Source: Gimesia sp. (GTDB lineage Bacteria > Planctomycetota > Planctomycetia > Planctomycetales > Planctomycetaceae). Taken from it: a DNA stretch of 64,000 nt. Of this stretch, positions 1-64,000 are shown piece after piece; the first letter of the stretch is position 1; each line of letters starts with the position of its first letter. The position numbers and the translations under genes are program-made. The stretch is from the NCBI RefSeq assembly GCF_040219335.1, contig NZ_JAVJSQ010000025.1, positions 62,001 to 126,000 of the forward strand, in the 5' to 3' direction. The notes beneath the pieces are model-generated. The model did no database searches. It saw only the letters and a list, made by a program, of their open reading frames with translations, and was not told where the DNA came from.

Positions 1-3000
1 TCGCCACACAATATATATGAATGGACGCCGGAAAAGGTTATCCAGCGGGCCTGGCTGGCAGATCGTGATGATCTGGCCGCAAATAACTACGTGCATTCTC
101 CCGATCGAGGCTTCATCCAGACCGGGCGGGGAAATTACTGTCTGCCGGTAACGGACCTCGTGATTCCCGCAGAGACAACCGAACTCCGCATTGAGCGGCT
201 CTACACCAGCGATTCCCGCTTTCGCGGCCTCTTCGGCACAGGCTGGCACAGCAGTCTCGATGCTTCCTTGAACGTCGGCAAAAATAACATCGTCGAAGTC
301 AGTATCGGGGGGATGACTTATCGATTTCAGACCGACCCGGCGAATCCGGCACTAACCAAACCGCTGCAGTCTTCAACAGCCCGACTCTCAAAAGCGGCCG
401 ACGGATCCTATCACTTCCTCTTGCCGGAAGGGACTTGGACTTTCACGGCCGCCGGCAAGCTCAACACCTGGCTTAAGGAAGGGACCACGTTTGAGTTTCA
501 ATATACGGGCAATCAGCTTGCGCAGATTCGCGTGGGCGGCAAAGCACTCCTCCAGGTCAAAACCGGCCCGCAGGGACATATCGAACAACTGATCGACGAC
601 ACAAACCGCACTCTGCAGTATCAGTATGATTCCTCAGGTCACCTGAAACAGGTTTCCCACTTTGATCGGACCACCGAAGCCTATCAGTTCAACGCACAGG
701 GACGGCTTACCGAAGCCCGTTTCCGCAACAGCAGCCGCGTCTTATTTACCTGGGATTCCCAGGGGCATCTGCAGGAAATGAAAGGCCCCGGCCTGAAACG
801 CTCCTCATTTGCGTTTCGACAGTCCAAAGGCAGTCGCCAAATGATTGTGACACTTCCCGGCGAAGTAACACCTCCCCCAATCACAGACTTTTCGATACCT
901 CAGCCCGTCGCGGAAACTCCCCAGCCCCCCCGCTCGCTGCCCATTCCGGAGCCTGTTATTGAACCGGAATCGGAGGCCGACAAAGTCGAGACGATTTTCT
1001 ACAACGCCAACGACCAGGGTGTCCTGCCGCAGCCCACGCACGCGACACAGTTCACGCTCAAAACGCCCATCCGCCTGACCTACATGATGAACTATCACTG
1101 GACGAAGAATAATGAAGGCACCCCCGGCACCATCGCTCTGAAACACGAAAACGGTACCCTGTATGGCCCTTGGCAGACACACGCCCCCCGCGAGGGAGGA
1201 CGGCCCAATAATGCCATCTGGGAATGCACACCCGATGTCCTGCTCATCAAAGGCACCTATACCGTGCTCGACAGTCAGCCGGAAACCTGGGCACAAAACC
1301 AGGAGACCGGCGGTCGGGGCATCACCGAGATCCGCGGGATCAAACTCAAATCCACCCGCCTGGTCCCGGCTACCGATCAGACCGGCAAATGGTATCTGCA
1401 TGGGGAAAACGATTATCGCTTCCCGTTGCTGCCCGGCTGGCACGTGGAGCAAAACAGCCGTAACAAGGTCAAGGATGAGATTTTCGACACAGTGGTCAAT
1501 CAGGATCGTTCACTCATCCTGATCTGTTGGAAAGGGCATGAAGATGTCTCTGATGCCCAGACTGCCCTCAAGCAGTTCGTTGCCGAGAAACAGCAGGAGG
1601 TACGACAGAATCCACAGATGGCTTCTAATATGGGAACTGCCTACTTTCAGGTGGGCAATGCACCCGCTGCTCGTGTTGGCTATTACACCGCCGGGCGTCA
1701 GAGCGCAGTATTTCGTATCTCATTTGTCAAAAAAAATCGGCGGTACGTGATCAACGTGGTCAAGACCGGGTCGGCCCGTCTGGATCAGCCATCGCCCGAG
1801 CTGGCACAGCTGTTTAATGCGGTCTCCTTCAATCGAATTCAGCCCATCACCCCCGCTCCTCCAGTGCCACAGTCACCTCTGCCCACACCGCCGCCGGTTC
1901 AACCCACTCCCCAACCCGAACCGGGGCTGACGACTGCCTCGCCCGAGCCAGTTCAGCAACCCGCACTGTCCCTGGCCACACTCAGCTGGAAGTTTAACGA
2001 CAAAGAGCATTCGGTAGAGCAGATCGACTTCGATCAGAACGTCACAAAGAAATACTACGATCCCGCCGGAAGGCTGATCCGCTACGTCCGGCCCGACCAG
2101 TCGCAAATGACGTTTGCCTACGATACGTTCGGCAGACTTATCAGCAAAACACGCTACGATAAAACACAGGAGCAATATACCTACGACGGAACATCCAATC
2201 GACTGACTTCCGTCACGGATCGTCTGGGTACAGTCTCGATTCAATACAACTCGCAAGGACTGATTCAGGAATTCATCGATGCGCACAAAGTAAGCTCCCG
2301 TTTCGATTTTGATTCAAAAAATCAGCTGCGCGGCGTGCAGCGTTCCGATGGCGAGTCGGTGGGATTTGCCTACGACACCAGGGGAGAACTGCAGCAGATG
2401 ACTTTTGATGGCAAGAACCCCCTCGAGTTCAGCACATCAGAGAACGGTCGCACGACGACCCTCCGCGAGCCGGATGGGGCTTCGGAGTCTTTTGAGTTCA
2501 CCACCAGCGGCCAGCTCCGCCGCGCAACCGATGCCCTTGGCAAAACCACTTCGTTTCAGTACGGCCCCGGAGGGCAGCTGGTTTCCACGACCAACCCACT
2601 GGGCGAAACCACTCGTTATTCCCACGACAGTGCCGGAAATGTGCGCGTCATCAGCCGTTCTGGTGCACAGGATAAGGTGCTCATTTCCTATACGAAAGCT
2701 GGACTTCCCCAGTCGGTTACGCTCCCTGGTGACCACAAATTCCAGTTTGAATTCAATCCGTTCGGCAAGATGACCAAAAAGACTGATCCACTCGGCCGCA
2801 GTTTTGGTTACGAATACAATCGGCTCCAGCAGCTCTCGAAAATGACCTTCCCGGATGGTACCGCGCGCAACCTGGTCTACGATGCCGCCGGTCGGCTGGT
2901 CTCGGATCAGCGGACGAACGACCCTGCCACCACATATCGCTATGATGATCGCGACCGTCTGGTCGAGCTCACGTCGGGTACCGGTTCGCTCCGCTATGAA

Positions 3001-6000
3001 TACGAGGATTATGATCGGCCGGTGCGGATCGTCGATCTCTGGTCGGGACAATTGACCTCGCTGCAGTACGATCAGCGGGGACGACTGATTCAACTGAGCG
3101 ATACCTTCCGCGGACGAACTGACTATCAATACGACGAATCCGGTCGTGTGACCAAAGTACAGAATACGCGGGGACAGCAGGTCGAATTCTCCTATCAGAA
3201 TCTGGATCTGCCCATCGAACGTCGCCAGTTGGGAGGCGAAACGGTAAGCTATGAATACGATCTGCTCGGGCAACTCAAACGGGAAGACTCTACGGTTACC
3301 GGCACGAAACGCTACGACTATGATGCCCTGAACCGCTTGAAGGAAGAGACAACTCCCACACGCGGCACGCGGCGGTACGAATACAATCCCGCCGGTAATC
3401 TGACCCGTGTGCAGTCAGGGCAGAGCGAGTATCGTTATGAGTACGATCCGACAGATAATTTGACGGCCATCAACGCTCCCGGCGGGGGACAGACCCGGTT
3501 TGAATACGACGGCGTCGGTCGCGTCTTGAGCCGCACTAATGCCCTGGGACAGCGCCGTCAGTACCGCTGGAATCACGCCGATCAACTCGAAGCACTGACA
3601 CTCGAGAGCGGCAAACAGCTCTCCTATAAGTATGGCGAACAACGCAAACCGGTGGAGATTAGCGAGGGACAGAACGTCATTCGCTCTCATGAATACAACA
3701 CACAGGGGCTGCCCGTCACCAGTACGGTTAAGGATCAGCACTACCGCTATCTGTATGATCGATCGGGTAAACTGCTCGAAATGCGGAATGACACACAGCG
3801 CACCTCGGTCGGTTACACCTATGGAAACGGGGATCGCGTCTCGTCGGTTATACTCCCGGAAGGCAAAACAATCAACTACCGCTACGATGTCGCTGCTCGA
3901 CTCACCGAAGTTGCTGGCCCCGCAGGTGCAGAGGTTAGCATTGAATACGACGAACTCGGTCGCCGAAAAGCTCTCCTTGCTGGAAAGGCAGCTCGCATTG
4001 AATATGCCTACCATCCCAATGGTCTGCTGCAGCGGATCGAATGCAAACAGAACGATGGCAGGCTGATCTATCAGGCCTCCTATGAATACGACTCCGCCGG
4101 ACGGATCATCCGCGCGGTGCTCCAGAACAAAAATTTTACCTATGCCTACGATTCCGAGGGACGCCTGAGTGAAACCGTCTATCCCGATGGCCGCCGTGAA
4201 GCGTATGAGTACGATCTGGCCGGCAACCTGAAGAAACAGGGCACGGAAGAACGCAAATTCAATGTGTTGAACCAGTTGCTCAATGCCGGCGAGACAACCC
4301 TGCAGTACAGCCCCACCGGCAATCTGATCAGCCAGTCGCAACCACAGGGCTCAACCCGCTACGATTATGACGCTCTCGATTTCCTGCAGCGGGTCGCCCT
4401 GCAGAACAGCAAGTCCGTCGAGTACGCTTATGATCCCGATGGTCTGCTGGCTGCGCGAAACGTTGCTGGCAAGACCATACAGTTCCTGCAGGACCGAAAA
4501 AACATCGTGGGCGAACTGAGCGATGGTAAACTGGATCGCATCTATCTCAATGGAAACGACCTCGATCAGCGGTTCGGGCAGGTTATCGGCAACGAACAGT
4601 ATTACTTCATCACCGCGCCCGATCACTCCGTCCTCGCAGTCATCAACCAGCAGGGTGAACTCGTCAACAGCTACACTTATTCCCCCTGCGGTGAGGTCAG
4701 TGTTATTGAAGAACAGGTTCCAAACCGCTTCTTCGCCAAAGGGCGCTATCTCGACCGGGAAACGGGACTCTATCATTACCGCAGTCGCTGGTATGACGCG
4801 TCCCTGTCTGTCTTCATCTCTCCTGATACCGATGAGGGAACACTCGCCGATCCAGTGACACAAAACGCCTATCTCTATCTGAACGGTGAGCCCGTCAATC
4901 AGATAGACCCCGCAGGCACGACAGGCATCCCGGCGCCCGGATCAACCGGGGCTGTCTGGCTGGAAATTCTTCCGAGTCAACCCATCAATCCTACACATCC
5001 TCTCGTTACAATTCCCAAAATGCCGGTCAATGAATGGATTCCGAAAGGGATGAGACATCCCTTCGAGCAGATGGAAGCTGCTCGTAGAGCAGCCTGGGCA
5101 GCCCCTGCCGAGGCAGGAGGGACTGCTGCGATGACAGCCGAACAGCAGGCAGCATATCAGACGCTGAGAGCAGGTGGCCTTCCCAGCCAAATGACCAAAT
5201 TAGGAAAGCTTCGTATACTCGGCAGCCGCATGGCCCCCTGGCTGGGACGGGCTGTCATCATCTACGGGGTCTATCATAGTGGTAAAAATATTTATAACGC
5301 CAAAGACCGCGTCGATCAGGCGAAACGTGAAGTCAGTATCTGGGGTTCGGTCTGGCTGGGTGCCAAGCTGGGGGGAGCGATGGGGGCCGGTGCTGGCGGC
5401 ATTGGTGCAGTTCCGGGCTCGATCCTCGGTGCTATCGCCGGCTATCTGGGTTCCAAGCTGATCACAGATCCTGAGATCCTGTTTGACGACGATCCTCCTG
5501 GTACGGGCGAAAATCTGATCTACGTCGTTCCCATCACGGGGAAGAAAGGGCAACCCCCTCAAGAAGTGTTTGTGGAGTTTATGCTGACGGGAGAAGACGA
5601 AAAGATGGCGGCTAAGGTGATCATTCATCTGCCGATCAAAGCCGAAGAAGCCGCCGAGCTTAAACAACAGCTTGGTATCGACCGCAAACTGACTTTCTTT
5701 GCTGAGAAAGCGGAAGATGGATATTATGTGATTGATGATGACCGGTTGAAAGAGATCATCAGGAAGTACTTTAAGGCGGTCGCTTCGATGGGGGTCGCGC
5801 TGGGCATGGGCTTTGCAGAAGGCTTTAAAGGCTTCGGAGGAACCATTGCTCCCGGCGGTGGGGGTGGGAGTTCGAAAGATGAGACTCAGAAGAAGATCGA
5901 TGCGGCCATTGCCGCGATTAAGGTCACCGTGCACGAAGCCGAAATCTGGATCAAGCCTGGCAAACAAGGGATGACTGGCATTATAAAACTTGATGTCGAA

Positions 6001-6078
6001 GTTGAAATCCCGGGACAGAAAACATCGCGAAATGCAGTCGATGGAACGTTTACCGGAAAGATCGCGCATCCCAAATAG
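1..6078 (+). CDS. RHS/YD-repeat protein, 5' end beyond window
   Basis: The reading frame is open from base 1, so the GTG at 91 is probably internal and the gene begins outside the window. Residues here count from base 91. Residues ~18-60 resemble the DUF6531 module that opens many RHS proteins. A few YD repeats follow, then a proline-rich linker (~258-290), a non-RHS insert (~290-586), a second proline-rich linker (~586-628) and a long YD-repeat shell (~650-1540). The RHS-associated core is at ~1553-1609 (YLDRETGLYHYRSRWYDASL, ending near DPAG). The variable tail of ~385 residues has a glycine-rich hydrophobic stretch (~1752-1790). RHS proteins build a hollow shell that usually encloses a C-terminal toxin; here the tail shows no toxin family I recognise. 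The gene converges with the next one. Role in contact-dependent antagonism or surface display is inference. Confidence 0.93.
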   Translation, partial: SPHNIYEWTPEKVIQRAWLADRDDLAANNYVHSPDRGFIQTGRGNYCLPVTDLVIPAETTELRIERLYTSDSRFRGLFGTGWHSSLDASLNVGKNNIVEVSIGGMTYRFQTDPANPALTKPLQSSTARLSKAADGSYHFLLPEGTWTFTAAGKLNTWLKEGTTFEFQYTGNQLAQIRVGGKALLQVKTGPQGHIEQLIDDTNRTLQYQYDSSGHLKQVSHFDRTTEAYQFNAQGRLTEARFRNSSRVLFTWDSQGHLQEMKGPGLKRSSFAFRQSKGSRQMIVTLPGEVTPPPITDFSIPQPVAETPQPPRSLPIPEPVIEPESEADKVETIFYNANDQGVLPQPTHATQFTLKTPIRLTYMMNYHWTKNNEGTPGTIALKHENGTLYGPWQTHAPREGGRPNNAIWECTPDVLLIKGTYTVLDSQPETWAQNQETGGRGITEIRGIKLKSTRLVPATDQTGKWYLHGENDYRFPLLPGWHVEQNSRNKVKDEIFDTVVNQDRSLILICWKGHEDVSDAQTALKQFVAEKQQEVRQNPQMASNMGTAYFQVGNAPAARVGYYTAGRQSAVFRISFVKKNRRYVINVVKTGSARLDQPSPELAQLFNAVSFNRIQPITPAPPVPQSPLPTPPPVQPTPQPEPGLTTASPEPVQQPALSLATLSWKFNDKEHSVEQIDFDQNVTKKYYDPAGRLIRYVRPDQSQMTFAYDTFGRLISKTRYDKTQEQYTYDGTSNRLTSVTDRLGTVSIQYNSQGLIQEFIDAHKVSSRFDFDSKNQLRGVQRSDGESVGFAYDTRGELQQMTFDGKNPLEFSTSENGRTTTLREPDGASESFEFTTSGQLRRATDALGKTTSFQYGPGGQLVSTTNPLGETTRYSHDSAGNVRVISRSGAQDKVLISYTKAGLPQSVTLPGDHKFQFEFNPFGKMTKKTDPLGRSFGYEYNRLQQLSKMTFPDGTARNLVYDAAGRLVSDQRTNDPATTYRYDDRDRLVELTSGTGSLRYEYEDYDRPVRIVDLWSGQLTSLQYDQRGRLIQLSDTFRGRTDYQYDESGRVTKVQNTRGQQVEFSYQNLDLPIERRQLGGETVSYEYDLLGQLKREDSTVTGTKRYDYDALNRLKEETTPTRGTRRYEYNPAGNLTRVQSGQSEYRYEYDPTDNLTAINAPGGGQTRFEYDGVGRVLSRTNALGQRRQYRWNHADQLEALTLESGKQLSYKYGEQRKPVEISEGQNVIRSHEYNTQGLPVTSTVKDQHYRYLYDRSGKLLEMRNDTQRTSVGYTYGNGDRVSSVILPEGKTINYRYDVAARLTEVAGPAGAEVSIEYDELGRRKALLAGKAARIEYAYHPNGLLQRIECKQNDGRLIYQASYEYDSAGRIIRAVLQNKNFTYAYDSEGRLSETVYPDGRREAYEYDLAGNLKKQGTEERKFNVLNQLLNAGETTLQYSPTGNLISQSQPQGSTRYDYDALDFLQRVALQNSKSVEYAYDPDGLLAARNVAGKTIQFLQDRKNIVGELSDGKLDRIYLNGNDLDQRFGQVIGNEQYYFITAPDHSVLAVINQQGELVNSYTYSPCGEVSVIEEQVPNRFFAKGRYLDRETGLYHYRSRWYDASLSVFISPDTDEGTLADPVTQNAYLYLNGEPVNQIDPAGTTGIPAPGSTGAVWLEILPSQPINPTHPLVTIPKMPVNEWIPKGMRHPFEQMEAARRAAWAAPAEAGGTAAMTAEQQAAYQTLRAGGLPSQMTKLGKLRILGSRMAPWLGRAVIIYGVYHSGKNIYNAKDRVDQAKREVSIWGSVWLGAKLGGAMGAGAGGIGAVPGSILGAIAGYLGSKLITDPEILFDDDPPGTGENLIYVVPITGKKGQPPQEVFVEFMLTGEDEKMAAKVIIHLPIKAEEAAELKQQLGIDRKLTFFAEKAEDGYYVIDDDRLKEIIRKYFKAVASMGVALGMGFAEGFKGFGGTIAPGGGGGSSKDETQKKIDAAIAAIKVTVHEAEIWIKPGKQGMTGIIKLDVEVEIPGQKTSRNAVDGTFTGKIAHPK

Positions 6079-6115
6079 GACGGGATCAAGACAGTCCCGA
6101 TACGATTCTCCTGCC

Positions 6116-7792
6116 CTATGGCGTCTTCGAATCGCTTGGATGTTCTTCTGGAATCTTCCCTGAGCGTACAGCATCAAACTGCTTCTGTAATTCCTGCAGT
6201 CGCTTCATCGCCTGCTGAGCCTTCTCGATGGCAACCGGGTTTGGATTCGATACAGTGCCGATCTGTGATTGCAACGTTTTGATTTCGTCCCGGACTTCCT
6301 GAATCTGAATTATGATTTGTTGTTCCCTGGCGAGCATTTCCGGCGTCACCTTGACTGGTGGCGTACTGACTGTGGGTGGTTGGTTTGCTGGTGGGACAAT
6401 AGGCTTTTCGGGTTCGGGAGGTGCCTGCCTGAATTCCGTATGCGAATCGAACAAACCGTTGCGGTACTCAGGTTCGGGTTGTGGCATGACGCCAACAGCA
6501 ATTTGCATCAATGGCCAGCCTGCTCCGAGCAGAGCAAGCAGAGCGAAAACGATCGAGACAACGCGGCCAGCTTTGGACGGCTGATAGTCTGGTTTGGATT
6601 CCATCAATGGTCGCACAACAGGTTCAACTGGTACGTCATGAGCATCGCTCCAGGTGAGAAATGAATTGGCTCCCCACAGCCCCTCGCCGCTGAAACTGTA
6701 CCTGGTTCCGTCTGTCACCGAGATGGAGAAACCCGGGTCAGTCTGATCGAGTAATATGGCCGATGTTGTGGCCCTCCAGTTGAAGAGGGTGATCATCCAG
6801 GCCAGCACACGGAGCCATTGGGGCATCTGTTGTACATAGCCGCCGATCGCTTCGATTTCGTTCACGCGCAAGTATCGCCGGGAAAACCCCCAGGATTCGA
6901 TGCAGATCCCGTTCTCATCCCATGTCAACCGCCGCGTCTGGTACCACGTAGTGATCACAAAAATTGTGGCGAAGATGCCCCCGATCCCCCACATTACCAC
7001 TGTCAGTGGCCACCAGCCGCGATCCAGTGGTCCACCAGATGTATCGCCGGTTATGAAGAATGGCAATGCGAAGAAGGCACCTGAGCCCAGAGTCGCCAGC
7101 AGATCGGGCAGCCAGCCTGCTGCTCGCGCCTGATAGAAAACGCCCGATTCAGCTGGCGGAGCATGAGGCAGCAGAATGTAGAACAACAAGCCGCCGAACA
7201 ACATCAATGCCCCATAGGTACGATAAGGAAATACGCTGTGAGTCGGGGCGGCATCCCGGAGATCTGAGGGACTCGGCTCGTAAACACTTAGATAGCGAGG
7301 CGCGATCGTGGAATTTACAGGATCAATGCGAACATACGCCAGCAGTGTATCGGCCGGCCATTGATTATTCAGCTGTTGGAGCAGTGGAGTCGTCCTTGAG
7401 AGGAACACGGAATTGCGGTGATAGCCGAGCCCTCGCGCAGCAGCCCATGCATTTGAGGGAGCCTTGTCGGTTACCGTTGACATAATGTCGTTCCAGAGCC
7501 CTTCCCATTGTGCTCCTGATACCACAACCAGTCTGCCTTCAGTTTCGTAGGCCATGTATTCATCGATAGTCCCCCGCGTTTCGCTGGCGAGATCGACATC
7601 TTTGATCCTTTCCTCACCAACATACTTCGACATCATCCCCTTCACGTTCTCGGAATGCTGCTGCTGTTCGCCGATCTCACGCTTCCAGTCGACGGGCTTG
7701 ATCTCAAACAGGTTACGAGCAGGTGTCAGACACAGCGCGATGCCAGTATAAAGGCAAAAGGCGATGACGACTCGTCTCATGACTTCTCTCAT
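6116..7792 (-). CDS. Membrane protein of unknown function with PH-like segment and coiled coil
   Basis: 558 residues, not recognised. An N-terminal hydrophobic segment (residues ~5-23) is followed by an extracytoplasmic-looking stretch. Three further hydrophobic segments lie around residues 195-290, then a region that looks like a bacterial PH-type domain (TWDENGICIESWGFSRRYLR and what follows), and a last membrane segment near 415-440. The C terminus has a proline-rich linker and a charged, heptad-like coiled coil (~485-545). The start is supported by AGGGAG about 9 bases upstream. It converges with the RHS gene, 37 bases between stops. It could be an RHS partner or immunity protein by position only; nothing in the sequence proves that. 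Confidence 0.8.
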   Translation of the reverse strand: MREVMRRVVIAFCLYTGIALCLTPARNLFEIKPVDWKREIGEQQQHSENVKGMMSKYVGEERIKDVDLASETRGTIDEYMAYETEGRLVVVSGAQWEGLWNDIMSTVTDKAPSNAWAAARGLGYHRNSVFLSRTTPLLQQLNNQWPADTLLAYVRIDPVNSTIAPRYLSVYEPSPSDLRDAAPTHSVFPYRTYGALMLFGGLLFYILLPHAPPAESGVFYQARAAGWLPDLLATLGSGAFFALPFFITGDTSGGPLDRGWWPLTVVMWGIGGIFATIFVITTWYQTRRLTWDENGICIESWGFSRRYLRVNEIEAIGGYVQQMPQWLRVLAWMITLFNWRATTSAILLDQTDPGFSISVTDGTRYSFSGEGLWGANSFLTWSDAHDVPVEPVVRPLMESKPDYQPSKAGRVVSIVFALLALLGAGWPLMQIAVGVMPQPEPEYRNGLFDSHTEFRQAPPEPEKPIVPPANQPPTVSTPPVKVTPEMLAREQQIIIQIQEVRDEIKTLQSQIGTVSNPNPVAIEKAQQAMKRLQELQKQFDAVRSGKIPEEHPSDSKTP

Positions 7793-8308
7793 GAATGCAG
7801 CTCCCTTTAATCAGGTCAGGGACCTCTATTATTAAATATTTTATTTACTTTTCCAGCGCTTGATGAATGCTAGCTTCTCCTGTGAAGCATTAAATAATTC
7901 TTCATGATACAGCTGCTCTGGAGCATCCATGAGATCACTTGACAGGATTATACTTGGTTGGGGAGATGGACTTCTGTTTCCCGGTGTCTGGTAATGATCC
8001 GTTTGCAGGAATCTCGTTTAATGAGCATGATCGCTTTGGTCCTTCAACTGGTCCAGACGCCAGGTCAGTTAATCAAATTTCTAAAGCAGACAGCCCATAA
8101 ATGAGTTCTGCTATTTCCTGGATCGTTTCGAAGAATTTAATGCGATATTCAGGACAGCCGGAACAATCAGTAAAGTCCAACTAAGATTTGACCGAAACTA
8201 ATAGACGTATAAAAGAATACCAATTTGTGGGCTGGATTGCGCTTAAACAGTAGAAAAATTGAAGAGTGACAATCTGAGTTTCCCACATGATTCAGGAGGT
8301 GAACCACC
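7793..8308. other. Intergenic region between divergent genes
   Basis: About 515 bases, AT-rich next to the - strand gene. It must hold the promoters for the membrane protein and for the P450 gene. I see no gene, tRNA or repeat here, apart from the P450 ribosome-binding site listed separately. Confidence 0.6.
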
Positions 8309-8311
8309 TTG
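8294..8311 (+). promoter_or_regulatory. Strong Shine-Dalgarno inside a small hairpin at the P450 start
   Basis: AGGAGGTGA (8294-8302) sits before a TTG start at 8309. AGGTG (8297-8301) and CACCT (8305-8309) are perfect inverted repeats with a three-base loop, so the ribosome-binding site and the first base of the start codon can pair. It decides the TTG start. Whether the hairpin regulates translation is unknown. Confidence 0.55.
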
Positions 8312-9808
8312 TCTGCAAATACGGACCGGACGCATGTCCTGAAAGGTATCAAAGCTTTGCCTTGGTACACTCATTTTTTTCATGACCCGCTCACGTGTTT
8401 TGCTGACATGCAACAGAAATTCGGCCAGATTTTCGCTGTGGGATCGCCAATTCCGTTCAGGCGGAAACAACGTAAATTTGTCATCGCTTTTGGCCCTGAC
8501 AATAACCGCCGAATACTTCAGGATACGGAGACGTTTCGTCCCGGTTCAGTCAGTGTACGTGGCCCACGTGATTCCGGGCTGAATCGGATCCGCGTTGGTT
8601 TTTCTGTAGCGAAACATCAGCAAGACAATTCCTTACGTAAAATTGTTCTGCCTGCATTTCAGAAGAACGCAGTCCAGGATTATCATGCCGATATTGTGAC
8701 TCTCACGAATGAGGTCCTGGAGCATTGGTCTGATGGCCAGAAAATTGAAATCTGGGAACAAATGCGTATCTTATCAGGAAATCTGGCATGCCAATTGTTA
8801 TTTGGCCGTGAATCACTGGAAGACTCCCGCGCGTTGGGTGAGTCTCTGCAACAATTTATGCAACAGAGTTATGTTTCGCCAGCATCGCTCAGATTAAACA
8901 TGGCAGGAACTCCCTATCACGCTTTAGTCCGGCGTGGAGAGGAGATCGCCTCCACTATTCAGAATATGTTGGACAGACGAGAAACATCCATAACTGCACG
9001 CTCAGATGTTCTTGAGATGATGGTCCGTACCTTCCAGAACAGCACTGATGCTGAGCACATCCCCGACCTCGTTGGTCCAGCTGCGTTTCTGTTCGTCGCC
9101 AGTTTTGAAACTGTAGCCAATGCCATGACCTGGACGCTCTTTCTGCTGGCTCAGCATCCACACATTATGGCTGAACTGTTCGATGAGTTGCAGCAGGTGC
9201 TGGGGGGCGAGGCTCCCTCAACCAGACAATTAGCCCAGCTTCCGCTATTGGAGGCCACGATCAAGGAGTCCCTGCGAATTCTGACACCAGTTCCCATTAC
9301 TTATCGCGTTGCTCGCAAAGAGACGGAACTGAATGGAGTTCAGATCTGCTCTGGTGACAGAGTCATGTGTAGCCAGTATGTTACGCATCATACGCCGGAT
9401 CTGTTTTCGGAGCCGAACCGATTCAACCCACATCGGTGGTTTTCCATCAATCCCAACACTTACGAATACTTCCCGTTCGGGGCTGGGCCTCGTAGTTGCC
9501 TGGGATACACTCTGGGGATGACAATCATCAAGGTCAGTCTGGCAATGATTCTGCAATCATTTCGTTTGTCAGTAATACCGCAAACCCGAATCGATCGCAT
9601 GGTGAAGCTGACGATGAGTCCTAAACGCGGCATTTCGATGTACGTTCATCGGCAAGACCGCAGGTTCGAGGCAGTCCCTGTGAAAGGGAACATTCATCAG
9701 ATGGTCGATCTTAAGCAGACAGAATCCAATCGATCAAGCTTCCCTCAGGTTAAGTATGGCAAATCAAAATTCACACGATCAGCCGACACATATGGAGATG
9801 CTGCCTGA
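8309..9808 (+). CDS. Cytochrome P450
   Basis: 499-residue soluble heme monooxygenase. Visible family signatures: an I-helix segment near residue 260 (FVASFETVANAMTW, with the Glu-Thr pair that helps activate oxygen), the K-helix ExxR (ESLR, ~320), and the heme loop FPFGAGPRSCLG with the cysteine ligand at residue 397. The start is TTG with a very strong Shine-Dalgarno. The stop overlaps the next ATG (TGATG), so it is probably translated together with the dehydrogenase, which may further oxidise or reduce the P450 product. The C-terminal ~40 residues after the heme region are polar and look disordered. The substrate cannot be read from sequence, and no ferredoxin or reductase gene is adjacent, so electrons must come from elsewhere. 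Confidence 0.95.
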   Translation: MSANTDRTHVLKGIKALPWYTHFFHDPLTCFADMQQKFGQIFAVGSPIPFRRKQRKFVIAFGPDNNRRILQDTETFRPGSVSVRGPRDSGLNRIRVGFSVAKHQQDNSLRKIVLPAFQKNAVQDYHADIVTLTNEVLEHWSDGQKIEIWEQMRILSGNLACQLLFGRESLEDSRALGESLQQFMQQSYVSPASLRLNMAGTPYHALVRRGEEIASTIQNMLDRRETSITARSDVLEMMVRTFQNSTDAEHIPDLVGPAAFLFVASFETVANAMTWTLFLLAQHPHIMAELFDELQQVLGGEAPSTRQLAQLPLLEATIKESLRILTPVPITYRVARKETELNGVQICSGDRVMCSQYVTHHTPDLFSEPNRFNPHRWFSINPNTYEYFPFGAGPRSCLGYTLGMTIIKVSLAMILQSFRLSVIPQTRIDRMVKLTMSPKRGISMYVHRQDRRFEAVPVKGNIHQMVDLKQTESNRSSFPQVKYGKSKFTRSADTYGDAA

Positions 9809-10677
9809 TGAAAAACTTAAATGGTAAGAGAGCTCTGATCACAGGTGCCGCTTCGGGGATTGGCCGCGAAATTGCATTGACTCTGGCGCGAGAAGGTGTG
9901 GATGTATACCTGGTCGATATTGATGAAAATGGCCTGTCAAAAGTCGTCCAACAGGCGCAGGAATATGGTGTTACAGCCAGGGGGAGGTTCTGCGACCTCT
10001 CCGATACAACTCAGACGACTACTTGTCTGAATGGCTTATTGTCGGAGTCGGGCGGGCTCGACATTCTCGTCAATAACGCCGGGATTGCCTGTTATGGCCC
10101 TACAGATGAGATGACGGAGCAGCAATGGAACCAGTTACTGAATGTTAATTTACTGGCACCGATTGAGATCACTCGCCAATTGCTGCCGATTCTTCTGGAA
10201 CAGAATGAATCGCACATTTTAAACGTCGGGAGTTTAGCAAGCCTGGTCGCCGGCAGCAAACTCACTGCCTACAATGTCAGTAAGTTCGGCCTGCTGGGAT
10301 TGAGTGAGTCCCTCCTCGCAGAGTATGGTCGTGGCAGCCTGGGGGTGACGGCATTATGTCCCGGGTTCGTCCGCACACAGATATTCCAGAACTCACCTCG
10401 GATAGGAAGTTCGCGTCAAGTTCGCACTCCTCCCACCTGGCTCACGACCACACCGGAAAAGGTCGCTGCGATAGCCGTTCGAGCCATTCGAAAAAATCAA
10501 CCTCTTGTGGTTGTGACACCTTTGGCCAGAATCCTGTGGTTCTGTAAACGTTTGGCGCCCTCGCTGTTTCTGAAATTAATGAGTCGACGACCCAAAAAAC
10601 GAACAACGAAGACATCACATAACTCGCATTCTTTGCCTGAGATGATTACTGAAATCGGCAGGCAGCGAGCTGCCTGA
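9808..10677 (+). CDS. Short-chain dehydrogenase/reductase (SDR)
   Basis: 289-residue NAD(P)-dependent oxidoreductase of the classical SDR type. It has the Rossmann motif TGAASGIG near residue 12, the NNAG motif near 89, and the catalytic set Ser142, Tyr155 and Lys159 (YNVSK). An aspartate after the second beta strand (LVDID) suggests a preference for NAD(H), by family rule. The ATG overlaps the P450 stop by one base. The C-terminal basic, partly hydrophobic extension (from ~240) is longer than in minimal SDRs and may associate with the membrane. A role on the alcohol or ketone made by the P450 is inferred from gene order. Confidence 0.93.
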   Translation: MKNLNGKRALITGAASGIGREIALTLAREGVDVYLVDIDENGLSKVVQQAQEYGVTARGRFCDLSDTTQTTTCLNGLLSESGGLDILVNNAGIACYGPTDEMTEQQWNQLLNVNLLAPIEITRQLLPILLEQNESHILNVGSLASLVAGSKLTAYNVSKFGLLGLSESLLAEYGRGSLGVTALCPGFVRTQIFQNSPRIGSSRQVRTPPTWLTTTPEKVAAIAVRAIRKNQPLVVVTPLARILWFCKRLAPSLFLKLMSRRPKKRTTKTSHNSHSLPEMITEIGRQRAA

Positions 10678-10728
10678 AATACCGCGGATTACAATTCCAT
10701 GAACCAGTCCTTAACTGGAGTCTAGAAT

Positions 10729-11019
10729 ATGGTTTCTAATAACCGAAAGCGTGCCTGGTGGATCATAACCTGTGGACTTATCTTAAAGTTTGGCAGCCCT
10801 GCCGTGTTCCTCATCAATCTGGTAGAGCCGACAGAAACGCTGGTATTCCTGGGCCCTTACCTGCTTGGTACGGCTACCTACCTTTGGGGCTGTAGTGCCT
10901 ACGCAGTCGCAAAGAATCGGCATGCGGCATGGGGTTGTGCAGGGTTATTTTGTGTTCTGGCGCTACCGCTTTTAATTCGACTGAAAGTACATCATTCCAA
11001 GATGATAGCCCGAGCATAA
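10729..11019 (+). CDS. Small membrane protein, unknown
   Basis: 96 residues with a basic N terminus and about three hydrophobic segments (residues ~10-28, 38-58, 65-85). It follows the SDR gene by 51 bases on the same strand with GGAG 8-9 bases before the ATG, so it may be the third gene of the P450 operon. No family recognised; it could be a membrane anchor or transporter accessory for the pathway. Confidence 0.6.
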   Translation: MVSNNRKRAWWIITCGLILKFGSPAVFLINLVEPTETLVFLGPYLLGTATYLWGCSAYAVAKNRHAAWGCAGLFCVLALPLLIRLKVHHSKMIARA

Positions 11020-11139
11020 GCGATGGTTGAATTGACTGAATCGGACACAGTCGGAGAACGTATCAGACAGGAGTTGATCGCGATCTTATTCCTGTCAATG
11101 GCCATTTAAACTGAAGAAGGCTAAGTTATTAGAGTTTGG

Positions 11140-12353
11140 TGTCATAGGTCAATCATCGCTGTCGTCATGGATGCTCCAGTGGCAGACATCGTCCCCAAAG
11201 GTGACGAGGATATTCGGTTTGCATCAATGGCCAGTGCGTGTTCCACTGCACGTTTCAGCGTGGTGATCGGATGACGTTCCAGCAGACGCAGTACCTTGAT
11301 AAACTCCGGCGTGCCGGCTGACTGCAGTTCGGCTTCCAGCCGGCGGCGGAGAATGCCCAGACAGACCGGCAGATCTCAGTCCCGCTGGTGCCGTGCGATT
11401 AACGTCCCTTCAAACACCAGCCGCACTTCGGCAATGGTGGCCACGATGGTGATCTGGCGATGCGCGTATTTTGTGGGAACCGAGTAACTGTTGGTATCAA
11501 AGCGGACCAGCGACAGGGAGTCCGCGTGAGCCTGTCCCAGCCGGCAGGCTGCGAATGTCTGCTGTGGCAGAGGACGCAGGAACTCCCGTTGTTCTTCCGC
11601 CAGCAGGCTCCGCTTGGGAGAGCTCTGTCCCCGCAACTGACGCTGCAGATCGTTCCGACAGCATTGCACTAACTGCTGGTTCAGGGCTTCCAGAAAAGCT
11701 TCCGTGCACTCCTGGGGAAAGGCCTGGATAAAAATGGCATCCGAATAAGGTAACGTCATCACAAATAACGCGACCTTGGTCAGTGTGCCGTCCGGCCAGA
11801 CATCGGCAAAGCCGAAGTCCACCTGGGCTTCTCCCGGGGGGATGGCGATGTGGCAGGAAAACCTCGCGGAACTGGGCCTTCCAGTCACGGATGGCTTCCC
11901 GGATGATCGTGATTCCACCGGAATACCCGTGTTCGTCCAGCAGACGTTCGAAGATGCGCTTCCCCGTGTGGCGCTGTTTGCGGTGAACGCTGCGGTCGTT
12001 CTGCAGAATCTCATGAATGATCGGCAGGAACGGCTCCAGCTTGGAAGGACGGGGCTTAGTCAGCCGATCTCCCGGCGGCTCCGAGTAGGTCAGTATTTTC
12101 TGTAACGTGTCCCAGTGAATATCGGACTCGTCACGAGCAGCACGTTGACTGATTTCTCCGATCAGAACACGCCGATGGATCTCCCCCCATAGCTCCATAT
12201 CTGTAATCACCCTTGCCCCCGCTGTTTCCGGATCAGAACTGACTCATATACTGAGAGTCTGACCTAAAACCACCAGGTGGTCATCTGGGCGCTACGTTTT
12301 TATCCAATTTGCTACTCCCCGGCAGTCGCTACGTTTTCTGGCCATTGTTTACA
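11140..12353 (-). mobile_element. Degenerate IS21-family element
   Basis: Remnant of an IS21-type element on the - strand. The upstream end begins TGTAAACAATGG at 12353 and carries two copies of an 11-base terminal repeat (CGCTACGTTTT on the + strand, 12290-12300 and 12327-12337), the multiple terminal repeats typical of IS21. Inside is a broken istA. No istB follows, and the distal end is not visible. It interrupts a cytochrome c gene. Confidence 0.75.
11144..12210 (-). pseudogene. istA: IstA-type transposase, broken
   Basis: The N-terminal DNA-binding part reads from 12210 (MITDMELWGEIHRRVLIGEI...). Near 11850 the frame shifts, and the readable part continues in another frame through the start of the DDE domain (EAQVDFGFADVWPDGTLTKV, Asp present). 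The middle of the catalytic core is missing: sequence jumps from the first aspartate region directly to the post-catalytic segment (SLVRFDTNSYSVPTKYAHR). A TGA stop at about 11373 splits off the C-terminal stretch (LRRRLEAELQSAGTPEFIKV). One frameshift, one internal deletion and one nonsense codon make it inactive. Confidence 0.85.
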
Positions 12354-12693
12354 GTTTTATACCTGTCTGCTTTTCCGGGCGGTCGGGCCAATCAGCGCCC
12401 GCATCAATCCAGGCTGCCACGATGGCAATCTGGTCATCCCTAAGCCGATGCACGTCGGCTCTCGCCATTCCTATCTTCTTTCCTGACAGAATCGAGATCA
12501 GAGGACTTCCGTCGCTGTTGCCCGGTTGGACCAAGGCGGCACTCGACGTACCATCGAAATAGTCTTCTCTTCGGTCCACACGAAAGCCGCTGGCTTGGCG
12601 ATGAGGCCCGTGGCAGGACAAGCATGACCTCTCAAGGATCGGATAAACATCGCTCCAAAAAGTAACCTCATTATGTCCTGCTTCTGGGATCAG
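12349..12693 (-). pseudogene. Fragment of PSD1-type (planctomycete) c-type cytochrome
   Basis: The frame encodes a typical start of the planctomycete cytochrome c domain: FWSDVYPILERSCLSCHGP contains the heme motif CxxCH, followed by a WIDAGADWP segment. No start codon or signal peptide precedes it; the upstream frame runs into the end of the channel gene. The stop is created inside the terminal TGTAAAC of the IS21 remnant, so the gene was cut there. In intact planctomycete proteins this domain precedes DUF1549/DUF1553 regions, absent here. Confidence 0.72.
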
Positions 12694-13063
12694 AGGATTC
12701 GGTTGTCGGCGAGTCGTCTTCCTTCAGCAGGCACTCTTCGATGGTGACTTTAAAGGCTTGTGTTGCGACAGCGACGACCAAGCCGAAAGAGATTAGGCCT
12801 AGACATCCGAGTACAACGCTAATGAGTTGCCCGATGCCGGTGTTGGGCGTAATGTCACCGAAACCGACCGTGGTGGATGTAATCATCGAAAAATATAATC
12901 CTTGCCCGGCCGGGATCGATTCAAACCATGCAAACAGGATTCCCATTGATAAGATGATCGCGAATTGCATTCCAAGTATTGAACGTAATAACCAGCAGTA
13001 GTGCATGGAATGTCGCACGAATATTAGAAAGATCTTGATCGAAGTCACCTGTTTGCTACTCAT
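12671..13063 (-). CDS. Two-helix potassium-channel-like protein
   Basis: About 130 residues from the ATG at 13063; an upstream in-frame ATG at 13102 is possible but lies inside the preceding gene. Two hydrophobic helices flank a pore loop with the K+ selectivity filter TTVGFGD, as in the Ion_trans_2 family. There is no voltage sensor, ligand-binding or RCK domain; the C-terminal tail is short and acidic. The ATG overlaps the stop of the NodT gene by eight bases (ATGAGTAG), indicating one transcript and coupled translation. It would pass K+ across the inner membrane; why it sits with an efflux system is not known. Confidence 0.85.
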   Translation of the reverse strand: MSSKQVTSIKIFLIFVRHSMHYCWLLRSILGMQFAIILSMGILFAWFESIPAGQGLYFSMITSTTVGFGDITPNTGIGQLISVVLGCLGLISFGLVVAVATQAFKVTIEECLLKEDDSPTTESSDPRSRT

Positions 13064-14756
13064 CTCTATCCTCATGTCGCGTAGTAGATGGCTGCCGATC
13101 ACTGGTCAGGATCGTGACTTTTCCGATTTCCCAACGCCCTTCCGGAGTAGCCGTTTCCTGCATTTCAAGCATCTGGTCATCTTTGACCTCGTAGGATGAA
13201 TCGTTGCTCATAGTCTCATCCACTTCGGGGAGAGGAAAAGGCGGCAGTATCTTCGAGTTCTCTTCGGGGGCTTCGATGATTGGAACCGTTGTCGTCTGAT
13301 ACTCAGTATTCTTGAGTTCCCAGCCGCCTCCAAGTGCACGATAGACGGAGATCATGTTCTGCAGCACCTGTCCCTGTGCGGCCGCCAGTTGGTCCTGAGT
13401 GGCTCGAAGAGTACCCTGCAGAACGAACACGGGGGAAAAGTCAATTGATCCTTCCTCGAAATTGATCAGCAGTAAATTCAATGACTCGTTCAAGTCATCG
13501 ACAGTCGCCTGCAGATACTCGACTTCCTCCTGAGATTTCAAGAATGCAATCAGAGCATCTTCCACTTCACGATTCGCTATTAGAACGGTGTTCTGATAAT
13601 TCGCCAGCAACTCCTGGAACCGGGCATCCTGCAGCGCGACGTTATTCACAATGCGGCCGTAGTTCAGAATGTTCCAGCGAAAGGAAGGACCGACCGAACC
13701 AGCCGTACTTGACGATTGAAACAGATCACTGAATTCTTCCGAAGCGAGGAAGATTTCACCCGTGATGGAAATGGTCGGGTAGAGATCAGCGGTTGCGATT
13801 CCAATCTGTTCACTTTGAGCGGCCAGCAGACGTTCGGCCTGTCTGACATCCGGGCGGCGCCGGAGTAGATCAGCAGGAATGCCTACCGCGATATCCGAAG
13901 ACACTGTCGGCAGACCGATCCCCGGTGAGATAAGTGGCGAGAGATCAGTAGGGGGGATTCCCAGCAGAACGCACAATCGGTTTTTGGCCTGTCGCAATCC
14001 GGTCTGTAAGGGCGGAATAGTAGCTTTGGTGGCGTTGAGGTTCGACTCCGCCAGGTAGACCCCTACCTGGCTTGTCTTCCCTTCCAGGAAGCGATTGCTG
14101 GATAGTTCCAGAGAAGATTCCTGAATCTCGACGTTCTTGCGCGCGATATCCAACCGCCGTTCGAAGGTGCGAATCTCAATATAAGCGGAGACCACTTCGG
14201 CAATCACAGATACAAGTACCGCATCGTAGTCATAGATGGAGGCTTCCAGTCTGGCATCCGCGGACTCAATCCCGCGGCGCAGTTTGCCCCAGAGATCGAG
14301 TTCCCACGAGGCGTTGAAGCCGGTCTCCCATTGATCGAAGCTCTGCAGCGGGGCCGCGAGTGCCACATTCCGGCTTTGCTGAATGCGATTGGAAGTACCG
14401 AACCCTTGTTGCACCTGGGGGAAGAATTGCCCCATCGCAATCGCTCGGGTGGCTCGCGCTTGCATGACCCGTGTGCCAGCTTGACGCAGGGACAGGTTCT
14501 GTCCGTGCGCGAATCGAATCAGCTCATTAACCATGGGGTCTTGGAGTGTATTCCACCAGTCAGGATGCTCGTTCGGCAGTGGTAAAACGTGCTTGTTGCC
14601 GCTGTCAATCCACTCGGGGGCAATCGCAACAGTGGGTGGACAGTAGTCAGGCCCAACTCGGAGTCCTTGCCGAGCCCATTCGGACAGACCGCATCCGCAA
14701 CAAAACATGCAGCTCAGGCCGGCTATCAGCCGTATAAGTGTAGACTGCAAGTACAA
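13056..14756 (-). CDS. Outer membrane efflux lipoprotein, NodT/OprM type
   Basis: 566 residues from a TTG start. The N terminus is a lipoprotein signal (hydrophobic run then CCGC at ~19-22), and the mature start RVGPDYCPPTV matches the NodT family opening. Two long alpha-helical hairpin repeats typical of TolC trimers follow. The last ~70 residues form a polar extension not usual for OprM. It should form the outer membrane exit duct for the inner membrane pump encoded divergently at 15277-18684. GGAAG lies upstream at a suitable distance. It is co-transcribed with the channel gene. Confidence 0.92.
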   Translation of the reverse strand: MYLQSTLIRLIAGLSCMFCCGCGLSEWARQGLRVGPDYCPPTVAIAPEWIDSGNKHVLPLPNEHPDWWNTLQDPMVNELIRFAHGQNLSLRQAGTRVMQARATRAIAMGQFFPQVQQGFGTSNRIQQSRNVALAAPLQSFDQWETGFNASWELDLWGKLRRGIESADARLEASIYDYDAVLVSVIAEVVSAYIEIRTFERRLDIARKNVEIQESSLELSSNRFLEGKTSQVGVYLAESNLNATKATIPPLQTGLRQAKNRLCVLLGIPPTDLSPLISPGIGLPTVSSDIAVGIPADLLRRRPDVRQAERLLAAQSEQIGIATADLYPTISITGEIFLASEEFSDLFQSSSTAGSVGPSFRWNILNYGRIVNNVALQDARFQELLANYQNTVLIANREVEDALIAFLKSQEEVEYLQATVDDLNESLNLLLINFEEGSIDFSPVFVLQGTLRATQDQLAAAQGQVLQNMISVYRALGGGWELKNTEYQTTTVPIIEAPEENSKILPPFPLPEVDETMSNDSSYEVKDDQMLEMQETATPEGRWEIGKVTILTSDRQPSTTRHEDRDE

Positions 14757-15048
14757 CGATCAATTCTCTTCCACAACGAATAGGCATGTATTTCCTCAGG
14801 AGAATCCGAATCATCCTGATATTCTTCCCCTTATTCCTATTCGGCACTATCCGACTTATTTTTCCAGCTTTTTAAAATTGGCCGGATAATAATTTATATT
14901 TTGACATTTAAGTATTGTATGTTAATCTTTCCCATACTCCCCTAACCGCCCTATCTGCGGCCGTTTGTTGCAGAACCAGCCTCGCACGTTTGCGATTTGA
15001 GCCAGGCTGTATTTCTAAGGCTTAGGTCGTCAAATCCATATCGTACGG
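14757..15048. promoter_or_regulatory. Divergent control region of the efflux locus
   Basis: About 290 bases separate the - strand NodT gene from the + strand DUF1656 gene. The middle is strongly AT-rich (14870-14935), as expected for back-to-back promoters. No regulator gene is adjacent, and I see no clear operator palindrome. Confidence 0.45.
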
Positions 15049-15270
15049 ATGCCGGATATGTTTCAAACTCCCGCGGAACTCGATCTTCTGGGGATTTACT
15101 TTCCCCCCTTCTTTCTGATCTGCCTGTTCGGTCTGTTGCTTGCCGCCATGGTCGCGAATATCCTGAATCGTGCGGGGTTGAGCCGTTATTTCTGGCATCC
15201 TCCATTGGCATTTTTGGCGATCTGGATTTTGTTAACATCGCTCATCGGCCATGTATGGATAACCCCTTAG
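15049..15270 (+). CDS. DUF1656 small membrane protein (AaeX-like)
   Basis: 73 residues with two hydrophobic helices; the opening (DLLGIYFPPFFLICLFGLLL) is characteristic of DUF1656/AaeX. In other bacteria this small protein always precedes the membrane-fusion and FUSC genes of aromatic-acid-type exporters, and it does so here, 6 bases before the fusion-protein gene. Its exact job is unknown. Confidence 0.88.
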   Translation: MPDMFQTPAELDLLGIYFPPFFLICLFGLLLAAMVANILNRAGLSRYFWHPPLAFLAIWILLTSLIGHVWITP

Positions 15271-15276
15271 GAGTCG

Positions 15277-16569
15277 ATGATGTCCGAGCCTTCGAACTTT
15301 CTCAAAAGTATTGCTCCCAAACTGGTGACTTGGTCGTTTGTAGCTGTGGCTGCAATCAGTGCTTTGCTGCTATACAATCGCTGGACTTTGGAACCTTGGA
15401 CGCGAAACGGTCAGGTCCGCGCCAATATCATCCAGATCGCTCCCCAAGTGAATGGCCAAGTTGTCAATGTCGCTGTTACCGACAACTCATTTGTGCGAGC
15501 CGGTGAGTTGCTGTTCGAAATCGATCGATCGTCGTATCAATTGTCACTGGACAAAGCCGAGGTGTCCATCGATCAATCACGGGATGAGGTCGCCTCTTTG
15601 GAAGCCTCGGTGGGAGTTTCAGCGGCCCGATTTGAAGAAGCTCAGGCAGCCAGGGCAACGGCTAAAAGAAACATTTCAGCAGCTCAGGAACAGATCAAGA
15701 TTGCTCAGGCCAACATTGAACAGGCAAACGCAGGCATCATCTCTGCTCAGCAATTGATAAAACAGAGGCAGGCGGAACTGGACAATGCCAGATCGGAAGC
15801 GGCGCGAGCCAAACGGCTGTTGGCCAAAAAGGCTGGTTCAATCGAAACTGCCGAGAGTACTGCGGCCAAGTCAACCGCAAAAGAGGCGGAACTGGCGAAT
15901 GCTCAGGCGGGATTGACTCAAGCCGAATTGAAATTGACACAGATGAAAGCCAGTTACAGTGGAGCCAAAATCAATTTGCTGATTGCTCAAGACTCTCTGA
16001 CTGAAGCCAAAGCAGCCGAAGCCTCGGCGAAAGCTTCGTTGGATCAGGCGAAAGCGACGCTCGGGAAGCCAGGTGATGATAATGTTCGAGTCCGCACTGC
16101 AATTGTCAGTCGATCTCAAGCAGAACTCGAACTAAATCGGACACGTGTTGTCGCTCCGTGCGATGGATACGTCAGTAATCTTGCTATCGACGAAGGGACC
16201 TACGCGGTCGCCGGACAACCTCTGCTAGTCTTGGTTTCGAAAGAATCGTTCCGTGTGCATGCTTATTTCCAGGAAACGAAACTCCGAAACATCCAAGAGG
16301 GGGACGAGGCGATTGTCACGTTGATGAGCAATCCGAACCAGAAACTGCGAGGTCAAGTGAAAACGATCGGTTATGCCGTGAATCCGCCGAACATCGCTCC
16401 CACAGAAGGTCAGCCGGGACAGGTGCCACAGATTCAGCCAACGTTTGACTGGGTTCGTTTGCCCCAGCGTGTTCCGGTCACGATTCAGCTCCTGAATGTC
16501 CCCGAAGAGATCCAGCTGATTTCTGGTACTACAGCTTCTGTCGCCGTATACCCATCGGACGAGGAGTGA
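15277..16569 (+). CDS. HlyD-family membrane fusion protein (AaeA/EmrA type)
   Basis: 430 residues. One N-terminal membrane anchor (residues ~12-30) is followed by the first half of a lipoyl/biotinyl-like domain (NGQVVNVAVTDNSFVRAGEL), an unusually long alanine- and glutamine-rich coiled coil (~85-285), the second lipoyl half (VVAPCDGYVSNLAIDEGTYA) and a beta-barrel domain. AGGAG precedes the start; either of two adjacent ATG codons could be used. It bridges the FUSC-type pump and the NodT duct. The coiled coil is roughly 200 residues, longer than in AaeA, suggesting a tall periplasmic assembly. Confidence 0.93.
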   Translation: MMSEPSNFLKSIAPKLVTWSFVAVAAISALLLYNRWTLEPWTRNGQVRANIIQIAPQVNGQVVNVAVTDNSFVRAGELLFEIDRSSYQLSLDKAEVSIDQSRDEVASLEASVGVSAARFEEAQAARATAKRNISAAQEQIKIAQANIEQANAGIISAQQLIKQRQAELDNARSEAARAKRLLAKKAGSIETAESTAAKSTAKEAELANAQAGLTQAELKLTQMKASYSGAKINLLIAQDSLTEAKAAEASAKASLDQAKATLGKPGDDNVRVRTAIVSRSQAELELNRTRVVAPCDGYVSNLAIDEGTYAVAGQPLLVLVSKESFRVHAYFQETKLRNIQEGDEAIVTLMSNPNQKLRGQVKTIGYAVNPPNIAPTEGQPGQVPQIQPTFDWVRLPQRVPVTIQLLNVPEEIQLISGTTASVAVYPSDEE

Positions 16570-16572
16570 TTC

Positions 16573-18684
16573 GTGACGATCTTGGGGTGTAAGCTCGATG
16601 CGTCTCGAGTCATGACTGCGTTGTGCGGTACGGTCGCGATGCTGATCGCATATTGGGTAGCTCTGCGTCTGGAATGGAACCCTGGCCTCGCGGCAATCAC
16701 GGTGGCTATAATGTACGGAGCGACGTGGGGTACAACTCTGGACAAGGTTTTGTCGCGATTGCTGGGAACCATCGTGGGGGCTGTAATGGGCGTGGTGATG
16801 GTTGCGGCTTTCGCGCATGACCGTGAACTATTTATCGGCGCGATGTCGTTGTGGACGGCCTTCTGTGTTTGGGGAGTACAGGGCAGTGAACGACCCTATG
16901 CCTGGTTGGTCACCTTGTTGAGCACCGCGATTCTTGGCTGGCCCGGTGGTCTGAACCCGTCCGGGGTATTCGAGTCCAGCATCGTCAGGCTATCCACAAC
17001 CATTCTCGGTCTAGTGTTGAGCGGGTTAGCTTTCGGCGTGATCTGGCCTCTCCGGGCTGATCGGAAATTTGAAGCCGCTGTCGACAAACTGCTATCGGAC
17101 GTTAAGCAACTCTTAATAATCACCCACAGTTGCTTGCTTAATCCGGATCAGAAAATTGAGGATGCAAAGTCGTTACAAACTGAGATCATCGTGATGTCGA
17201 CCACCCTGCCCCAACTCCTGGCGAACGCACGGATTGAAAATTCTAGAATCAAACGAAACTTCGCAAACTATGAGGTCCTCTGCGAAAGACTCGAGGACTT
17301 TACCCTTGCAGCAGCATCCATTGCAAATGTCGTCACGCAGGATGATTTCGGACTTGTGTCAGCTGAAGGTATACGGATCAAGTCTTACGATAATCTATTC
17401 CGCGAGCTCGACCAGTGCTGCGTGTCTCTGTTGGAGCAATTTGACTTAGCTCGTGACGCCAAACCAATCCCACAACAGCAGGAAGCCGATCGGGACAGTT
17501 TCGATTCCTGGCTGTCCGTTGAAGAGGATGTTGCGCCCCCTGCTGAAGGTTTATTGGTTGAACGATGCCACCTGTTTCATCGATCTGCTAGCCAGGCCCT
17601 GCACGCCATCGACAACTTGCAGGCGCTACCGAAGCCGGGCAATAAGCCAAAATCACTTTCTGCGAGTAAAATCGACTGGGAAACAAAACTCCACCGTTCC
17701 CTGCTGGCAGTGGTCCAGCTTGTTGTGGCGACCTATTTTTTGTTGATTATGAATTGGCCACTTGCGCTCCATATTGCCATCGTCCCGATCGTTGTACTCA
17801 TCTTAAAGAACTCAACCATGCCGGTTTCGGTGGCAACCGGGACACTGGTAAAGAGCCTGCTGACAATCTTGCCGGTCGCCGCGTTTTTTCATTTCCTGGT
17901 TATGCCTCATTTGGATAGTTTTGAGGAACTGGCCCCGCTGCTGGCGATCCTGTTTCTTTACTTGTTGTATGGAATGTCGAGTCCAAACCCATTTCGGAGC
18001 CTCACCAGTCTGATTCAGGTGATCGTCATCAACATCCTCGTTTCAGTATCCCCCACGCCACCAACTTACAAGTTTGATACTTTCACAAATTTGTATTTAG
18101 GTTTGAGCGGTGGTTTTTTCATTGTTGTTTTGATTACTTCGCTGTTTGAAACTCGTAATCCGCGAAGCGGCTTTCTGAAGTTGGTCAGCGCGATTTGCAA
18201 TGACTTGTCAGTCCTCTTCAGGGACGTTTCAAAAAGACCCGAATCTGACCTCGACTGCAGTTCACGTCGGTTACAGCACTCTTTATTGAATCAATACATG
18301 AAAATGAAACAGCTTTATGGCGTCATCAAATATCGAACGAAACCAGGAATCCAAGCTCGGGAAATCGAAGCAGTTATAGATTCGGTGGGCACCTTGATTC
18401 TGAGAGTGATTTGGATTGATATCACTGATCGTCTGCACGAGCGTCAATCTATTGACATCGACAGGCTCTATTCCTTGTATGTTGGAATATTTGCAGCCAC
18501 TGGGCATTCCTTGAGCCAACAACGATCGGTAAACGTCGATTCAATCGATGATGAATTGTTGCACCGACTTGACTCTAGTGAAGCATACCTTTTTGCACAT
18601 AAGTCTCTTGTCAAAGCACTGACTGACTTTCAGAGAAACCTCAATGCGTTAGACTGGGCAGAATGGACTAAAGCCTACTTTTGA
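16573..18684 (+). CDS. FUSC-family inner membrane exporter (AaeB-like)
   Basis: 703 residues from a GTG start, with GAGGAG overlapping the end of the fusion-protein gene (3 bases between them). Two blocks of membrane helices (residues ~15-165 and ~375-520) are each followed by a long hydrophilic helical region, the FUSC/AaeB layout. It should export small aromatic acids or similar toxic organics with the fusion protein and outer membrane duct; the substrate is inferred from family only. Confidence 0.9.
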   Translation: MTILGCKLDASRVMTALCGTVAMLIAYWVALRLEWNPGLAAITVAIMYGATWGTTLDKVLSRLLGTIVGAVMGVVMVAAFAHDRELFIGAMSLWTAFCVWGVQGSERPYAWLVTLLSTAILGWPGGLNPSGVFESSIVRLSTTILGLVLSGLAFGVIWPLRADRKFEAAVDKLLSDVKQLLIITHSCLLNPDQKIEDAKSLQTEIIVMSTTLPQLLANARIENSRIKRNFANYEVLCERLEDFTLAAASIANVVTQDDFGLVSAEGIRIKSYDNLFRELDQCCVSLLEQFDLARDAKPIPQQQEADRDSFDSWLSVEEDVAPPAEGLLVERCHLFHRSASQALHAIDNLQALPKPGNKPKSLSASKIDWETKLHRSLLAVVQLVVATYFLLIMNWPLALHIAIVPIVVLILKNSTMPVSVATGTLVKSLLTILPVAAFFHFLVMPHLDSFEELAPLLAILFLYLLYGMSSPNPFRSLTSLIQVIVINILVSVSPTPPTYKFDTFTNLYLGLSGGFFIVVLITSLFETRNPRSGFLKLVSAICNDLSVLFRDVSKRPESDLDCSSRRLQHSLLNQYMKMKQLYGVIKYRTKPGIQAREIEAVIDSVGTLILRVIWIDITDRLHERQSIDIDRLYSLYVGIFAATGHSLSQQRSVNVDSIDDELLHRLDSSEAYLFAHKSLVKALTDFQRNLNALDWAEWTKAYF

Positions 18685-18789
18685 TTTAATTTGAGTGGAA
18701 AAGATCTGACATAGTTTGGTAAAATTTCTGCCGAGCTGATCCTCATTTGAGTTCATCCTGAATCATTCATCCTGAAAGTCCTGACACTA

Positions 18790-20004
18790 ATGTCCCCCTA
18801 CCAGATTCTCGCGGTAGTTGCGTGTTTTGCATTCCTGTACAGTCTGGTGGCTTCAAGACTGGAACGGACGCCGATCAGTGGGGCAATGATTTATGTTCTG
18901 GTGGGGGTTATCTGCGGGCCGGAGTGTTTTAGACTGGTCGATCTGAACATTAAAGGGGAAGGGCTGAGCTGGCTGGCCGAGTTGACGCTGGCGGTGGTAT
19001 TGTTCACCGACTCAGCTAATTCAAATTTGAAAACTCTGCGCCGTTTTGAATCACTTCTCGTCCGATTGCTGTTGGTTGGATTGCCCCTGACGATTGCGAT
19101 GGGATACCTTGTGGGCTGGGTTCTCTTCCAAGACCTCGGCCTGTTAGAAATTGCTCTGTTGGCGACAATGCTCGCTCCGACCGATGCCGCCTTGGGCAAG
19201 GCGGTCGTGACGAATGAAGCGGTGCCGGATTCTGTCCGTGAAAGCTTAAACGTCGAGAGCGGTCTGAACGATGGAATTTGCGTCCCGGTTTTGCTTCTGT
19301 TCCTGGCATTGGCTGGCGATCAAGTTGAGGGACAGAAGGAAGCTCTTACGCTAGCCATCTCGCTCCCTCTGCAGGCAATCGGCATCGGCGCTGCGATCGG
19401 GTTAGGGTTGAGCATTCCCGGAAGCGCTGCTTTGCGGATTTGCGCGGAGCGCGGCTGGGTCGCTGGATCGTGGTTGCAGATTCCTGTGATTGCATTATCG
19501 ATATTCTGTTTCGCACTGGCTCAATTCCTGGGAGGCAGCGGCTTCATAGCATGTTTTATCGGTGGAATGACTTTCGGCGCTTTGACTCATAAACACAAGC
19601 ACGTCGTTCTGGAAGCCGCGGAAGGAACAGGCGATACATTGGCACTGCTAACCTGGTTTGCCTTTGGCACGTTCCTGTTGGCACCTCCTGTGCTGCAATT
19701 CGACTGGAGAATCCTGTTATATGCCGTTGCCAGCCTGACAATTATCCGGATGCTTCCCGTTTATCTTTGCCTCTTCGGTAAACACTTCCGCCTTGATACA
19801 GTCCTCTTTCTGGGATGGTTCGGTCCGCGCGGGCTGGCCAGCATTGTATTTGCAGTGATGGTTGCCGACGCCAGCCTGCCCCATAAAGACTTATTGATTG
19901 CCACGACCAGTTGGACAATCCTCTTCAGCGTCATCGTGCATGGCCTCTCAGCGAACCCATTGGCTTCCCTTTACAGCCGGCGTGTTCAGGATCATGACAT
20001 CTAG
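18790..20004 (+). CDS. Sodium/proton antiporter, CPA1 type
   Basis: 404 residues with about twelve hydrophobic segments. The conserved exchanger motifs are visible: APTDAALGKAV (~128) and ESGLNDGICVPVLLLFLALA (~155), holding the ion-binding aspartates of the NhaP/CPA1 group. There is no C-terminal regulatory domain. It lies 105 bases after the FUSC gene on the same strand with no obvious terminator, so its own promoter is likely but not certain. Predicted to exchange Na+ or K+ for H+ at the inner membrane. Confidence 0.93.
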   Translation: MSPYQILAVVACFAFLYSLVASRLERTPISGAMIYVLVGVICGPECFRLVDLNIKGEGLSWLAELTLAVVLFTDSANSNLKTLRRFESLLVRLLLVGLPLTIAMGYLVGWVLFQDLGLLEIALLATMLAPTDAALGKAVVTNEAVPDSVRESLNVESGLNDGICVPVLLLFLALAGDQVEGQKEALTLAISLPLQAIGIGAAIGLGLSIPGSAALRICAERGWVAGSWLQIPVIALSIFCFALAQFLGGSGFIACFIGGMTFGALTHKHKHVVLEAAEGTGDTLALLTWFAFGTFLLAPPVLQFDWRILLYAVASLTIIRMLPVYLCLFGKHFRLDTVLFLGWFGPRGLASIVFAVMVADASLPHKDLLIATTSWTILFSVIVHGLSANPLASLYSRRVQDHDI

Positions 20005-20176
20005 TTTACAGACGACTAATTTTGCCAATCATCCCCTGATGATAGCATCAGGTAATCTCAGAGTTTGGAAACCGCACCTTTCTATTTGCTAACGTGAATG
20101 GCTATAATAGGTAAAAACCTTATGCCAGCGCGAAGAGCTTTTGAGTGATCGTGATTTTTATAGGACACCACAGGAA

Positions 20177-21718
20177 ATGAAATTCATAACAAGCTTGTAC
20201 AGTTTACTTACGTTAATTGGGATGTTCGTCATTCCGGTTCAAGCTCAAGAGTACGATCTTGTGATCAAGAATGGACGCGTGATCGATCCAGAAACTGGTT
20301 TTGATGCTGTCGCCAATGTTGGAATCAAGGACGGCACGATCACGGAGATCACGAAGCAAGCGATCACCGGAAAAAGAGTGATCAATGCCAGTGGTCATGT
20401 CGTAGCGCCAGGCTTCATCGATTTCCATGCTCACGGACAGAACATTCCAGCCGATCGCATGCAGGCGTTCGATGGAGTGACCACGGCGCTGGAACTTGAG
20501 TCGGGCATCTTGCCAGTTGCTGCCTGGTACGACAATCAACGCCGGTCAGGCAGGGTATTGAACTACGGTGTCTCTGCAGCATGGACTTATGCACGTGTTT
20601 CTGCGCACGAAGACTTGACGCCCCAGCCGAACCTTGAGTGGTTTCAGGACGCCTACGCATTGACGCATTGGGTCAACGATGTCTCCACTGATGATCAACA
20701 GAAGAAGATACTGAGCATGATCGAACGGGGAATCAAAGAGGGCAGTATTGGTATCGGGCTCAATTCCGGTTATGCACCGGGTTACGGCTACAAAGAAGTA
20801 TTGGCAGTTCATCAGCTCGCGGCAAAATATGGCGTTCCAACTTTTACCCATATTCGCAATCTCAGCAAAGTCGATCCGAACAGTTCCGTTCAGGCCTACG
20901 GCGAGTTGATCTCGTACGCAACTGCGGCTGGTTCTCACGTCCATATCTGTCATCTGAACAGTACCAGCTTGAGCGACATCTCGTTGGCCGTTCGCATCAT
21001 TCGCGATGCTCAGGAGCGCGGCGCGAATATCTCCGTCGAAGCTTATCCATACGGCGCTGGCAGTGGAGCGGTGAATGCCGCCATGTTCCAGCCCGCCAAC
21101 ATGAAGCGGATGGACGCCAAAGCCAAGGATATCGAGTATCTTGGCAAACCGTTGACCGAAGAGAAACTGAGACAAATGCAGAAGGAGTCGCCGGGCGAGA
21201 TTATCGTCTGGCACTATTACCGATTGCCACGGGACCAGGAGTATTTGGACCTCGCCGTTTTGTACCCAGGCGGCATCATTGCTTCGGACGCCATGCCCTG
21301 GATGAGCAAAAAGGACGGACACATCATCAAGGGCAAGGAATGGCCCTTGCCTGATGATGCCTTTGCTCATCCTCGAACCGCCGCAACCTTCGTGAAGTTC
21401 ATTATTGACTACGTGCGTGATCGCAAAGCTGAGTCACTTCCAGCTGCGATTGCGAGATGTTCTTACCGTCCTGCAAAGATTTTGGAATCAAGCGTCCCGC
21501 AAATGAAAAAGAAGGGGCGACTTCAAGCAGGAATGGACGCCGACATCATAGTATTCAACATGGACAAACTGGAAGTGCGAGCCACTTACACCGAGCCAAA
21601 TCAGCACACACTCGGCATGCAGTATGTGCTTGTGAACGGTGTTCCTGTCATTCAGGAAGGCGAGTTGGATGTCACCGTCATTCCGGGTCAAGCGGTTCGA
21701 CGTCCGGTTCAGGAATGA
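20177..21718 (+). CDS. Exported amidohydrolase, D-aminoacylase-like
   Basis: 514 residues from the ATG at 20177, chosen because a clean signal peptide starts there (MKFITSLYSLLTLIGMFVIP, cleavage after AQA). An in-frame upstream start at 20141 would bury it. The metal-dependent amidohydrolase fold is shown by the N-terminal beta segment (LVIKNGRVIDPETG), the metal motif HAHG, a THIR histidine segment, HVHICHLNS, and the catalytic aspartate in IIASDAMPW. It lacks the GNCG cysteine motif of true D-aminoacylases and has GVTTALELESG instead, so it belongs to a related periplasmic subfamily. Substrate unknown; probably an N-acyl amino acid or cyclic amide. Confidence 0.9.
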   Translation: MKFITSLYSLLTLIGMFVIPVQAQEYDLVIKNGRVIDPETGFDAVANVGIKDGTITEITKQAITGKRVINASGHVVAPGFIDFHAHGQNIPADRMQAFDGVTTALELESGILPVAAWYDNQRRSGRVLNYGVSAAWTYARVSAHEDLTPQPNLEWFQDAYALTHWVNDVSTDDQQKKILSMIERGIKEGSIGIGLNSGYAPGYGYKEVLAVHQLAAKYGVPTFTHIRNLSKVDPNSSVQAYGELISYATAAGSHVHICHLNSTSLSDISLAVRIIRDAQERGANISVEAYPYGAGSGAVNAAMFQPANMKRMDAKAKDIEYLGKPLTEEKLRQMQKESPGEIIVWHYYRLPRDQEYLDLAVLYPGGIIASDAMPWMSKKDGHIIKGKEWPLPDDAFAHPRTAATFVKFIIDYVRDRKAESLPAAIARCSYRPAKILESSVPQMKKKGRLQAGMDADIIVFNMDKLEVRATYTEPNQHTLGMQYVLVNGVPVIQEGELDVTVIPGQAVRRPVQE

Positions 21719-22309
21719 CTAATATCCCCCCCGGCTGTATGCATAGTGCAACTCAATGCAGCCCTCTGTAGACTATATTTCAGCAACACATTATGAAAGA
21801 TCAACGCCTTCGACGTTCTCAGCAACTTTAGCGCAGTTGCCCTCAGAGTCATGTTGTTTGCCTCGCTCTCCGGAAACCTTCTGGCGGAGGATGCGAAGCC
21901 AATACCGATCTTGTTCGCAAACGCCCACGTGTTCGACAGAAGCTGCGAGCAGCGCATCGAGAACGCAAACGTCCTCGACGAGGTGAACCTGTACAAGCAG
22001 GTCTCGACAGAAGAAATTGCTGCTGGCGAGGACACAGTGATTGACGGAGGCGGACGAACATCGTGTAATATTCGTCACTGACGGTAAGCCGGAAGTTATC
22101 AAGCTTACTCGTTAAGTAATGAGAATGGAATCGACGCAAATCAAAGTGATGGCTTGTGGTGGCGTTTTATCATTTTACTATCACATTGATAACTCGCAGT
22201 ACACAATCATAGGATCTGAAAGGCATCGTCGAGCTTGTCAGAACGTGGAATCTCTAAGATACTTACACACACTCAAAAACCACTCCACTCAGTCAGCTAG
22301 AGAAAAACT
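21719..22309. other. Gene-poor region holding an amidohydrolase relic
   Basis: About 590 bases without an intact gene. It contains the frameshifted fragment listed at 21793-22081 and a short in-frame tail (22040-22115) ending FVTDGKPEVIKLTR that could be the C terminus of another deleted gene. Nothing else recognised. Confidence 0.5.
21793..22081 (+). pseudogene. N-terminal fragment of an amidohydrolase
   Basis: An ATG at 21793 opens a basic signal-peptide start that ends early. One frame over, the sequence continues as a signal peptide core and the first beta strands of an amidohydrolase: ILFANAHVFD, then RIENANVL, KQVSTEEIAAGEDTVIDGGG. This matches the conserved beginning of exported Xaa-Pro/imidazolonepropionase-like amidohydrolases, but the metal-binding HxH region and all the rest are gone. 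A frameshift and a large 3' deletion make it a relic. Confidence 0.7.
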
Positions 22310-22714
22310 ATGTCCGACCAATTTATTCCGATCGAGACACCTCGGTGGATGCTAAATCTTTTTAAATCTATTGATGATCTCGACACCTCTGCAGATTCGG
22401 GCTTTCAGATCTTTGCAGACGATGTAGTGCTGCAGTTTGGCCCGAAAACGAGCCATGGTCTGGATGAAGTGAAAAAGTTCTTTGTCAAACTGGATGCCCC
22501 GTTCATTACGAAGCACTATGTCGACGTCGTCTATCAATATGGCAGCGCCTACTTCATGCAAGGGAGCGCTTCTCTCCGCAAGAAAGGCGATTCGGAAGGT
22601 GCAGAAATTAGGGCTGCTCCACTGTTCAATCTGTTGTGGTTCAACAGTGAGGGCAAAGTGATCCGTTACGTGGTCGACTTTCCTCCCGAAGCCGCCAAAG
22701 ATGCAGGCTTCTAA
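22310..22714 (+). CDS. NTF2-like/SnoaL-type protein
   Basis: 134 residues, no signal peptide. The pattern of an N-terminal helix, an acidic strand pair (FADDVVLQFGP), and alternating hydrophobic strands (VVYQYGSAYFMQGSASLRKK, PLFNLLWFNSEGKVIRYVVDF) is that of the cone-shaped NTF2-like fold (SnoaL group), found in many small isomerases, hydrolases and ligand-binding proteins. No catalytic residues can be assigned. It stands alone between relics; GAGAAA before the ATG is only a weak ribosome-binding site. Confidence 0.75.
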   Translation: MSDQFIPIETPRWMLNLFKSIDDLDTSADSGFQIFADDVVLQFGPKTSHGLDEVKKFFVKLDAPFITKHYVDVVYQYGSAYFMQGSASLRKKGDSEGAEIRAAPLFNLLWFNSEGKVIRYVVDFPPEAAKDAGF

Positions 22715-23617
22715 GGATTCTCCTATCTTTCTGAGAACGAAAAACACCGGAATCATAGCTGCCCAAGAATCTATTCCAAGTTAGTAAATCGAAGTGAGAA
22801 TGAATTAGAAAACGGGAATCGTGAACTTCGATAGACCTGCGGATCGCCTAAGGCGATAACTAATGCATTGAATGTCTATTCATTCTCTCCGCAGGTCTGC
22901 CCTGCTATTTGTCACGACATTACTGACATTTTTGAGCGAGTTCTCGACACTCTCGTGTTATTATCTGCTGATGATCTCTTCCCTCGGACGCCTTGATTCA
23001 CCAGAATTTGTTCATGTCCAACAGCAAACGCAGTCAACGCACCAACGATCATCGTCTGAAAGAACTCGTTCGATCCACCGGCATTATCGATGTCGCAGTT
23101 TAACATGGCGTCCCTAGCTCTACGGCTTGAGGCCAATAGAGCTGAGAGATGTTGGAAGTGTGAAGAAATTAGTGTTGTTAGAAATTGAATGAGAGGGATT
23201 CGAACCGTTGGTCGTAAGCAATTCATGATCTCCATCGGCGACGAATGGACTGGACTTTTCCCGAGTGCGAGAACTCGCGCAATAATGTCGGGCATGTTGT
23301 GACAAACAACAGGTCCCGCTTGCAGAGTATAACCTCTCCTGCAGTCTGACCTGGTTGTGTAACCACAGAAATCGGGAGGAGGTCAACTGCGAGTTGTTCC
23401 TTAGCGTGGCGGAAGCTCACTGGTGGCTTGACTACAACCATCTTAGATTGCATAGTGCATTGGATTACCAGACCCCTGCGGCATTTGCCGCGCAGTGTTC
23501 TTCTTCCGTTAAGCCTACGGCCTCACTCCAGAAGAACACCGCCTCCATGAACCCCGATTCTCTCACTCAGGCTGGTACTAAGATCGGGGCAAGGTCACTT
23601 GATTAGGAATCGTCATC
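22715..23617. other. Gene-poor region with an IS3 tail
   Basis: About 900 bases. The first 650 show no convincing coding sequence in any frame. The last part holds the IS3-family transposase tail listed at 23380-23606. This looks like a decayed insertion zone. Confidence 0.5.
23380..23606 (+). pseudogene. C-terminal tail of an IS3-family transposase
   Basis: The frame reads EEVNCELFLSVAEAHWWLDYNHLRLHSALDYQTPAAFAA, the conserved end of IS3-family OrfB (the W..DYN..R.H..L.Y.TP.EFA pattern), followed by a short polar tail. The catalytic core, orfA and terminal repeats upstream are absent, so only the last ~75 codons survive. Confidence 0.8.
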
Positions 23618-24514
23618 ATGCGTGCTGTTGGATTATTCTTTGTTTGTGTTGTTTTGTTGCTGACTTCGACCGCGTATTCCCAAACAGGTCGCCAGAATGA
23701 AGCACTCGTGCGTTATGCCCGGACTGCGGTTACACGAACCGAGAAGGCGTTGTCGGACTTGCTTCGTTTTTACGATGCCGGTGGCGTTTCTCCAGACAAG
23801 GTGCGGGAAGTCCGCGAGGCATTGGCTGAATCGAAGATCCTGTTGGCTGAAGCAGAAGGAAACCAACGCGAAGTGGTCGCACAATTGCGGTTTTTGGTCG
23901 AGCAGGACAATGCCGCTTTGCAGCAATCGCGGAACGCAGCCGCTCAAGGAGCGATAAGCGCGGCTCAACTGGCGATCATTGAACAAGAAGCGGTTTATCG
24001 CCGAGTGCGTCTCGCGAATGCATCAGGGGACAAGCAGGCGCAAATCCGCGCATTGGGTCAATTGACTGCGACTGTGAAAATATCGGCGGAAGCAAATGCT
24101 CGGCTCTTCGCACAAAAACAGATCGACCGGGCCACATTACGCCAGTCGCAGAAAGAACTGGCCCAAGCCTATTACGAATTGGCAGTCGTCAACGACGATA
24201 AAGAGAGCGTGATCAAATACCTCGGAATCCTAGTCGCCTTAAACCAGGAAGAATTGCAGGCGTCCTACGGTAGATTGTCGCCAATAGCCATTGCCGATCT
24301 CAAACGTGTAACGATCGACTTGGAAGCTGAATTGGCCTTTGCGAATGGCAAGATGAGCGAGTACCAGAAAAAGCTTCAGACATTGGTGCAACTTGATCAA
24401 CAGGCAGTACAGCGTTCGCGGTCCGGGGCACTCGGAGCATACGAAACGGCCCAGCGACAATTCGATTTGGCGGATTCGCAAGCACGACTGACGACGGCAA
24501 AGAAGGGCGAGTAG
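23618..24514 (+). CDS. Exported helical protein with internal duplication
   Basis: 298 residues. A signal peptide (residues 1-21, cleavage after AYS) is followed by almost wholly alpha-helical, Gln/Ala-rich sequence without cysteine. Two halves look related: a DKVREVREALAESKILLAEA segment and a RATLRQSQKELAQAYYELAV segment are each followed by a V..LRFLV/IKYLGILV element, a run of charged helix, and a Q..A..A.LA..QA-type helix. The pattern resembles the helical hairpins of TolC-family proteins without the beta barrel. Function unknown. It starts 11 bases after the IS3 tail and ends 119 bases before a transposase start, so it may be cargo of a mobile segment. Confidence 0.72.
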   Translation: MRAVGLFFVCVVLLLTSTAYSQTGRQNEALVRYARTAVTRTEKALSDLLRFYDAGGVSPDKVREVREALAESKILLAEAEGNQREVVAQLRFLVEQDNAALQQSRNAAAQGAISAAQLAIIEQEAVYRRVRLANASGDKQAQIRALGQLTATVKISAEANARLFAQKQIDRATLRQSQKELAQAYYELAVVNDDKESVIKYLGILVALNQEELQASYGRLSPIAIADLKRVTIDLEAELAFANGKMSEYQKKLQTLVQLDQQAVQRSRSGALGAYETAQRQFDLADSQARLTTAKKGE

Positions 24515-24633
24515 CGAGACTGGAGCCACGGGAGACTAGATGTCGATCCGCCAATCGGTGTGGCATGGAATCGGAGTTTTGTGGCAGGCTTCCGAGAATT
24601 TACAGTTTCTCAACTGAGACAGGGAGGTCTCTT

Positions 24634-25590
24634 ATGCCAGGCAAGGCAGCCAAGGTGGTCATCACGGAGCGGCAGCGGGACGTTCTGCAAGTGATGAGTC
24701 GATCCATCCCGTACAAAACCGTCTTCGAGATGACTCGAGCGTGGACAAATTCTGGGAGTCGTTTACTGGAAGAGAAACGAGGACGGAAGAAAAAGCCTGT
24801 TGGTCGGCCAGGAAAGAGTGCCGTGATGCGAGAACTGATTCTCAAGATCGCCCGCGAAAAGGGGTTCGGCTACACTCGCATCCTGGGGGAACTTCGGAAA
24901 CTCGGCATCTCCCGGATCTGTCGTCAGACGGTGAAGAACATAATCAAGGAAGCAGGGATCGAGCCAAGTCCGAAACGAAGTACCGGCACTTGGGACCAGT
25001 TTCTCAAAAGTCATGCAGAAACACTCCGGGCCTGGGATTTCTTTACGAAACGAGCTGTGACACCGCGGGGCATCGTCGATTTGTATGTATTGGTTTTCAT
25101 GCATCTTGAGACGCGTGAAGTCTTTGTGACACCATCAACCCGAAGTCCGGACTCAGCCTGGGTCACGAATCAGGTCAAAGCATTTGTAAACCACGTTACC
25201 GATCGTGATGAGAAGCCGACCTGCCTGATCCATGATCGAGATACAAAGTTTTCTGCCGATTTCAGGCAGTTCCTGAAAAATAAAGGCATCCAGCCGAAGA
25301 GGCTGCCGATCCGATCTCCCAATCTGAATGCCCGGGTCGAAAGGTTTGTGCAAACGATTAAATACGAAGCCTTGAACCATTTTATCGCATTCGTCAAAGT
25401 GCATCTCGATTATCTTGTTTCGGAATTCGTTGATTATTACAACAAACATCGAGCCCATAGCTCGCGAGAATATCTACCACCTTGCTCTATCGATCCGCCA
25501 CCCGAATACGAGACAATCAAGCTCGATGAGATCCACTGCGAGGAACATCTCGGCGGGCTGATCAAATCGTACGAGCGGATTGCTGCATAG
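24634..25590 (+). CDS. DDE (rve-type) transposase
   Basis: 318 residues from the ATG at 24634, preferred over an upstream in-frame ATG at 24565 because GGGAGG lies 6-8 bases before it. An N-terminal segment (VVITERQRDVLQVMSRS) resembles the opening of another transposase group and passes abruptly into a basic linker (KRGRKKKPVGRPGK), an HTH_21-like region (GFGYTRILGELRKLGISR) and an integrase core. Catalytic residues by eye are Asp135 (WDFFT), Asp201 (IHDRDTKF) and Glu236 (VERFVQTIKYE), the last two 35 apart. Inverted repeats were not found. The N-terminal join suggests a deletion or chimera, so activity is doubtful. Confidence 0.85.
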   Translation: MPGKAAKVVITERQRDVLQVMSRSIPYKTVFEMTRAWTNSGSRLLEEKRGRKKKPVGRPGKSAVMRELILKIAREKGFGYTRILGELRKLGISRICRQTVKNIIKEAGIEPSPKRSTGTWDQFLKSHAETLRAWDFFTKRAVTPRGIVDLYVLVFMHLETREVFVTPSTRSPDSAWVTNQVKAFVNHVTDRDEKPTCLIHDRDTKFSADFRQFLKNKGIQPKRLPIRSPNLNARVERFVQTIKYEALNHFIAFVKVHLDYLVSEFVDYYNKHRAHSSREYLPPCSIDPPPEYETIKLDEIHCEEHLGGLIKSYERIAA

Positions 25591-25726
25591 ACTAAATCAA
25601 GACACAAGTCATTTTTTCACGCTCTGCGTACGCGCCCTTGCTCCTGAAATGTCACAACCAACAGTCCTTCACGGCAGACCTGCTCCGAATTACGTCAGTT
25701 CTTTCAGTAGGTTTTGTTGTCAAAGA

Positions 25727-25960
25727 TCAATTGGCCGTTGAACTTGACGGGCAACAGTCTTTTTGTACCCGACGCTCCAGTTGAGAATTGATCTGGGCTG
25801 CCATCTGACGCGCATGGTCTTTGTCAGGACCAATCCGGGGACGTAAACGCTTGCCGTTTTCCTGATAGGTGAGATACCAGATTTTACCGCGCAGATCGCC
25901 GCGGACTTTGCCGATACGGAACGATGTCTTCCGATTTTGTTTTGATGATTGCTTCATCAA
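25727..25960 (-). pseudogene. N-terminal stub of a tyrosine recombinase/integrase
   Basis: 77 codons from the ATG at 25960. GKIWYLTYQENGKRLRPRIG and DKDHARQMAAQINSQLE match the N-terminal arm-binding region of planctomycete-type tyrosine recombinases. After QLE the sequence diverges (RRVQKDCC...) and stops; the SAM-like and catalytic domains with the R-H-R-Y residues are missing. It points away from the serine recombinase and is probably what remains of an earlier integrative element. Confidence 0.68.
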
Positions 25961-25984
25961 CAGAACCTTTCAGAGAACCCCCGT

Positions 25985-26014
25985 GCCACAAAACGCCACA
26001 AAAAGTGCCACAAA
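25985..26014. repeat. Three short direct repeats GCCACAAA
   Basis: GCCACAAA occurs at 25985-25992, 25995-26002 and 26007-26014, spaced 10 and 12 bases, about one helical turn. They lie just upstream of the integrase stub's start (TTTGTGGC on its strand). They could be integrase arm sites or an operator; this is inference. Confidence 0.5.
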
Positions 26015-26047
26015 TGGGAAGCTCTGGAGCGGTCCAGAAAAAGCAAA

Positions 26048-26081
26048 TGCCGCTGAGTTATAGGGTTATAACTCAACGGCA
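26048..26081. repeat. 15-base inverted repeat with four-base centre
   Basis: Arms TGCCGCTGAGTTATA (26048-26062) and TATAACTCAACGGCA (26067-26081) match at 14 of 15 positions around GGGT. No T-run follows, so it is not a standard terminator. It lies about 110 bases before the serine recombinase frame, where an attachment site or operator might be expected. Confidence 0.6.
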
Positions 26082-26191
26082 ATCAAATAAGCGGAGAGAG
26101 GGGGAAACTCGGCCCCCTATTTTCATCTTACTCTAGCATAGTAGCGTTTAAGCGTTATACTCCTATTTTTGTAGGGGAAGCAGTCTTATGG

Positions 26192-28432
26192 TTGCTTTTG
26201 GTTAGTGCTGGTTGTTTTCTGTTATTTGGCAATCGTTTCAGCACACTTTCAGCACAAATTGATTTTAGCCATGCTCCAGTCCCGATCGCTGATGAGTCAG
26301 CTTCTGTTTATGCTAGAAAACGGCGGCGAGGTAAAAAGAAGCAGGAATCCCAGGAGGTCCCTGAAGTAGCCGCTGATTATTCTCGCTTCAGTTCGAATAA
26401 CCAGCGCGATGAAAGTATCGATCAGCAGCGACAAAAGTGTCGGGAACACGCCTTGCGTTTCGGCCATACTATTCTACCTGTTTACGAATTTGAAGATAGG
26501 GCCGTATCAGGCACGAAGCTTGAAAGAGAGGGCCTAAATGCGATGCTGGAGGCAGCAAAGCAGGGTAAATTCAATGTGCTGTATTTATATAGTCTGAGCC
26601 GACTTGCTCGAGAATCGGTGATTACATTACCGATCCTCAAGAAGCTCGTCTATGTCTACGGTGTTCGCTGTATCTGTGTCATCGAGAATATTGACACGAA
26701 TACAACCGGCTGGGAAGTCATCGCTGCGATTTTTGCTGCCATCCATGAGCAGTTCATCAAAGAATTAAGTGCAGCTGTTCTCCGAGGACAGGAGAACGCC
26801 CTGCTCAGTGGTTATTCTGTGGGAGACTGGTGCTTTGGTTACGGCTCTGAGCCAGTGCCGGGTACGGAACAGAGTCGAGCAGGCCGTAACAGTAAGCCGC
26901 GAAAGATCTATGTGATCAACCAGGAGCACGCAGAATGGGTCAGTCAGATCTTTACCTGGTATGTCGATGAAGGAATATCAATCGGCCAGATTGTCAAAAA
27001 AATCAATCATTTAAAGGCCCCTAAAGATCATCGTTCTTCGAGTAAAGAGTGGCACCATGACCTTGTCGTAAATCTGCTATCGAATCCGAAATATATTGGT
27101 GACTGGCCCTGGGGAGAGATGCAAAACGTGCGTAACCCTGAAACGGGCATTGTTTGTCAGAAGCCTCGGTCGGAAGAAGAGTGTGAACAATGGAAACGAG
27201 AATTGCCTCACCTGCGTATCATTGATGACAACACGTTTCGACTAGCACAGGAAAAACTGGATGCCAATGCACAAAAGTGGGAAAAGCACCGCCGCGTGAA
27301 TGGCAAATTTACCGGCTCATCCACTGAAACGAATGGTCGTCGCAAGGTCAAGCTGTTGCATGGGCTGTTGAAGTGTGCCCAGTGTGGCAGTCCATTCTAT
27401 TCTGACGGCAAACGAGCCCGTTGTCGCGGCGGGAAACGTGGTACCTGTGACGCTGTCACTTCTGTGCCTTTAAAGCTGCTGGAGTCGATGATGCTCGAAA
27501 AAATCGGGACAATTATCCTGGAGGACAATCAGTGGTTTCAGTGTGTCTTTGATGATTTATTGAAGCTGTATAGGGATTACGAAAACCGGTTTCCTGCGAT
27601 GATCAGAGAAAAAGAACGGGAGTTACACCAGGTAACTCAAAAGATCGAGCGTCTGGTCGACCTGGTCGAGCAGGGGGATCCCCCAGAGGATCTGCACCGG
27701 CGCCTCAAATCCAGGAAGGAAGAGCAGAAAGAAATCCAATTTGAGCTGAAACAACTCCGGCTGGAGCGGAACCATGACCCGAGAAAACCCTCCGAAGCAT
27801 GGCTGAAGGAACGGCTTAAGCAGTTGTTTGATGTTCTGAAGGAATCTTCGCCTGCCGCCAACAAGGCCCTGAGTGCACTTGTCTGCGGTGAGATTACTTT
27901 GGAAGAAAACGAGATTCCTCTGAGAAAACGGAATTATTTTCGAGGGATATTCCGGCTCAACATCAGAGGGGTTTCTAGTTTTCTTGCCGGTACCTCATCC
28001 TCGATCGAAGGTACTAAACAGGGCGATGAAGTCGTGATTGACTTCATTCAACCTGATAAAGCAGGTCTGCAGAGAGAGATTGCCAAAAGGATGTACGACG
28101 CCGAAGAACCGGAATTCAAAATTGCTGAAGCATTAGGCGTCAGCCGGAGCAGAGTAACGAAGCTTTTAGATGAAGTCTTTGAACTACAGGGAGAGAAAAA
28201 GCCGGATGGACGATCCCGACGGTCGCAACTCTCGGTAAAACACAAAGTACCTCCCCGCTATCAGTCTATCGCGGAAGATGTGATGAAACTGTTCGCTCAG
28301 GGATTGTTACTCGGACGGATAGCTGAAGCTCTGAAAATTGACCGGAATACGGTGACCAGCTCAGTCAAATACTGGCATGAGCAACGTGGTTTGCCTGTAC
28401 CTGATGGTCGTACTCGCAGGAAATCACTTTGA
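26192..28432 (+). CDS. Large serine recombinase
   Basis: 746 residues counted from a TTG at 26192; the true start is uncertain because the first ~55 residues are not part of a known domain. The resolvase-type catalytic domain begins near residue 60: ADYSRFSSNNQ with the nucleophile at Ser67, then YLYSLSRLARES and the E/K-rich helix. A Recombinase domain follows (~215-320), then a zinc ribbon (CAQCGSPFYSDGKRARC, ~394-420), a long coiled coil (~460-540) and two helix-turn-helix-like segments (~635-665 and ~700-735). The family inserts or excises mobile elements at att sites. It is followed by a strong terminator. No other element genes are adjacent. Confidence 0.93.
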   Translation: MLLVSAGCFLLFGNRFSTLSAQIDFSHAPVPIADESASVYARKRRRGKKKQESQEVPEVAADYSRFSSNNQRDESIDQQRQKCREHALRFGHTILPVYEFEDRAVSGTKLEREGLNAMLEAAKQGKFNVLYLYSLSRLARESVITLPILKKLVYVYGVRCICVIENIDTNTTGWEVIAAIFAAIHEQFIKELSAAVLRGQENALLSGYSVGDWCFGYGSEPVPGTEQSRAGRNSKPRKIYVINQEHAEWVSQIFTWYVDEGISIGQIVKKINHLKAPKDHRSSSKEWHHDLVVNLLSNPKYIGDWPWGEMQNVRNPETGIVCQKPRSEEECEQWKRELPHLRIIDDNTFRLAQEKLDANAQKWEKHRRVNGKFTGSSTETNGRRKVKLLHGLLKCAQCGSPFYSDGKRARCRGGKRGTCDAVTSVPLKLLESMMLEKIGTIILEDNQWFQCVFDDLLKLYRDYENRFPAMIREKERELHQVTQKIERLVDLVEQGDPPEDLHRRLKSRKEEQKEIQFELKQLRLERNHDPRKPSEAWLKERLKQLFDVLKESSPAANKALSALVCGEITLEENEIPLRKRNYFRGIFRLNIRGVSSFLAGTSSSIEGTKQGDEVVIDFIQPDKAGLQREIAKRMYDAEEPEFKIAEALGVSRSRVTKLLDEVFELQGEKKPDGRSRRSQLSVKHKVPPRYQSIAEDVMKLFAQGLLLGRIAEALKIDRNTVTSSVKYWHEQRGLPVPDGRTRRKSL

Positions 28433-28467
28433 CTGAACCAGTTTCTTGTTCTTGATAATTTCTATAA

Positions 28468-28507
28468 GCCGACCACCTTTGCGGGTGGTCGGCGATGACA
28501 TTTTTTT
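28468..28507 (+). terminator. Rho-independent terminator after the serine recombinase
   Basis: A perfect ten-base stem, GCCGACCACC (28468-28477) and GGTGGTCGGC (28484-28493), with loop TTTGCG, followed after seven bases by a run of seven T (28501-28507). Confidence 0.85.
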
Positions 28508-28762
28508 AGATATCAAAAATCCCCAATGGCCTTTGCTGTGGCTGTTTAACCTTGCGTAGTTCGTGATCTCCAACTGTGTCATCATCTCAGAAACACTACC
28601 CAGACTGAAAGGGGCATTTGGGACAGATATGATGTCCTGCACATCTTTACCAAAAAGGCTTGACTACCCTCAGGCGAGAAAATGCCTAGAATATCAAGAT
28701 AAACAGCACTGCGAACTGGCCCAGATAGACATCCACCTCAGGCTGAATCATCGTGCACTGGA
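28508..28762. other. Intergenic region between convergent genes
   Basis: About 255 bases after the terminator and before the stop of the - strand channel gene; nothing recognised. Confidence 0.4.
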
Positions 28763-29485
28763 TTAACTGCTTTGGGCATGCTGTTGATTCTTTTGGGTCA
28801 CAGCTGAAATGTACATGGCCACCAGCCTGGAAACCAGGATGGCGAAATAAAACTGACCAAAGACAGCCTGCAGGTAACAGGCTGTTTGCGCGGGGCCGGA
28901 TACCGGAACGATATCACCATATCCCAGAGTCGCCATGGTGACGAACGACAGGTAAATCAACGGTTGCAGGTCCGAGTTTCGTAACGTGACTGCTTCGGAT
29001 GAGGCATTGACCAGGTCATAGCGAAAAGCGGCTGGATCAACCAGTAAGATGGTTGAGTAGAGATAGGACCAGAGGAGTCCGGCCAGCAGGTAAAGGGAGA
29101 CAGTTCCGATAATGGTATCGAGTGTTACCCGGTCGTCGTGAAATACGGCACTCAGAATATGGTAAAACACAAACGCCAGGAAAATGATCACCAGACTGTT
29201 GTGCAGAACCGTCAGTGAATAGCTGCGGGTAAGAAAACTGCTGACATTCAATATCAGCATCAGGACGACAAGCGTAAGTCCAATCCCCAGTGTCTTGTGG
29301 CGATGACAGACAGAGACGACTGCTGTGAGCAGAACGGTCGAAAACAACAGGCAGAAGAGCATCACAGAGACTCTGCTGCTGCCCATGAACGCGGTTCCGA
29401 TCAGCAAAGTCAGTATAGAACAAAGTAAATAGGTGAACTTTCCAAAGGGATGGCGAACGACCTGTTCACTTTCCTGATTCTGCAT
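28763..29485 (-). CDS. Potassium-channel-like membrane protein
   Basis: 240 residues from the ATG at 29485; the frame stays open upstream but that part overlaps the lipoprotein gene and has no protein character. About six hydrophobic segments, the last two flanking a pore loop with the filter TMATLGYGD, place it in the Ion_trans_2 K+ channel group with four extra N-terminal helices that lack the charged S4 pattern of voltage sensors. It overlaps the lipoprotein gene by 20 bases and is the last gene of the - strand metal-efflux series. The filter has LGYGD, compatible with K+. Confidence 0.87.
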   Translation of the reverse strand: MQNQESEQVVRHPFGKFTYLLCSILTLLIGTAFMGSSRVSVMLFCLLFSTVLLTAVVSVCHRHKTLGIGLTLVVLMLILNVSSFLTRSYSLTVLHNSLVIIFLAFVFYHILSAVFHDDRVTLDTIIGTVSLYLLAGLLWSYLYSTILLVDPAAFRYDLVNASSEAVTLRNSDLQPLIYLSFVTMATLGYGDIVPVSGPAQTACYLQAVFGQFYFAILVSRLVAMYISAVTQKNQQHAQSS

Positions 29486-29720
29486 TACTGTCCCCGTGAT
29501 CTGCTGCTTCAGGCTGATGCGGCAGGCGCTCCAGATAGCTTGAAACCTGGCTGGAGTGACAAACACAATTGTCGTAGCTGGTATACGGCAGCGGAGGTGG
29601 TTCACAATACTGGCAGTCAACGTCACAGCCGGAATAACTGTGGTAAGTCGATGCACAACCTGACAGCACGATCGCTCCCAGCGTTGCGGGCCAGCGCATC
29701 CACTTTTGAGCATTGTTCAT
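29466..29720 (-). CDS. Small cysteine-rich lipoprotein
   Basis: 84 residues from the ATG at 29720. A basic start and hydrophobic core end in the lipobox LSGC (Cys ~21). The mature part is short and has five or six further cysteines (CDVDCQYCEPP, NCVCHSS), plus a polar tail. The 3' end overlaps the channel start by 20 bases, and the TolC-like gene lies 50 bases upstream. Context suggests a metal-binding accessory to the efflux system; the family is unknown. Confidence 0.7.
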   Translation of the reverse strand: MNNAQKWMRWPATLGAIVLSGCASTYHSYSGCDVDCQYCEPPPLPYTSYDNCVCHSSQVSSYLERLPHQPEAADHGDSNAESGK

Positions 29721-29770
29721 TTTAAGCTCCTTCGTTGGCAACTGCTTCGCTTCGATTGCAGTCCTGTCTG

Positions 29771-31195
29771 TTATGGTTCTTCTGGCAGCGGTAAATTTTC
29801 AAGTGCTTCCGGCGCCGCGGGAATGGGTTGCAATGCCTGCGGGTTGACCCCGCCAACGACGCGTTCCAGCTCTGCCAGTGATTGTCCCAGTGATGCTTCG
29901 ATTCTCAGATAACTCACCTCGAATCGGAGCAGTTCTCTCCAGTTGTCAACCAGCTGTAAAAAATCGACTTCTCCGGTATTGTAGGCCTGGCTGGAGACCT
30001 CTAACGTCTGGCGTGCTTTGGGAAGAATGTCTTCACGGAACAGGGTTATCAGATCCTGCTGGCTTTTGGCTTGCGCGAATAGGTCTGCGACTTCTTCTTG
30101 AGTGGCATCTTTTAATGAATCATAGGATCGGGCCGTCGAGACTGCTTTTGCCTCAGCGGAGCGCACTGCCGAATCCAGTTTCTTTCTGTAGATGGGCAGG
30201 TTAATGCCTGCCGTGATCAGAAACGAATCATTTCCGTTAGCGACAGGACTGACGCCGGTCGAGCCTACATCAATCCAGGTGGCTCCCAGGGTGAGATCCG
30301 GCTTATAGGCGAGGCGTGCCAGATTGAGGGCCTGCCTGTCTTTTTCGAGTGCTGCCAGTTGTGCATGCAATTCGGGACGAGAAGCAACCGCCTGTTGCTG
30401 CAACCAGTTCAGGTCGTCAGGCAGAGATCCGGGGGCGATATGATCGAGTGCCAGTAATTTTGTCTGTGGTGAAACATGCAGCAGACGTGCCAGTTTGGCC
30501 TGACCGCTTTCGAGTCTTTGTTGCAGGCGAATTAATTCATTCTCAACATTGGAGATTTCCAGTTCTGCCCGCAACAGGTCCTGCTGGCTGACTTTTCCTG
30601 TCTTATAGCGTACATTCGCGACGTCACGGATCTCAACCAGTAACTGTTTATCTGCCTCGGTTACAGCGATAGTCTGTTGAATAAAATAGAGCTCGTAATA
30701 GGCTCGTTTCACTTTGGCAATCGTGTCCAGTTCGACGGCTGCCAGGTGCGCTCTTGATTGATTGGTCTGTGATTCGGCGAGTTCACCCTGGGCATTCAGT
30801 TTCCCTCGTGCAGGGAATTTCTGTGAAACATTTAACGCATATTCCTGAGGGCCTGAAGCCGTCTGTACCTGCTCAGGATAAAACGTCATTCCCAGAGTAG
30901 GGTCTTGCAGGCTCGAAGCGACAGGGACCTGGTGAGCGTTGGCTTCTACGAGTTTTCGGGCTGCCTGGATATCCGGGTTTTGTGACAACGCGTATTGAAT
31001 GTACTCTTCAACGGAATGCGCGCCCTGCAAGTCGGCAGCAACGGGATTGACGGTCGCCTGGGCGGGAGTATATGCGGCCTGTTGAACGGACTCGGAAACT
31101 TGTGCGTAACCGGGGTCATGGACCTGCTGTGCAGTTTTACAGCCGGACAATAACAGTAACATACTTAAGAAATAAGCTGACTTTCGTACGGCCAT
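29771..31195 (-). CDS. TolC-family outer membrane efflux lipoprotein (CusC-like)
   Basis: 474 residues from the ATG at 31195, chosen because a lipoprotein signal starts there (MAVRKSAYFLSMLLLLSGC). An in-frame ATG at 31246 precedes it. The mature protein has the TolC pattern: SVEEYIQYALSQNPDIQAAR, then two long helical repeats with Q..L..A..E..N and a beta segment (PDLTLGATWIDVGS). It should be the outer membrane duct of the CusBA pump encoded upstream on the same strand, separated from it by the phosphatase and the cysteine-module gene. Confidence 0.92.
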   Translation of the reverse strand: MAVRKSAYFLSMLLLLSGCKTAQQVHDPGYAQVSESVQQAAYTPAQATVNPVAADLQGAHSVEEYIQYALSQNPDIQAARKLVEANAHQVPVASSLQDPTLGMTFYPEQVQTASGPQEYALNVSQKFPARGKLNAQGELAESQTNQSRAHLAAVELDTIAKVKRAYYELYFIQQTIAVTEADKQLLVEIRDVANVRYKTGKVSQQDLLRAELEISNVENELIRLQQRLESGQAKLARLLHVSPQTKLLALDHIAPGSLPDDLNWLQQQAVASRPELHAQLAALEKDRQALNLARLAYKPDLTLGATWIDVGSTGVSPVANGNDSFLITAGINLPIYRKKLDSAVRSAEAKAVSTARSYDSLKDATQEEVADLFAQAKSQQDLITLFREDILPKARQTLEVSSQAYNTGEVDFLQLVDNWRELLRFEVSYLRIEASLGQSLAELERVVGGVNPQALQPIPAAPEALENLPLPEEP

Positions 31196-31346
31196 CCTTG
31201 GCCTCCCCCCCTGATATGATCGGAACCGATACACACTGGTTAACATCGGTAGAATTGATTTGACTGAAACAGTGATTACAAATAAATCTACCGTACCCAG
31301 GCCCCCATGTGAGGATATTACGGGTCAGGTAAACTTTATGTTCTGC

Positions 31347-32900
31347 TTACCGAGTGAAAACATTGAGCTCCTCGTTCTCTCTCGACGACCGACCTCCCGA
31401 CTGATTCAGGTCCGCAACGGATTGGCGCTCCAGTGCCACCAGCGTCAGATCATCATTCGGAGAAGCATTCGAACGCCATTTCGCAATGGTTTCGTTGATT
31501 CGCATGATTTCTGTCAGAAGTGAGCTGTCAGTCCTGTGGGAAAATAAATCTGTAAGTCGGTCTACTCCAAATAAAGTCCCTTCGGCGTTGGTCGACTCTG
31601 TGACTCCATCGCTGAAGAGCAGAATTCGATCTTCTGATGAAAGTATCGTCGTTTTCTGCTCCCACTCGGCATTCAGGTCAATGCCGACTAACAGGCCTGT
31701 ACTTTTTAATGTTTCCAGGGCTCCTGATTTTTTCTGCAAGAGGGCTGGGAGATGTCCTGCACTCACCCAGGTCAAGGTATGTGATTCCGGCTCCCAGCGT
31801 GCAAGAAACATGGATGCAAAATTTCCAGGCAGAATCGAAGCGGTAAACTGACGGTTGACTTCTTTCATGATCGTAACCGGATCATAGGGGGGCTTTTCAG
31901 AAGCAGCCAGCAGGAGTGATTTCAACATGGCAGCCCCCATGGCAGCGGGAACACCGTGTCCGCTCACATCGGCAATGCAGATGAGCCATGATCCATCTGA
32001 CAAAGGCAGGAAGTCGTAATAATCTCCAGCCACACTGTCTGCCGGTTCAAAGATATGCGCTGTTTCAAGCTGTGATATTTGAACTCCGTGGGGCAGCAGG
32101 TATTGCTGAATCTTTCGTGCTTTCTCCATCTGGGAGCGGCGGTCACGATCGTTTTCCTTCAGTGCCGCGCTCATGGAATTGATTGAAGAGGACAGTAAGT
32201 TCATCTCACTACTGGTAAAGCCTGGGGCCATGGTATCCAGATTGCCGGACCTGATATTTTCCACAGTCTTTAAGAGTTGATTTAACGGTCTGCCCACAAA
32301 CTTCAGTAGCACGAGATTGACGATCCCGGCCGCGATCAGGCCTAATGCCCCAAGCACACCAAGCTGAAGCAGGACTTTGGTTCGGATCGCGCGACGTACA
32401 TTTTTTAATGTTTCGATCACAAAGACGCTTGCTCCTTTGCCAGTCTTGTAACCAATGACAAGCTGGTGTTGCTGGAAGTCTGCCAGATTGAACGATTTCG
32501 GATTTGTAAAGTCAAATTCGGACAGGATCGCCTCACTATCCGGAGAAGCATGACCTGTCTGTATATATTTCCCATTCAGGCTGACGATAATCCGGTGTCC
32601 GGGTGAGGCTGATTTTCTCATTTCTGAACAGACTTTGTTGATATAGCTCTGGACATTGCGATCCTGATGATCCGTATGATCCTGGATTAAATGGGAAACT
32701 GCGGACTGAATCGCGATCGCTTCATCGTTTAAGCCTGTCCGCATCTGTGCGGTCGCATGCTCGATTTCCCTGTAATATTGCAATATCAGGAGTCCTGCCA
32801 GCGCGATACTGAGCGTCAGATTCACGGAAAGCAGTAATTGAAATCTGATCGTACGGGGTTGATTCTTGAATCGGGCGATACTGGCAAATAAGACTGACAT
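31347..32900 (-). CDS. Membrane PP2C/SpoIIE-type serine phosphatase with HAMP domain
   Basis: 517 residues. Two membrane segments (~20-42 and ~175-200) enclose a ~130-residue periplasmic sensor region. A HAMP linker (~200-255) leads through a helix to a SpoIIE phosphatase domain (~270-495) with the metal-binding motifs AGDYYDF, DVSGHG, SDGVTES and NDDLTLV. Proteins of this layout (RsbU/IcfG type) dephosphorylate anti-sigma-factor antagonists. No STAS or kinase partner lies nearby. It sits inside the efflux gene series, between the cysteine-module gene and the TolC gene, 151 bases from the latter; a role in sensing periplasmic metal or envelope stress is inference. Confidence 0.92.
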   Translation of the reverse strand: MSVLFASIARFKNQPRTIRFQLLLSVNLTLSIALAGLLILQYYREIEHATAQMRTGLNDEAIAIQSAVSHLIQDHTDHQDRNVQSYINKVCSEMRKSASPGHRIIVSLNGKYIQTGHASPDSEAILSEFDFTNPKSFNLADFQQHQLVIGYKTGKGASVFVIETLKNVRRAIRTKVLLQLGVLGALGLIAAGIVNLVLLKFVGRPLNQLLKTVENIRSGNLDTMAPGFTSSEMNLLSSSINSMSAALKENDRDRRSQMEKARKIQQYLLPHGVQISQLETAHIFEPADSVAGDYYDFLPLSDGSWLICIADVSGHGVPAAMGAAMLKSLLLAASEKPPYDPVTIMKEVNRQFTASILPGNFASMFLARWEPESHTLTWVSAGHLPALLQKKSGALETLKSTGLLVGIDLNAEWEQKTTILSSEDRILLFSDGVTESTNAEGTLFGVDRLTDLFSHRTDSSLLTEIMRINETIAKWRSNASPNDDLTLVALERQSVADLNQSGGRSSRENEELNVFTR

Positions 32901-33070
32901 GACTTTTACTTTCCTTCAATCGCTGACGCCCCGGTTGATCAAGCTATAGAGAAGAGAGGGAACGCCTGAGTGTCGTATCTTAGCGCGACATACGATCACT
33001 CTGGCGGTCCACTCAGGAGTCGACCGGGAATTTGCTTAAAGCATTCCCCGATGAACTGGTTGTGTATCTG

Positions 33071-33538
33071 CTATTTCCGCAAGTTCGCCGAGTACAGTGC
33101 ATCGACTTTACTCAGATAGGCCTCGGGATCAGCGGTGATCTTTTTGGTGCAGGGGGGGCAGCAAACATAAACTATCCGTCCATCCACAATGGTCCATTTC
33201 GGTTTTTGTGGCAGCTGCTTTTTCATCACCGGACATTTGCCTTGCGCTTTGGCATAGTTGGCGTGAATGGTCGACCAGTGCTGCGGGTTAATCTTGCTGT
33301 TTAAACAGCCTTTGCAACACAGATAGACCGACTCTTTGCCGACTTTGACTTTGATCGGCTTCCCGTGATCACCCAGCTTCTGTCCTGAGACGGGGCAGAT
33401 CTGCTGCGCTGCTATGCGTAACTGATCGCGCTGGTTCCCTTCTGCTTGTGGTTGCTGCGCTTCCACTAACTGTTGCACACCCAATCCGGTAATAGTAACC
33501 AGCGACAATGCCAGGATCATTTTGAACGATTTCATCAT
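33071..33538 (-). CDS. Exported protein with two tandem CPV/CCxxC metal-binding modules
   Basis: 155 residues. A signal peptide (cleavage after VEA, ~27) is followed by two copies of one module: CPVSGQKLG...VYLCCKGC (Cys48, 74, 75, 78) and CPVMKK...VYVCCPPC (Cys102, 126, 127, 130). The module resembles TRASH/YHS domains, which bind soft metals through cysteines. It starts 35 bases after the CusA stop on the same strand, so it is probably in the cusBA transcript. Likely a periplasmic copper or silver carrier feeding the pump; that is inference from motif and position. Confidence 0.82.
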   Translation of the reverse strand: MMKSFKMILALSLVTITGLGVQQLVEAQQPQAEGNQRDQLRIAAQQICPVSGQKLGDHGKPIKVKVGKESVYLCCKGCLNSKINPQHWSTIHANYAKAQGKCPVMKKQLPQKPKWTIVDGRIVYVCCPPCTKKITADPEAYLSKVDALYSANLRK

Positions 33539-33572
33539 ATTTCTCCTTCTAAAAAAGTCGTTCTGATCCCGC

Positions 33573-36500
33573 TCAGGAGGCGGGACCGCTTAAGGCTGGA
33601 TCGAATTTCGAATTCTGAGATCCAGTTTGAGGTAGTTCGTGGTTCAGGGCCTGACTTGACAGGCCCGCATTCATTTTGAATTCCAGGTATGCACAATAAA
33701 TGGCGGGGACAATGAAGGTGGTAAAGGGTTCGACCAGCATGCCTCCCAGAACGGGAAGTGCCATGGCCCGGGCCACGTCGGCTCCGCGACCGTGTGACAT
33801 CAGTACCGGCAACAAGGCGAAGATCGTGGTCAGGGTGGTCATCACACAGGGGCGAATGCGTTTCAGCCCGGCCGTGTAGATCGCCTCGCGTAAATCGGCG
33901 ATGTCCTTGACTGGTTGGCGTTTCAGCGTCTGCTGGATGTAGGTGGCCATCACCACGCCATCGTCGACTGCGATGCCGAACAGGGCGATAAAGCCGACCC
34001 ATACCGCGGTATTCATATCCACGCCCATCCAGGCGACCGCGATCATCCCGCCGGCAAACGCGACGGGAATCCCGGAGAAGACAATCGCCGAGATGGCAAA
34101 ATCCTGGAAACCGAGATAGATAATCAGCAGATTCACCAGCAGCACCGTGGGAATGATCCACATCAGCCGCTGGTTGGCTTCGATCTGATTCTGGAAAGAC
34201 CCCACGGCCTGCAGTTCAAAATTCCCCCTGGGAAAGGTCAGGGAGCCATCTTCCCGGGCTGTTCGCAGATCGGTCATGACCTGCTCCACGGTCTCCAGGT
34301 CGCCGGATGCGCCGGACGGAGAAAATGCAACATGGGCGACAAGCCGGGCATCTTCACTGTTGATCGCCCCCGGACCCCAGGTGGTGGTGACGTCTGCCAG
34401 CCGTTCCAGGGGGACAATGTCTCCGCCGTGAGTGACCACGGAGACCTTCCGCAGGTCTTTCAGGTCCTTACGGACGCTGCGTTCGAAACGGACCTGAATG
34501 GGATAGCGTTCGCGGCCTTCCACGGTCGTGGTCACATCGAGGCCCCCCAGACCGGCTGAGACGATCTGGTTGACCATCATCGTGGTCATGCCGTAGCGGG
34601 CGGCTTCTTCCCGGTCGACTTCGAACTCATAATAGGGTTTGCCCATCACGATATCAGGATTGACGGTGCCCGCATTTACATAGCGGTTCTGCTTGAGGCG
34701 TTCTGCCACTGCCAGCGAGGCTTTGGACAGGCCTTCCAGGTCATCGCCGTAGACCCGGATCGCCATTGAGGCCTTAATCCCGCTCTGCAGCATCACTACG
34801 CGGCCTTCGATGGGTTGCAGGGGTGATGCAGGCGTGACTCCCGGCAGCGTCGCTACGCTGTTGATTTCGTCCCAGATCTTGCGGGCCGTCATCCCCTCCC
34901 GCCATTTGTCGCGGGGTTTGAGCATCACGTAGGTTTCGACCATGGCCGCGGGGGCAGGGTCGAGCGCGGACTCCACACGGCCAATTTTTCCCAGTACGTG
35001 TTCGACTTCCGGAATCCCTTTGATCAGCGTATCCTGGGCCTGCAGGATCTCCATTGCCTGGGAGAAGCTGGCAGCTGGGTAGAGACTGGGCATATAGAAC
35101 CAGCTGCCTTCGTCCAGGGCGATCCAGTCGTCCGATTTCAGTCCGGTGAAGACGTGCTTGGCATCCACGTAGCCGGGAACCTGATTCAGATCCGCACCGA
35201 GCAGTGAGACTACTTTCTCGACGGGCTTTAACACGGTCGGCAAGCCAACCCAGGCACCGGCCCCCAGCACGACAATCATGGCGGGAAAGGAGAGCATCAG
35301 CAGTTTGTGCTTTAATGCCATTTTTAACCGACCCGCATACAGAAACCGCACGAAACGACTGGCGGGATTCTCTTCCATGGAGCGGATCTTCTCGCTGGTG
35401 ACCCACCAGCCCAGCAGGAAGCCGGCGACCGCAGCAAACAGCGTGGCTGCAGCCAGGGTGAGCAGCGATCCCTCGGCGATATAATCTCCCCAGACAAACC
35501 AGCAGAGCGCAGCCGTGAGACAACCCACTGCAGCGCCGCTGGCCAGTTGCCCCCAGCGGGAGAGCTGCGTACTGCGGAGAAAGATTCGACAGAGCATCGG
35601 CAGGATGACGACAGCAACGATCAGACTGGAGATCAGAGCGAAGGACTTGGTCCAGGCCAGCGGCGTGAACAGCCTGTGATCCCGGCCGGTCAGGAAAAAG
35701 ACCGGGAGAAAGCTGATAATCGTCGTACTGACGGCAGTAATCACGGCGGGGATCACTTCGGCTGCCGAATCGCGAATGACCGTCAGACGCTGTTGTGGGC
35801 CGCCCGGAGTACCACTGGCCTCCCATTCGGCCAGGCTGCCATAGATGTTCTCCAGAATGATAATTCCCATGTCGACCATGGTGCCGATGGCAATCGCGAT
35901 GCCCGCCAGGGACATGATGTTGGCATCGACGCCGAATGTCTTCATGGCGATAAACGACATCAACACTGCCATGGGGAGTGTGATGGCAATGATGATACTG
36001 GCGCGGATGTGTAACAGGAACAGCACCATGACCGCAACGGTGATGATGGTTTCCTGTATCAGGGCTTCGGTGAGGGTGGAGACGGTCTCATCGATCAGCA
36101 GGCTCCGGTCATAGATTCCCTGGATTTTGATGCCGCCCAGTTCCGATTCCAGCGAAGCGATTTTGGCCTGCACGCGTTCGATCACTTTACGGGGATTTTC
36201 GCCATAACGCATCACGACCACACCCCCGACCGCCTCCTGTCCATTCAGATCAAGGGCACCACGACGGAAAGCGGGACCGGTCTGGACCTGAGCCACATCG
36301 CTGACGCGGATCGGTACCCCTTTGCTGGTGGTAATCACCGTATTGTTGATCTGCTCGATGGTTTCCTGTTCCGTCTTGTCCGCTCCGATGAATCCTTTGC
36401 CGCGGACGATGAATTCCATCCCGCTGGTCTCGACGGTCTTGGCACCAACATCGATATTGGCGGCTTTCACCGAGTCAATCACCTGGCTGAGCGGAATGTT

Positions 36501-37094
36501 ATGATAGCGTAGCTCGTCGGGGTCGACTTCGACCTGGTACTGTTTGACGTAGCCGCCGATCGAGGCGACCTCGGCAACACCATCCACGGACTGCAGAGCG
36601 TACTTGATGAAGAAGTCCTGCTTTGAGCGCAGTTCCGCCAGGTCCATGCCGGCCGGCGGTTCGAGCACATAGTAATAGATCTGGCCCAGGGCAGTGGCAT
36701 CGGGGGCGAGTGTCGGGACCACGCCTTCCGGCAGCGAGCCTGTGACGGTCGTGAGCTGTTCGACCACGCGGGAGCGGGCCCAGTAGAAGTCGACGTCATC
36801 GTCAAACGTGACCTGCACGAAACTGAAGCCAAACATGCTTTTGCCGCGGACACTGCGGGAGCCCGGCACTGCCTGCAGCGCGATCGAGAGCGGATAGGTA
36901 ATCTGGTCTTCCACATCCTTGGGAGAGCGTCCCGTCCACTCGGCCAGCACGATCACCTGGTTCTCGCCCACATTGGGGATGGCATCAATGGGAACTTTCT
37001 GTGCCGAATACCAGCCCCAGCCGATCAGGCCGACCGACAGCAGGACGATCAGGAGTCGCTGACGAAGACAGAAATCGAGGATACTGCGGATCAT
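33573..37094 (-). CDS. cusA: CusA-type heavy-metal RND efflux pump
   Basis: 1173 residues; inner membrane proton-driven pump of the HME-RND family. The order of N-terminal helix, periplasmic porter loops and two sets of membrane helices is intact. The TM4 proton-relay segment reads AIAIGTMVDMGIIILEN. The three methionines that bind Cu(I)/Ag(I) in E. coli CusA (573, 623, 672) align by eye with Met668 (FYMPSL), Met718 (AAMVETY) and Met768 (RVVMLQSG), with nearly equal spacing. It is ~125 residues longer than E. coli CusA; two additional hydrophobic segments lie at ~505-598. The ATG overlaps the stop of cusB (ATGA). Monovalent copper/silver export is the best reading. Confidence 0.96.
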   Translation of the reverse strand: MIRSILDFCLRQRLLIVLLSVGLIGWGWYSAQKVPIDAIPNVGENQVIVLAEWTGRSPKDVEDQITYPLSIALQAVPGSRSVRGKSMFGFSFVQVTFDDDVDFYWARSRVVEQLTTVTGSLPEGVVPTLAPDATALGQIYYYVLEPPAGMDLAELRSKQDFFIKYALQSVDGVAEVASIGGYVKQYQVEVDPDELRYHNIPLSQVIDSVKAANIDVGAKTVETSGMEFIVRGKGFIGADKTEQETIEQINNTVITTSKGVPIRVSDVAQVQTGPAFRRGALDLNGQEAVGGVVVMRYGENPRKVIERVQAKIASLESELGGIKIQGIYDRSLLIDETVSTLTEALIQETIITVAVMVLFLLHIRASIIIAITLPMAVLMSFIAMKTFGVDANIMSLAGIAIAIGTMVDMGIIILENIYGSLAEWEASGTPGGPQQRLTVIRDSAAEVIPAVITAVSTTIISFLPVFFLTGRDHRLFTPLAWTKSFALISSLIVAVVILPMLCRIFLRSTQLSRWGQLASGAAVGCLTAALCWFVWGDYIAEGSLLTLAAATLFAAVAGFLLGWWVTSEKIRSMEENPASRFVRFLYAGRLKMALKHKLLMLSFPAMIVVLGAGAWVGLPTVLKPVEKVVSLLGADLNQVPGYVDAKHVFTGLKSDDWIALDEGSWFYMPSLYPAASFSQAMEILQAQDTLIKGIPEVEHVLGKIGRVESALDPAPAAMVETYVMLKPRDKWREGMTARKIWDEINSVATLPGVTPASPLQPIEGRVVMLQSGIKASMAIRVYGDDLEGLSKASLAVAERLKQNRYVNAGTVNPDIVMGKPYYEFEVDREEAARYGMTTMMVNQIVSAGLGGLDVTTTVEGRERYPIQVRFERSVRKDLKDLRKVSVVTHGGDIVPLERLADVTTTWGPGAINSEDARLVAHVAFSPSGASGDLETVEQVMTDLRTAREDGSLTFPRGNFELQAVGSFQNQIEANQRLMWIIPTVLLVNLLIIYLGFQDFAISAIVFSGIPVAFAGGMIAVAWMGVDMNTAVWVGFIALFGIAVDDGVVMATYIQQTLKRQPVKDIADLREAIYTAGLKRIRPCVMTTLTTIFALLPVLMSHGRGADVARAMALPVLGGMLVEPFTTFIVPAIYCAYLEFKMNAGLSSQALNHELPQTGSQNSKFDPALSGPAS

Positions 37095-39037
37095 TGACGG
37101 ACCTCCTGTTTCGCTCCGGTAGCCGTCAGGGGCAGTCTGGGGGCCTGTGGAAGCGGTTCAGGCTCCATCTCTAGCGGCACGTCCAGCGGGGGCAGGCTGT
37201 CATCCGGCTCAATCATCAGAGGGGATTCAATTGACGGCAGTTCCATGGCGGGCAAGTCTTGATCCTGTTGGCCCGAACTGTCAGCCGTTTTGAGTTTTTC
37301 CAGGTACTGCTTCGGGTGTTCCAGCAGACTTTCCCGACAGCCTTCACAGCAGATGAAAACCATTTCTCCATTGAGGTCGACTTTGGCAGGGGCCCCCATC
37401 GATCCCAGAGACATCATCGTGACAGGACAGATCCGTTGCTGTTCTGCCCGACTGCGATCCGCAGGAGGGAGCTTCGAAAGAGCCGCCAGAATCGTTTCTG
37501 ATTTTTCCTGATCCGGCAGAGGTTCCGCACGGGTCGGATCGATGAGCGACGGATTGCCTGCCAGCTGCATCTGTGAATCGATCAGGAAGTTGCCGCGGGT
37601 CGCGACCTGCTCTCCCTGCTTGACTCCTTTCAGGATCACGATCTGGTCGCCGCAGGTCGGTCCCAGAACCACATTACGTATTTCAAAGCGTCCCGGTTCG
37701 GTTTCGACATAGAGCACACTATGCTGTCCCGCCATCAGGACGGCATCGCGAGGTACCGTGAGTGCTTCACTTTCCGCGATTGACTGTGAGACATAACCGT
37801 ATTGTGAGGTGGGAACCAGGGCTTGCCCGGTGACAGGACACTTGCCCGGTTCTTTGGCGATGACGTGCGGGTGCCGGGGGCAGATCCAGCAGTCTGCCAG
37901 TTCGGGATCATAAACGCCTCCGGATTTTCCCTTACTTCCCGCAGGAACGGAGATGGTCGCACGGGCGTAATCTCCCACACGCAGCGCTCCCTCCGGGTTA
38001 GGCATTACGATTCGTACGCCGACCGTGCGTGTCTGGGGATCAACGTGAGGATCGATAAAGGCCACACGGCCGGTAAAGGTCTGATCGGGCTGCGACTGAA
38101 CGGTCGCTTCAACTTTCTGTCCATAGCGAATCGTGGCGGCATCTTCCGGGAACAGTTCGAGCATCAACCATAATTGAGAAAGATCAGCCAACTGATAGAT
38201 GACCTGTCCCTCCTTGACATACTGTCCTTCTACCGCAGGCTTTTTGATGACCGTCCCACTGATGGGGGCACATAAATGCATCCGGCTGTTGGCCTTGCCC
38301 GTTTTTTCGATTTCTTCGATCTGGGGCAGCGTCATACCCAGTTCGACTAATCTCTGTTTCGAACTCTGATAGAGGTTTTCGTTGGTCTGGATCACCCGTT
38401 TCAGTGTGGCAGAGCGACTGTTCTCTAAGGCCTTTTTGGCCAGCAGCAGTTCGACCTGACTCGAATAAAGCAGGGGGGAGTAAAGATAAGCCAGTCGGTC
38501 TCCCTGTTTGACTTCGACACCCGTAAAATCGGCATAGAGCCGTTCGATGCGACCGTCCACATATGCAGACAGGGTCTTGAGGTTCCCTTCGTCATAGCTT
38601 AATTCGCCCACGGCCTGGATCGTGTGGCTCAGGGGCATCGATTCGACCGAGGTGGTCTGAATGTTGGCAATCCTGCGGGCCGCCGGATCGATACGGACCG
38701 CATTAGGATCTGATTTCGATCCATCCGAGGTGGCCGGCACCAGTTCCATGGCACAGACCGGGCACCGTCCCGGCTCGGTCTGAGGGGGCGTGCACATCAT
38801 CGGGCAGATATATTTCACGACTTTGCTGAGGGGCGATTCATGACTGTGCCCACCTCCGCCGGCTGTGATGAAGCCCATGCGCTGCGCCACGCCCAGACCG
38901 GCGATCAGTACAGCCCCGCACAGCAGAAACAGGAACGGCTGCACCAGCAGTCGAATCCACCAGCGGCGGACATTCTGTTTTTTCTGTGAAGACGCCTCAT
39001 CCCGGGCGCAGATCTCACTTTGATTCAAATTATTCAT
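37091..39037 (-). CDS. cusB: CusB-type periplasmic adaptor with three metal-binding modules
   Basis: 648 residues. One N-terminal membrane anchor (~28-50) is followed by a heavy-metal-binding module (YICPMMCTPP...GRCPVCAMELVP, ~73-100), the adaptor body with lipoyl and coiled-coil halves, a second module (CWICPRHPHV...GKCPVTGQALVP, ~377-406), and a C-terminal CPV/CCxxC module (ICPVTMMSLG...VFICCEGC, ~534-580) before an acidic, proline-rich tail. E. coli CusB is ~400 residues and has none of these three extra modules. It links CusA to the outer membrane duct and probably delivers metal to the pump. Confidence 0.95.
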   Translation of the reverse strand: MNNLNQSEICARDEASSQKKQNVRRWWIRLLVQPFLFLLCGAVLIAGLGVAQRMGFITAGGGGHSHESPLSKVVKYICPMMCTPPQTEPGRCPVCAMELVPATSDGSKSDPNAVRIDPAARRIANIQTTSVESMPLSHTIQAVGELSYDEGNLKTLSAYVDGRIERLYADFTGVEVKQGDRLAYLYSPLLYSSQVELLLAKKALENSRSATLKRVIQTNENLYQSSKQRLVELGMTLPQIEEIEKTGKANSRMHLCAPISGTVIKKPAVEGQYVKEGQVIYQLADLSQLWLMLELFPEDAATIRYGQKVEATVQSQPDQTFTGRVAFIDPHVDPQTRTVGVRIVMPNPEGALRVGDYARATISVPAGSKGKSGGVYDPELADCWICPRHPHVIAKEPGKCPVTGQALVPTSQYGYVSQSIAESEALTVPRDAVLMAGQHSVLYVETEPGRFEIRNVVLGPTCGDQIVILKGVKQGEQVATRGNFLIDSQMQLAGNPSLIDPTRAEPLPDQEKSETILAALSKLPPADRSRAEQQRICPVTMMSLGSMGAPAKVDLNGEMVFICCEGCRESLLEHPKQYLEKLKTADSSGQQDQDLPAMELPSIESPLMIEPDDSLPPLDVPLEMEPEPLPQAPRLPLTATGAKQEVRQ

Positions 39038-39207
39038 AACAACCTCTACGGAATCGTGTCAGACAACGGTTATTTTCAGGGAAAATAGGGTCTGGCTGTT
39101 TTACTTGAATCAGGAAATGAGACACGAAGTGGGAGTCAAAACCCGGGATGTCTCAAAACATCCATCAAACAGGGAAAACAGCGCGCACTGAGACAGCAGA
39201 GGTGAGA

Positions 39208-39627
39208 TCAGATCAACCAGCTACAGAGGACTTCCTGCTGGTGAAGCGTGGGCTGAAATGAGGATTGAGGTGTGTCGAACGCCATGCCTGACTGCAACTG
39301 CTGTGTGCAGACGACATAGGTGATCACCTGAGTGGCTGCCAGCCGGGATACTTCGCGTTCCTGGGAAGAGCGGTTTTCATCGGGGGTAACAGGCAGCTCC
39401 TGTTCGACCGAACATCGGCACCGCAGTTGATGGGAAGTTTCAGAACAGCAGCTCTGATCTGTATCCATCGAAGGCGAGCAGCAGCAGGCTTCAGTTGAAC
39501 AACGATGACCGGCCTGTGCGAATGGCACAACTCCCCCGAGGAGGGTGGCTGCCACGAGCATCCAGGAGATCAAAGATTGTGTTAACGTCTGAAACATTGC
39601 TACACCGGTCAAAAAGGAAAGTCTCAT
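39208..39627 (-). CDS. Exported cysteine-rich protein (paralog 1)
   Basis: 139 residues from the first ATG; a second ATG at 39597 gives a tidier signal peptide and may be the real start. After the signal (cleavage near AQA) comes a dense cysteine cluster (HRCSTEACCCSPS, SCCSE, RCRCS), then a low-complexity middle and a C terminus ending VLCSWLI. There are about ten cysteines in the mature chain. No enzyme family fits; it resembles an exported metallothionein-like metal buffer. It lies 170 bases upstream of cusB on the same strand. Confidence 0.65.
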   Translation of the reverse strand: MRLSFLTGVAMFQTLTQSLISWMLVAATLLGGVVPFAQAGHRCSTEACCCSPSMDTDQSCCSETSHQLRCRCSVEQELPVTPDENRSSQEREVSRLAATQVITYVVCTQQLQSGMAFDTPQSSFQPTLHQQEVLCSWLI

Positions 39628-39826
39628 TTGTTTTAAGGCCCAGACTTACAACAGTCAAGTCTGAATTCTGTTCACGCTGATGGGGTGTTTCTCACCTGCT
39701 GCCAGTCTGCTGAAGAAGGAGACCCGATTTCCTGAGGGATGTGGTCAGAATCAGAAATCTGAACACGGTCAATATATCGGGAAATCAGCAGACTCTGCAG
39801 CGCGTAAAGATGCTGTCTGAGCAGCT

Positions 39827-40360
39827 TTATAGCGTGAAACGACAAAGAGATACGCAGCGGTCGAGGGCTGCCTGTGGTGCAGCATTAAAGTGCGTTTTTC
39901 CTGCTGTTTGTGACAGATTGTCGATCGTCACCACGAAAACGACTTCCGGGAAATCGACCAGCTTTTCTGCAGGACTATTTTCGACGGGAGCAGGAGCAAG
40001 AGGGCTGACAGGTTGGTGATGAGAACCACAATGACAGTCGGTACCACAAGAGCAGGTGCCAGATTCGACAGCCTGAATTTCGCTGGAACAGGTAATGTCA
40101 GAGGGCCGTGATTCGAGAGTCGGAGCCGATATCGATGGGAGCTCAGCATCGTCACTGCAATGGCAGACAGCGGCCCCCGTGCAACAGCACCGAGTCGTCT
40201 GACTGTCTGTCGATGATCCCTGCTCGGAACAGCACTCAGTGTCAGTTTGAGACTGACCAGGGCAGCAGTGACAGGATGCGGCAGGCAGACCTTGCAGTGG
40301 AACTGTCAAAGCAGCCAGGCAAACCATGATTCGAGTTGTGATTGTTTTTGACATCCACAT
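39827..40360 (-). CDS. Exported cysteine-rich protein (paralog 2)
   Basis: 177 residues. After a signal peptide (cleavage near PAA) the chain has ~17 cysteines in clusters (SCHCCPG, ECCSE, RCCCTGAAVCHC, GTCSCGTDCHCGSHH), a proline-rich linker, and a conserved-looking C-terminal part ending SLCRFTL. Cluster layout and the LCxxxL-type end match its neighbour, so the two are probably paralogs. Soft-metal binding outside the cytoplasm is the likely role; the C-terminal part is hydrophobic-patterned and may form a small fold. Confidence 0.68.
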   Translation of the reverse strand: MWMSKTITTRIMVCLAALTVPLQGLPAASCHCCPGQSQTDTECCSEQGSSTDSQTTRCCCTGAAVCHCSDDAELPSISAPTLESRPSDITCSSEIQAVESGTCSCGTDCHCGSHHQPVSPLAPAPVENSPAEKLVDFPEVVFVVTIDNLSQTAGKTHFNAAPQAALDRCVSLCRFTL

Positions 40361-40654
40361 GACTGAAATCTTTCTCCCCCTTCTGTCTTAATCTCAGCGA
40401 AGAGGTTTCTATCTGTATTAATCGGACAGAAACCGAATTGATCTGGAGACGAACTCGCGGGAAATCGTCTTCGCCTCAAGATGTGTTGCAAGTCTCTGAA
40501 ATCAAGAGCTTTGGGAAAGCTGAGGGAGTATCTTTTTAATCAGAGATCAGGTCAAGAGAGGTTCGCCCGACTGGTCTACTGATGCCTGAACTCATTTTAT
40601 TTCAGGGACTTCAGTCATCAGGTAGAATGATCCATTGTCAGGGAGGGCCGTATT
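40361..40654. other. Intergenic region
   Basis: About 290 bases upstream of the cysteine-rich gene and downstream of the debranching gene, all on the - strand. It should carry the promoter of the cysteine-rich/cus series. No clear operator palindrome seen. Confidence 0.4.
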
Positions 40655-42799
40655 TCAAGTATCACCTCTCGATTGTGCCAAAACGACAATGCTGCGCTGA
40701 TTGACCCTGTAGTGATTATGAGTCAGCGGGATTTGAATATCAGGCACTAATAAATCCATGGGACTGGGCAGGGAAGTATCGACAACCCGTTTCCATGTCT
40801 TATCTGCTTGTGCATGGATTGAGAACTGTACGGGCCTTGTCGAGCCATTGATCATCACGTAAAGGTCGCGGGTTTCTGGCGAAGGATCGTGCAGGTGATA
40901 TGCCAGGCATTGAGAATCGGCGGACAGATCGACCTCCGGTTGTTCTGCCCCGTACCACTGAATCTTCTCCCGCCAGAAAGTCGAACTCCCCAGCATTCCA
41001 TGAGATTTGCGAAACGCGATCATTTTTTTGAAAAAGCGGAAGACTTCTTCATGTTGCGTCAGCCGGTCCCAGTCGAGCCAGCTGGTTTCGTTGTCCTGGT
41101 TGAAAGGGTTGTTGTTTCCTCCCTGAGTCTGCATAAACTCATCTCCCATGCGGAACATGGGGCTGCCATTTGACAGCATCAGCAGACAGCAGAAGTTTTT
41201 CACCTGTCGTTTGCGTAAATCAGCGACTTCCTGCGGCAACTGGTCATTTCCTTCCCAGCCACAGTTCCAGCTGAAATCGTCCGGGCCATCCAGATTATCT
41301 AAGCCATTCGCTGTATTGTGCTTCCTGTTGTATGCTGTGAGGTCATACATCGTAAAACCGTCATGCGATGTGATAAAGTTGACACTCTGGAACGGGCGAA
41401 ATGCATGATAGGTGTCATCCGGAAAGAGATCGTTACTGCCATACAGACGCGTCATCAGTTGGGAAATCAGCCCCCGATCGCCCCTGACAAACTGTTGCAG
41501 CGTGTCCCGAAACTGGCCGTTCCACTGCATCCAGGTACGACCGGGAAAAGACTTGCCTAGCTGGTACAGGCCCGAGGCGTCCCACGGCTCTGCAATTAGA
41601 CGGACATGAGCCAGATCCGGATCGGCGGCAATCTGATTAAATAAAGGTGGCTGGTTGAGATTCACAGCCCCATCTCCGCCGCGAGAAAAGACGGAAGCCA
41701 GGTCGAACCGAAACCCGTCCACATGCATCTCTTTGGCCCAGTAGCGTAAGCTGTCCAGGATGAGGCGGCGGACAGTCGGAGCAGAAGTGTTGAGTGTGTT
41801 TCCTGTGCCACTGAAGTTGGCATAGGGGGCACTCGGATCGCCAGACGGAACATAGTAGGTGGCATTGTCGATTCCACGATAACAGTATGTCGGGCCCCGC
41901 TGGTCTCCCTCTCCTGTATGGTTATAAACCACATCCAGAATCACCTCGATCCCGGCACTATGCAGTTCGCGGACCATTTCCCGAAACTGGCTATGCTGCT
42001 CACACGAAGACAGGTTCGTTGAATATTGATTATGAGGAGCGAAAAAATTCAGGGGCATGTAGCCCCAGTAGTTTTCGTCAAACGGGTCAAATTGAAAGAC
42101 GGGCATCAATTCGACCGCTGTGACACCCAGTTCTTTGAGATAAGGGATCTTTTCAACGACACCGGCAAATGTGCCTCGTTTGTCATCGTCGATTCCTGAA
42201 CTCGGATGTTGTGTGAATCCACGTACGTGCATCTCGTAGATGATCAGATCAGTACCGTGGCACACGCGAAGTTCGTCTTTCCAGTCAAACGGGCACCGGC
42301 AGATGTCCAGACGACCCAGAGGAGGATGAGGGATTTCTGAGTGATCTCGATCCGGTGTTATTGTGGGAAAGAATATGCTGCGCGCGTACGGATCGACCAG
42401 AATTTTAGCGGGATCGTACACATGCCAGTTGCCGGTCGCATGCTCGGCGGGGCCATCGATTTTGTAGGCATAATATACGGCTCCATCGGCCTCCGTGAGC
42501 GGTACGCGGCAATGCCACACGGAGCCCGATTTGTTTTTGAGCGGATCGAGTTCCAGGCAACAGGCTGGAGTCTCCAATTCCTGTTCTCGAAAGAGCAATA
42601 AAGTCACCCTGGACGCATTCACGGCATCAATGGCAAAATTATAAGCCTGTTCCGTATTTAACCAGCTGACCCCCAGGGGGGCAGGGGTACCTTCAAATCG
42701 TTCCCATTCCGGTCCCTGGTGCAACTGATCGGCAGGTGTTTCACTCTCAACCAGAGTCCCGCAGTGCTGGCAGATATTCTGAACGGTGTTTCGCAGCAT
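40655..42799 (-). CDS. glgX: Glycogen debranching enzyme/isoamylase (GlgX type, GH13)
   Basis: 714 residues, cytoplasmic. An N-terminal CBM48-like beta domain (residues ~35-150) precedes the GH13 barrel with the standard regions: DVVYNHTGEG, the nucleophile Asp366 (VDGFRFDLAS), the acid/base Glu404 (RLIAEPWD) and the transition-state Asp480 (ITSHDG). A C-terminal beta domain completes the usual length. The first ~30 residues include CQHCG and resemble a small zinc-ribbon start, unusual for GlgX. It would hydrolyse alpha-1,6 branches of glycogen or limit dextrins. A phosphorylase relic lies just upstream, so a glycogen-breakdown operon once stood here. Confidence 0.95.
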   Translation of the reverse strand: MLRNTVQNICQHCGTLVESETPADQLHQGPEWERFEGTPAPLGVSWLNTEQAYNFAIDAVNASRVTLLLFREQELETPACCLELDPLKNKSGSVWHCRVPLTEADGAVYYAYKIDGPAEHATGNWHVYDPAKILVDPYARSIFFPTITPDRDHSEIPHPPLGRLDICRCPFDWKDELRVCHGTDLIIYEMHVRGFTQHPSSGIDDDKRGTFAGVVEKIPYLKELGVTAVELMPVFQFDPFDENYWGYMPLNFFAPHNQYSTNLSSCEQHSQFREMVRELHSAGIEVILDVVYNHTGEGDQRGPTYCYRGIDNATYYVPSGDPSAPYANFSGTGNTLNTSAPTVRRLILDSLRYWAKEMHVDGFRFDLASVFSRGGDGAVNLNQPPLFNQIAADPDLAHVRLIAEPWDASGLYQLGKSFPGRTWMQWNGQFRDTLQQFVRGDRGLISQLMTRLYGSNDLFPDDTYHAFRPFQSVNFITSHDGFTMYDLTAYNRKHNTANGLDNLDGPDDFSWNCGWEGNDQLPQEVADLRKRQVKNFCCLLMLSNGSPMFRMGDEFMQTQGGNNNPFNQDNETSWLDWDRLTQHEEVFRFFKKMIAFRKSHGMLGSSTFWREKIQWYGAEQPEVDLSADSQCLAYHLHDPSPETRDLYVMINGSTRPVQFSIHAQADKTWKRVVDTSLPSPMDLLVPDIQIPLTHNHYRVNQRSIVVLAQSRGDT

Positions 42800-43481
42800 T
42801 ATTCATCCTTTTAATCAACTCGTTTTCTGGGCCACTGAAGCGAGCTGTTCAATCTGGCTGCCTCATCCCTGGTTTCCAGTGAAAGGCTGTTAATATTCAA
42901 AGCGGGCTCAAAACCGTTGTCAGTCGTAATAGACCTTGAGCACGTACTGCTGCACCATCCGCTGAATATTGAAATACGACGCATTCAGTGAAATCGAGTG
43001 GGCCATGATTTTCAGCCAGGCATCTCTCTGCTTCATCAGAAGTCTAACTGATCGGTTTTTCGCAAGGACAAATGCAACTGCCCGACACTGAAGCTCCCGC
43101 ATGGGGGGGGCGGAGCAGGGTGCTGCAACTCGAACCTGAACGAGAGTGACAGGAGACCGTTATTGCTGTTTTTTTGAATCACCCGTTTCAGGAAGCAATG
43201 AGCAAACCTGATAAGCTCTTCTCTTCATTTAGATGCCTGAATCATCGAATTCTTCACGAAAAATAAGAATTATATCATACTGCTGATGTTCTAAAGGTCT
43301 TGCACCAACACTCAGGTTGAGGGGATTGCACCAGCGGGCTTGTTCCATTATGACTCTGGATATTCTGCTGCCATGGACTCGTTTTCCAACTACTGTATTT
43401 TTACCGTCACATTCTCTATTCTGTAGCTTTACTGAAAAAAAACGAATTATTATTGAGTTTCTGTGAAGAAATCCTGCAACC
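42800..43481. other. Gene-poor region between divergent genes
   Basis: About 680 bases. Besides the phosphorylase relic it holds an AT-rich stretch (43230-43480) that should contain the promoter for the sigma factor operon. No further gene seen. Confidence 0.45.
42920..43036 (-). pseudogene. C-terminal relic of an alpha-glucan phosphorylase
   Basis: 39 codons reading MKQRDAWLKIMAHSISLNA then SYFNIQRMVQQYVLKVYYD and a stop. This matches the conserved end of glucan phosphorylases (W..IM...I.LN...FN.QRMV.QY...Y). The upstream ~800 codons with the pyridoxal-phosphate lysine are gone. Its place directly before glgX on the same strand fits the usual gene order. Confidence 0.7.
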
Positions 43482-44057
43482 GTGTCATCTAAACGAGCAA
43501 CAACCCGACAAAACGCTGCTTTGCAGGCTCTGGTCGATGCCGAAACCATCGAAGGGTGCCAGGCAGGCGAGAGTCATGCGCAAGAGCGTCTTTACGGGTT
43601 ATGCCATGCCCGGATTTATCACGTGATGGTTCGGATGGTTGGCTTGCAGGATGCTGCTGATTTAACTCAGCAGATATTTCTGCAGGCATTTCGTAAGATC
43701 GATCAATATGCGGGCCAATCGAAATTTGAAACCTGGTTTTATCGACTGGCAATCAATGAGGCTCTTCAGCACCTGCGGAAAAAACGCCGCCGGTCGCACC
43801 TGTCATTTACACAAGAACCCATGAGTCAGAATCAGCCAGAGCAGAATCGCAGAGAAATGAAAGAACTCCTGGAAGAGGCTCTGTCTCGACTGGATCCGGA
43901 GGTGCTTTCCGTTTTCATACTGCATGAAGTGGAAAAACTGACATATCGTGAAATTGCTGAGGTAAAGAATATCGCAGAAGGAACTGTAGGCTCGCGAATG
44001 AATCGTGCTCGGCGGGAGTTGAAACAGCACCTGACTGATCTGGGGTGGGAGCCATAA
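43482..44057 (+). CDS. ECF-type RNA polymerase sigma factor
   Basis: 191 residues from a GTG start. Region 2 (residues ~30-100) contains ADLTQQIFLQAFRKIDQY and FETWFYRLAINEALQHLRKK; region 4 (~130-185) contains LSVFILHEVEKLTYREIAEV and GTVGSRMNRARRELK. No region 3, as in ECF factors. One base separates its stop from the anti-sigma start, and the CusB/CusA genes follow in the same direction. It probably directs polymerase to this operon and related metal genes when released by the anti-sigma factor. Confidence 0.94.
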   Translation: MSSKRATTRQNAALQALVDAETIEGCQAGESHAQERLYGLCHARIYHVMVRMVGLQDAADLTQQIFLQAFRKIDQYAGQSKFETWFYRLAINEALQHLRKKRRRSHLSFTQEPMSQNQPEQNRREMKELLEEALSRLDPEVLSVFILHEVEKLTYREIAEVKNIAEGTVGSRMNRARRELKQHLTDLGWEP

Positions 44058-44058
44058 C

Positions 44059-44928
44059 ATGAATTGTCCCGAAGTCCAGGAATTACTTTCCGCTTATTAT
44101 GATGGCGAACTGGATGAAGCCCGGTCATCCGCGGTCGCGGCGCATATTGAAACGTGCGCTGAGTGCAAAGCAGAACTGGATGTATTTGCAAAGCTGACAC
44201 AGTTGACGGAATCCCTCGATGCCCCAGCCCCCTCTGATCAGATCTGGAATCAAATACAGCAACATCTGCATGATTCGCCCACCATGGATCAAAGAGGAAA
44301 TGACAATCATCACGCGACTGGACGTCGCAATTTCTTCAAATGGGTGTGGTTGACTTTAGCGGCAGTTTTTCTGGTAGCCGTCGGTACTGGCTGGTGGTTC
44401 TTTCAGTCAGGGCGAGAAGTCCAGGAGCATCAACATAACCATCAACAGTTTACCGCTGAGTTTGGACAATATCTCGATCTATTTACCCAAGATCCCAGTG
44501 CCGCCCAGCAATTCCTGCTGGCGAAGTATCAAAATCAGCCCTTACAGGAGGGGCAGATTCGAGAGAAAACTGGTTATAAGCCATTCATTAGCAAAGGGTT
44601 GCCTGCAGATTATAGACTTGAATCCGCCCATCTGTTTAAGATGCCCTGTTGTACCTGCGTGCAAGCCGTTTGTAAAAGAAACGATGGTAGCACGCTGGCA
44701 ATTTTTGAGCACGATAAGGAAGAGACCAGCGAATGGTTCGGAGATCGGCCCAATGTTTGTATTGCCTGTAAGGACAGAAAGTGTTGTCTGGTGGAATTCG
44801 ATCAGCAGATTGCTGCCAGCTGGAAACGGGGTTCTCATTACATCACATTGATTGGTGTTAGAGATTTGGATGAAGTGGATCGATTCGTGACCTGGTCGAA
44901 TAGACATCAGCCGACAGCCACGAATTGA
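44059..44928 (+). CDS. Membrane anti-sigma factor with cysteine-rich outer domain
   Basis: 289 residues. The N-terminal zinc-finger (ZAS) motif is intact: Cys3, His29, Cys33 and Cys36 (HIETCAEC). One membrane helix lies at ~92-112. The C-terminal, presumably periplasmic, domain has a histidine patch just after the membrane and two cysteine clusters: Cys197, 198, 200 and 205 (CCTCVQAVC) and Cys234, 237, 242 and 243 (CIACKDRKCC). The family holds an ECF factor inactive at the membrane. The outer cysteines suggest direct binding of copper, silver or a similar metal as the signal, analogous in logic to Cnr-type systems; that is inference. Confidence 0.88.
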   Translation: MNCPEVQELLSAYYDGELDEARSSAVAAHIETCAECKAELDVFAKLTQLTESLDAPAPSDQIWNQIQQHLHDSPTMDQRGNDNHHATGRRNFFKWVWLTLAAVFLVAVGTGWWFFQSGREVQEHQHNHQQFTAEFGQYLDLFTQDPSAAQQFLLAKYQNQPLQEGQIREKTGYKPFISKGLPADYRLESAHLFKMPCCTCVQAVCKRNDGSTLAIFEHDKEETSEWFGDRPNVCIACKDRKCCLVEFDQQIAASWKRGSHYITLIGVRDLDEVDRFVTWSNRHQPTATN

Positions 44929-44966
44929 GTTTTCAGGAAAGTTACGATTTCCGATAGAGGCCGAAA

Positions 44967-47369
44967 ATGAAATCACCTTTTCAATCTGACCGGTTACGTC
45001 ACTTCTACAAACGAAATGCCGGGAAAATCTGGGTTTTGCAAACGGCCTTTTTGATATTGATCGGCTTCAGTATTGCCTGGTCAATGAAGGCCCCCTCTTC
45101 GGAGTCGGATCAACCTCCGAAGGAAACCGCGCATGCAGGGCATGCAAAAGCACCGCAGATCTGGACCTGCTCCATGCATCCCCAGATTCGCCGAAACGCA
45201 CCTGGCAAATGCCCGATTTGTGGTATGGAACTGGTTCCTGTGGGGCCGACGCCGGAGGGAATGCGTACGATTCAGATCAGTGAGACTGCCCGTAATCTGC
45301 TGCGAATTGAAACCACGCCTGTGGAGCGGCGTGAAGTCACAGCAAAGATTCGCATGGTGGGGAAAGTCGAGTACGACGAAACAAAGCTGGCACATATCAC
45401 GGCCTGGGTTTCAGGACGTCTGGATCGACTGTACGTCGATTTTACCGGCGTCGAGGTTAAAAAAGGCGAACATCTGGTCTATATCTACAGTGAAGAGTTG
45501 TATGCTGCCCAGGAAGAGTTGATTCAGGCACTGAAATACAAAAAAGAAGGTCCTGCGAAAACGACCAGGCTGGTGCAACCGATCGATCTCGTTGCATCTG
45601 CCCGTGAAAAGCTCAGACTGCTGGGACTGACTGCAGAGCAGATTCAGGAAATAGAAAAGCGGGGCACTCCCTCAGAACATCTCACGATTTACTCACCGAT
45701 CGGCGGCATCGTGATTAAAAAACTGAAAGAAGAAGGGGACCGCGTCCGCACCGGGGATCGAATTTATACTGTAGCCGATCTCAATCTGGTTTGGGTCAAG
45801 TTAGATGCCTACGAATCTGACCTGATCTGGCTGCATTATGGACAAAAAGTGAAATTCAAAACCGAAGCCTATCCGGGGGAGACATTCACGGGGCGGATTG
45901 CCTTCATTGATCCTGTCCTGAATGAGTCAACACGCACGGTCAAAGTCAGAGTGAATGTGCCAAATAAAGATGGCAAGCTGAAACCGGAAATGTTTGTCAG
46001 CGCCGTGGTGGAATCACAGGTGGCAACGGGAGGCCGTGTCCTCGATGAAGAACTGATGGGGAAATGGATCAGTCCCATGCATCCGGAAATTATTAAGGAT
46101 CATCCCGGGGTCTGTGATATCTGTGGAATGCCACTGGTTCGCGCTGAGACGCTGGGAGACGTTATCACACCAGAGGAAAAAAAAGACAAACCATTGGTGA
46201 TTCCTGTATCAGCAGCTCTGGTTACGGGGACAAGAGCGATTGTTTATGTCGAAGTTCCTACAGCCAGCAAGCCGACCTATGAAGGGCGGGAAATCGTTCT
46301 GGGCCCGCGTGCTGGAAATTATTACATTGTCAGGAATGGTTTGAGAGAAGGTGAACTTGTCGTCACGAATGGCAACTTCCAGTTGGATAGTGCTCTGCAG
46401 ATCTCTGCTAAACCGTCCATGATGACACCCGAAGGCGGCGGTGGAGGAGGACATCACCACGGCGGCAGCAGTTCCAGCAACAAAAAGATGGAACAGAAAC
46501 AGTCGCAGTCACAGACAATGTCTCTGCCACCCCAGTTTCAGCAACAACTCAGCAGAGTACTTCAAGCCTCCGATGCCGTTACTGCGGCCATTGAAAAATC
46601 GGAACTGACTCAAGTGCGTGCGGCATTCGAGCAACTGGGACAGGCCCTGCAGCAGACAGATACCAAACTACTGACGGGACATGCCGCTATGCTGTGGGGG
46701 GAATTTTCCATGTTGCTGTCAAATGACGCGGTTGAAGGCGGCGATGTTCTATCGCTGGAAGAGGCAGATCAGGTCTATGCCAAACTGAAACGGCATATAC
46801 AACGTGTGCGTGCCCAGTTTGGAATGAATCATACAAATCACGAAAACAGCGCTAAGGACATTGAAGTACCTGCTGAATTTCAGACTGAATTAGCACCGTT
46901 ACTGAGCTTTTATTTTACCCTCTCAGATTTTCTGGCATCCGATCAGGAACAGAAAGCACTTGGGGCTGGTTCGAAGTTGAAGCAGATACTCGGTTCGATT
47001 CAGAGTTCCGCTTTGCAGGGAGATGCTCTGAGATACTGGAATCAGGAAGCTGCCAATCTCGCCGGGATTGCCGATCAGTTTAAGCTGGCAAAGGACCTGA
47101 AGTCGCTGCGCAAGTCCTTCGCATTGCTTTCCCAGGAAATCCTGGTGCTGGTGAAGACTTTTGATCTTGCCCGCCAGCCGCCCCTGTATGAACTGCATTG
47201 TCCGATGGCCTTTCAGGGGCGGGGAGCGATCTGGTTGCAGCGCGATACTGAGGTCAAAAATCCATATTTTGGGACGTCGATGCTAAAGTGTGCGGATCGA
47301 GTGGTCCCGATCGCTAGAGAGCAACTTCAGGAAAAACCAATCGAACACAAGGGACATGACCATCAGTAA
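44967..47369 (+). CDS. cusB: CusB-type adaptor, second system, with long C-terminal metal region
   Basis: 800 residues, about twice E. coli CusB. A membrane anchor (~22-42) is followed by a heavy-metal-binding module (WTCSMHPQIRRNAPG, CPICGMELVP, ~66-93), the adaptor body, and a second module (WISPMHPEIIKDHPG, CDICGMPLV, ~365-395) whose first cysteine is Ser. A glycine/histidine patch (GGGGGGHHHGGSSSS, ~490) leads to a ~300-residue helical C-terminal region ending in a DUF3347-like segment (HCPMAFQGRGAIWLQ, ~744; MLKCADRV). It lies 38 bases after the anti-sigma gene and 44 before cusA. It should join the second CusA to an outer membrane duct and bind metal at several sites. Confidence 0.94.
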   Translation: MKSPFQSDRLRHFYKRNAGKIWVLQTAFLILIGFSIAWSMKAPSSESDQPPKETAHAGHAKAPQIWTCSMHPQIRRNAPGKCPICGMELVPVGPTPEGMRTIQISETARNLLRIETTPVERREVTAKIRMVGKVEYDETKLAHITAWVSGRLDRLYVDFTGVEVKKGEHLVYIYSEELYAAQEELIQALKYKKEGPAKTTRLVQPIDLVASAREKLRLLGLTAEQIQEIEKRGTPSEHLTIYSPIGGIVIKKLKEEGDRVRTGDRIYTVADLNLVWVKLDAYESDLIWLHYGQKVKFKTEAYPGETFTGRIAFIDPVLNESTRTVKVRVNVPNKDGKLKPEMFVSAVVESQVATGGRVLDEELMGKWISPMHPEIIKDHPGVCDICGMPLVRAETLGDVITPEEKKDKPLVIPVSAALVTGTRAIVYVEVPTASKPTYEGREIVLGPRAGNYYIVRNGLREGELVVTNGNFQLDSALQISAKPSMMTPEGGGGGGHHHGGSSSSNKKMEQKQSQSQTMSLPPQFQQQLSRVLQASDAVTAAIEKSELTQVRAAFEQLGQALQQTDTKLLTGHAAMLWGEFSMLLSNDAVEGGDVLSLEEADQVYAKLKRHIQRVRAQFGMNHTNHENSAKDIEVPAEFQTELAPLLSFYFTLSDFLASDQEQKALGAGSKLKQILGSIQSSALQGDALRYWNQEAANLAGIADQFKLAKDLKSLRKSFALLSQEILVLVKTFDLARQPPLYELHCPMAFQGRGAIWLQRDTEVKNPYFGTSMLKCADRVVPIAREQLQEKPIEHKGHDHQ

Positions 47370-47413
47370 ATATTGTTGGCAAACATGGTCTCTCCGTTTC
47401 GACAGGAAAACAG

Positions 47414-50400
47414 ATGGTGACTGAATCCGAAAATGTAAACTTGAACCAGGATGAACCGAAATCGATTCTCGAAAAGGTCATCTGGTTCAGTCTGAACAAC
47501 AAGCTGGTAGTCAGCTTACTGGTCATCGCGATTCTTGGCTGGGGCGCGTTGGTTGCCCCCTTCGACTGGGATCTGGGGGGACTGCCGAGAAGTCCTGTCC
47601 CCGTGGATGCCATCCCTGATATTGGTGAGAACCAGCAGATTGTTTTCAGTCAATGGATGGGCAGGTCGCCCCAGGATGTGGAAGACCAGATTGGATATCC
47701 CCTCACGGTGGCACTGCTCGGGATTCCCGAAGTCAAAACCATCCGCAGTTACTCGATGTTTGGTTTTTCAACGATCTACGTGATTTTTAATGAGAAGGCG
47801 GAATTCTACTGGTCTCGCTCCCGCGTGCTGGAAAAACTGAACAGTTTGCCTCCGGATACTCTCCCGGAGGGCGTTCAACCGACACTGGGGCCTGATGCCA
47901 CCGCCCTGGGACAGATCTTCTGGTATACGCTCGAAGGCCATGATCCGGATGGCAATGTCGTTGGAGGGTGGGATCTGCGCGAGCTGCGTACGGCACAGGA
48001 CTGGTATGTGCGTTACGCTCTGGCTTCGGCGGAAGGGATCAGCGAAGTTGCTTCGATCGGTGGTTTCGTTCAGGAATACCAGATCGACGTTGACCCCGAT
48101 GCAATGCGGGCAAACAAGGTGAGCCTGGAACAGGTTTTTAATGCCGTACGCATGTCAAATGTGGACGTGGGGGCGCGTACTATTGAATTAAACAAGGCAG
48201 AATATGTCATCCGCGGTCTGGGATTTGTCGAAAATATTGGCGACCTTGAGAAGACGGTCCTGAAGGTCAGCGACAACGTACCCATCACTGTCAAGGATGT
48301 CGCTACCGTCTCACTGGGGCCCGCTCTCAGACGTGGCGCGCTGGACAAAGAGGGTGCAGAAGCCGTAGGGGGAGTTTGCGTCGTTCGGTATGGATACAAT
48401 CCGCTTGAAGCAATCAAAAATGTGAAAGAAAAAGTTGCGGAAGTATCTGTGGGGCTCCCGAGCAAGGTTTTAATTGACTTCAAGAAGATAACTCCTGACA
48501 AGATTACAGAGTATGCCCGACAGCATCACTTTGATGCCTATCAAAACGATCAGTTGAATGATAAAGCCTGGGTTCAGCATTTAAGGTCCCTGGAACGCAG
48601 TGAGTGGCCAGAGTGGGCTACCATCAGCCAGATTACGGTCGTTCCGTTTTATGACCGTACAGGGTTAATTTATGAAACGCTGGGGACCCTGAACACCGCA
48701 CTCACTGAGGAAATCCTGGTCACGATCATCGTCATTCTGATCAGTGTGATGCATTTGCGGAGTTCAGTTTTAATCAGTGCCCTGTTACCACTGGCTGTGC
48801 TCATGTGCTTTATTGCCATGAAAACACTGGGGGTCGATGCAAATATTGTTGCCCTGTCCGGCATCGCCATCGCCATAGGTACAATGGTCGATATGGGGAT
48901 CATTCTCTGTGAAAATATCCTGAAACAACTGGATGAAGCTGGTCCGGATGCTGACCGTCTGAAAGTGATTTACAATGCTACCCGCGAAGTCGCCAGTGCT
49001 GTCCTCACTGCTGTGTCTACTACCGTTATCAGCTTTCTGCCCGTATTTACCATGATTGGGGCTGAAGGTAAGCTATTTAAGCCGCTCGCATTTACGAAAA
49101 CCTTTGCCTTGATTTCCTCCGTCATTGTCGCACTGACGATTATTCCTCCCGCTGCCCATATTCTGTTTAGAGGAAAAGTTCACTCAACCTCAATCAAGCG
49201 TTTTCTTCCCTGGAGCCTGGTTATTCTTGGCATGCTGATTGTTCTGCTGGCTATCCTGAATATGCTCCCTATGGAAAATACTGGTTTCATCGGACGTTTC
49301 TCACTTCCCTGGTGGGTTGGAGCAATCGTACTGGGGCTGGGGGTGTACAATTTAATGGAACACCGAATTCCCGAACGCCTGCGCCAATTTGGGCCCCTGG
49401 CCGCAAACTACCTGGCCGTACTGGTGGTCGGCTTGATTCTAACCGAACACTGGCTCCCCCTGGGACCAGATAAAGGTTTTAGTCAAAATCTGATGTTCGT
49501 GACGCTGTTAATTGGTGGACTGCTGGCCTTCTTTCAATTCTTCCAGCGCGTCTTATATGAACCGCTGCTCCGCTGGTGTCTGAAAAACAAACTGCTCTTT
49601 CTTTCCATTCCAACACTGATCCTGTTTCTGGGCGGTTGTGCCTGGTTGGGCTTTGACCGTGTGTTCGGATTCGTTCCTGAACCAGTTCGTAACACAGCTC
49701 CGTGGAAAAGTATGGCAGCGACATTTCCGGGATTAGGTAAAGAGTTTATGCCACCATTAGATGAAGGCTCTTTCCTGTATATGCCAACAACGATGCCTCA
49801 TGCCTCTATTGGCGAATCAATGGATGTACTGCAGCTGCAGGATAAACTGTTGATTTCTATCCCCGAAGTGGAATCGGTTGTGGGGAAGGTCGGTCGAGTA
49901 GACAGTCCTCTCGATCCCGCTCCGATTTCCATGATTGAAACCATCATTACATACAAGACTGAGTATAAATCGGATCAACAGGGGCATCGTATCAAGTATC
50001 GATATGATCCAGTCAAAAATGAATTTGTCCGAGATAAAAATGGAAAGCTGATCGAAGATTCTGGTGGGCGTCCTTATCGTCAGTGGCGAGAACATATAAA
50101 GTCACCGAATGATATCTGGAAGGAAATCACCGACGCTGCCAGTTTGCCTGGGGCAACATCAGCTCCTAAACTGCAACCCATTGCCGCGCGGATTGTCATG
50201 CTGCAAAGTGGTATGCGTGCCCCGATGGGACTCAAGATCAAAGGTCCCGATTTACAAACGATTGAACGCGTGGCTCTGGATATTGAACGACTGCTCAAAC
50301 AGGTTCCTTCAGTAGAAGAGTCTGCTGTGATTGCTGATCGTATTGTCGGAAAACCATATCTGGAGATCGACATCGATCGCGATGCGATTAAGAGATATGG

Positions 50401-51430
50401 ATTACATATCCGCTCTGTTCAGGATGTGATTGAGGTCGCTATAGGCGGTAGGAGGATTACGACAACAGTCGAAGGCCGTGAACGCTACCCGGTCCGTGTG
50501 CGTTATGCCCGTGAATTGCGGGATGAAATTGAAACATTGGGCCGTATTCTGGTTCCCACACCCACTGGCGCGCAGATCCCACTCGAGCAACTCGCCGAAA
50601 TACGCTATACCCGTGGACCTCAGGTGATTAAAAGCGAAGACACTTTCCTTTTGGGCTATGTCTTGTTCGACATGAAACCGGGGAATGCCGAAGTCGATGT
50701 TGTGGAAGACTGCCAGCGATTCCTGAAACAAAAAATACAAACCGGAGAATTGGTTCTCCCGCCAGGTGTGAGTTACAGCTTTGCCGGCAGTTATGAGAAT
50801 CAGATCCGCTCACAGAAGACTTTGATGATAGTACTGCCCTTGGCGCTGTTCGTGATTTTCCTGATCTTATACTTCCAGTTCAGTTCGGTCATCACGACCT
50901 CGCTGGTCTTCAGTGGGATTTTGATCGCCTGGTCGGGGGGCTTCATCATGCTCTGGCTATATGGACAACCCTGGTTTTTGGATTTTCAACTGTTCGATAC
51001 CAGTATGCGCTCTCTGTTCCAGGTGCATCAAATCAATCTGAGCGTTGCTGTCTGGGTCGGATTCCTGGCCCTGTTCGGGATTGCCACTGATGATGGCGTC
51101 GTCATTACCACTTACCTCGACCAGAGTTTTCGTAAACGCAGGATCGGTTCTGCCAGGGAAGCGCGAGATGCCACTCTGGCTGCAGGCTTAAGGCGTGCCA
51201 GGCCCTGCTTAATGACCACGGCCACAACCATTCTGGCTCTGATTCCTGTCCTGACATCCACGGGGCGGGGCTCTGACATCATGGTCCCCATGGCGATCCC
51301 CAGTTTCGGGGGCATGCTCATCGAAATCATGACCATGCTGGTCGTACCGGTGCTTTACTGCAGTGTTATGGAGTGGAAGTTGAAATGGGGAATCGAAGAT
51401 CCCCGTTTTGAGGAGAATGCTCAATCTTAA
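47414..51430 (+). CDS. cusA: CusA-type heavy-metal RND pump, second system, enlarged
   Basis: 1338 residues, ~290 more than E. coli CusA. Core features are intact: the TM4 segment AIAIGTMVDMGIILCEN and the three methionines aligning with the E. coli Cu(I)/Ag(I) site, Met790 (FLYMPTT), Met840 (ISMIETI) and Met929 (RIVMLQSG). Two insertions stand out: ~130 residues with four or five hydrophobic segments (~588-718) before the second half, and ~40 charged residues (~845-890) in the porter loop between Met840 and Met929. The TM4 segment ends LCEN instead of LEN-type hydrophobics. Expression with the sigma/anti-sigma pair is implied by the gene order. Confidence 0.95.
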   Translation: MVTESENVNLNQDEPKSILEKVIWFSLNNKLVVSLLVIAILGWGALVAPFDWDLGGLPRSPVPVDAIPDIGENQQIVFSQWMGRSPQDVEDQIGYPLTVALLGIPEVKTIRSYSMFGFSTIYVIFNEKAEFYWSRSRVLEKLNSLPPDTLPEGVQPTLGPDATALGQIFWYTLEGHDPDGNVVGGWDLRELRTAQDWYVRYALASAEGISEVASIGGFVQEYQIDVDPDAMRANKVSLEQVFNAVRMSNVDVGARTIELNKAEYVIRGLGFVENIGDLEKTVLKVSDNVPITVKDVATVSLGPALRRGALDKEGAEAVGGVCVVRYGYNPLEAIKNVKEKVAEVSVGLPSKVLIDFKKITPDKITEYARQHHFDAYQNDQLNDKAWVQHLRSLERSEWPEWATISQITVVPFYDRTGLIYETLGTLNTALTEEILVTIIVILISVMHLRSSVLISALLPLAVLMCFIAMKTLGVDANIVALSGIAIAIGTMVDMGIILCENILKQLDEAGPDADRLKVIYNATREVASAVLTAVSTTVISFLPVFTMIGAEGKLFKPLAFTKTFALISSVIVALTIIPPAAHILFRGKVHSTSIKRFLPWSLVILGMLIVLLAILNMLPMENTGFIGRFSLPWWVGAIVLGLGVYNLMEHRIPERLRQFGPLAANYLAVLVVGLILTEHWLPLGPDKGFSQNLMFVTLLIGGLLAFFQFFQRVLYEPLLRWCLKNKLLFLSIPTLILFLGGCAWLGFDRVFGFVPEPVRNTAPWKSMAATFPGLGKEFMPPLDEGSFLYMPTTMPHASIGESMDVLQLQDKLLISIPEVESVVGKVGRVDSPLDPAPISMIETIITYKTEYKSDQQGHRIKYRYDPVKNEFVRDKNGKLIEDSGGRPYRQWREHIKSPNDIWKEITDAASLPGATSAPKLQPIAARIVMLQSGMRAPMGLKIKGPDLQTIERVALDIERLLKQVPSVEESAVIADRIVGKPYLEIDIDRDAIKRYGLHIRSVQDVIEVAIGGRRITTTVEGRERYPVRVRYARELRDEIETLGRILVPTPTGAQIPLEQLAEIRYTRGPQVIKSEDTFLLGYVLFDMKPGNAEVDVVEDCQRFLKQKIQTGELVLPPGVSYSFAGSYENQIRSQKTLMIVLPLALFVIFLILYFQFSSVITTSLVFSGILIAWSGGFIMLWLYGQPWFLDFQLFDTSMRSLFQVHQINLSVAVWVGFLALFGIATDDGVVITTYLDQSFRKRRIGSAREARDATLAAGLRRARPCLMTTATTILALIPVLTSTGRGSDIMVPMAIPSFGGMLIEIMTMLVVPVLYCSVMEWKLKWGIEDPRFEENAQS

Positions 51431-51474
51431 AAGCTCGAGAGATTATCCTCACTAAACTACCGCAAGGAGAAGAC

Positions 51475-51512
51475 TGCGATTGAAGACGACATGACTCCAC
51501 TTCAATCGCAGA
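51475..51512. terminator. 12-base inverted repeat between convergent genes
   Basis: CTGCGATTGAAG (51475-51486) and CTTCAATCGCAG (51501-51512) are perfect inverted repeats with a 14-base loop, 45 bases after the cusA stop. No T-run follows directly. It may be a 3'-end hairpin of the + strand transcript. Confidence 0.55.
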
Positions 51513-51543
51513 AGCAACTTCTCACCTCGAACAGGTTAAACAA

Positions 51544-51586
51544 CAGGATCGTATAAAGATCCTGTCTCTTAAAAAGTATTTTTTAA
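51544..51586 (+). terminator. Hairpin and T-run, probable terminator
   Basis: ACAGGATC (51544-51551) and GATCCTGT (51559-51566) form an eight-base stem with loop GTATAAA; T-rich sequence follows up to 51586. With the preceding inverted repeat it separates the convergent cusA and HMA-MauE genes. Confidence 0.6.
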
Positions 51587-51595
51587 CTTGCCGTC

Positions 51596-52393
51596 CTACC
51601 ACAGCATGAACAGGGCCATCAGGATCATCACACTGTTTTCAATGATCGTGACCGCGGACATGGGCAGGTTAAACACGGTTCCCAGACAGGCGCATTGAAT
51701 TGCCTGACGTTTACGTACGGCTTGCAGCACGCCAATCAGTCCGACTCCCATCACAAGAGCTGTGGCAGCGTTTATCAGAGCCGGCGCCCAGCCGAAAATA
51801 AATGCGATCCCCAGTGAAAATTCAAGAAACGGATAGAGTAACGCGTACAGACGCGACCGTTTTGCCACAATATCATAGGTCGCAAAGGCATCGGCGAACT
51901 TGCTGACATCAAGCAGCTTGAAGAAGGCAAATCCCAGGAAAAAACAGCCCATAAAGAAACGCAGGAAGTTTCCCCAGACCCAGCCCGATGCTTGTGCTGA
52001 GGCTAAGATCGCGGCTGCACCACATACATAAAATACAACCAGCAGCAGCGGCTTATAGGTACTGAGTTTGAAATGATGTTTCTCCTCTGGAGGCTGAATC
52101 TGCTCCAGCCTGGGAGTCGCCTTTAAGTCCTTCTGTTTTAGAACAGGCTTTGCCTCAAACCCGGCTCCCTCTACAACCGCGATAAGTTTCTCGACAGGAT
52201 CTTCCCCCTGCATTTTGGCTGTGACAGTTTTTAATTCACTGGAAAGGTCTGCTTCCCACTCCTGTATCTCAATAGTCTGATCCAGCACAGGTCGTAATTT
52301 ACTTAAACAGGATTGGCACTTCATATTTGTCGATACGGTCACCTCTTGAAGGTGATCTTCCTGCTTCACCATTGTCATCTTTTTGTTCTCCAT
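51596..52393 (-). CDS. HMA-type metal-binding domain fused to MauE/DoxX-like membrane domain
   Basis: 265 residues. An N-terminal HMA-like ferredoxin fold (~15-80) has the metal motif MKCQSC. A linker leads to four hydrophobic helices (~113-262) with the CACLG motif near the end, typical of MauE/DoxX-like proteins. GGAG lies nine bases before an internal ATG (52378), so translation may begin there (MTMVKQ) and not at 52393. It begins 16 bases after the merR stop and is probably the regulator's main target. By analogy with mer-type uptake proteins it could move metal or thiol redox equivalents across the inner membrane; that is inference. Confidence 0.85.
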   Translation of the reverse strand: MENKKMTMVKQEDHLQEVTVSTNMKCQSCLSKLRPVLDQTIEIQEWEADLSSELKTVTAKMQGEDPVEKLIAVVEGAGFEAKPVLKQKDLKATPRLEQIQPPEEKHHFKLSTYKPLLLVVFYVCGAAAILASAQASGWVWGNFLRFFMGCFFLGFAFFKLLDVSKFADAFATYDIVAKRSRLYALLYPFLEFSLGIAFIFGWAPALINAATALVMGVGLIGVLQAVRKRQAIQCACLGTVFNLPMSAVTIIENSVMILMALFMLW

Positions 52394-52409
52394 ATTTCAA
52401 ATAACAGGT

Positions 52410-52814
52410 TTATTTGTTCGGGGATGTAATTGATTCGATGATCGGACAGTCAGACAGAGTACCTCGTCCACTGCACTTTTCATGCAGAGTCTCAAGGGTT
52501 GACGCCAAGCGTTGCAAATCATCAATTTTCTGATGGATTTCAACCAGTTTCTGTCCAGCCAGTTGCTTGACCTCTCTCTTGGATGAATGAGGACTGTCCG
52601 CGAGATGCAGTAACTGTCCGACTTCAGCGAGAGTAAACCCGAGTTCCTGGGCACGTTTGATAAACTTGATCCTGTCAATCACATCCGGCGGATATTCCCG
52701 GAATGAGGACAGCGCGACGGGCTGTTTGACCAACCCCTTCCGTTCATAAAACCGCACTGTCTCTACACCAACCCCTGCTGCCTGGGCGACTCGTCCGATT
52801 GTCAACTTACTCAT
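52410..52814 (-). CDS. MerR-family metal-responsive regulator
   Basis: 134 residues. The winged-helix start (LTIGRVAQAAGVGVETVRFY) and coupling helix are standard. The C-terminal metal loop has Cys114 and Cys123 (CSGRGTLSDC) with an eight-residue spacing, as in MerR and ZntR. The position of the third ligand Cys in divalent-metal sensors is Ser77 here (LADSPHSS), the residue found in Cu(I)/Ag(I)/Au(I) sensors such as CueR. AGGAGG lies seven bases before the ATG. It is co-directional with the HMA-MauE gene and likely activates its own promoter on metal binding. Confidence 0.93.
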   Translation of the reverse strand: MSKLTIGRVAQAAGVGVETVRFYERKGLVKQPVALSSFREYPPDVIDRIKFIKRAQELGFTLAEVGQLLHLADSPHSSKREVKQLAGQKLVEIHQKIDDLQRLASTLETLHEKCSGRGTLSDCPIIESITSPNK

Positions 52815-52833
52815 ATTTCAACCTCCTGCGAGT

Positions 52834-52865
52834 ATTATAGACCCTGTACCATGGTACGGGGTCAA
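52834..52865 (-). promoter_or_regulatory. MerR-type promoter and operator
   Basis: On the - strand TTGACC (52865-52860) and TATAAT (52839-52834) are separated by 20 bases, the long spacer that needs MerR-type DNA distortion. The spacer is centred on a near-perfect palindrome: GACCCCGTACC and its partner GGTACAGGGTC around AT, with one mismatch pair. It lies 20 bases before the regulator's ATG, so the regulator controls itself and the HMA-MauE gene. Confidence 0.9.
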
Positions 52866-52932
52866 GGGGAGGTTCTAGCAAGCATAAAAGAATGATGAAA
52901 TATGTCGGGCTTTCGAGTTCCACTCGACATCG

Positions 52933-54252
52933 TTAACTGTCAGTTTGACTGAAGTTAAGAAAAAGCCAGACACCGAGGAATATTAAGCTCAATCCGGCAA
53001 GGGAAACGTAAATCACCAGCATGTCTGTCTGAGCTTTGACAACCAGAAACGCCCCTAAAACGACGACGTCCAATATTATGGCCGTGATTAAGACGAGGCT
53101 ATTGGCCTCTACGTCTTTGCGCAGGTGATAAAATACTCCCCAATGGATGGCGATATCCATGATGATATAGAAGATGGCTCCCAACGAGGCGATACGGCTT
53201 AAATCAAAGAAAACCGTTAATAGCATGGCCATAATAACGGTATACACCAATGTGTGCTTTTGGATGCTACCAGGCATGCCAAAATGTGAGTGTGGCACTA
53301 ATTTCATGTCTGTGAGCATTGCCAGCATACGTGAAACCGCAAACACACTGGCAATCACACCAGATACAGTGGCGATAATCGCAAACAATACGGTAAACCA
53401 TAAGCCGTAATCTCCGAATGCAGGCCGAGCGGCTTCTGCAAGAGAGTAATCTTTCGCTTTGATAATTTCATCGACCGTCAGGCTTCCCCCCACAGCCAAC
53501 GTCACAAGCATATATAGGATCAGACAGAGGACTATCGAAATGATGATGGCTCGTCCTACATTTTTGTGAGGATTTTTTAGCTCTCCGCCGCTATTTGTAA
53601 TCGTAGTAAATCCCTTGTAGGCCAGAATGGCGAGCGCCACTGCTCCTAGAAATTCGCCTGGGCCTGCGCCGGTTTTATCAGTTGAAGAAGAACTTTCGAA
53701 AGAAAAGCCGGAAGCCCACAATCCCCCGATCGCAAAGACGACAATCCCACCAATTTTGATAAATGCGGTGAAAAATGATAACTTTTGTATGTATTCGTTG
53801 CTTAAGATATTCACCAGAAAAGCAAATGCGAGCAAGCCGACTCCGAGAGCGACCACCAACCAGCTATATTCGCCGAAATTGAAGAGTTGCAGTGTGTAAG
53901 TACCGAAGGTTTTAGCGACCAGACTCTCATTGATGATCATGGAAAAGTACATCAGCAACGCAAAGGCGCCTGTGAGCGTTGTTTTACCGTAAGCTTTCTC
54001 AAGGAACATGGCAATTCCACCTGCGGATGGATAAGCATTTGCCATTTTTACATAGGAATAGGCGCTGAATGATGCCACGATTGCTGCTGCCAGAAATGCT
54101 AGTGGGAACCAATGTTTCGCCAGCTCAGCCACTTGACCGGTCAGAGCAAAAATACCAGCGCCAATCATCACTCCCGTGCCCATCGCAACTGCACCCGCCA
54201 AAGTCAGACTGTCCTTTTTATACTCGGATGCATGCTCGCCAGAATGTTCCAT
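52933..54252 (-). CDS. APC-family amino acid/polyamine permease
   Basis: 439 residues, about twelve membrane helices. The N-terminal helix has the APC substrate motif GTGVMIGAGIFALTGQVAEL, and the fifth-to-sixth helix region LAILAYKGFTTITNSGGELK is typical. No extra domain. It is transcribed towards merR but ends before merR's own promoter. The substrate is not evident; the link with metal resistance may be accidental or through export or uptake of a metal-binding amino acid. Confidence 0.92.
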   Translation of the reverse strand: MEHSGEHASEYKKDSLTLAGAVAMGTGVMIGAGIFALTGQVAELAKHWFPLAFLAAAIVASFSAYSYVKMANAYPSAGGIAMFLEKAYGKTTLTGAFALLMYFSMIINESLVAKTFGTYTLQLFNFGEYSWLVVALGVGLLAFAFLVNILSNEYIQKLSFFTAFIKIGGIVVFAIGGLWASGFSFESSSSTDKTGAGPGEFLGAVALAILAYKGFTTITNSGGELKNPHKNVGRAIIISIVLCLILYMLVTLAVGGSLTVDEIIKAKDYSLAEAARPAFGDYGLWFTVLFAIIATVSGVIASVFAVSRMLAMLTDMKLVPHSHFGMPGSIQKHTLVYTVIMAMLLTVFFDLSRIASLGAIFYIIMDIAIHWGVFYHLRKDVEANSLVLITAIILDVVVLGAFLVVKAQTDMLVIYVSLAGLSLIFLGVWLFLNFSQTDS

Positions 54253-54815
54253 GTGGTTACCTGTTTGTGCAGTTTTCCTGAAAAAGATATTGTCTCGTAT
54301 CTCGTGTGTGATATCAGGCTCGGCTTTTCGGCTTCAACTGATTTCCGTACTGACGCTTTACAAAGCAATATGTGTGCCAGCACGCAAATCTATTATATCG
54401 AACTGATTTTCACGATCTCAGCTGATAAAATCCGATACAGAACCGGTTGCCCGGCAATCACTTTGAGTGATTGTCCTTCGCTGGTGGAGTGGACGTTAGT
54501 TCCACTCTGGTACACATTCTTTTTGAACTGCAGTGGAAGAATTCACTGGTGAAGACTTAAAAAGACCGGGAGGTAAAATACGCGGTTTATGCAAACTGTC
54601 TGGTGAAAAAACTCATCCTTTGCGGATTAAGCAGAGTGTGTGCAGCCCCTGGATAAAGCAGATCTGTACAGACAGACGAATCAATCTCTATACGGCTGTG
54701 GTTTTACTGGAGCGCCTGCGCAAACATAACCTCTTTGGCCCTGGCTTATGTTCTGAACTTCCAGACTGCAATACGCCCACACCTTTCTCAGCTGAATTTA
54801 GCCGGAGGTCTTCGA
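54253..54815. other. Intergenic region between divergent genes
   Basis: About 560 bases between the permease and the TolC-like gene. An open frame runs through its last 80 bases into the TolC frame, but has no protein character. It should contain two promoters. Nothing else recognised. Confidence 0.45.
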
Positions 54816-56288
54816 ATGTCAGATACATATACTCGTAAGATTGTGATATCACTGACGATACTTGGCGGATGCTGTGTGCCGCAACTGCTCAGAGCCCAGG
54901 ACGCGTTCCCCTTAGTCCCTCCCGCAGCAGAACCCAGAAACGCTGAGACATCCCGGGATCAGGTCGGGCGACGGTTTATTCCTCCCTCGTCCTTTCCGAA
55001 GTCACCAGCCGGTGTGGAAGACCTGATGAAACAGGAGACACCGCAATCCCTGGAAACGGATCTCACCCTGGATGCGCTGCTGATGATGGCGACGGAAAAT
55101 AATCCCACGCTGGTTCAGGCGCAGCAACAGATTCAGGGGACCCTGGGCAAGGCCCTGGAAGCCGGACTGTATCCCAATCCCACCTTCTATTATATCGCCG
55201 AGCAGATCTTCGTGGATTCTGAAACCGACACCGATACCCCGGGGGAATTCCAGGGAGGTGCCGTTCAGCAGGAAATCGTCACCGCCAACAAGCGGGAGAT
55301 CAGTCGGCGGAAATATCAGCAGCGTGCGAAAACGGCGGAATGGATGGCCGTTGCCCAGCAGTGGCGAGTCTGTAACGATGTCCGCATTCATTTCTGGAAA
55401 ACGCTGGGGCATCGTCAGATTGTCGACATTCGCCGCGAACTGCTTAAAGCTGCCGAAGACTCGGCACTGACGACGCGCGAGCAGGTCAACCTGGGTCAGG
55501 CCACACAGGCTGAGCTTCATCTTTCGAATGTCTCCCTGCAGCGCACCCGTCTCTCTTTGCTGAATGCCGAAAACATGTATCGCAGCCAGTTCGCCATGCT
55601 CAGTTCCCTGGTGGGAGTGGAACTGGAGCCACAACCTCTCAAGGGCGAACTTAAGGCGGATATGGAATCCATGATTGACTTCAACCAGGCAGTCGAAAAC
55701 CTGTATAGCGACAGTCCTGAAGTGCTGGCTGCCACCGCGAAGTGGCAGGCCGACTGTGTCACCTTGGAACGGGAACGCGTCGAACCGATCCCCAATATCT
55801 TTGTGAAAGCGGCCACGGGTTATAACCACGAAGCCCGTGAGCCGGTCGCTTCGGTGCAGGTTTTTCTGGAAGTGCCGATCTTCGATCGCAACCAGGGGAC
55901 GATTCAGCAGGCCGAGGCCGACCTGGCCCGTCAGAATGCAGAGATCCAGCGCACCAGACTCAGACTGCGACAGGACCTGGCACTGCACTACCAGAAATAT
56001 TTGACAGCGCTTCAGCATGTGATAGAATTTCAGTCGGTCATCCTGCCTGAAGCGAAGGCCGCTTATGCGAACCAGTTGGGTGCCTATAAGGACGATCGAC
56101 AAAACTGGGGAGATGTTCTGAAAACCCAGCGGGAATATTATCAACTGCGGGAGCAGTTCGTGCACCATCTCATTGCCTGGCGTACCAACGAAACGCTGAT
56201 CAATGGTTTTCTCCTGCACGGGGGGTTAAAAGCCGCAGAGTCCCCCACACCGCCCGGTCATATCGATTCGGTCGCTCAGCCTCGCTGA
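54816..56288 (+). CDS. TolC-family outer membrane efflux protein
   Basis: 490 residues from the ATG at 54816, chosen for GGAGG eight bases upstream and for the signal peptide that follows (TRKIVISLTILGGCCVPQLL, cleavage near LRA). The open frame continues upstream to 54735 without protein character. The TolC pattern is clear: LTLDALLMMATENNPTLVQA, two helical hairpin repeats, and a strand region (PNIFVKAATGYNHEAREPVA). Unlike the other two ducts in this window it is not a lipoprotein. It lies 61 bases before the multicopper oxidase gene and is the probable exit duct of the second CusBA system. Confidence 0.92.
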   Translation: MSDTYTRKIVISLTILGGCCVPQLLRAQDAFPLVPPAAEPRNAETSRDQVGRRFIPPSSFPKSPAGVEDLMKQETPQSLETDLTLDALLMMATENNPTLVQAQQQIQGTLGKALEAGLYPNPTFYYIAEQIFVDSETDTDTPGEFQGGAVQQEIVTANKREISRRKYQQRAKTAEWMAVAQQWRVCNDVRIHFWKTLGHRQIVDIRRELLKAAEDSALTTREQVNLGQATQAELHLSNVSLQRTRLSLLNAENMYRSQFAMLSSLVGVELEPQPLKGELKADMESMIDFNQAVENLYSDSPEVLAATAKWQADCVTLERERVEPIPNIFVKAATGYNHEAREPVASVQVFLEVPIFDRNQGTIQQAEADLARQNAEIQRTRLRLRQDLALHYQKYLTALQHVIEFQSVILPEAKAAYANQLGAYKDDRQNWGDVLKTQREYYQLREQFVHHLIAWRTNETLINGFLLHGGLKAAESPTPPGHIDSVAQPR

Positions 56289-56349
56289 CCGGATGCGCCG
56301 TCTGTTTACCGCCTTTCACCCGCTTTGATTTTTAAACAGGAGTCCTGGT

Positions 56350-57846
56350 ATGTCTGACTCATCCTCCCGGCGCGCCTTTCTGAAAAATGGAACTGTGGGC
56401 ACATTTGCTGCATTAAGTGCCGGCACCCCGGCTGCGGCAGCATTGTCAAAAGAACAACCCGATGCTCCGTCAGATCAACCTTCGCAGAAACAGGCAGATC
56501 AACACGAAGTTCAGGACGAATACGACGGCTTCTCGCGTTATCGTCCCAGCCGCGGGCATGATCCCGACAGTGATTATTACATCGGTAAGCGGGTTCCCGG
56601 TTTTCGCAATCCGGCTGACGGCCCGGCCCCCTTCATCGCCAACGATCTGGATAAGCTCCCCTGGAAGATGAAAAATGGCGCCAAGGAATTCCACCTGGTC
56701 TGCGAACCCGTGGCGCGGGAGTTCCTGCCCGGCCATTGGATGAACGTCTACGGCTTTAACGGTTCCATGCCCGGCCCCACGATTGAAGTGACCCAGGGGG
56801 ATCGGATTCGGATCATCGTGCATAACAAATTGCCGGAAGAGACCTCCGTTCACTGGCACGGTTTTGAAATGCCCGTGCAGTATGATGGTGCGGATACCAT
56901 GACGCAAAATCCCATCAAGCCGGGAAAAACATTCAAATACGAATTCGACGTGCATGAAGAAGGCACCTTCTTCTACCATTCGCATGTGGCGATGCAGGAA
57001 GCGTTCGGCATGGTCGGCTGGTTCATCGTGCATCCCCAAAAAGTCTGGGATCCCCCGGTCGACCGCGATTTCGGTGTCATCTTTCAGAACTTCCGCATTG
57101 ATCCCATGCAGACGGTCGCCAACAGTTGGAGCATGGACTGGAACTGGCACACCATTAACGGTCGGAGCGGCCCCTATACCACGCCCCTGGTCTGCAAGCA
57201 CGGGGAACGCGTGCGTGTGCGTCTTCTGGATTTTAGCCCGGTGCAGCACCATCCGATTCATATGCACGGTCACACTTTCTGGATCACCGGACACGAGGGC
57301 GCACGCATCCCTAAATCCGCCTGGATTCCCCGCAACACTGAACTCGTCGGCGTCGCTCAGGCGGCTGACTTCGAATTCATCGCCAATAATCCCGGCGACT
57401 GGATGTTCCACTGCCACATGGTACATCACATGATGAACCACATGGTTCAGCACGTGGGGCCGCGCATGCGGGAAGATGCCAAAGTCGACCACTACCTCAC
57501 CAGCCTCGATACACGCCCCCGCGTCAAAATGCACAAGGATCCCAAATTCGAAATTCCCGGCTACCCGCAGAAAATGCAGGGCATGACCATGACGAAACCC
57601 ATGATGAAAGAACTCTGGTCCCGCCGGGAAGTCAAAGGGATGCGGGCCAATGCCATGATGTCGATGGCAGGGCTCATGACCTCCGTACGTGTCCTGCCAG
57701 ATGACCTGTATCAGCGCGTGATGGAGTCAGAGGAAAAGGTTCCCAAAGGCTCCATCTTCAAAGAAATCGTCAAACGCTTCGGCACGATTGAAGACTACGA
57801 ACCCGCCCCACCCGACGCAATGCAGAACATGCTCAACGACGACTGA
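56350..57846 (+). CDS. Tat-exported multicopper oxidase
   Basis: 498 residues. The N terminus is a twin-arginine signal (SSRRAFLKNGTVGTFAALSA). The copper motifs are complete: HWHGFE, FYHSHVAMQEAFGMVGWFIV, HPIHMHGHTFWITG and HCHMVHHMMNHM, the last with the T1 Cys, His and a Met in the axial position (HCHx3Hx4M). The ~120 residues after it are rich in Met and His (KMQGMTMTKPMM, MRANAMMSMAGLM), typical of copper-oxidising CueO/CopA enzymes. It probably oxidises Cu(I) in the periplasm. It is downstream of the TolC gene with AGGAG before the start. Confidence 0.94.
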   Translation: MSDSSSRRAFLKNGTVGTFAALSAGTPAAAALSKEQPDAPSDQPSQKQADQHEVQDEYDGFSRYRPSRGHDPDSDYYIGKRVPGFRNPADGPAPFIANDLDKLPWKMKNGAKEFHLVCEPVAREFLPGHWMNVYGFNGSMPGPTIEVTQGDRIRIIVHNKLPEETSVHWHGFEMPVQYDGADTMTQNPIKPGKTFKYEFDVHEEGTFFYHSHVAMQEAFGMVGWFIVHPQKVWDPPVDRDFGVIFQNFRIDPMQTVANSWSMDWNWHTINGRSGPYTTPLVCKHGERVRVRLLDFSPVQHHPIHMHGHTFWITGHEGARIPKSAWIPRNTELVGVAQAADFEFIANNPGDWMFHCHMVHHMMNHMVQHVGPRMREDAKVDHYLTSLDTRPRVKMHKDPKFEIPGYPQKMQGMTMTKPMMKELWSRREVKGMRANAMMSMAGLMTSVRVLPDDLYQRVMESEEKVPKGSIFKEIVKRFGTIEDYEPAPPDAMQNMLNDD

Positions 57847-59021
57847 TTCCAGGACCAGAAGCGAGCATTTCCCTCGCCTCGAATTGACTCCGGTTCTGTA
57901 AACGGATTTCTCTCCGGTTGATTGTAAAATATTAATCAGCCTGGACCGGAATCTCATCTCTTAACTGCAGGCATGGCTGTTTCTGCAGGTCGGAATACTG
58001 GCGAATATATTCCGGGGTATCTTCAATCTTCTCCGTTTACGATCAATATGATTGAGAGTGCTTCAAGGCAGCTCTAATGCCAGAATACAAAAGCGACTGC
58101 AGTGGCTTAGTCAGCGACGGTATCTTTAGAGACGGAATCATCAACCGGTAGATCTCTACTGCTACCGCTTTGTTGCGTCGGGCTGCTGCAAACGAGCTTC
58201 CAGTGGAAGCCTGGGAGTGGTGACTTTCGGATTAATCTGGATTTCCAAAAGGTGTGAATGGCACAGGACGTGCTCCGTAATTGTGATAAGAGCGAGGAAA
58301 CCGGCCTGTGAACTTACAGCTGGTCGGATGTGCGAGACACGGAGCAGCGATCTTTTCTTTGGCAGACGAACTGTATTTCTATTGGCTGAAGATGTCGCAC
58401 TGCTCTGTCATATCGTCGTATTTTTTGTCGGCGGTGAGGGGCAATGTTGATTGTCAGGTAATCGCTTCTGGATGCGTGATCTAAAGCTGTGGAAGCGTTC
58501 GTCGTACATCTATTCTGCTGCTGTTTTTGAAACGACAAGCTGCGTAATCAAAGCATTCATGGGATGTCTTCTTGTCGCAGTAAGAAGAGGGGGCTGGTAA
58601 GAATATGCAGAAAACAGGCCATTATGCCTTTGGTTGTTCTTAGTTCAGAATGACCGCTATTAGCGCGGCATGAATGATTAGAGTTCGATACAGGGTAGTC
58701 AGATAAATGCCTGCCGGCAGATCGAGATCAGATTTTCTATCTGTATTTGAGTCAAGATACAAGGGAGTGGAAGGCGCGCTTTGATTCTTATGGCAACGAT
58801 GGTGTCACTGGGGAGGCTGGTGCACATTGGACTTCGTCTGAATGGGGGTACTGAGACAATGTTTGATAAACGAGGCAAACTTCAGCCAAGCCGCCGTAAG
58901 TTCGGTTGCAGGTATGATCCTGCTGAATCTTGCGTTAGCCCGGGGGGCGAAACATAAACCTTACGGTCTGTGGGAGCGGTTCAGCCATTAATCGTTGATA
59001 GAGAAAAATATAGGAGGTAAC
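57847..59021. other. Long gene-poor region
   Basis: About 1175 bases with no gene I can support. A 51-codon open stretch without a start (58699-58854, containing RDQIFYLYLSQDTREWKARF) has protein-like composition and might be a relic. The end holds the ribosome-binding site AGGAGGT of the next gene. Confidence 0.45.
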
Positions 59022-59576
59022 ATGACACTGCCCATTCCAAATATCTGGGAATTGCATCCGATGCTTGTACACTTTCCGATTGCCCTGCTTCTAACCGGAG
59101 TAGTCATGGAATGTCTGGCCCGCAAGCGGCCAACGCTTACGCGACCCGCATCGGGTATTTTAGTAGCCGGCGTGGCCCTCGGCTGGTTAAGCGCAGCGGC
59201 GGGACTTCTGAGTTTCTATACTGTTCCTGCACATACAGAACAGGCGCATACGCTAATGTGGTGGCACCTCGGCTTCGCTGTCTTCTCGCTTTTGTTTTTT
59301 TCGGGGGTTGCCGTCAAACGCTGGAGAGGACGCCAGGCAGCAGTGACTAAGCCGGTACTACTGATTGAGCTATGCGGGGCAATACTGCTGATTATTACCG
59401 CCTACCTGGGTGGCACAATTGTCTATCATGGCGGCGCAGGCGTTGAACCGGAACTGTTATCTCAGGAGGTTCGTAGTGAGCACCATCATGGTGAGGCCGG
59501 GCACGGCGCTTCATCTGAAACACACTCGGAGAGCAGTCATGAACATTCAGAAGGTGAGGACCAGCATGAGCATTAA
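59022..59576 (+). CDS. DUF2231 membrane protein with His-rich tail
   Basis: 184 residues from the ATG at 59022, preceded by AGGAGGTAAC; an upstream in-frame TTG is less likely. The opening WELHPMLVHFPIALLLTGVV is the DUF2231 signature, with four hydrophobic helices (to ~140). The C-terminal ~35 residues are made almost only of His, Glu, Ser and Gly (EHHHGEAGHG...), a probable metal-binding tail. DUF2231 proteins are often found with haem or copper proteins, and the location downstream of the multicopper oxidase agrees. Function unknown. Confidence 0.85.
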   Translation: MTLPIPNIWELHPMLVHFPIALLLTGVVMECLARKRPTLTRPASGILVAGVALGWLSAAAGLLSFYTVPAHTEQAHTLMWWHLGFAVFSLLFFSGVAVKRWRGRQAAVTKPVLLIELCGAILLIITAYLGGTIVYHGGAGVEPELLSQEVRSEHHHGEAGHGASSETHSESSHEHSEGEDQHEH

Positions 59577-60167
59577 ATATGCTTTTCTTTTGCGACCATT
59601 TTCTACACTCGCATTCCAACTGGCACAGAGTTGGAGGCGAGGTCAGACATCCGAACTGACTCGGTAAAACCCGGAATCGATTTTCGGGGGCTGATCCTTT
59701 TCACCGGGTGCCATCTGTCGGCTTGCCCGACAGTACCCATCAGCGTAGGGCAGTGTACCCTCGTGTCCGCCCGCCTGGCGAGGTCCAATACGTATTTATG
59801 CCTTTGCAGGCATCCGTACAGAACCGTACCCGGCTCCGGTAAGCTGAAAGCAACCAGGTCAGAAGTGCCGACCAGAACACCGATCGTCGATGTTTCAATC
59901 ACACTCCTGGCAGATCGAATTGATGTCACAAGTTGTTGATTTGACGACAACAAAACAGCAGGGCCTATTGTTCTGGCACTGATGCAGAAACCGCTCTTTG
60001 AATTATGTATTTACGGACGATCGGGGTTTTCAAGCAGAGAAAAGCGATGCTGAGAAGACGTTTGGCACGCAGTGTGCGTCGTATACTGGCAACGCGGTCC
60101 ATTGACGCTCCGTGATGAACGACTGGAGGTCTTCTCTATATCTGTTCCGATTACCTGGGAGTGAACA
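59577..60167. other. Gene-poor region
   Basis: About 590 bases. Open frames on both strands (for example 59603-59953 on the - strand) have no recognisable protein pattern. I cannot assign anything here. Confidence 0.4.
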
Positions 60168-60845
60168 ATGACTTGCAAAATTCTGACGACCATTGCATCC
60201 GTAGCGGCACTCGTTGCCATGGCCGTCCCTGCTTCAGCTAACGATGGATTTTCGACCTATCCATCACGGGGGTGCGGTTGCAGCACCAATGGCATTTACT
60301 CAAACAATTCCAACTACCCTAACGGCTATCCCACCGCGGGCGGATGCTCAAATGGGAATTGTGGATACCCGAATTCGAGTGGTTACTACGCCCCGGCACC
60401 TTCTGGCTTCCGTGGGAACTACTCTGTCCCGCTGACTCAAAACAGATTTCCCCGCCAAACGGCCCCACCATCAACGAGTCCCTTCTTCGATTCGCGATCT
60501 CCTTACAATGACAGCAGGAACCGGCAACCTGCGTTCCAGTCCATCCCATCGTTCGGCACTGGAGAGATTCGACCGGCGCTGCCCAACGCGGTGCAAGCGC
60601 CGTCGATCCCGGCCGGCATGGAAGGGATTGCTCAACTCTCTGCAACTGACCAGGTCGCCGCGTTGAGGCAACGAACCTGTCCAGTAACTAAGGAGCCGCT
60701 GGGTTCGATGGGCAAGCCAATTCGCGTGACCGTCGGAGGTCAGTCGATCTTCGTTTGCTGTGAGGGATGCGTCGCCGCGGTGAAACGGAATCCGGACAAG
60801 TATTTACGGGGTGCATCGACTCGCCAGCATTCGATCTTTCGTTGA
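60168..60845 (+). CDS. Secreted protein with C-terminal CPV/CCxxC metal module
   Basis: 225 residues. A signal peptide (cleavage near ASA, ~24) leads to a Gly/Asn/Ser/Tyr/Pro-rich low-complexity region with a few cysteines (RGCGCSTNG, GGCSNGNCG), a linker, and a C-terminal module at ~168-215: Cys171 (CPVTKEPLGSMGKPI), Cys197, Cys198 and Cys201 (VCCEGC), then a KYL end. The module is almost the same as the end of the first CusB and the repeats of the 155-residue protein at 33071. It is probably an exported metal binder of the same resistance programme. Confidence 0.8.
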   Translation: MTCKILTTIASVAALVAMAVPASANDGFSTYPSRGCGCSTNGIYSNNSNYPNGYPTAGGCSNGNCGYPNSSGYYAPAPSGFRGNYSVPLTQNRFPRQTAPPSTSPFFDSRSPYNDSRNRQPAFQSIPSFGTGEIRPALPNAVQAPSIPAGMEGIAQLSATDQVAALRQRTCPVTKEPLGSMGKPIRVTVGGQSIFVCCEGCVAAVKRNPDKYLRGASTRQHSIFR

Positions 60846-61265
60846 TCTACGCGTATGGAGCAATGACCGAATGATCGGTCAACCGGGAAACGGGTACTTT
60901 AAATTGAGATTGCCCGTTTCCCGGGGTCTGGACTGGCAAATTATGAGACGTGGCAGTCAAAGCAGAGATCTCTATGGCCCGAAACGTGCAAAATGACTTG
61001 ATTTATGTATGTACGCTATGGCTATCATAACATTTCAGTAAGATCACTTCAGGTAGAGCAGTCTTTGCAAACCGAATGAGGGCTGGAGCATGCATTAATT
61101 ATGATACCTGTGTGGTAAAGATTCTTACGATATTTTCTCAACTTACATGAAGATCAGGCAGGCGTTGTGCATCCAATGTATCAGTGACGGGACAGCAAGC
61201 AGCGGTGGATTTTATTGTGGCTACCTGTTGCACCTCTGCAAATCATTGGAGCATAGGAAAGGTCT
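60846..61265. other. Intergenic region
   Basis: About 420 bases, AT-rich in its middle, with no gene or clear structure. It should contain the promoter of the SLOG-YHS gene. Confidence 0.4.
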
Positions 61266-62069
61266 ATGAAAGAGAAACAGTCAATAAAGTCTGTGAGTGA
61301 CGATCCCATGCCACTCAAAATTGGCGTTATGGGAGGTGCCGGGAGTGATATTCCAGCACATTATCTGGATCGAGCGGCTCGACTTGGTGAAGAAATTGCT
61401 GCACAAGGCTGTATTATAATTACGGGAGCGTGTCCTGGTTTACCGCTCGCAGCTGCACAGGGAGCTTCTAAGCAGGGGGGAACCGTTATCGGTATTTCTC
61501 CCGCCCTTAGTCTTGATGAGCATGCTTATAAATATGGTTCTCCAACACTCGCCCACAACGTGCTGATCTTTACTGGCAGTGGGCTTATGGGACGTGAGGT
61601 CGTTAATATTCACAGTAGTGATATCGTCGTGATCGTGGGCGGCAGAAGCGGAACGCTGGGTGAATTAGCGATTGCCTATGACGAAGGAAAGTTAATCGGT
61701 GTGCTGACCGGAACTGGTGGCATCAGTGACATGGTTCAAAGCATCCTGGAAACGTGTCACAAAGAGACCGGCGCGCGTGTTATCTATAATGATGACCCGC
61801 AACAACTGGTCAATGAATTGCTGGAAGTGTATCGAAACGAACATTTTCGCCGTCCTTCTGTATTTTGCCGTGGTGTTCAGGCTGCATCACCAATCACCAT
61901 AGCAAACGGCAAGAAAGACATTGTTTGTGGAATGATATTAGAACCGGGCTCTGCGGCTGCAAGGCGCGAACAGAATGGAAGTGAATATGTGTTTTGCTCA
62001 CTCCATTGTGCTGAAAAATTTGACGCACAGCCTTCATTCTATCTTGAGTCTGAAAAGTCTAATAGCTGA
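61266..62069 (+). CDS. SLOG/LOG-type nucleotide-binding domain fused to a YHS domain
   Basis: 267 residues, no signal peptide, AGGAAAGG before the start. Residues ~15-200 form a Rossmann-like SLOG/LOG-family domain: IGVMGGAGSDIP, IIITGACPGLPLAAAQGA, and GGRSGTLGELAIAYDEGK (the GG..GT..E phosphate-binding motif of this family). Residues ~217-262 are a YHS domain with Cys221 (DIVCGM), Cys244 and Cys248 (VFCSLHC) that can bind a metal. LOG enzymes release cytokinin-like bases from nucleotides; many SLOG domains bind nucleotide ligands instead. The fusion suggests a nucleotide-linked metal sensor or handling enzyme, which is inference. Confidence 0.88.
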   Translation: MKEKQSIKSVSDDPMPLKIGVMGGAGSDIPAHYLDRAARLGEEIAAQGCIIITGACPGLPLAAAQGASKQGGTVIGISPALSLDEHAYKYGSPTLAHNVLIFTGSGLMGREVVNIHSSDIVVIVGGRSGTLGELAIAYDEGKLIGVLTGTGGISDMVQSILETCHKETGARVIYNDDPQQLVNELLEVYRNEHFRRPSVFCRGVQAASPITIANGKKDIVCGMILEPGSAAARREQNGSEYVFCSLHCAEKFDAQPSFYLESEKSNS

Positions 62070-62734
62070 TTTACAAAGCCTGCCGACCATATAGAACAGC
62101 CATTAAAGCAATTGACGTATGGAGACGCGCCCCCTACTCTGTGCTGACCTACTTGAAATGCTCGAATCAACTTCATCGAGTAGCAATTCTCGGCTTGGTT
62201 GCTGACATAACCAAGCGGAAATTTAGTCTGAAGTAAACTTAGCGACTGCATTTCTTAAAGTGATAATATTCCAAGGCTTAAACGCCATTTGCCTTTAGCT
62301 GCCTATTGGCAACAGGCCCATATCCGCTCATAGTATCGATCGTATTGCCAGTATATCCTGCAAGTCCAGGTCGATCAGTTCCCGCACTCGCCGACTGGCA
62401 CATCGCGTTTCTGGTCAATCAGCTGACTCGCGTACTGTGCCAGCCTTATTCATGGTGAGGGCAGGTAAATCGATCATGCAGATGCCCGAGGCCGCCGACA
62501 GCTTCGGCAAAGCAGGGCGCTCCGTAACAGTTGCGTTCAACATTGCTTTTCATTCCTCCGATAATTTTAAGAACTTTAAATTGTGTTAAGCCGAAATTGA
62601 TGACTGAGTAATACAAATTACCCGGACATCTGCAGACGGTGGTCACCGTCTCGCCGGAAATCCCGATAATTGACTGGCATCGAGATCAATCATATTGTGC
62701 AAAGGACCGCAACATTGAAGGATTGTTGTATTTA
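62070..62734. other. Gene-poor region
   Basis: About 665 bases. A short - strand frame (62446-62646) ends GAPCFAEAVGGLGHLHDRFT-like sequence that I do not recognise. No other signal. Confidence 0.4.
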
Positions 62735-63026
62735 TTATTTCTTATGTTTTCTCCGAAGGAACCATTTCTTCCATGCTTTAAGATTTGGGCCTATTCCATA
62801 ATATTCTGGCTCGATTTTCCACAGTGATTCCTTGAATGCGTGTGCTTCTTCAATTGGCAATACGTGTTCGTCATAAACTGCAAGAGCTTTTTCGGTCAGG
62901 CTATACGAAATTTCTCGCATGACACCTACACCCTGCGCACTAAGATATCCTCTATACTTCATAAAATAGACAGTGTCTTCGATATCGGCAGGTAAATATT
63001 TAAGGACAAGTTCTGCCTTTAGTTGG
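62735..63026 (-). pseudogene. C-terminal part of an unknown gene cut by an IS3 element
   Basis: About 97 codons reading from the IS border to a stop at 62735, with natural protein composition (LKAELVLKYLPADIEDTVYF, then FKESLWKIEPEYYGIG and a very basic end). The family is not recognised. No start exists on this side; the frame only runs on into IS sequence. The remaining 5' part would lie beyond the far end of the IS, outside the window. Confidence 0.6.
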
Positions 63027-63104
63027 TGAACCCCATGGCATGCTCCCCTTAACTTGATCCATTTGTTGTGAGAGTTTCCAATAGAGAAAACTAAGGAGAC
63101 GATC

Positions 63105-63392
63105 ATGACGAAACGACGTAAGAAACGACATACCCCGGAGCAGATTATCCGTAAGCTCCGTGACGCTGAGACGATGCTGAATGCCGGCAAGACGATCGGC
63201 GAAGTCTGCCAGCAACTGGAGATCAGCGAACAATCCTTCAATCGCTGGCAAACTCAGTATGGCGGGATGAAGGCCGAAGAGGCTAAACGGCTGAAAAATC
63301 TGGAGCAGGAAAACACCCGGCTTAAAAAGCTGCTCGCCGAGGCGGAGCTCGATAAAGCGATGCTCAAGGAAATCGCGGAGGGAAACTGGTAA
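63105..63392 (+). CDS. IS3-family OrfA (HTH transposase subunit)
   Basis: 95 residues. A helix-turn-helix of the HTH_Tnp_1 type (RKKRHTPEQIIRKLRDAETM, GEVCQQLEISEQSFNRWQTQ) is followed by a leucine-zipper-like segment (LKNLEQENTRLKKLLAEAEL). Its stop (63390-63392) lies just after a slippery heptamer, so ribosomes can continue into orfB to make the full transposase. Confidence 0.93.
   Translation: MTKRRKKRHTPEQIIRKLRDAETMLNAGKTIGEVCQQLEISEQSFNRWQTQYGGMKAEEAKRLKNLEQENTRLKKLLAEAELDKAMLKEIAEGNW
63380..63386 (+). promoter_or_regulatory. -1 ribosomal frameshift heptamer GGGAAAC
   Basis: In the orfA frame the bases read G GGA AAC, the X XXY YYZ form, two codons before the orfA stop. A -1 slip continues as GKLVSPSRKRQAV, the usual start of OrfB. 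No stimulatory hairpin was checked in detail. Confidence 0.8.
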
Positions 63393-64000
63393 GCCCTTCT
63401 CGCAAACGCCAGGCCGTCCAGCATCTGCAGCAGACGTTCGACGTTTCCGAACGCAAAGCCTGCCGGGTGCTGGATCAGCCCCGTTCCAGTCAACGCTACC
63501 AGGCGGCTCCTCCTGATGATGAAGCCGCTCTGCTGAAACAGATTCTGAAACTGGTACGCTGTTATCCCCGTTTCGGGTATCGGCGTATCGGCAGGATGCT
63601 GCAGGCGGCCGGCTGGAAGGTGAATCCCAAGCAGATTTATCGTTTGTGGCGTCGAGAAGGGCTCAAAGTCCCCAGGAAACAGAGAAAAAAACGTGCGCTG
63701 GGCACGGGGCGAATGCCTGTCATCGCCATCGTCCAGAAAGGAAAAACCACGTGTGGTGCTGCGATTTTATTTTTGATCGGACAGAAACCGGGACCACGCT
63801 CAAGTGGCTCTCGATTATAGACGAGTATACCAGGGAGTGTCTGGCCTTGCAGGTGGACCGACACATCACCAGCGAGGATGTGATCAACGTTCTGGCCGAT
63901 CTGATCCGAACTCACGGCGTGCCGGAGCACTTCCGTAGCGACAACGGCAGTGAGTTCCTGTCCAAGGCGATTCGCAGTTGGCTGAAGCAGATCGGCGTGG
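63389..64000 (+). pseudogene. IS3-family OrfB (DDE transposase), frameshifted and cut by the window end
   Basis: The -1 frame reads SPSRKRQAVQHLQQTFDVSE, then an HTH_21 region (RCYPRFGYRRIGRMLQAAGW) to VPRKQRKKRALG. Near 63685-63705 the coding frame moves by -1: what follows (NHVWCCDFIFDRTETGTTLK, SIIDEYTRECLALQVDRHIT) is the DDE core in the other frame, with the first Asp (CCDF) and second Asp (RSDNGSEF) present. The final Glu is beyond the window. A run of seven A (63685-63691) lies at the shift. The copy is inactive unless the shift is a sequencing error or a second slip site. Confidence 0.82.

Follow-up and report, generated by a model that had tools for sequence, protein, structure and literature searches.

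What signal is read by the sigma/anti-sigma pair that stands at the head of a cusBA efflux operon in Gimesia sp., and is it read by the anti-sigma factor itself? We addressed this question in a 64,000-nucleotide stretch of one contig, here called the window, in which an ECF sigma factor, an anti-sigma factor, CusB and CusA are encoded head to tail (43482-51430; Table 1). To our knowledge, the signal has been established for few planctomycete ECF sigma factors.

Organization of the locus

The gene and domain make-up that a preliminary description had given for this block agreed with our reading frames and domain matches, as did the gene order, with the pair at the head of cusBA. The close spacing that it had noted was also borne out, the gaps between consecutive genes being 1, 38 and 44 nt, and the four genes are likely co-transcribed. 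No space is left between them for a further gene such as a CnrX-like sensor. Of the Sigma70 regions the sigma protein has just 2 and 4, and no cysteine occurs in the C-terminal tail that follows the end of region 4 at residue 180 of 191. By sequence, a CusA/CzcA-family pump above its family cut-off together with a CusB-type adaptor places the last two genes among the CusBA/HME-RND copper-efflux systems. The positions of Escherichia coli CusA M573, M623 and M672, which we take to be the three methionines of the Cu(I)/Ag(I) path, correspond to M790, M840 and M929 here, all of them methionine; the same holds for all three positions in the second RND pump of the window.

The zinc finger of the anti-sigma factor, described earlier as intact, was recovered as a zf-HC2 match that presumably lies in the cytoplasm, and its HxxxCxxC signature is present in 58 of the 64 family members defined below. 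Hx3Cx2C is the defining signature of class I zinc-binding anti-sigma factors (PMC7406223, in its definition of the class), and by its domains the pair accordingly classifies as an ECF sigma factor with a putative class I anti-sigma neighbour. We infer a topology in which the C-terminal domain is periplasmic.

Table 1. Features of the sigma/anti-sigma/cusBA locus, in window coordinates.
Feature	Position	Strand	Basis or remark
Second, divergent promoter copy; faces glgP remnant, then glgX	43229..43255	-	pattern match, PWM
ECF-type promoter, GAAGAA-N15-CATCTAA, GT before	43465..43492	+	pattern match; heads sigma gene
ECF sigma factor ORF	43482..44057	+	Sigma70_r2 + r4_2
Membrane anti-sigma factor, 289 aa	44059..44928	+	
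zf-HC2 domain, residues 3-36, HxxxCxxC	44065..44166	+	E 1.3e-10
Likely single transmembrane segment, about residues 92-114	44332..44400	+	hydropathy only
Predicted C-terminal sensor domain, modelled fold similar to RseB C-terminal domain	44440..44907	+	no Pfam family
Cysteine group 1, C197/C198/C200/C205, MPCCxCxxxxC, at beta-hairpin of model	44647..44673	+	
Cysteine group 2, C234/C237/C242/C243	44758..44787	+	
CusB-type RND adaptor, two heavy-metal-binding (HMBD) stretches, HlyD_D23, DUF3347	44967..47369	+	
CusA/CzcA-type RND pump	47414..51430	+	TIGR00914, above cut-off

Conserved cysteines in the predicted outer part of the anti-sigma factor

The eight clustered cysteines of the preliminary description (197-205 and 234-243) were found at residues 197, 198, 200, 205, 234, 237, 242 and 243, all past the hydrophobic segment. 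We assembled a family of 64 anti-sigma members, that of the window included, from 397 Planctomycetia genomes; the search returned 68 rows at 66 places, and two short matches (G646:C152 and G425:C75) were left out. Conservation was counted in a core of 53 members, that is all 64 minus four members of one genus that lack the cysteines, the fragment L124 and six divergent members (L118-L123). C197, C198 and C200 each occur in 53/53 core members and C237 in 52/53, followed by C205 (42/53), C242 (32/53), C243 (16/53) and C234 (3/53); once rows more than 90% identical were removed, C197, C198, C200 and C237 were each present in 45/45. Over all 64 members these four are found 56, 60, 60 and 52 times, and the six divergent members keep C197 in 2, C198 in 6, C200 in 4, C205 in 4 and C237 in 0. 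The invariance of the first three cysteines and the near-invariance of C237 in the core argue that they are not there by chance. Conservation in orthologs, on which the earlier proposal had been staked, thus held for C197, C198, C200 and C237, in part for C205 and C242, and failed for the rare C234 and C243.

For the comparisons that follow, 60 members were counted as cysteine-bearing, among them L116, an ORF of only 175 aa, and the fragment L124, both of which have MPCCTC (L116 in the alignment), as well as L122 and L123, whose cysteines are arranged differently. Since the four cysteine-less members all belong to one genus, they perhaps reflect a single loss event. Among the genomes sampled, the sensor-domain family is almost confined to the class Planctomycetia, and a tblastn search of 72,556 plasmids at 1e-5 returned no match that would indicate plasmid spread.

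The predicted sensor domain

No Pfam model matched the C-terminal domain of the window protein. In the 36 of 64 family domains that were scanned, the best Pfam match was DUF4245 (0.0031), in one member; the RseB/MucB C-terminal domain PF17188 matched neither the window protein nor any of these 36, and none of 30 relative genomes gave a PF17188 match at E <= 0.001. An AlphaFold2 model of the domain (pLDDT 85) was compared with solved structures by Foldseek, and the nearest named fold was RseB, whose chains took ranks 2-6 and 8 with E 0.004-0.035 and probability 1.00. These alignments have a TM of about 0.4 and 10-12% identity, no match had E <= 0.001, and another RseB chain, 3m4w_D, gave a probability of just 0.14. 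Homology to RseB at the level of sequence was considered and rejected, with an hhalign probability of 0.4% for the 36-member profile against E. coli RseB, and an hmmsearch of PDB sequences with the domain returned complement factor H alone (E 0.12). Since neither search lends support, the likeness to RseB is a matter of fold comparison only. We came across no published account of this predicted sensor domain.

An RseB-like fold raises the possibility that the cysteine site is structural, holding zinc or disulfides, or a mere metal buffer, and that the true signal is envelope damage transmitted by proteolysis, as with RseA/RseB; the genome also encodes a homologue of RseP. However, the cysteine-less members keep other conserved residues, E217, H218 and W255, in 4/4 cases, and the cluster therefore seems unneeded for the fold. 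They are also the very members without labelled metal genes as neighbours. We judge a structural or buffering role to be improbable.

A promoter motif shared within the family

At the head of the sigma gene, in the window as in relatives, lies a conserved promoter of ECF type, GTGAAGAA-N14/15-CATCYAA, which is likely to be the one that this sigma factor recognizes. The pattern matches the window twice, both times at the sigma/cusBA locus, where 0.03 matches would be expected. A position weight matrix trained without the 43465-43492 site and its L032 copy gave this site a score of 28.7 and the divergent copy at 43229-43255 a score of 30.7; the next background site of the window reached 9.1, and the best of the reversed window 4.1. 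The idea that the same promoter also serves 40360, 54816 and 56350 has to be dropped, as the whole-window scan found these two sites only. The other copy from the same genus (L031, L068) also has the divergent promoter, which there precedes a small lipoprotein gene labelled TRASH/YHS-like, a label given by eye; two such proteins have nothing above Pfam cut-off.

The promoter also bears on the start of the sigma gene. The ORF reported at 43482 is present, but its GTG sits between the -35 and -10 elements and therefore cannot be the start on a transcript from that promoter. On such a transcript the start must lie past 43492, and the next in-frame ATG, GTG or TTG is the TTG at 43521.

We counted the motif in 37 hand-picked genomes, 19 of the 54 with a family match and 18 of the 343 without one. 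The former contained 80 matches versus 7 for the reversed pattern, the latter 17 versus 6, and in the genome family to which the window belongs, the five with the anti-sigma family contained 26 versus 0. The present genome has the motif at its usual spacing only at the sigma/cusBA operon; looser spacing adds two matches, one inside a coding frame and the other 370 nt ahead of an ORF that, judged by eye, looks ribosomal. Among the 19 genomes with the family, an exact match is absent from G458 and G667, and G024 has three, none at its sigma gene. An exact motif lies at most 1.6 kb upstream of the anti-sigma gene in only 34 of 64 members, and in 2 of the 4 cysteine-less ones.

Copper genes in relatives and the identity of the signal

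Labelled metal genes occur in the fetched DNA of 54/60 cysteine-bearing members versus 0/4 cysteine-less ones. CusA or CusB matches account for 47/60, the CusA label catching any RND pump; with 8 CusA/CzcA genes in 7.93 Mb, a random point would by estimate lie within 8 kb of one in about 1.6% of cases. No sigma gene adjoins the anti-sigma gene in 15 of 64 members, and three of these (L079, L082, L118) have one elsewhere in the fetched stretch (phmmer). Behind 77 motif sites we found sigma (27), the TRASH/YHS-like lipoprotein (10), anti-sigma (7), CusB (2) and other genes (31). These others include a CopZ-like protein with a copper-type P-ATPase (L114 and the near copies L101, L102 and L106) and Csp1-like proteins (L108, L110), the Csp1 and CopZ matches lying under their NCBIfam cut-offs. 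In genome G238, from the same genus, the motif is followed by a heavy-metal ATPase that contains HMBD and YHS domains.

The pair might be a general envelope-stress system that merely adjoins cusBA, with the pump under other control. Anti-sigma factors of the zf-HC2 type are indeed common in the phylum (the whole protein as query finds matches, mostly N-terminal, in 148 of 294 genomes), but the association with metal genes in the cysteine-bearing members, and the position of the motif immediately upstream of CusB in L088 and L093, both relatives, make this explanation highly improbable.

The cysteines might instead sense oxidation or thiol stress through disulfides, the copper genes being induced within a wider thiol-stress response. 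Some anti-sigma factors act as redox switches, the N-terminus of this one is matched by ChrR- and RsrA-family models under their cut-offs, and copper itself can oxidize thiols. However, a CCxC motif with adjacent cysteines is typical of soft-metal sites, and the genes identified behind the promoter in relatives, only part of which are annotated, include functions of copper chaperoning, export and storage-like type. We regard a thiol-stress switch as unlikely. About as unlikely is a switch that answers to another soft or heavy metal (Ag, Hg, Cd, Zn, Co/Ni) and not to copper. A MerR-family regulator (best NCBIfam model MerR, under cut-off) and an HMA-MauE protein adjoin the operon, and the CusA/CzcA family carries several metals. 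Against this stand the Csp1-like, CopZ-like and copper-type ATPase genes of the relatives and the copper methionines of CusA, with the reservation that Ag(I) and Cu(I) are indistinguishable by sequence.

The fact that conserved outer cysteines coincide with copper genes behind the same promoter in relatives makes a metal sensor within the anti-sigma factor the best reading. We put at roughly 0.7 the probability that the locus encodes a self-contained copper-responsive switch, its sensor fused to the anti-sigma factor and driving the sigma-anti-sigma-cusB-cusA operon. The outer cysteines would be the metal ligands, and the domain probably binds copper; that copper is the metal in this strain too is suggested by the relatives.

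In such a switch, the zf-HC2 domain would keep the sigma factor at the membrane, and the outer domain, with its apparent RseB C-terminal-like fold, would bear a thiolate site formed by CCxC(x4)C plus C237. Copper as Cu(I), perhaps also Ag(I), would fill this site and cause the anti-sigma factor to free the sigma factor, either through a change in conformation or through cleavage ending with an RseP-type protease. The freed sigma factor would then transcribe its own operon from the conserved promoter, the pump would lower periplasmic copper, and fresh anti-sigma factor would turn the switch off.

A broader version, to which we give even odds, holds that the domain is an RseB-like fold fused to a zinc-type anti-sigma factor and fitted with the copper site, that is RseA, RseB and a metal sensor in one; that, through a dedicated promoter, it commands a copper regulon of its own; and that one genus lost the site while retaining sigma factor, fold residues and promoter (as exact matches, in half its members) for another signal. 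The family thus supplies a candidate signal, binding site, promoter and regulon, all of which are testable, and its members without the cysteine site are built-in controls. If the proposal is true, it adds another route to direct periplasmic metal sensing for an RND copper pump, without a histidine kinase, and implies that an RseB-type domain can turn into a metal sensor.

Comparison with known systems

In CnrYXH of Cupriavidus metallidurans, an ECF sigma factor and a membrane anti-sigma factor control the Cnr heavy-metal RND pump, and metal is sensed in the periplasm (PMC7689651). The Gimesia locus has the same pairing with an RND pump and, as we propose, the same site of sensing. As described, the sensor there is a membrane protein in its own right, CnrX, which has a helical-bundle domain and binds Co/Ni through ligands that include a methionine, whereas Gimesia combines the proposed sensor and the anti-sigma factor in a single protein that has a cysteine cluster and, in the model, a mixed beta domain. 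NrsF of Caulobacter crescentus is an anti-sigma factor with two conserved, probably periplasmic cysteines; Cr stress sets SigF free, as does mutation of both NrsF cysteines, the SigF regulon is induced by Cr, Cd and Cu, and a sigF mutant is copper-sensitive (PMC3511200, PMC8224329). Cysteines outside the membrane would be common to both systems, but the description of NrsF, with two cysteines and not a cluster, sets it apart, and no RND pump is among the SigF genes described in these reports.

SigAb-AabA-AabB of Acinetobacter baumannii is a copper-responsive ECF system with an RseA/RseB-like two-protein anti-sigma arrangement; unlike in Gimesia, its anti-sigma factor and periplasmic partner are separate proteins, and the metal genes are reported as part of its indirect regulon (PMC12153292). 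RpoQ and RsqA of C. metallidurans, an ECF sigma factor and a predicted membrane anti-sigma factor, adjoin the copper- and gold-induced gig genes; that RpoQ controls gig is an assumption of the authors, and the gig operon as they describe it has no RND pump (PMC10304878). RpoE-RseA-RseB of E. coli likewise has a membrane anti-sigma factor, and its periplasmic partner RseB is the nearest named solved fold to the domain model, but RseB is a separate protein and the profile comparison given above lends no support to kinship in sequence. CorE and CorE2 of Myxococcus xanthus control copper genes through a cysteine-rich sensor, which in the account cited lies on a C-terminal extension of the sigma factor itself, with no anti-sigma factor (PMC10141476); the Gimesia sigma factor lacks such an extension. 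Direct metal sensing by an anti-sigma factor had been put forward as a different scheme for a copper RND pump, and this stands for the sensor architecture, though "without precedent" would overstate it. The components belong to familiar types, ECF control of metal or copper genes has precedents in CnrYXH, SigF-NrsF, RpoQ-RsqA and SigAb, and the new part is the architecture of the proposed sensor, fused to the anti-sigma factor.

The sigma/anti-sigma pair and its operon

The arrangement seen in this genome of 7.93 Mb (G000:C25:62001-126000) is real, conserved and coherent, and is probably a new form of sigma/anti-sigma control of metal genes, with an unrecognised putative sensor domain. The close spacing of sigma, anti-sigma, cusB and cusA set out in the preliminary description was upheld: the four genes are consecutive on the plus strand, separated by 1, 38 and 44 nt, and Pfam and NCBIfam agreed with their identities. 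The proposed zinc-finger of the anti-sigma factor was recovered as zf-HC2 at residues 3-36, followed by a hydrophobic segment at about 92-114. The histidines expected beyond the helix were found directly after that segment (H124, H126 and H128), and the cysteines lie at 197, 198, 200, 205, 234, 237, 242 and 243. Because there is a single helix and the zf-HC2 end is inside, we infer that the C-terminal part is located outside the membrane. Residues 128-283 gave no Pfam match. Directly after cusA, on the opposite strand (51596-52814, -), the gene behind a MerR-family regulator encodes a MauE protein whose HMA domain is sub-threshold.

Features of the window and of relatives' loci (L-numbers)
Feature	Location	Strand	Support or remark
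ECF sigma ORF	43482-44057	+	Pfam + NCBIfam
Anti-sigma	44059-44928	+	Pfam + NCBIfam
CusB-type adaptor	44967-47369	+	Pfam + NCBIfam
CusA/CzcA-type pump	47414-51430	+	Pfam + NCBIfam
Second cusBA pair, pump	33573-37094	-
Second cusBA pair, adaptor	37091-39037	-
Protein with TRASH matches	33071-33538	-	sub-threshold
Cys-rich protein	39208-39627	-	probably secreted
Cys-rich protein	39827-40360	-	probably secreted
Anti-sigma, L118	7772-8719	-	metallothionein-like Cys run at CCxC site, no C237
Anti-sigma, L119	7800-8759	-	as L118
Anti-sigma, L120	7877-8806	-	as L118
Anti-sigma, L121	7752-8690	-	as L118
Secreted helical family, L085	5853-6617	-
Secreted helical family, L097	5948-6487	-
Secreted helical family, L098	5841-6368	-
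Secreted helical family, L067	14151-14708	-
Secreted helical family, L168		-

Fold and conservation of the outer domain

An AlphaFold2 model of residues 125-289 with two relatives (pLDDT 85.2, pTM 0.84) placed the conserved cysteines on two hairpins (model residues 73, 74, 76, 81 and 113, 118). In Foldseek against the PDB, the Thermotoga protein 1vr8 ranked first (E 0.003), and RseB chains took ranks 2-6 and 8 with E 0.004-0.035, probability 1.00 and TM of about 0.4; the RseB chain 3m4w_D had a probability of 0.14. Since Foldseek gave no match as good as E 0.001 and comparison by sequence returned nothing, we call the modelled domain RseB-like in fold, and not a proven RseB homologue.

The whole anti-sigma protein as query matched 148 of 294 genomes of the phylum; among the matches listed, nearly all fell on the zinc-finger region, with full-length matches at five places in four genomes. 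A profile of the C-terminal domain matched 54 of 397 genomes of the class. In a phylum-wide sample of 392 genomes, a 36-member domain profile matched 6: five belong to the same class, and the sixth match, a partial one (E 8e-5), lies outside it. The plasmid search gave no match to the family. We used 64 of the 66 places from the C-terminal-domain search, the window included (56 after rows more than 90% identical were dropped). Their alignment shows a prominent block, MPCCxC(x4)C ... FEH ... WFG ... C. In the core of 53 members, C197, C198 and C200 were each present in 53, C237 in 52, E217 in 53 and H218 in 52, with C205 in 42, C242 in 32, C243 in 16 and C234 in 3. Thus the eight clustered cysteines first described resolve into a conserved site of four (C197, C198, C200 and C237), two optional residues (C205, C242) and two that are rare (C243, C234). 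C237 was absent from all six divergent members, in which a Cys-rich run is inserted or rearranged (L118-L121) or the cysteines are arranged differently (L122, L123).

Four members, all of genus g10 (L034, L069, L071, L072), lack the cluster, C200 alone being kept in two; they retain E217, H218 and W255. Since the sigma gene is retained as well, with an exact promoter copy in two of the four, the switch may respond to a different signal in these members.

We also observed, in L098, a sigma gene split over two frames (6842-7413, +; matches of 120 and 116 aa), by frameshift or assembly error. L070, L075-L082 and L084 have no sigma gene before the anti-sigma gene; in L079 and L082 it is located after cusA, and for L070, L075-L078, L080, L081 and L084 none was found in the fetched DNA. 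In L077-L080 the exact promoter directly precedes the anti-sigma gene.

A conserved, putative ECF-type promoter

The sequence GTGAAGAA-N14/15-CATC(T/C)AA precedes the sigma gene in many relatives, and 34 of 64 members have an exact copy no more than 1.6 kb upstream of the anti-sigma gene. The window contains the searched pattern twice (43465-43492, +, and 43229-43255, -; 0.03 expected), and one of 100 shuffles gave at least two matches. A weight matrix built without the window and the same-genus locus L032 scored these sites at 28.7 (+) and 30.7 (-), the next at 9.1 and the best in the reversed window at 4.1. The same scans placed none at 40360, 54816 or 56350, so the promoter proposed to be shared with those positions was not borne out; the second cusBA region (33071-40360, -) has no copy. 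The genome holds two matches at the usual spacing and four at a looser one (reversed control 1), of which one additional match lies in a coding frame and the other 370 nt before an ORF that by eye looks ribosomal.

Among 37 genomes of our choosing, the 19 with the family gave 80 matches (reversed 7) and the 18 without gave 17 (reversed 6), the two groups being of different taxonomic make-up. Restricted to the genus of the window, the counts were 23 in four genomes with the family and 10 in nine without. Two family-bearing genomes (G458, G667) had no match, and a third (G024) had three, none at its sigma gene.

The divergent copy faces a remnant of glgP (alpha-glucan phosphorylase, by eye), deleted at 42800-43230 (-) save for its C-terminal end (QRDAWLKIMAHSISLNASYFN...); in L032 the gene is whole (2356-4077).

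The GTG at 43482 that opens the sigma ORF sits between the two promoter elements and therefore cannot be on the transcript from that promoter. The next in-frame ATG, GTG or TTG is TTG 43521, giving 178 aa, without a clear ribosome site. In a second same-genus copy the corresponding codon would give just 152 aa, and initiation at a rarer codon, or on a different transcript, has to be considered there.

Metal genes near the family and behind the promoter

Neighbours were labelled with window proteins and motifs on fetched DNA, mostly 8 kb on each side and less on short contigs. A metal-labelled gene was found near 54 of 60 members counted as Cys-bearing, CusA or CusB in 47 and others in seven: multicopper oxidase (L092, L122), a CPC ATPase (L104), a TRASH/YHS-like lipoprotein with a TolC-type protein (L033), or the lipoprotein, a label of our own, by itself (L073, L074, L094). 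The six Cys-bearing members without such a gene are L043, L086 and L108, on contigs below 5.5 kb, and L091, L096 and L097; by eye, Met-rich secreted proteins lie near the last two, and a TolC-like protein also at L097. With eight CusA/CzcA genes scoring over the cut-off in the genome, a random point would have one no more than 8 kb away about 1.6% of the time. No labelled metal gene was found near the four Cys-less members; as all belong to one genus, a single event may account for this, and we treat it as no more than suggestive.

Any RND pump would receive the CusA label (phmmer E < 1e-8), so the claim for copper does not rest on it alone. Behind 77 promoter sites in 64 loci, the first labelled gene was sigma in 27, a TRASH/YHS-like lipoprotein in 10, anti-sigma in 7, CusB in 2 and other or unlabelled in 31. 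A CopZ-like protein and then a P-ATPase follow in L114 and in the near copies L101, L102 and L106; the copper-translocating model TIGR01511 was over cut-off for L101 and L114, CopZ models were below it, and three complete ATPase copies carry CPC, YN and MxxSS motifs. L108 and L110 encode Csp1-like proteins (TIGR04401 at 2e-11 and 5e-12, below cut-off), the latter matching in the PDB the copper-storage proteins RkCSP3 (best, 1.4e-7) and Csp1 (2.6e-5). Others of these sites precede small Cys-rich secreted proteins and, by eye, a family of helical secreted proteins. At further sites in G238, a genome of the same genus, the genes downstream encode two such secreted proteins, a heavy-metal ATPase that contains HMBD and YHS domains and, by eye, a dehydrogenase-like product. 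Of another 20 sites examined, six fall inside long ORFs, where some matches are likely to be fortuitous. From these genes in relatives and three Met positions in CusA, defined by the E. coli protein, the metal would be copper.

The helical family, which recurs behind the promoter, has a DAGAKxRG or similar start, HARDY and a CC near the end; Pfam gave no match for the three tested (L085, L097, L098), nor did NCBIfam for two of them (L085, L097). Four related genomes have the promoter in front of a gene for a secreted His-rich protein (HDHAGHNHAMPGM or similar; L170 949, L174 1227, L176 1084, L182 2622).

Proposed mechanism and comparison with known systems

In the mechanism we propose, the zinc-type anti-sigma domain would hold sigma until copper binds the putative outer thiolate site; sigma would then be freed, the operon and pump made, and copper lowered. 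By analogy, release might occur through a shape change, as in CnrX-CnrY (PMC7689651), or through proteolysis of the RseA kind; an RseP homologue is encoded in the genome. CorE and CusRS homologues have been counted in Planctomycetota (PMC10141476), and the literature consulted also included PMC8224329, PMC10304878, PMC12153292, PMC7406223 and PMC8103513. Among the papers listed by the literature searches, most of them judged from the listing, none was recognisable as describing the domain or the pair in planctomycetes; some unnamed group of the main ECF reclassification, which lay beyond the papers searched, may already include it. The Cys-less members keep the anti-sigma domain, which suggests that sigma can be held without the cysteines. 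This contrasts with NrsF, from which, as reported in PMC3511200, sigma is released once both conserved cysteines are changed.
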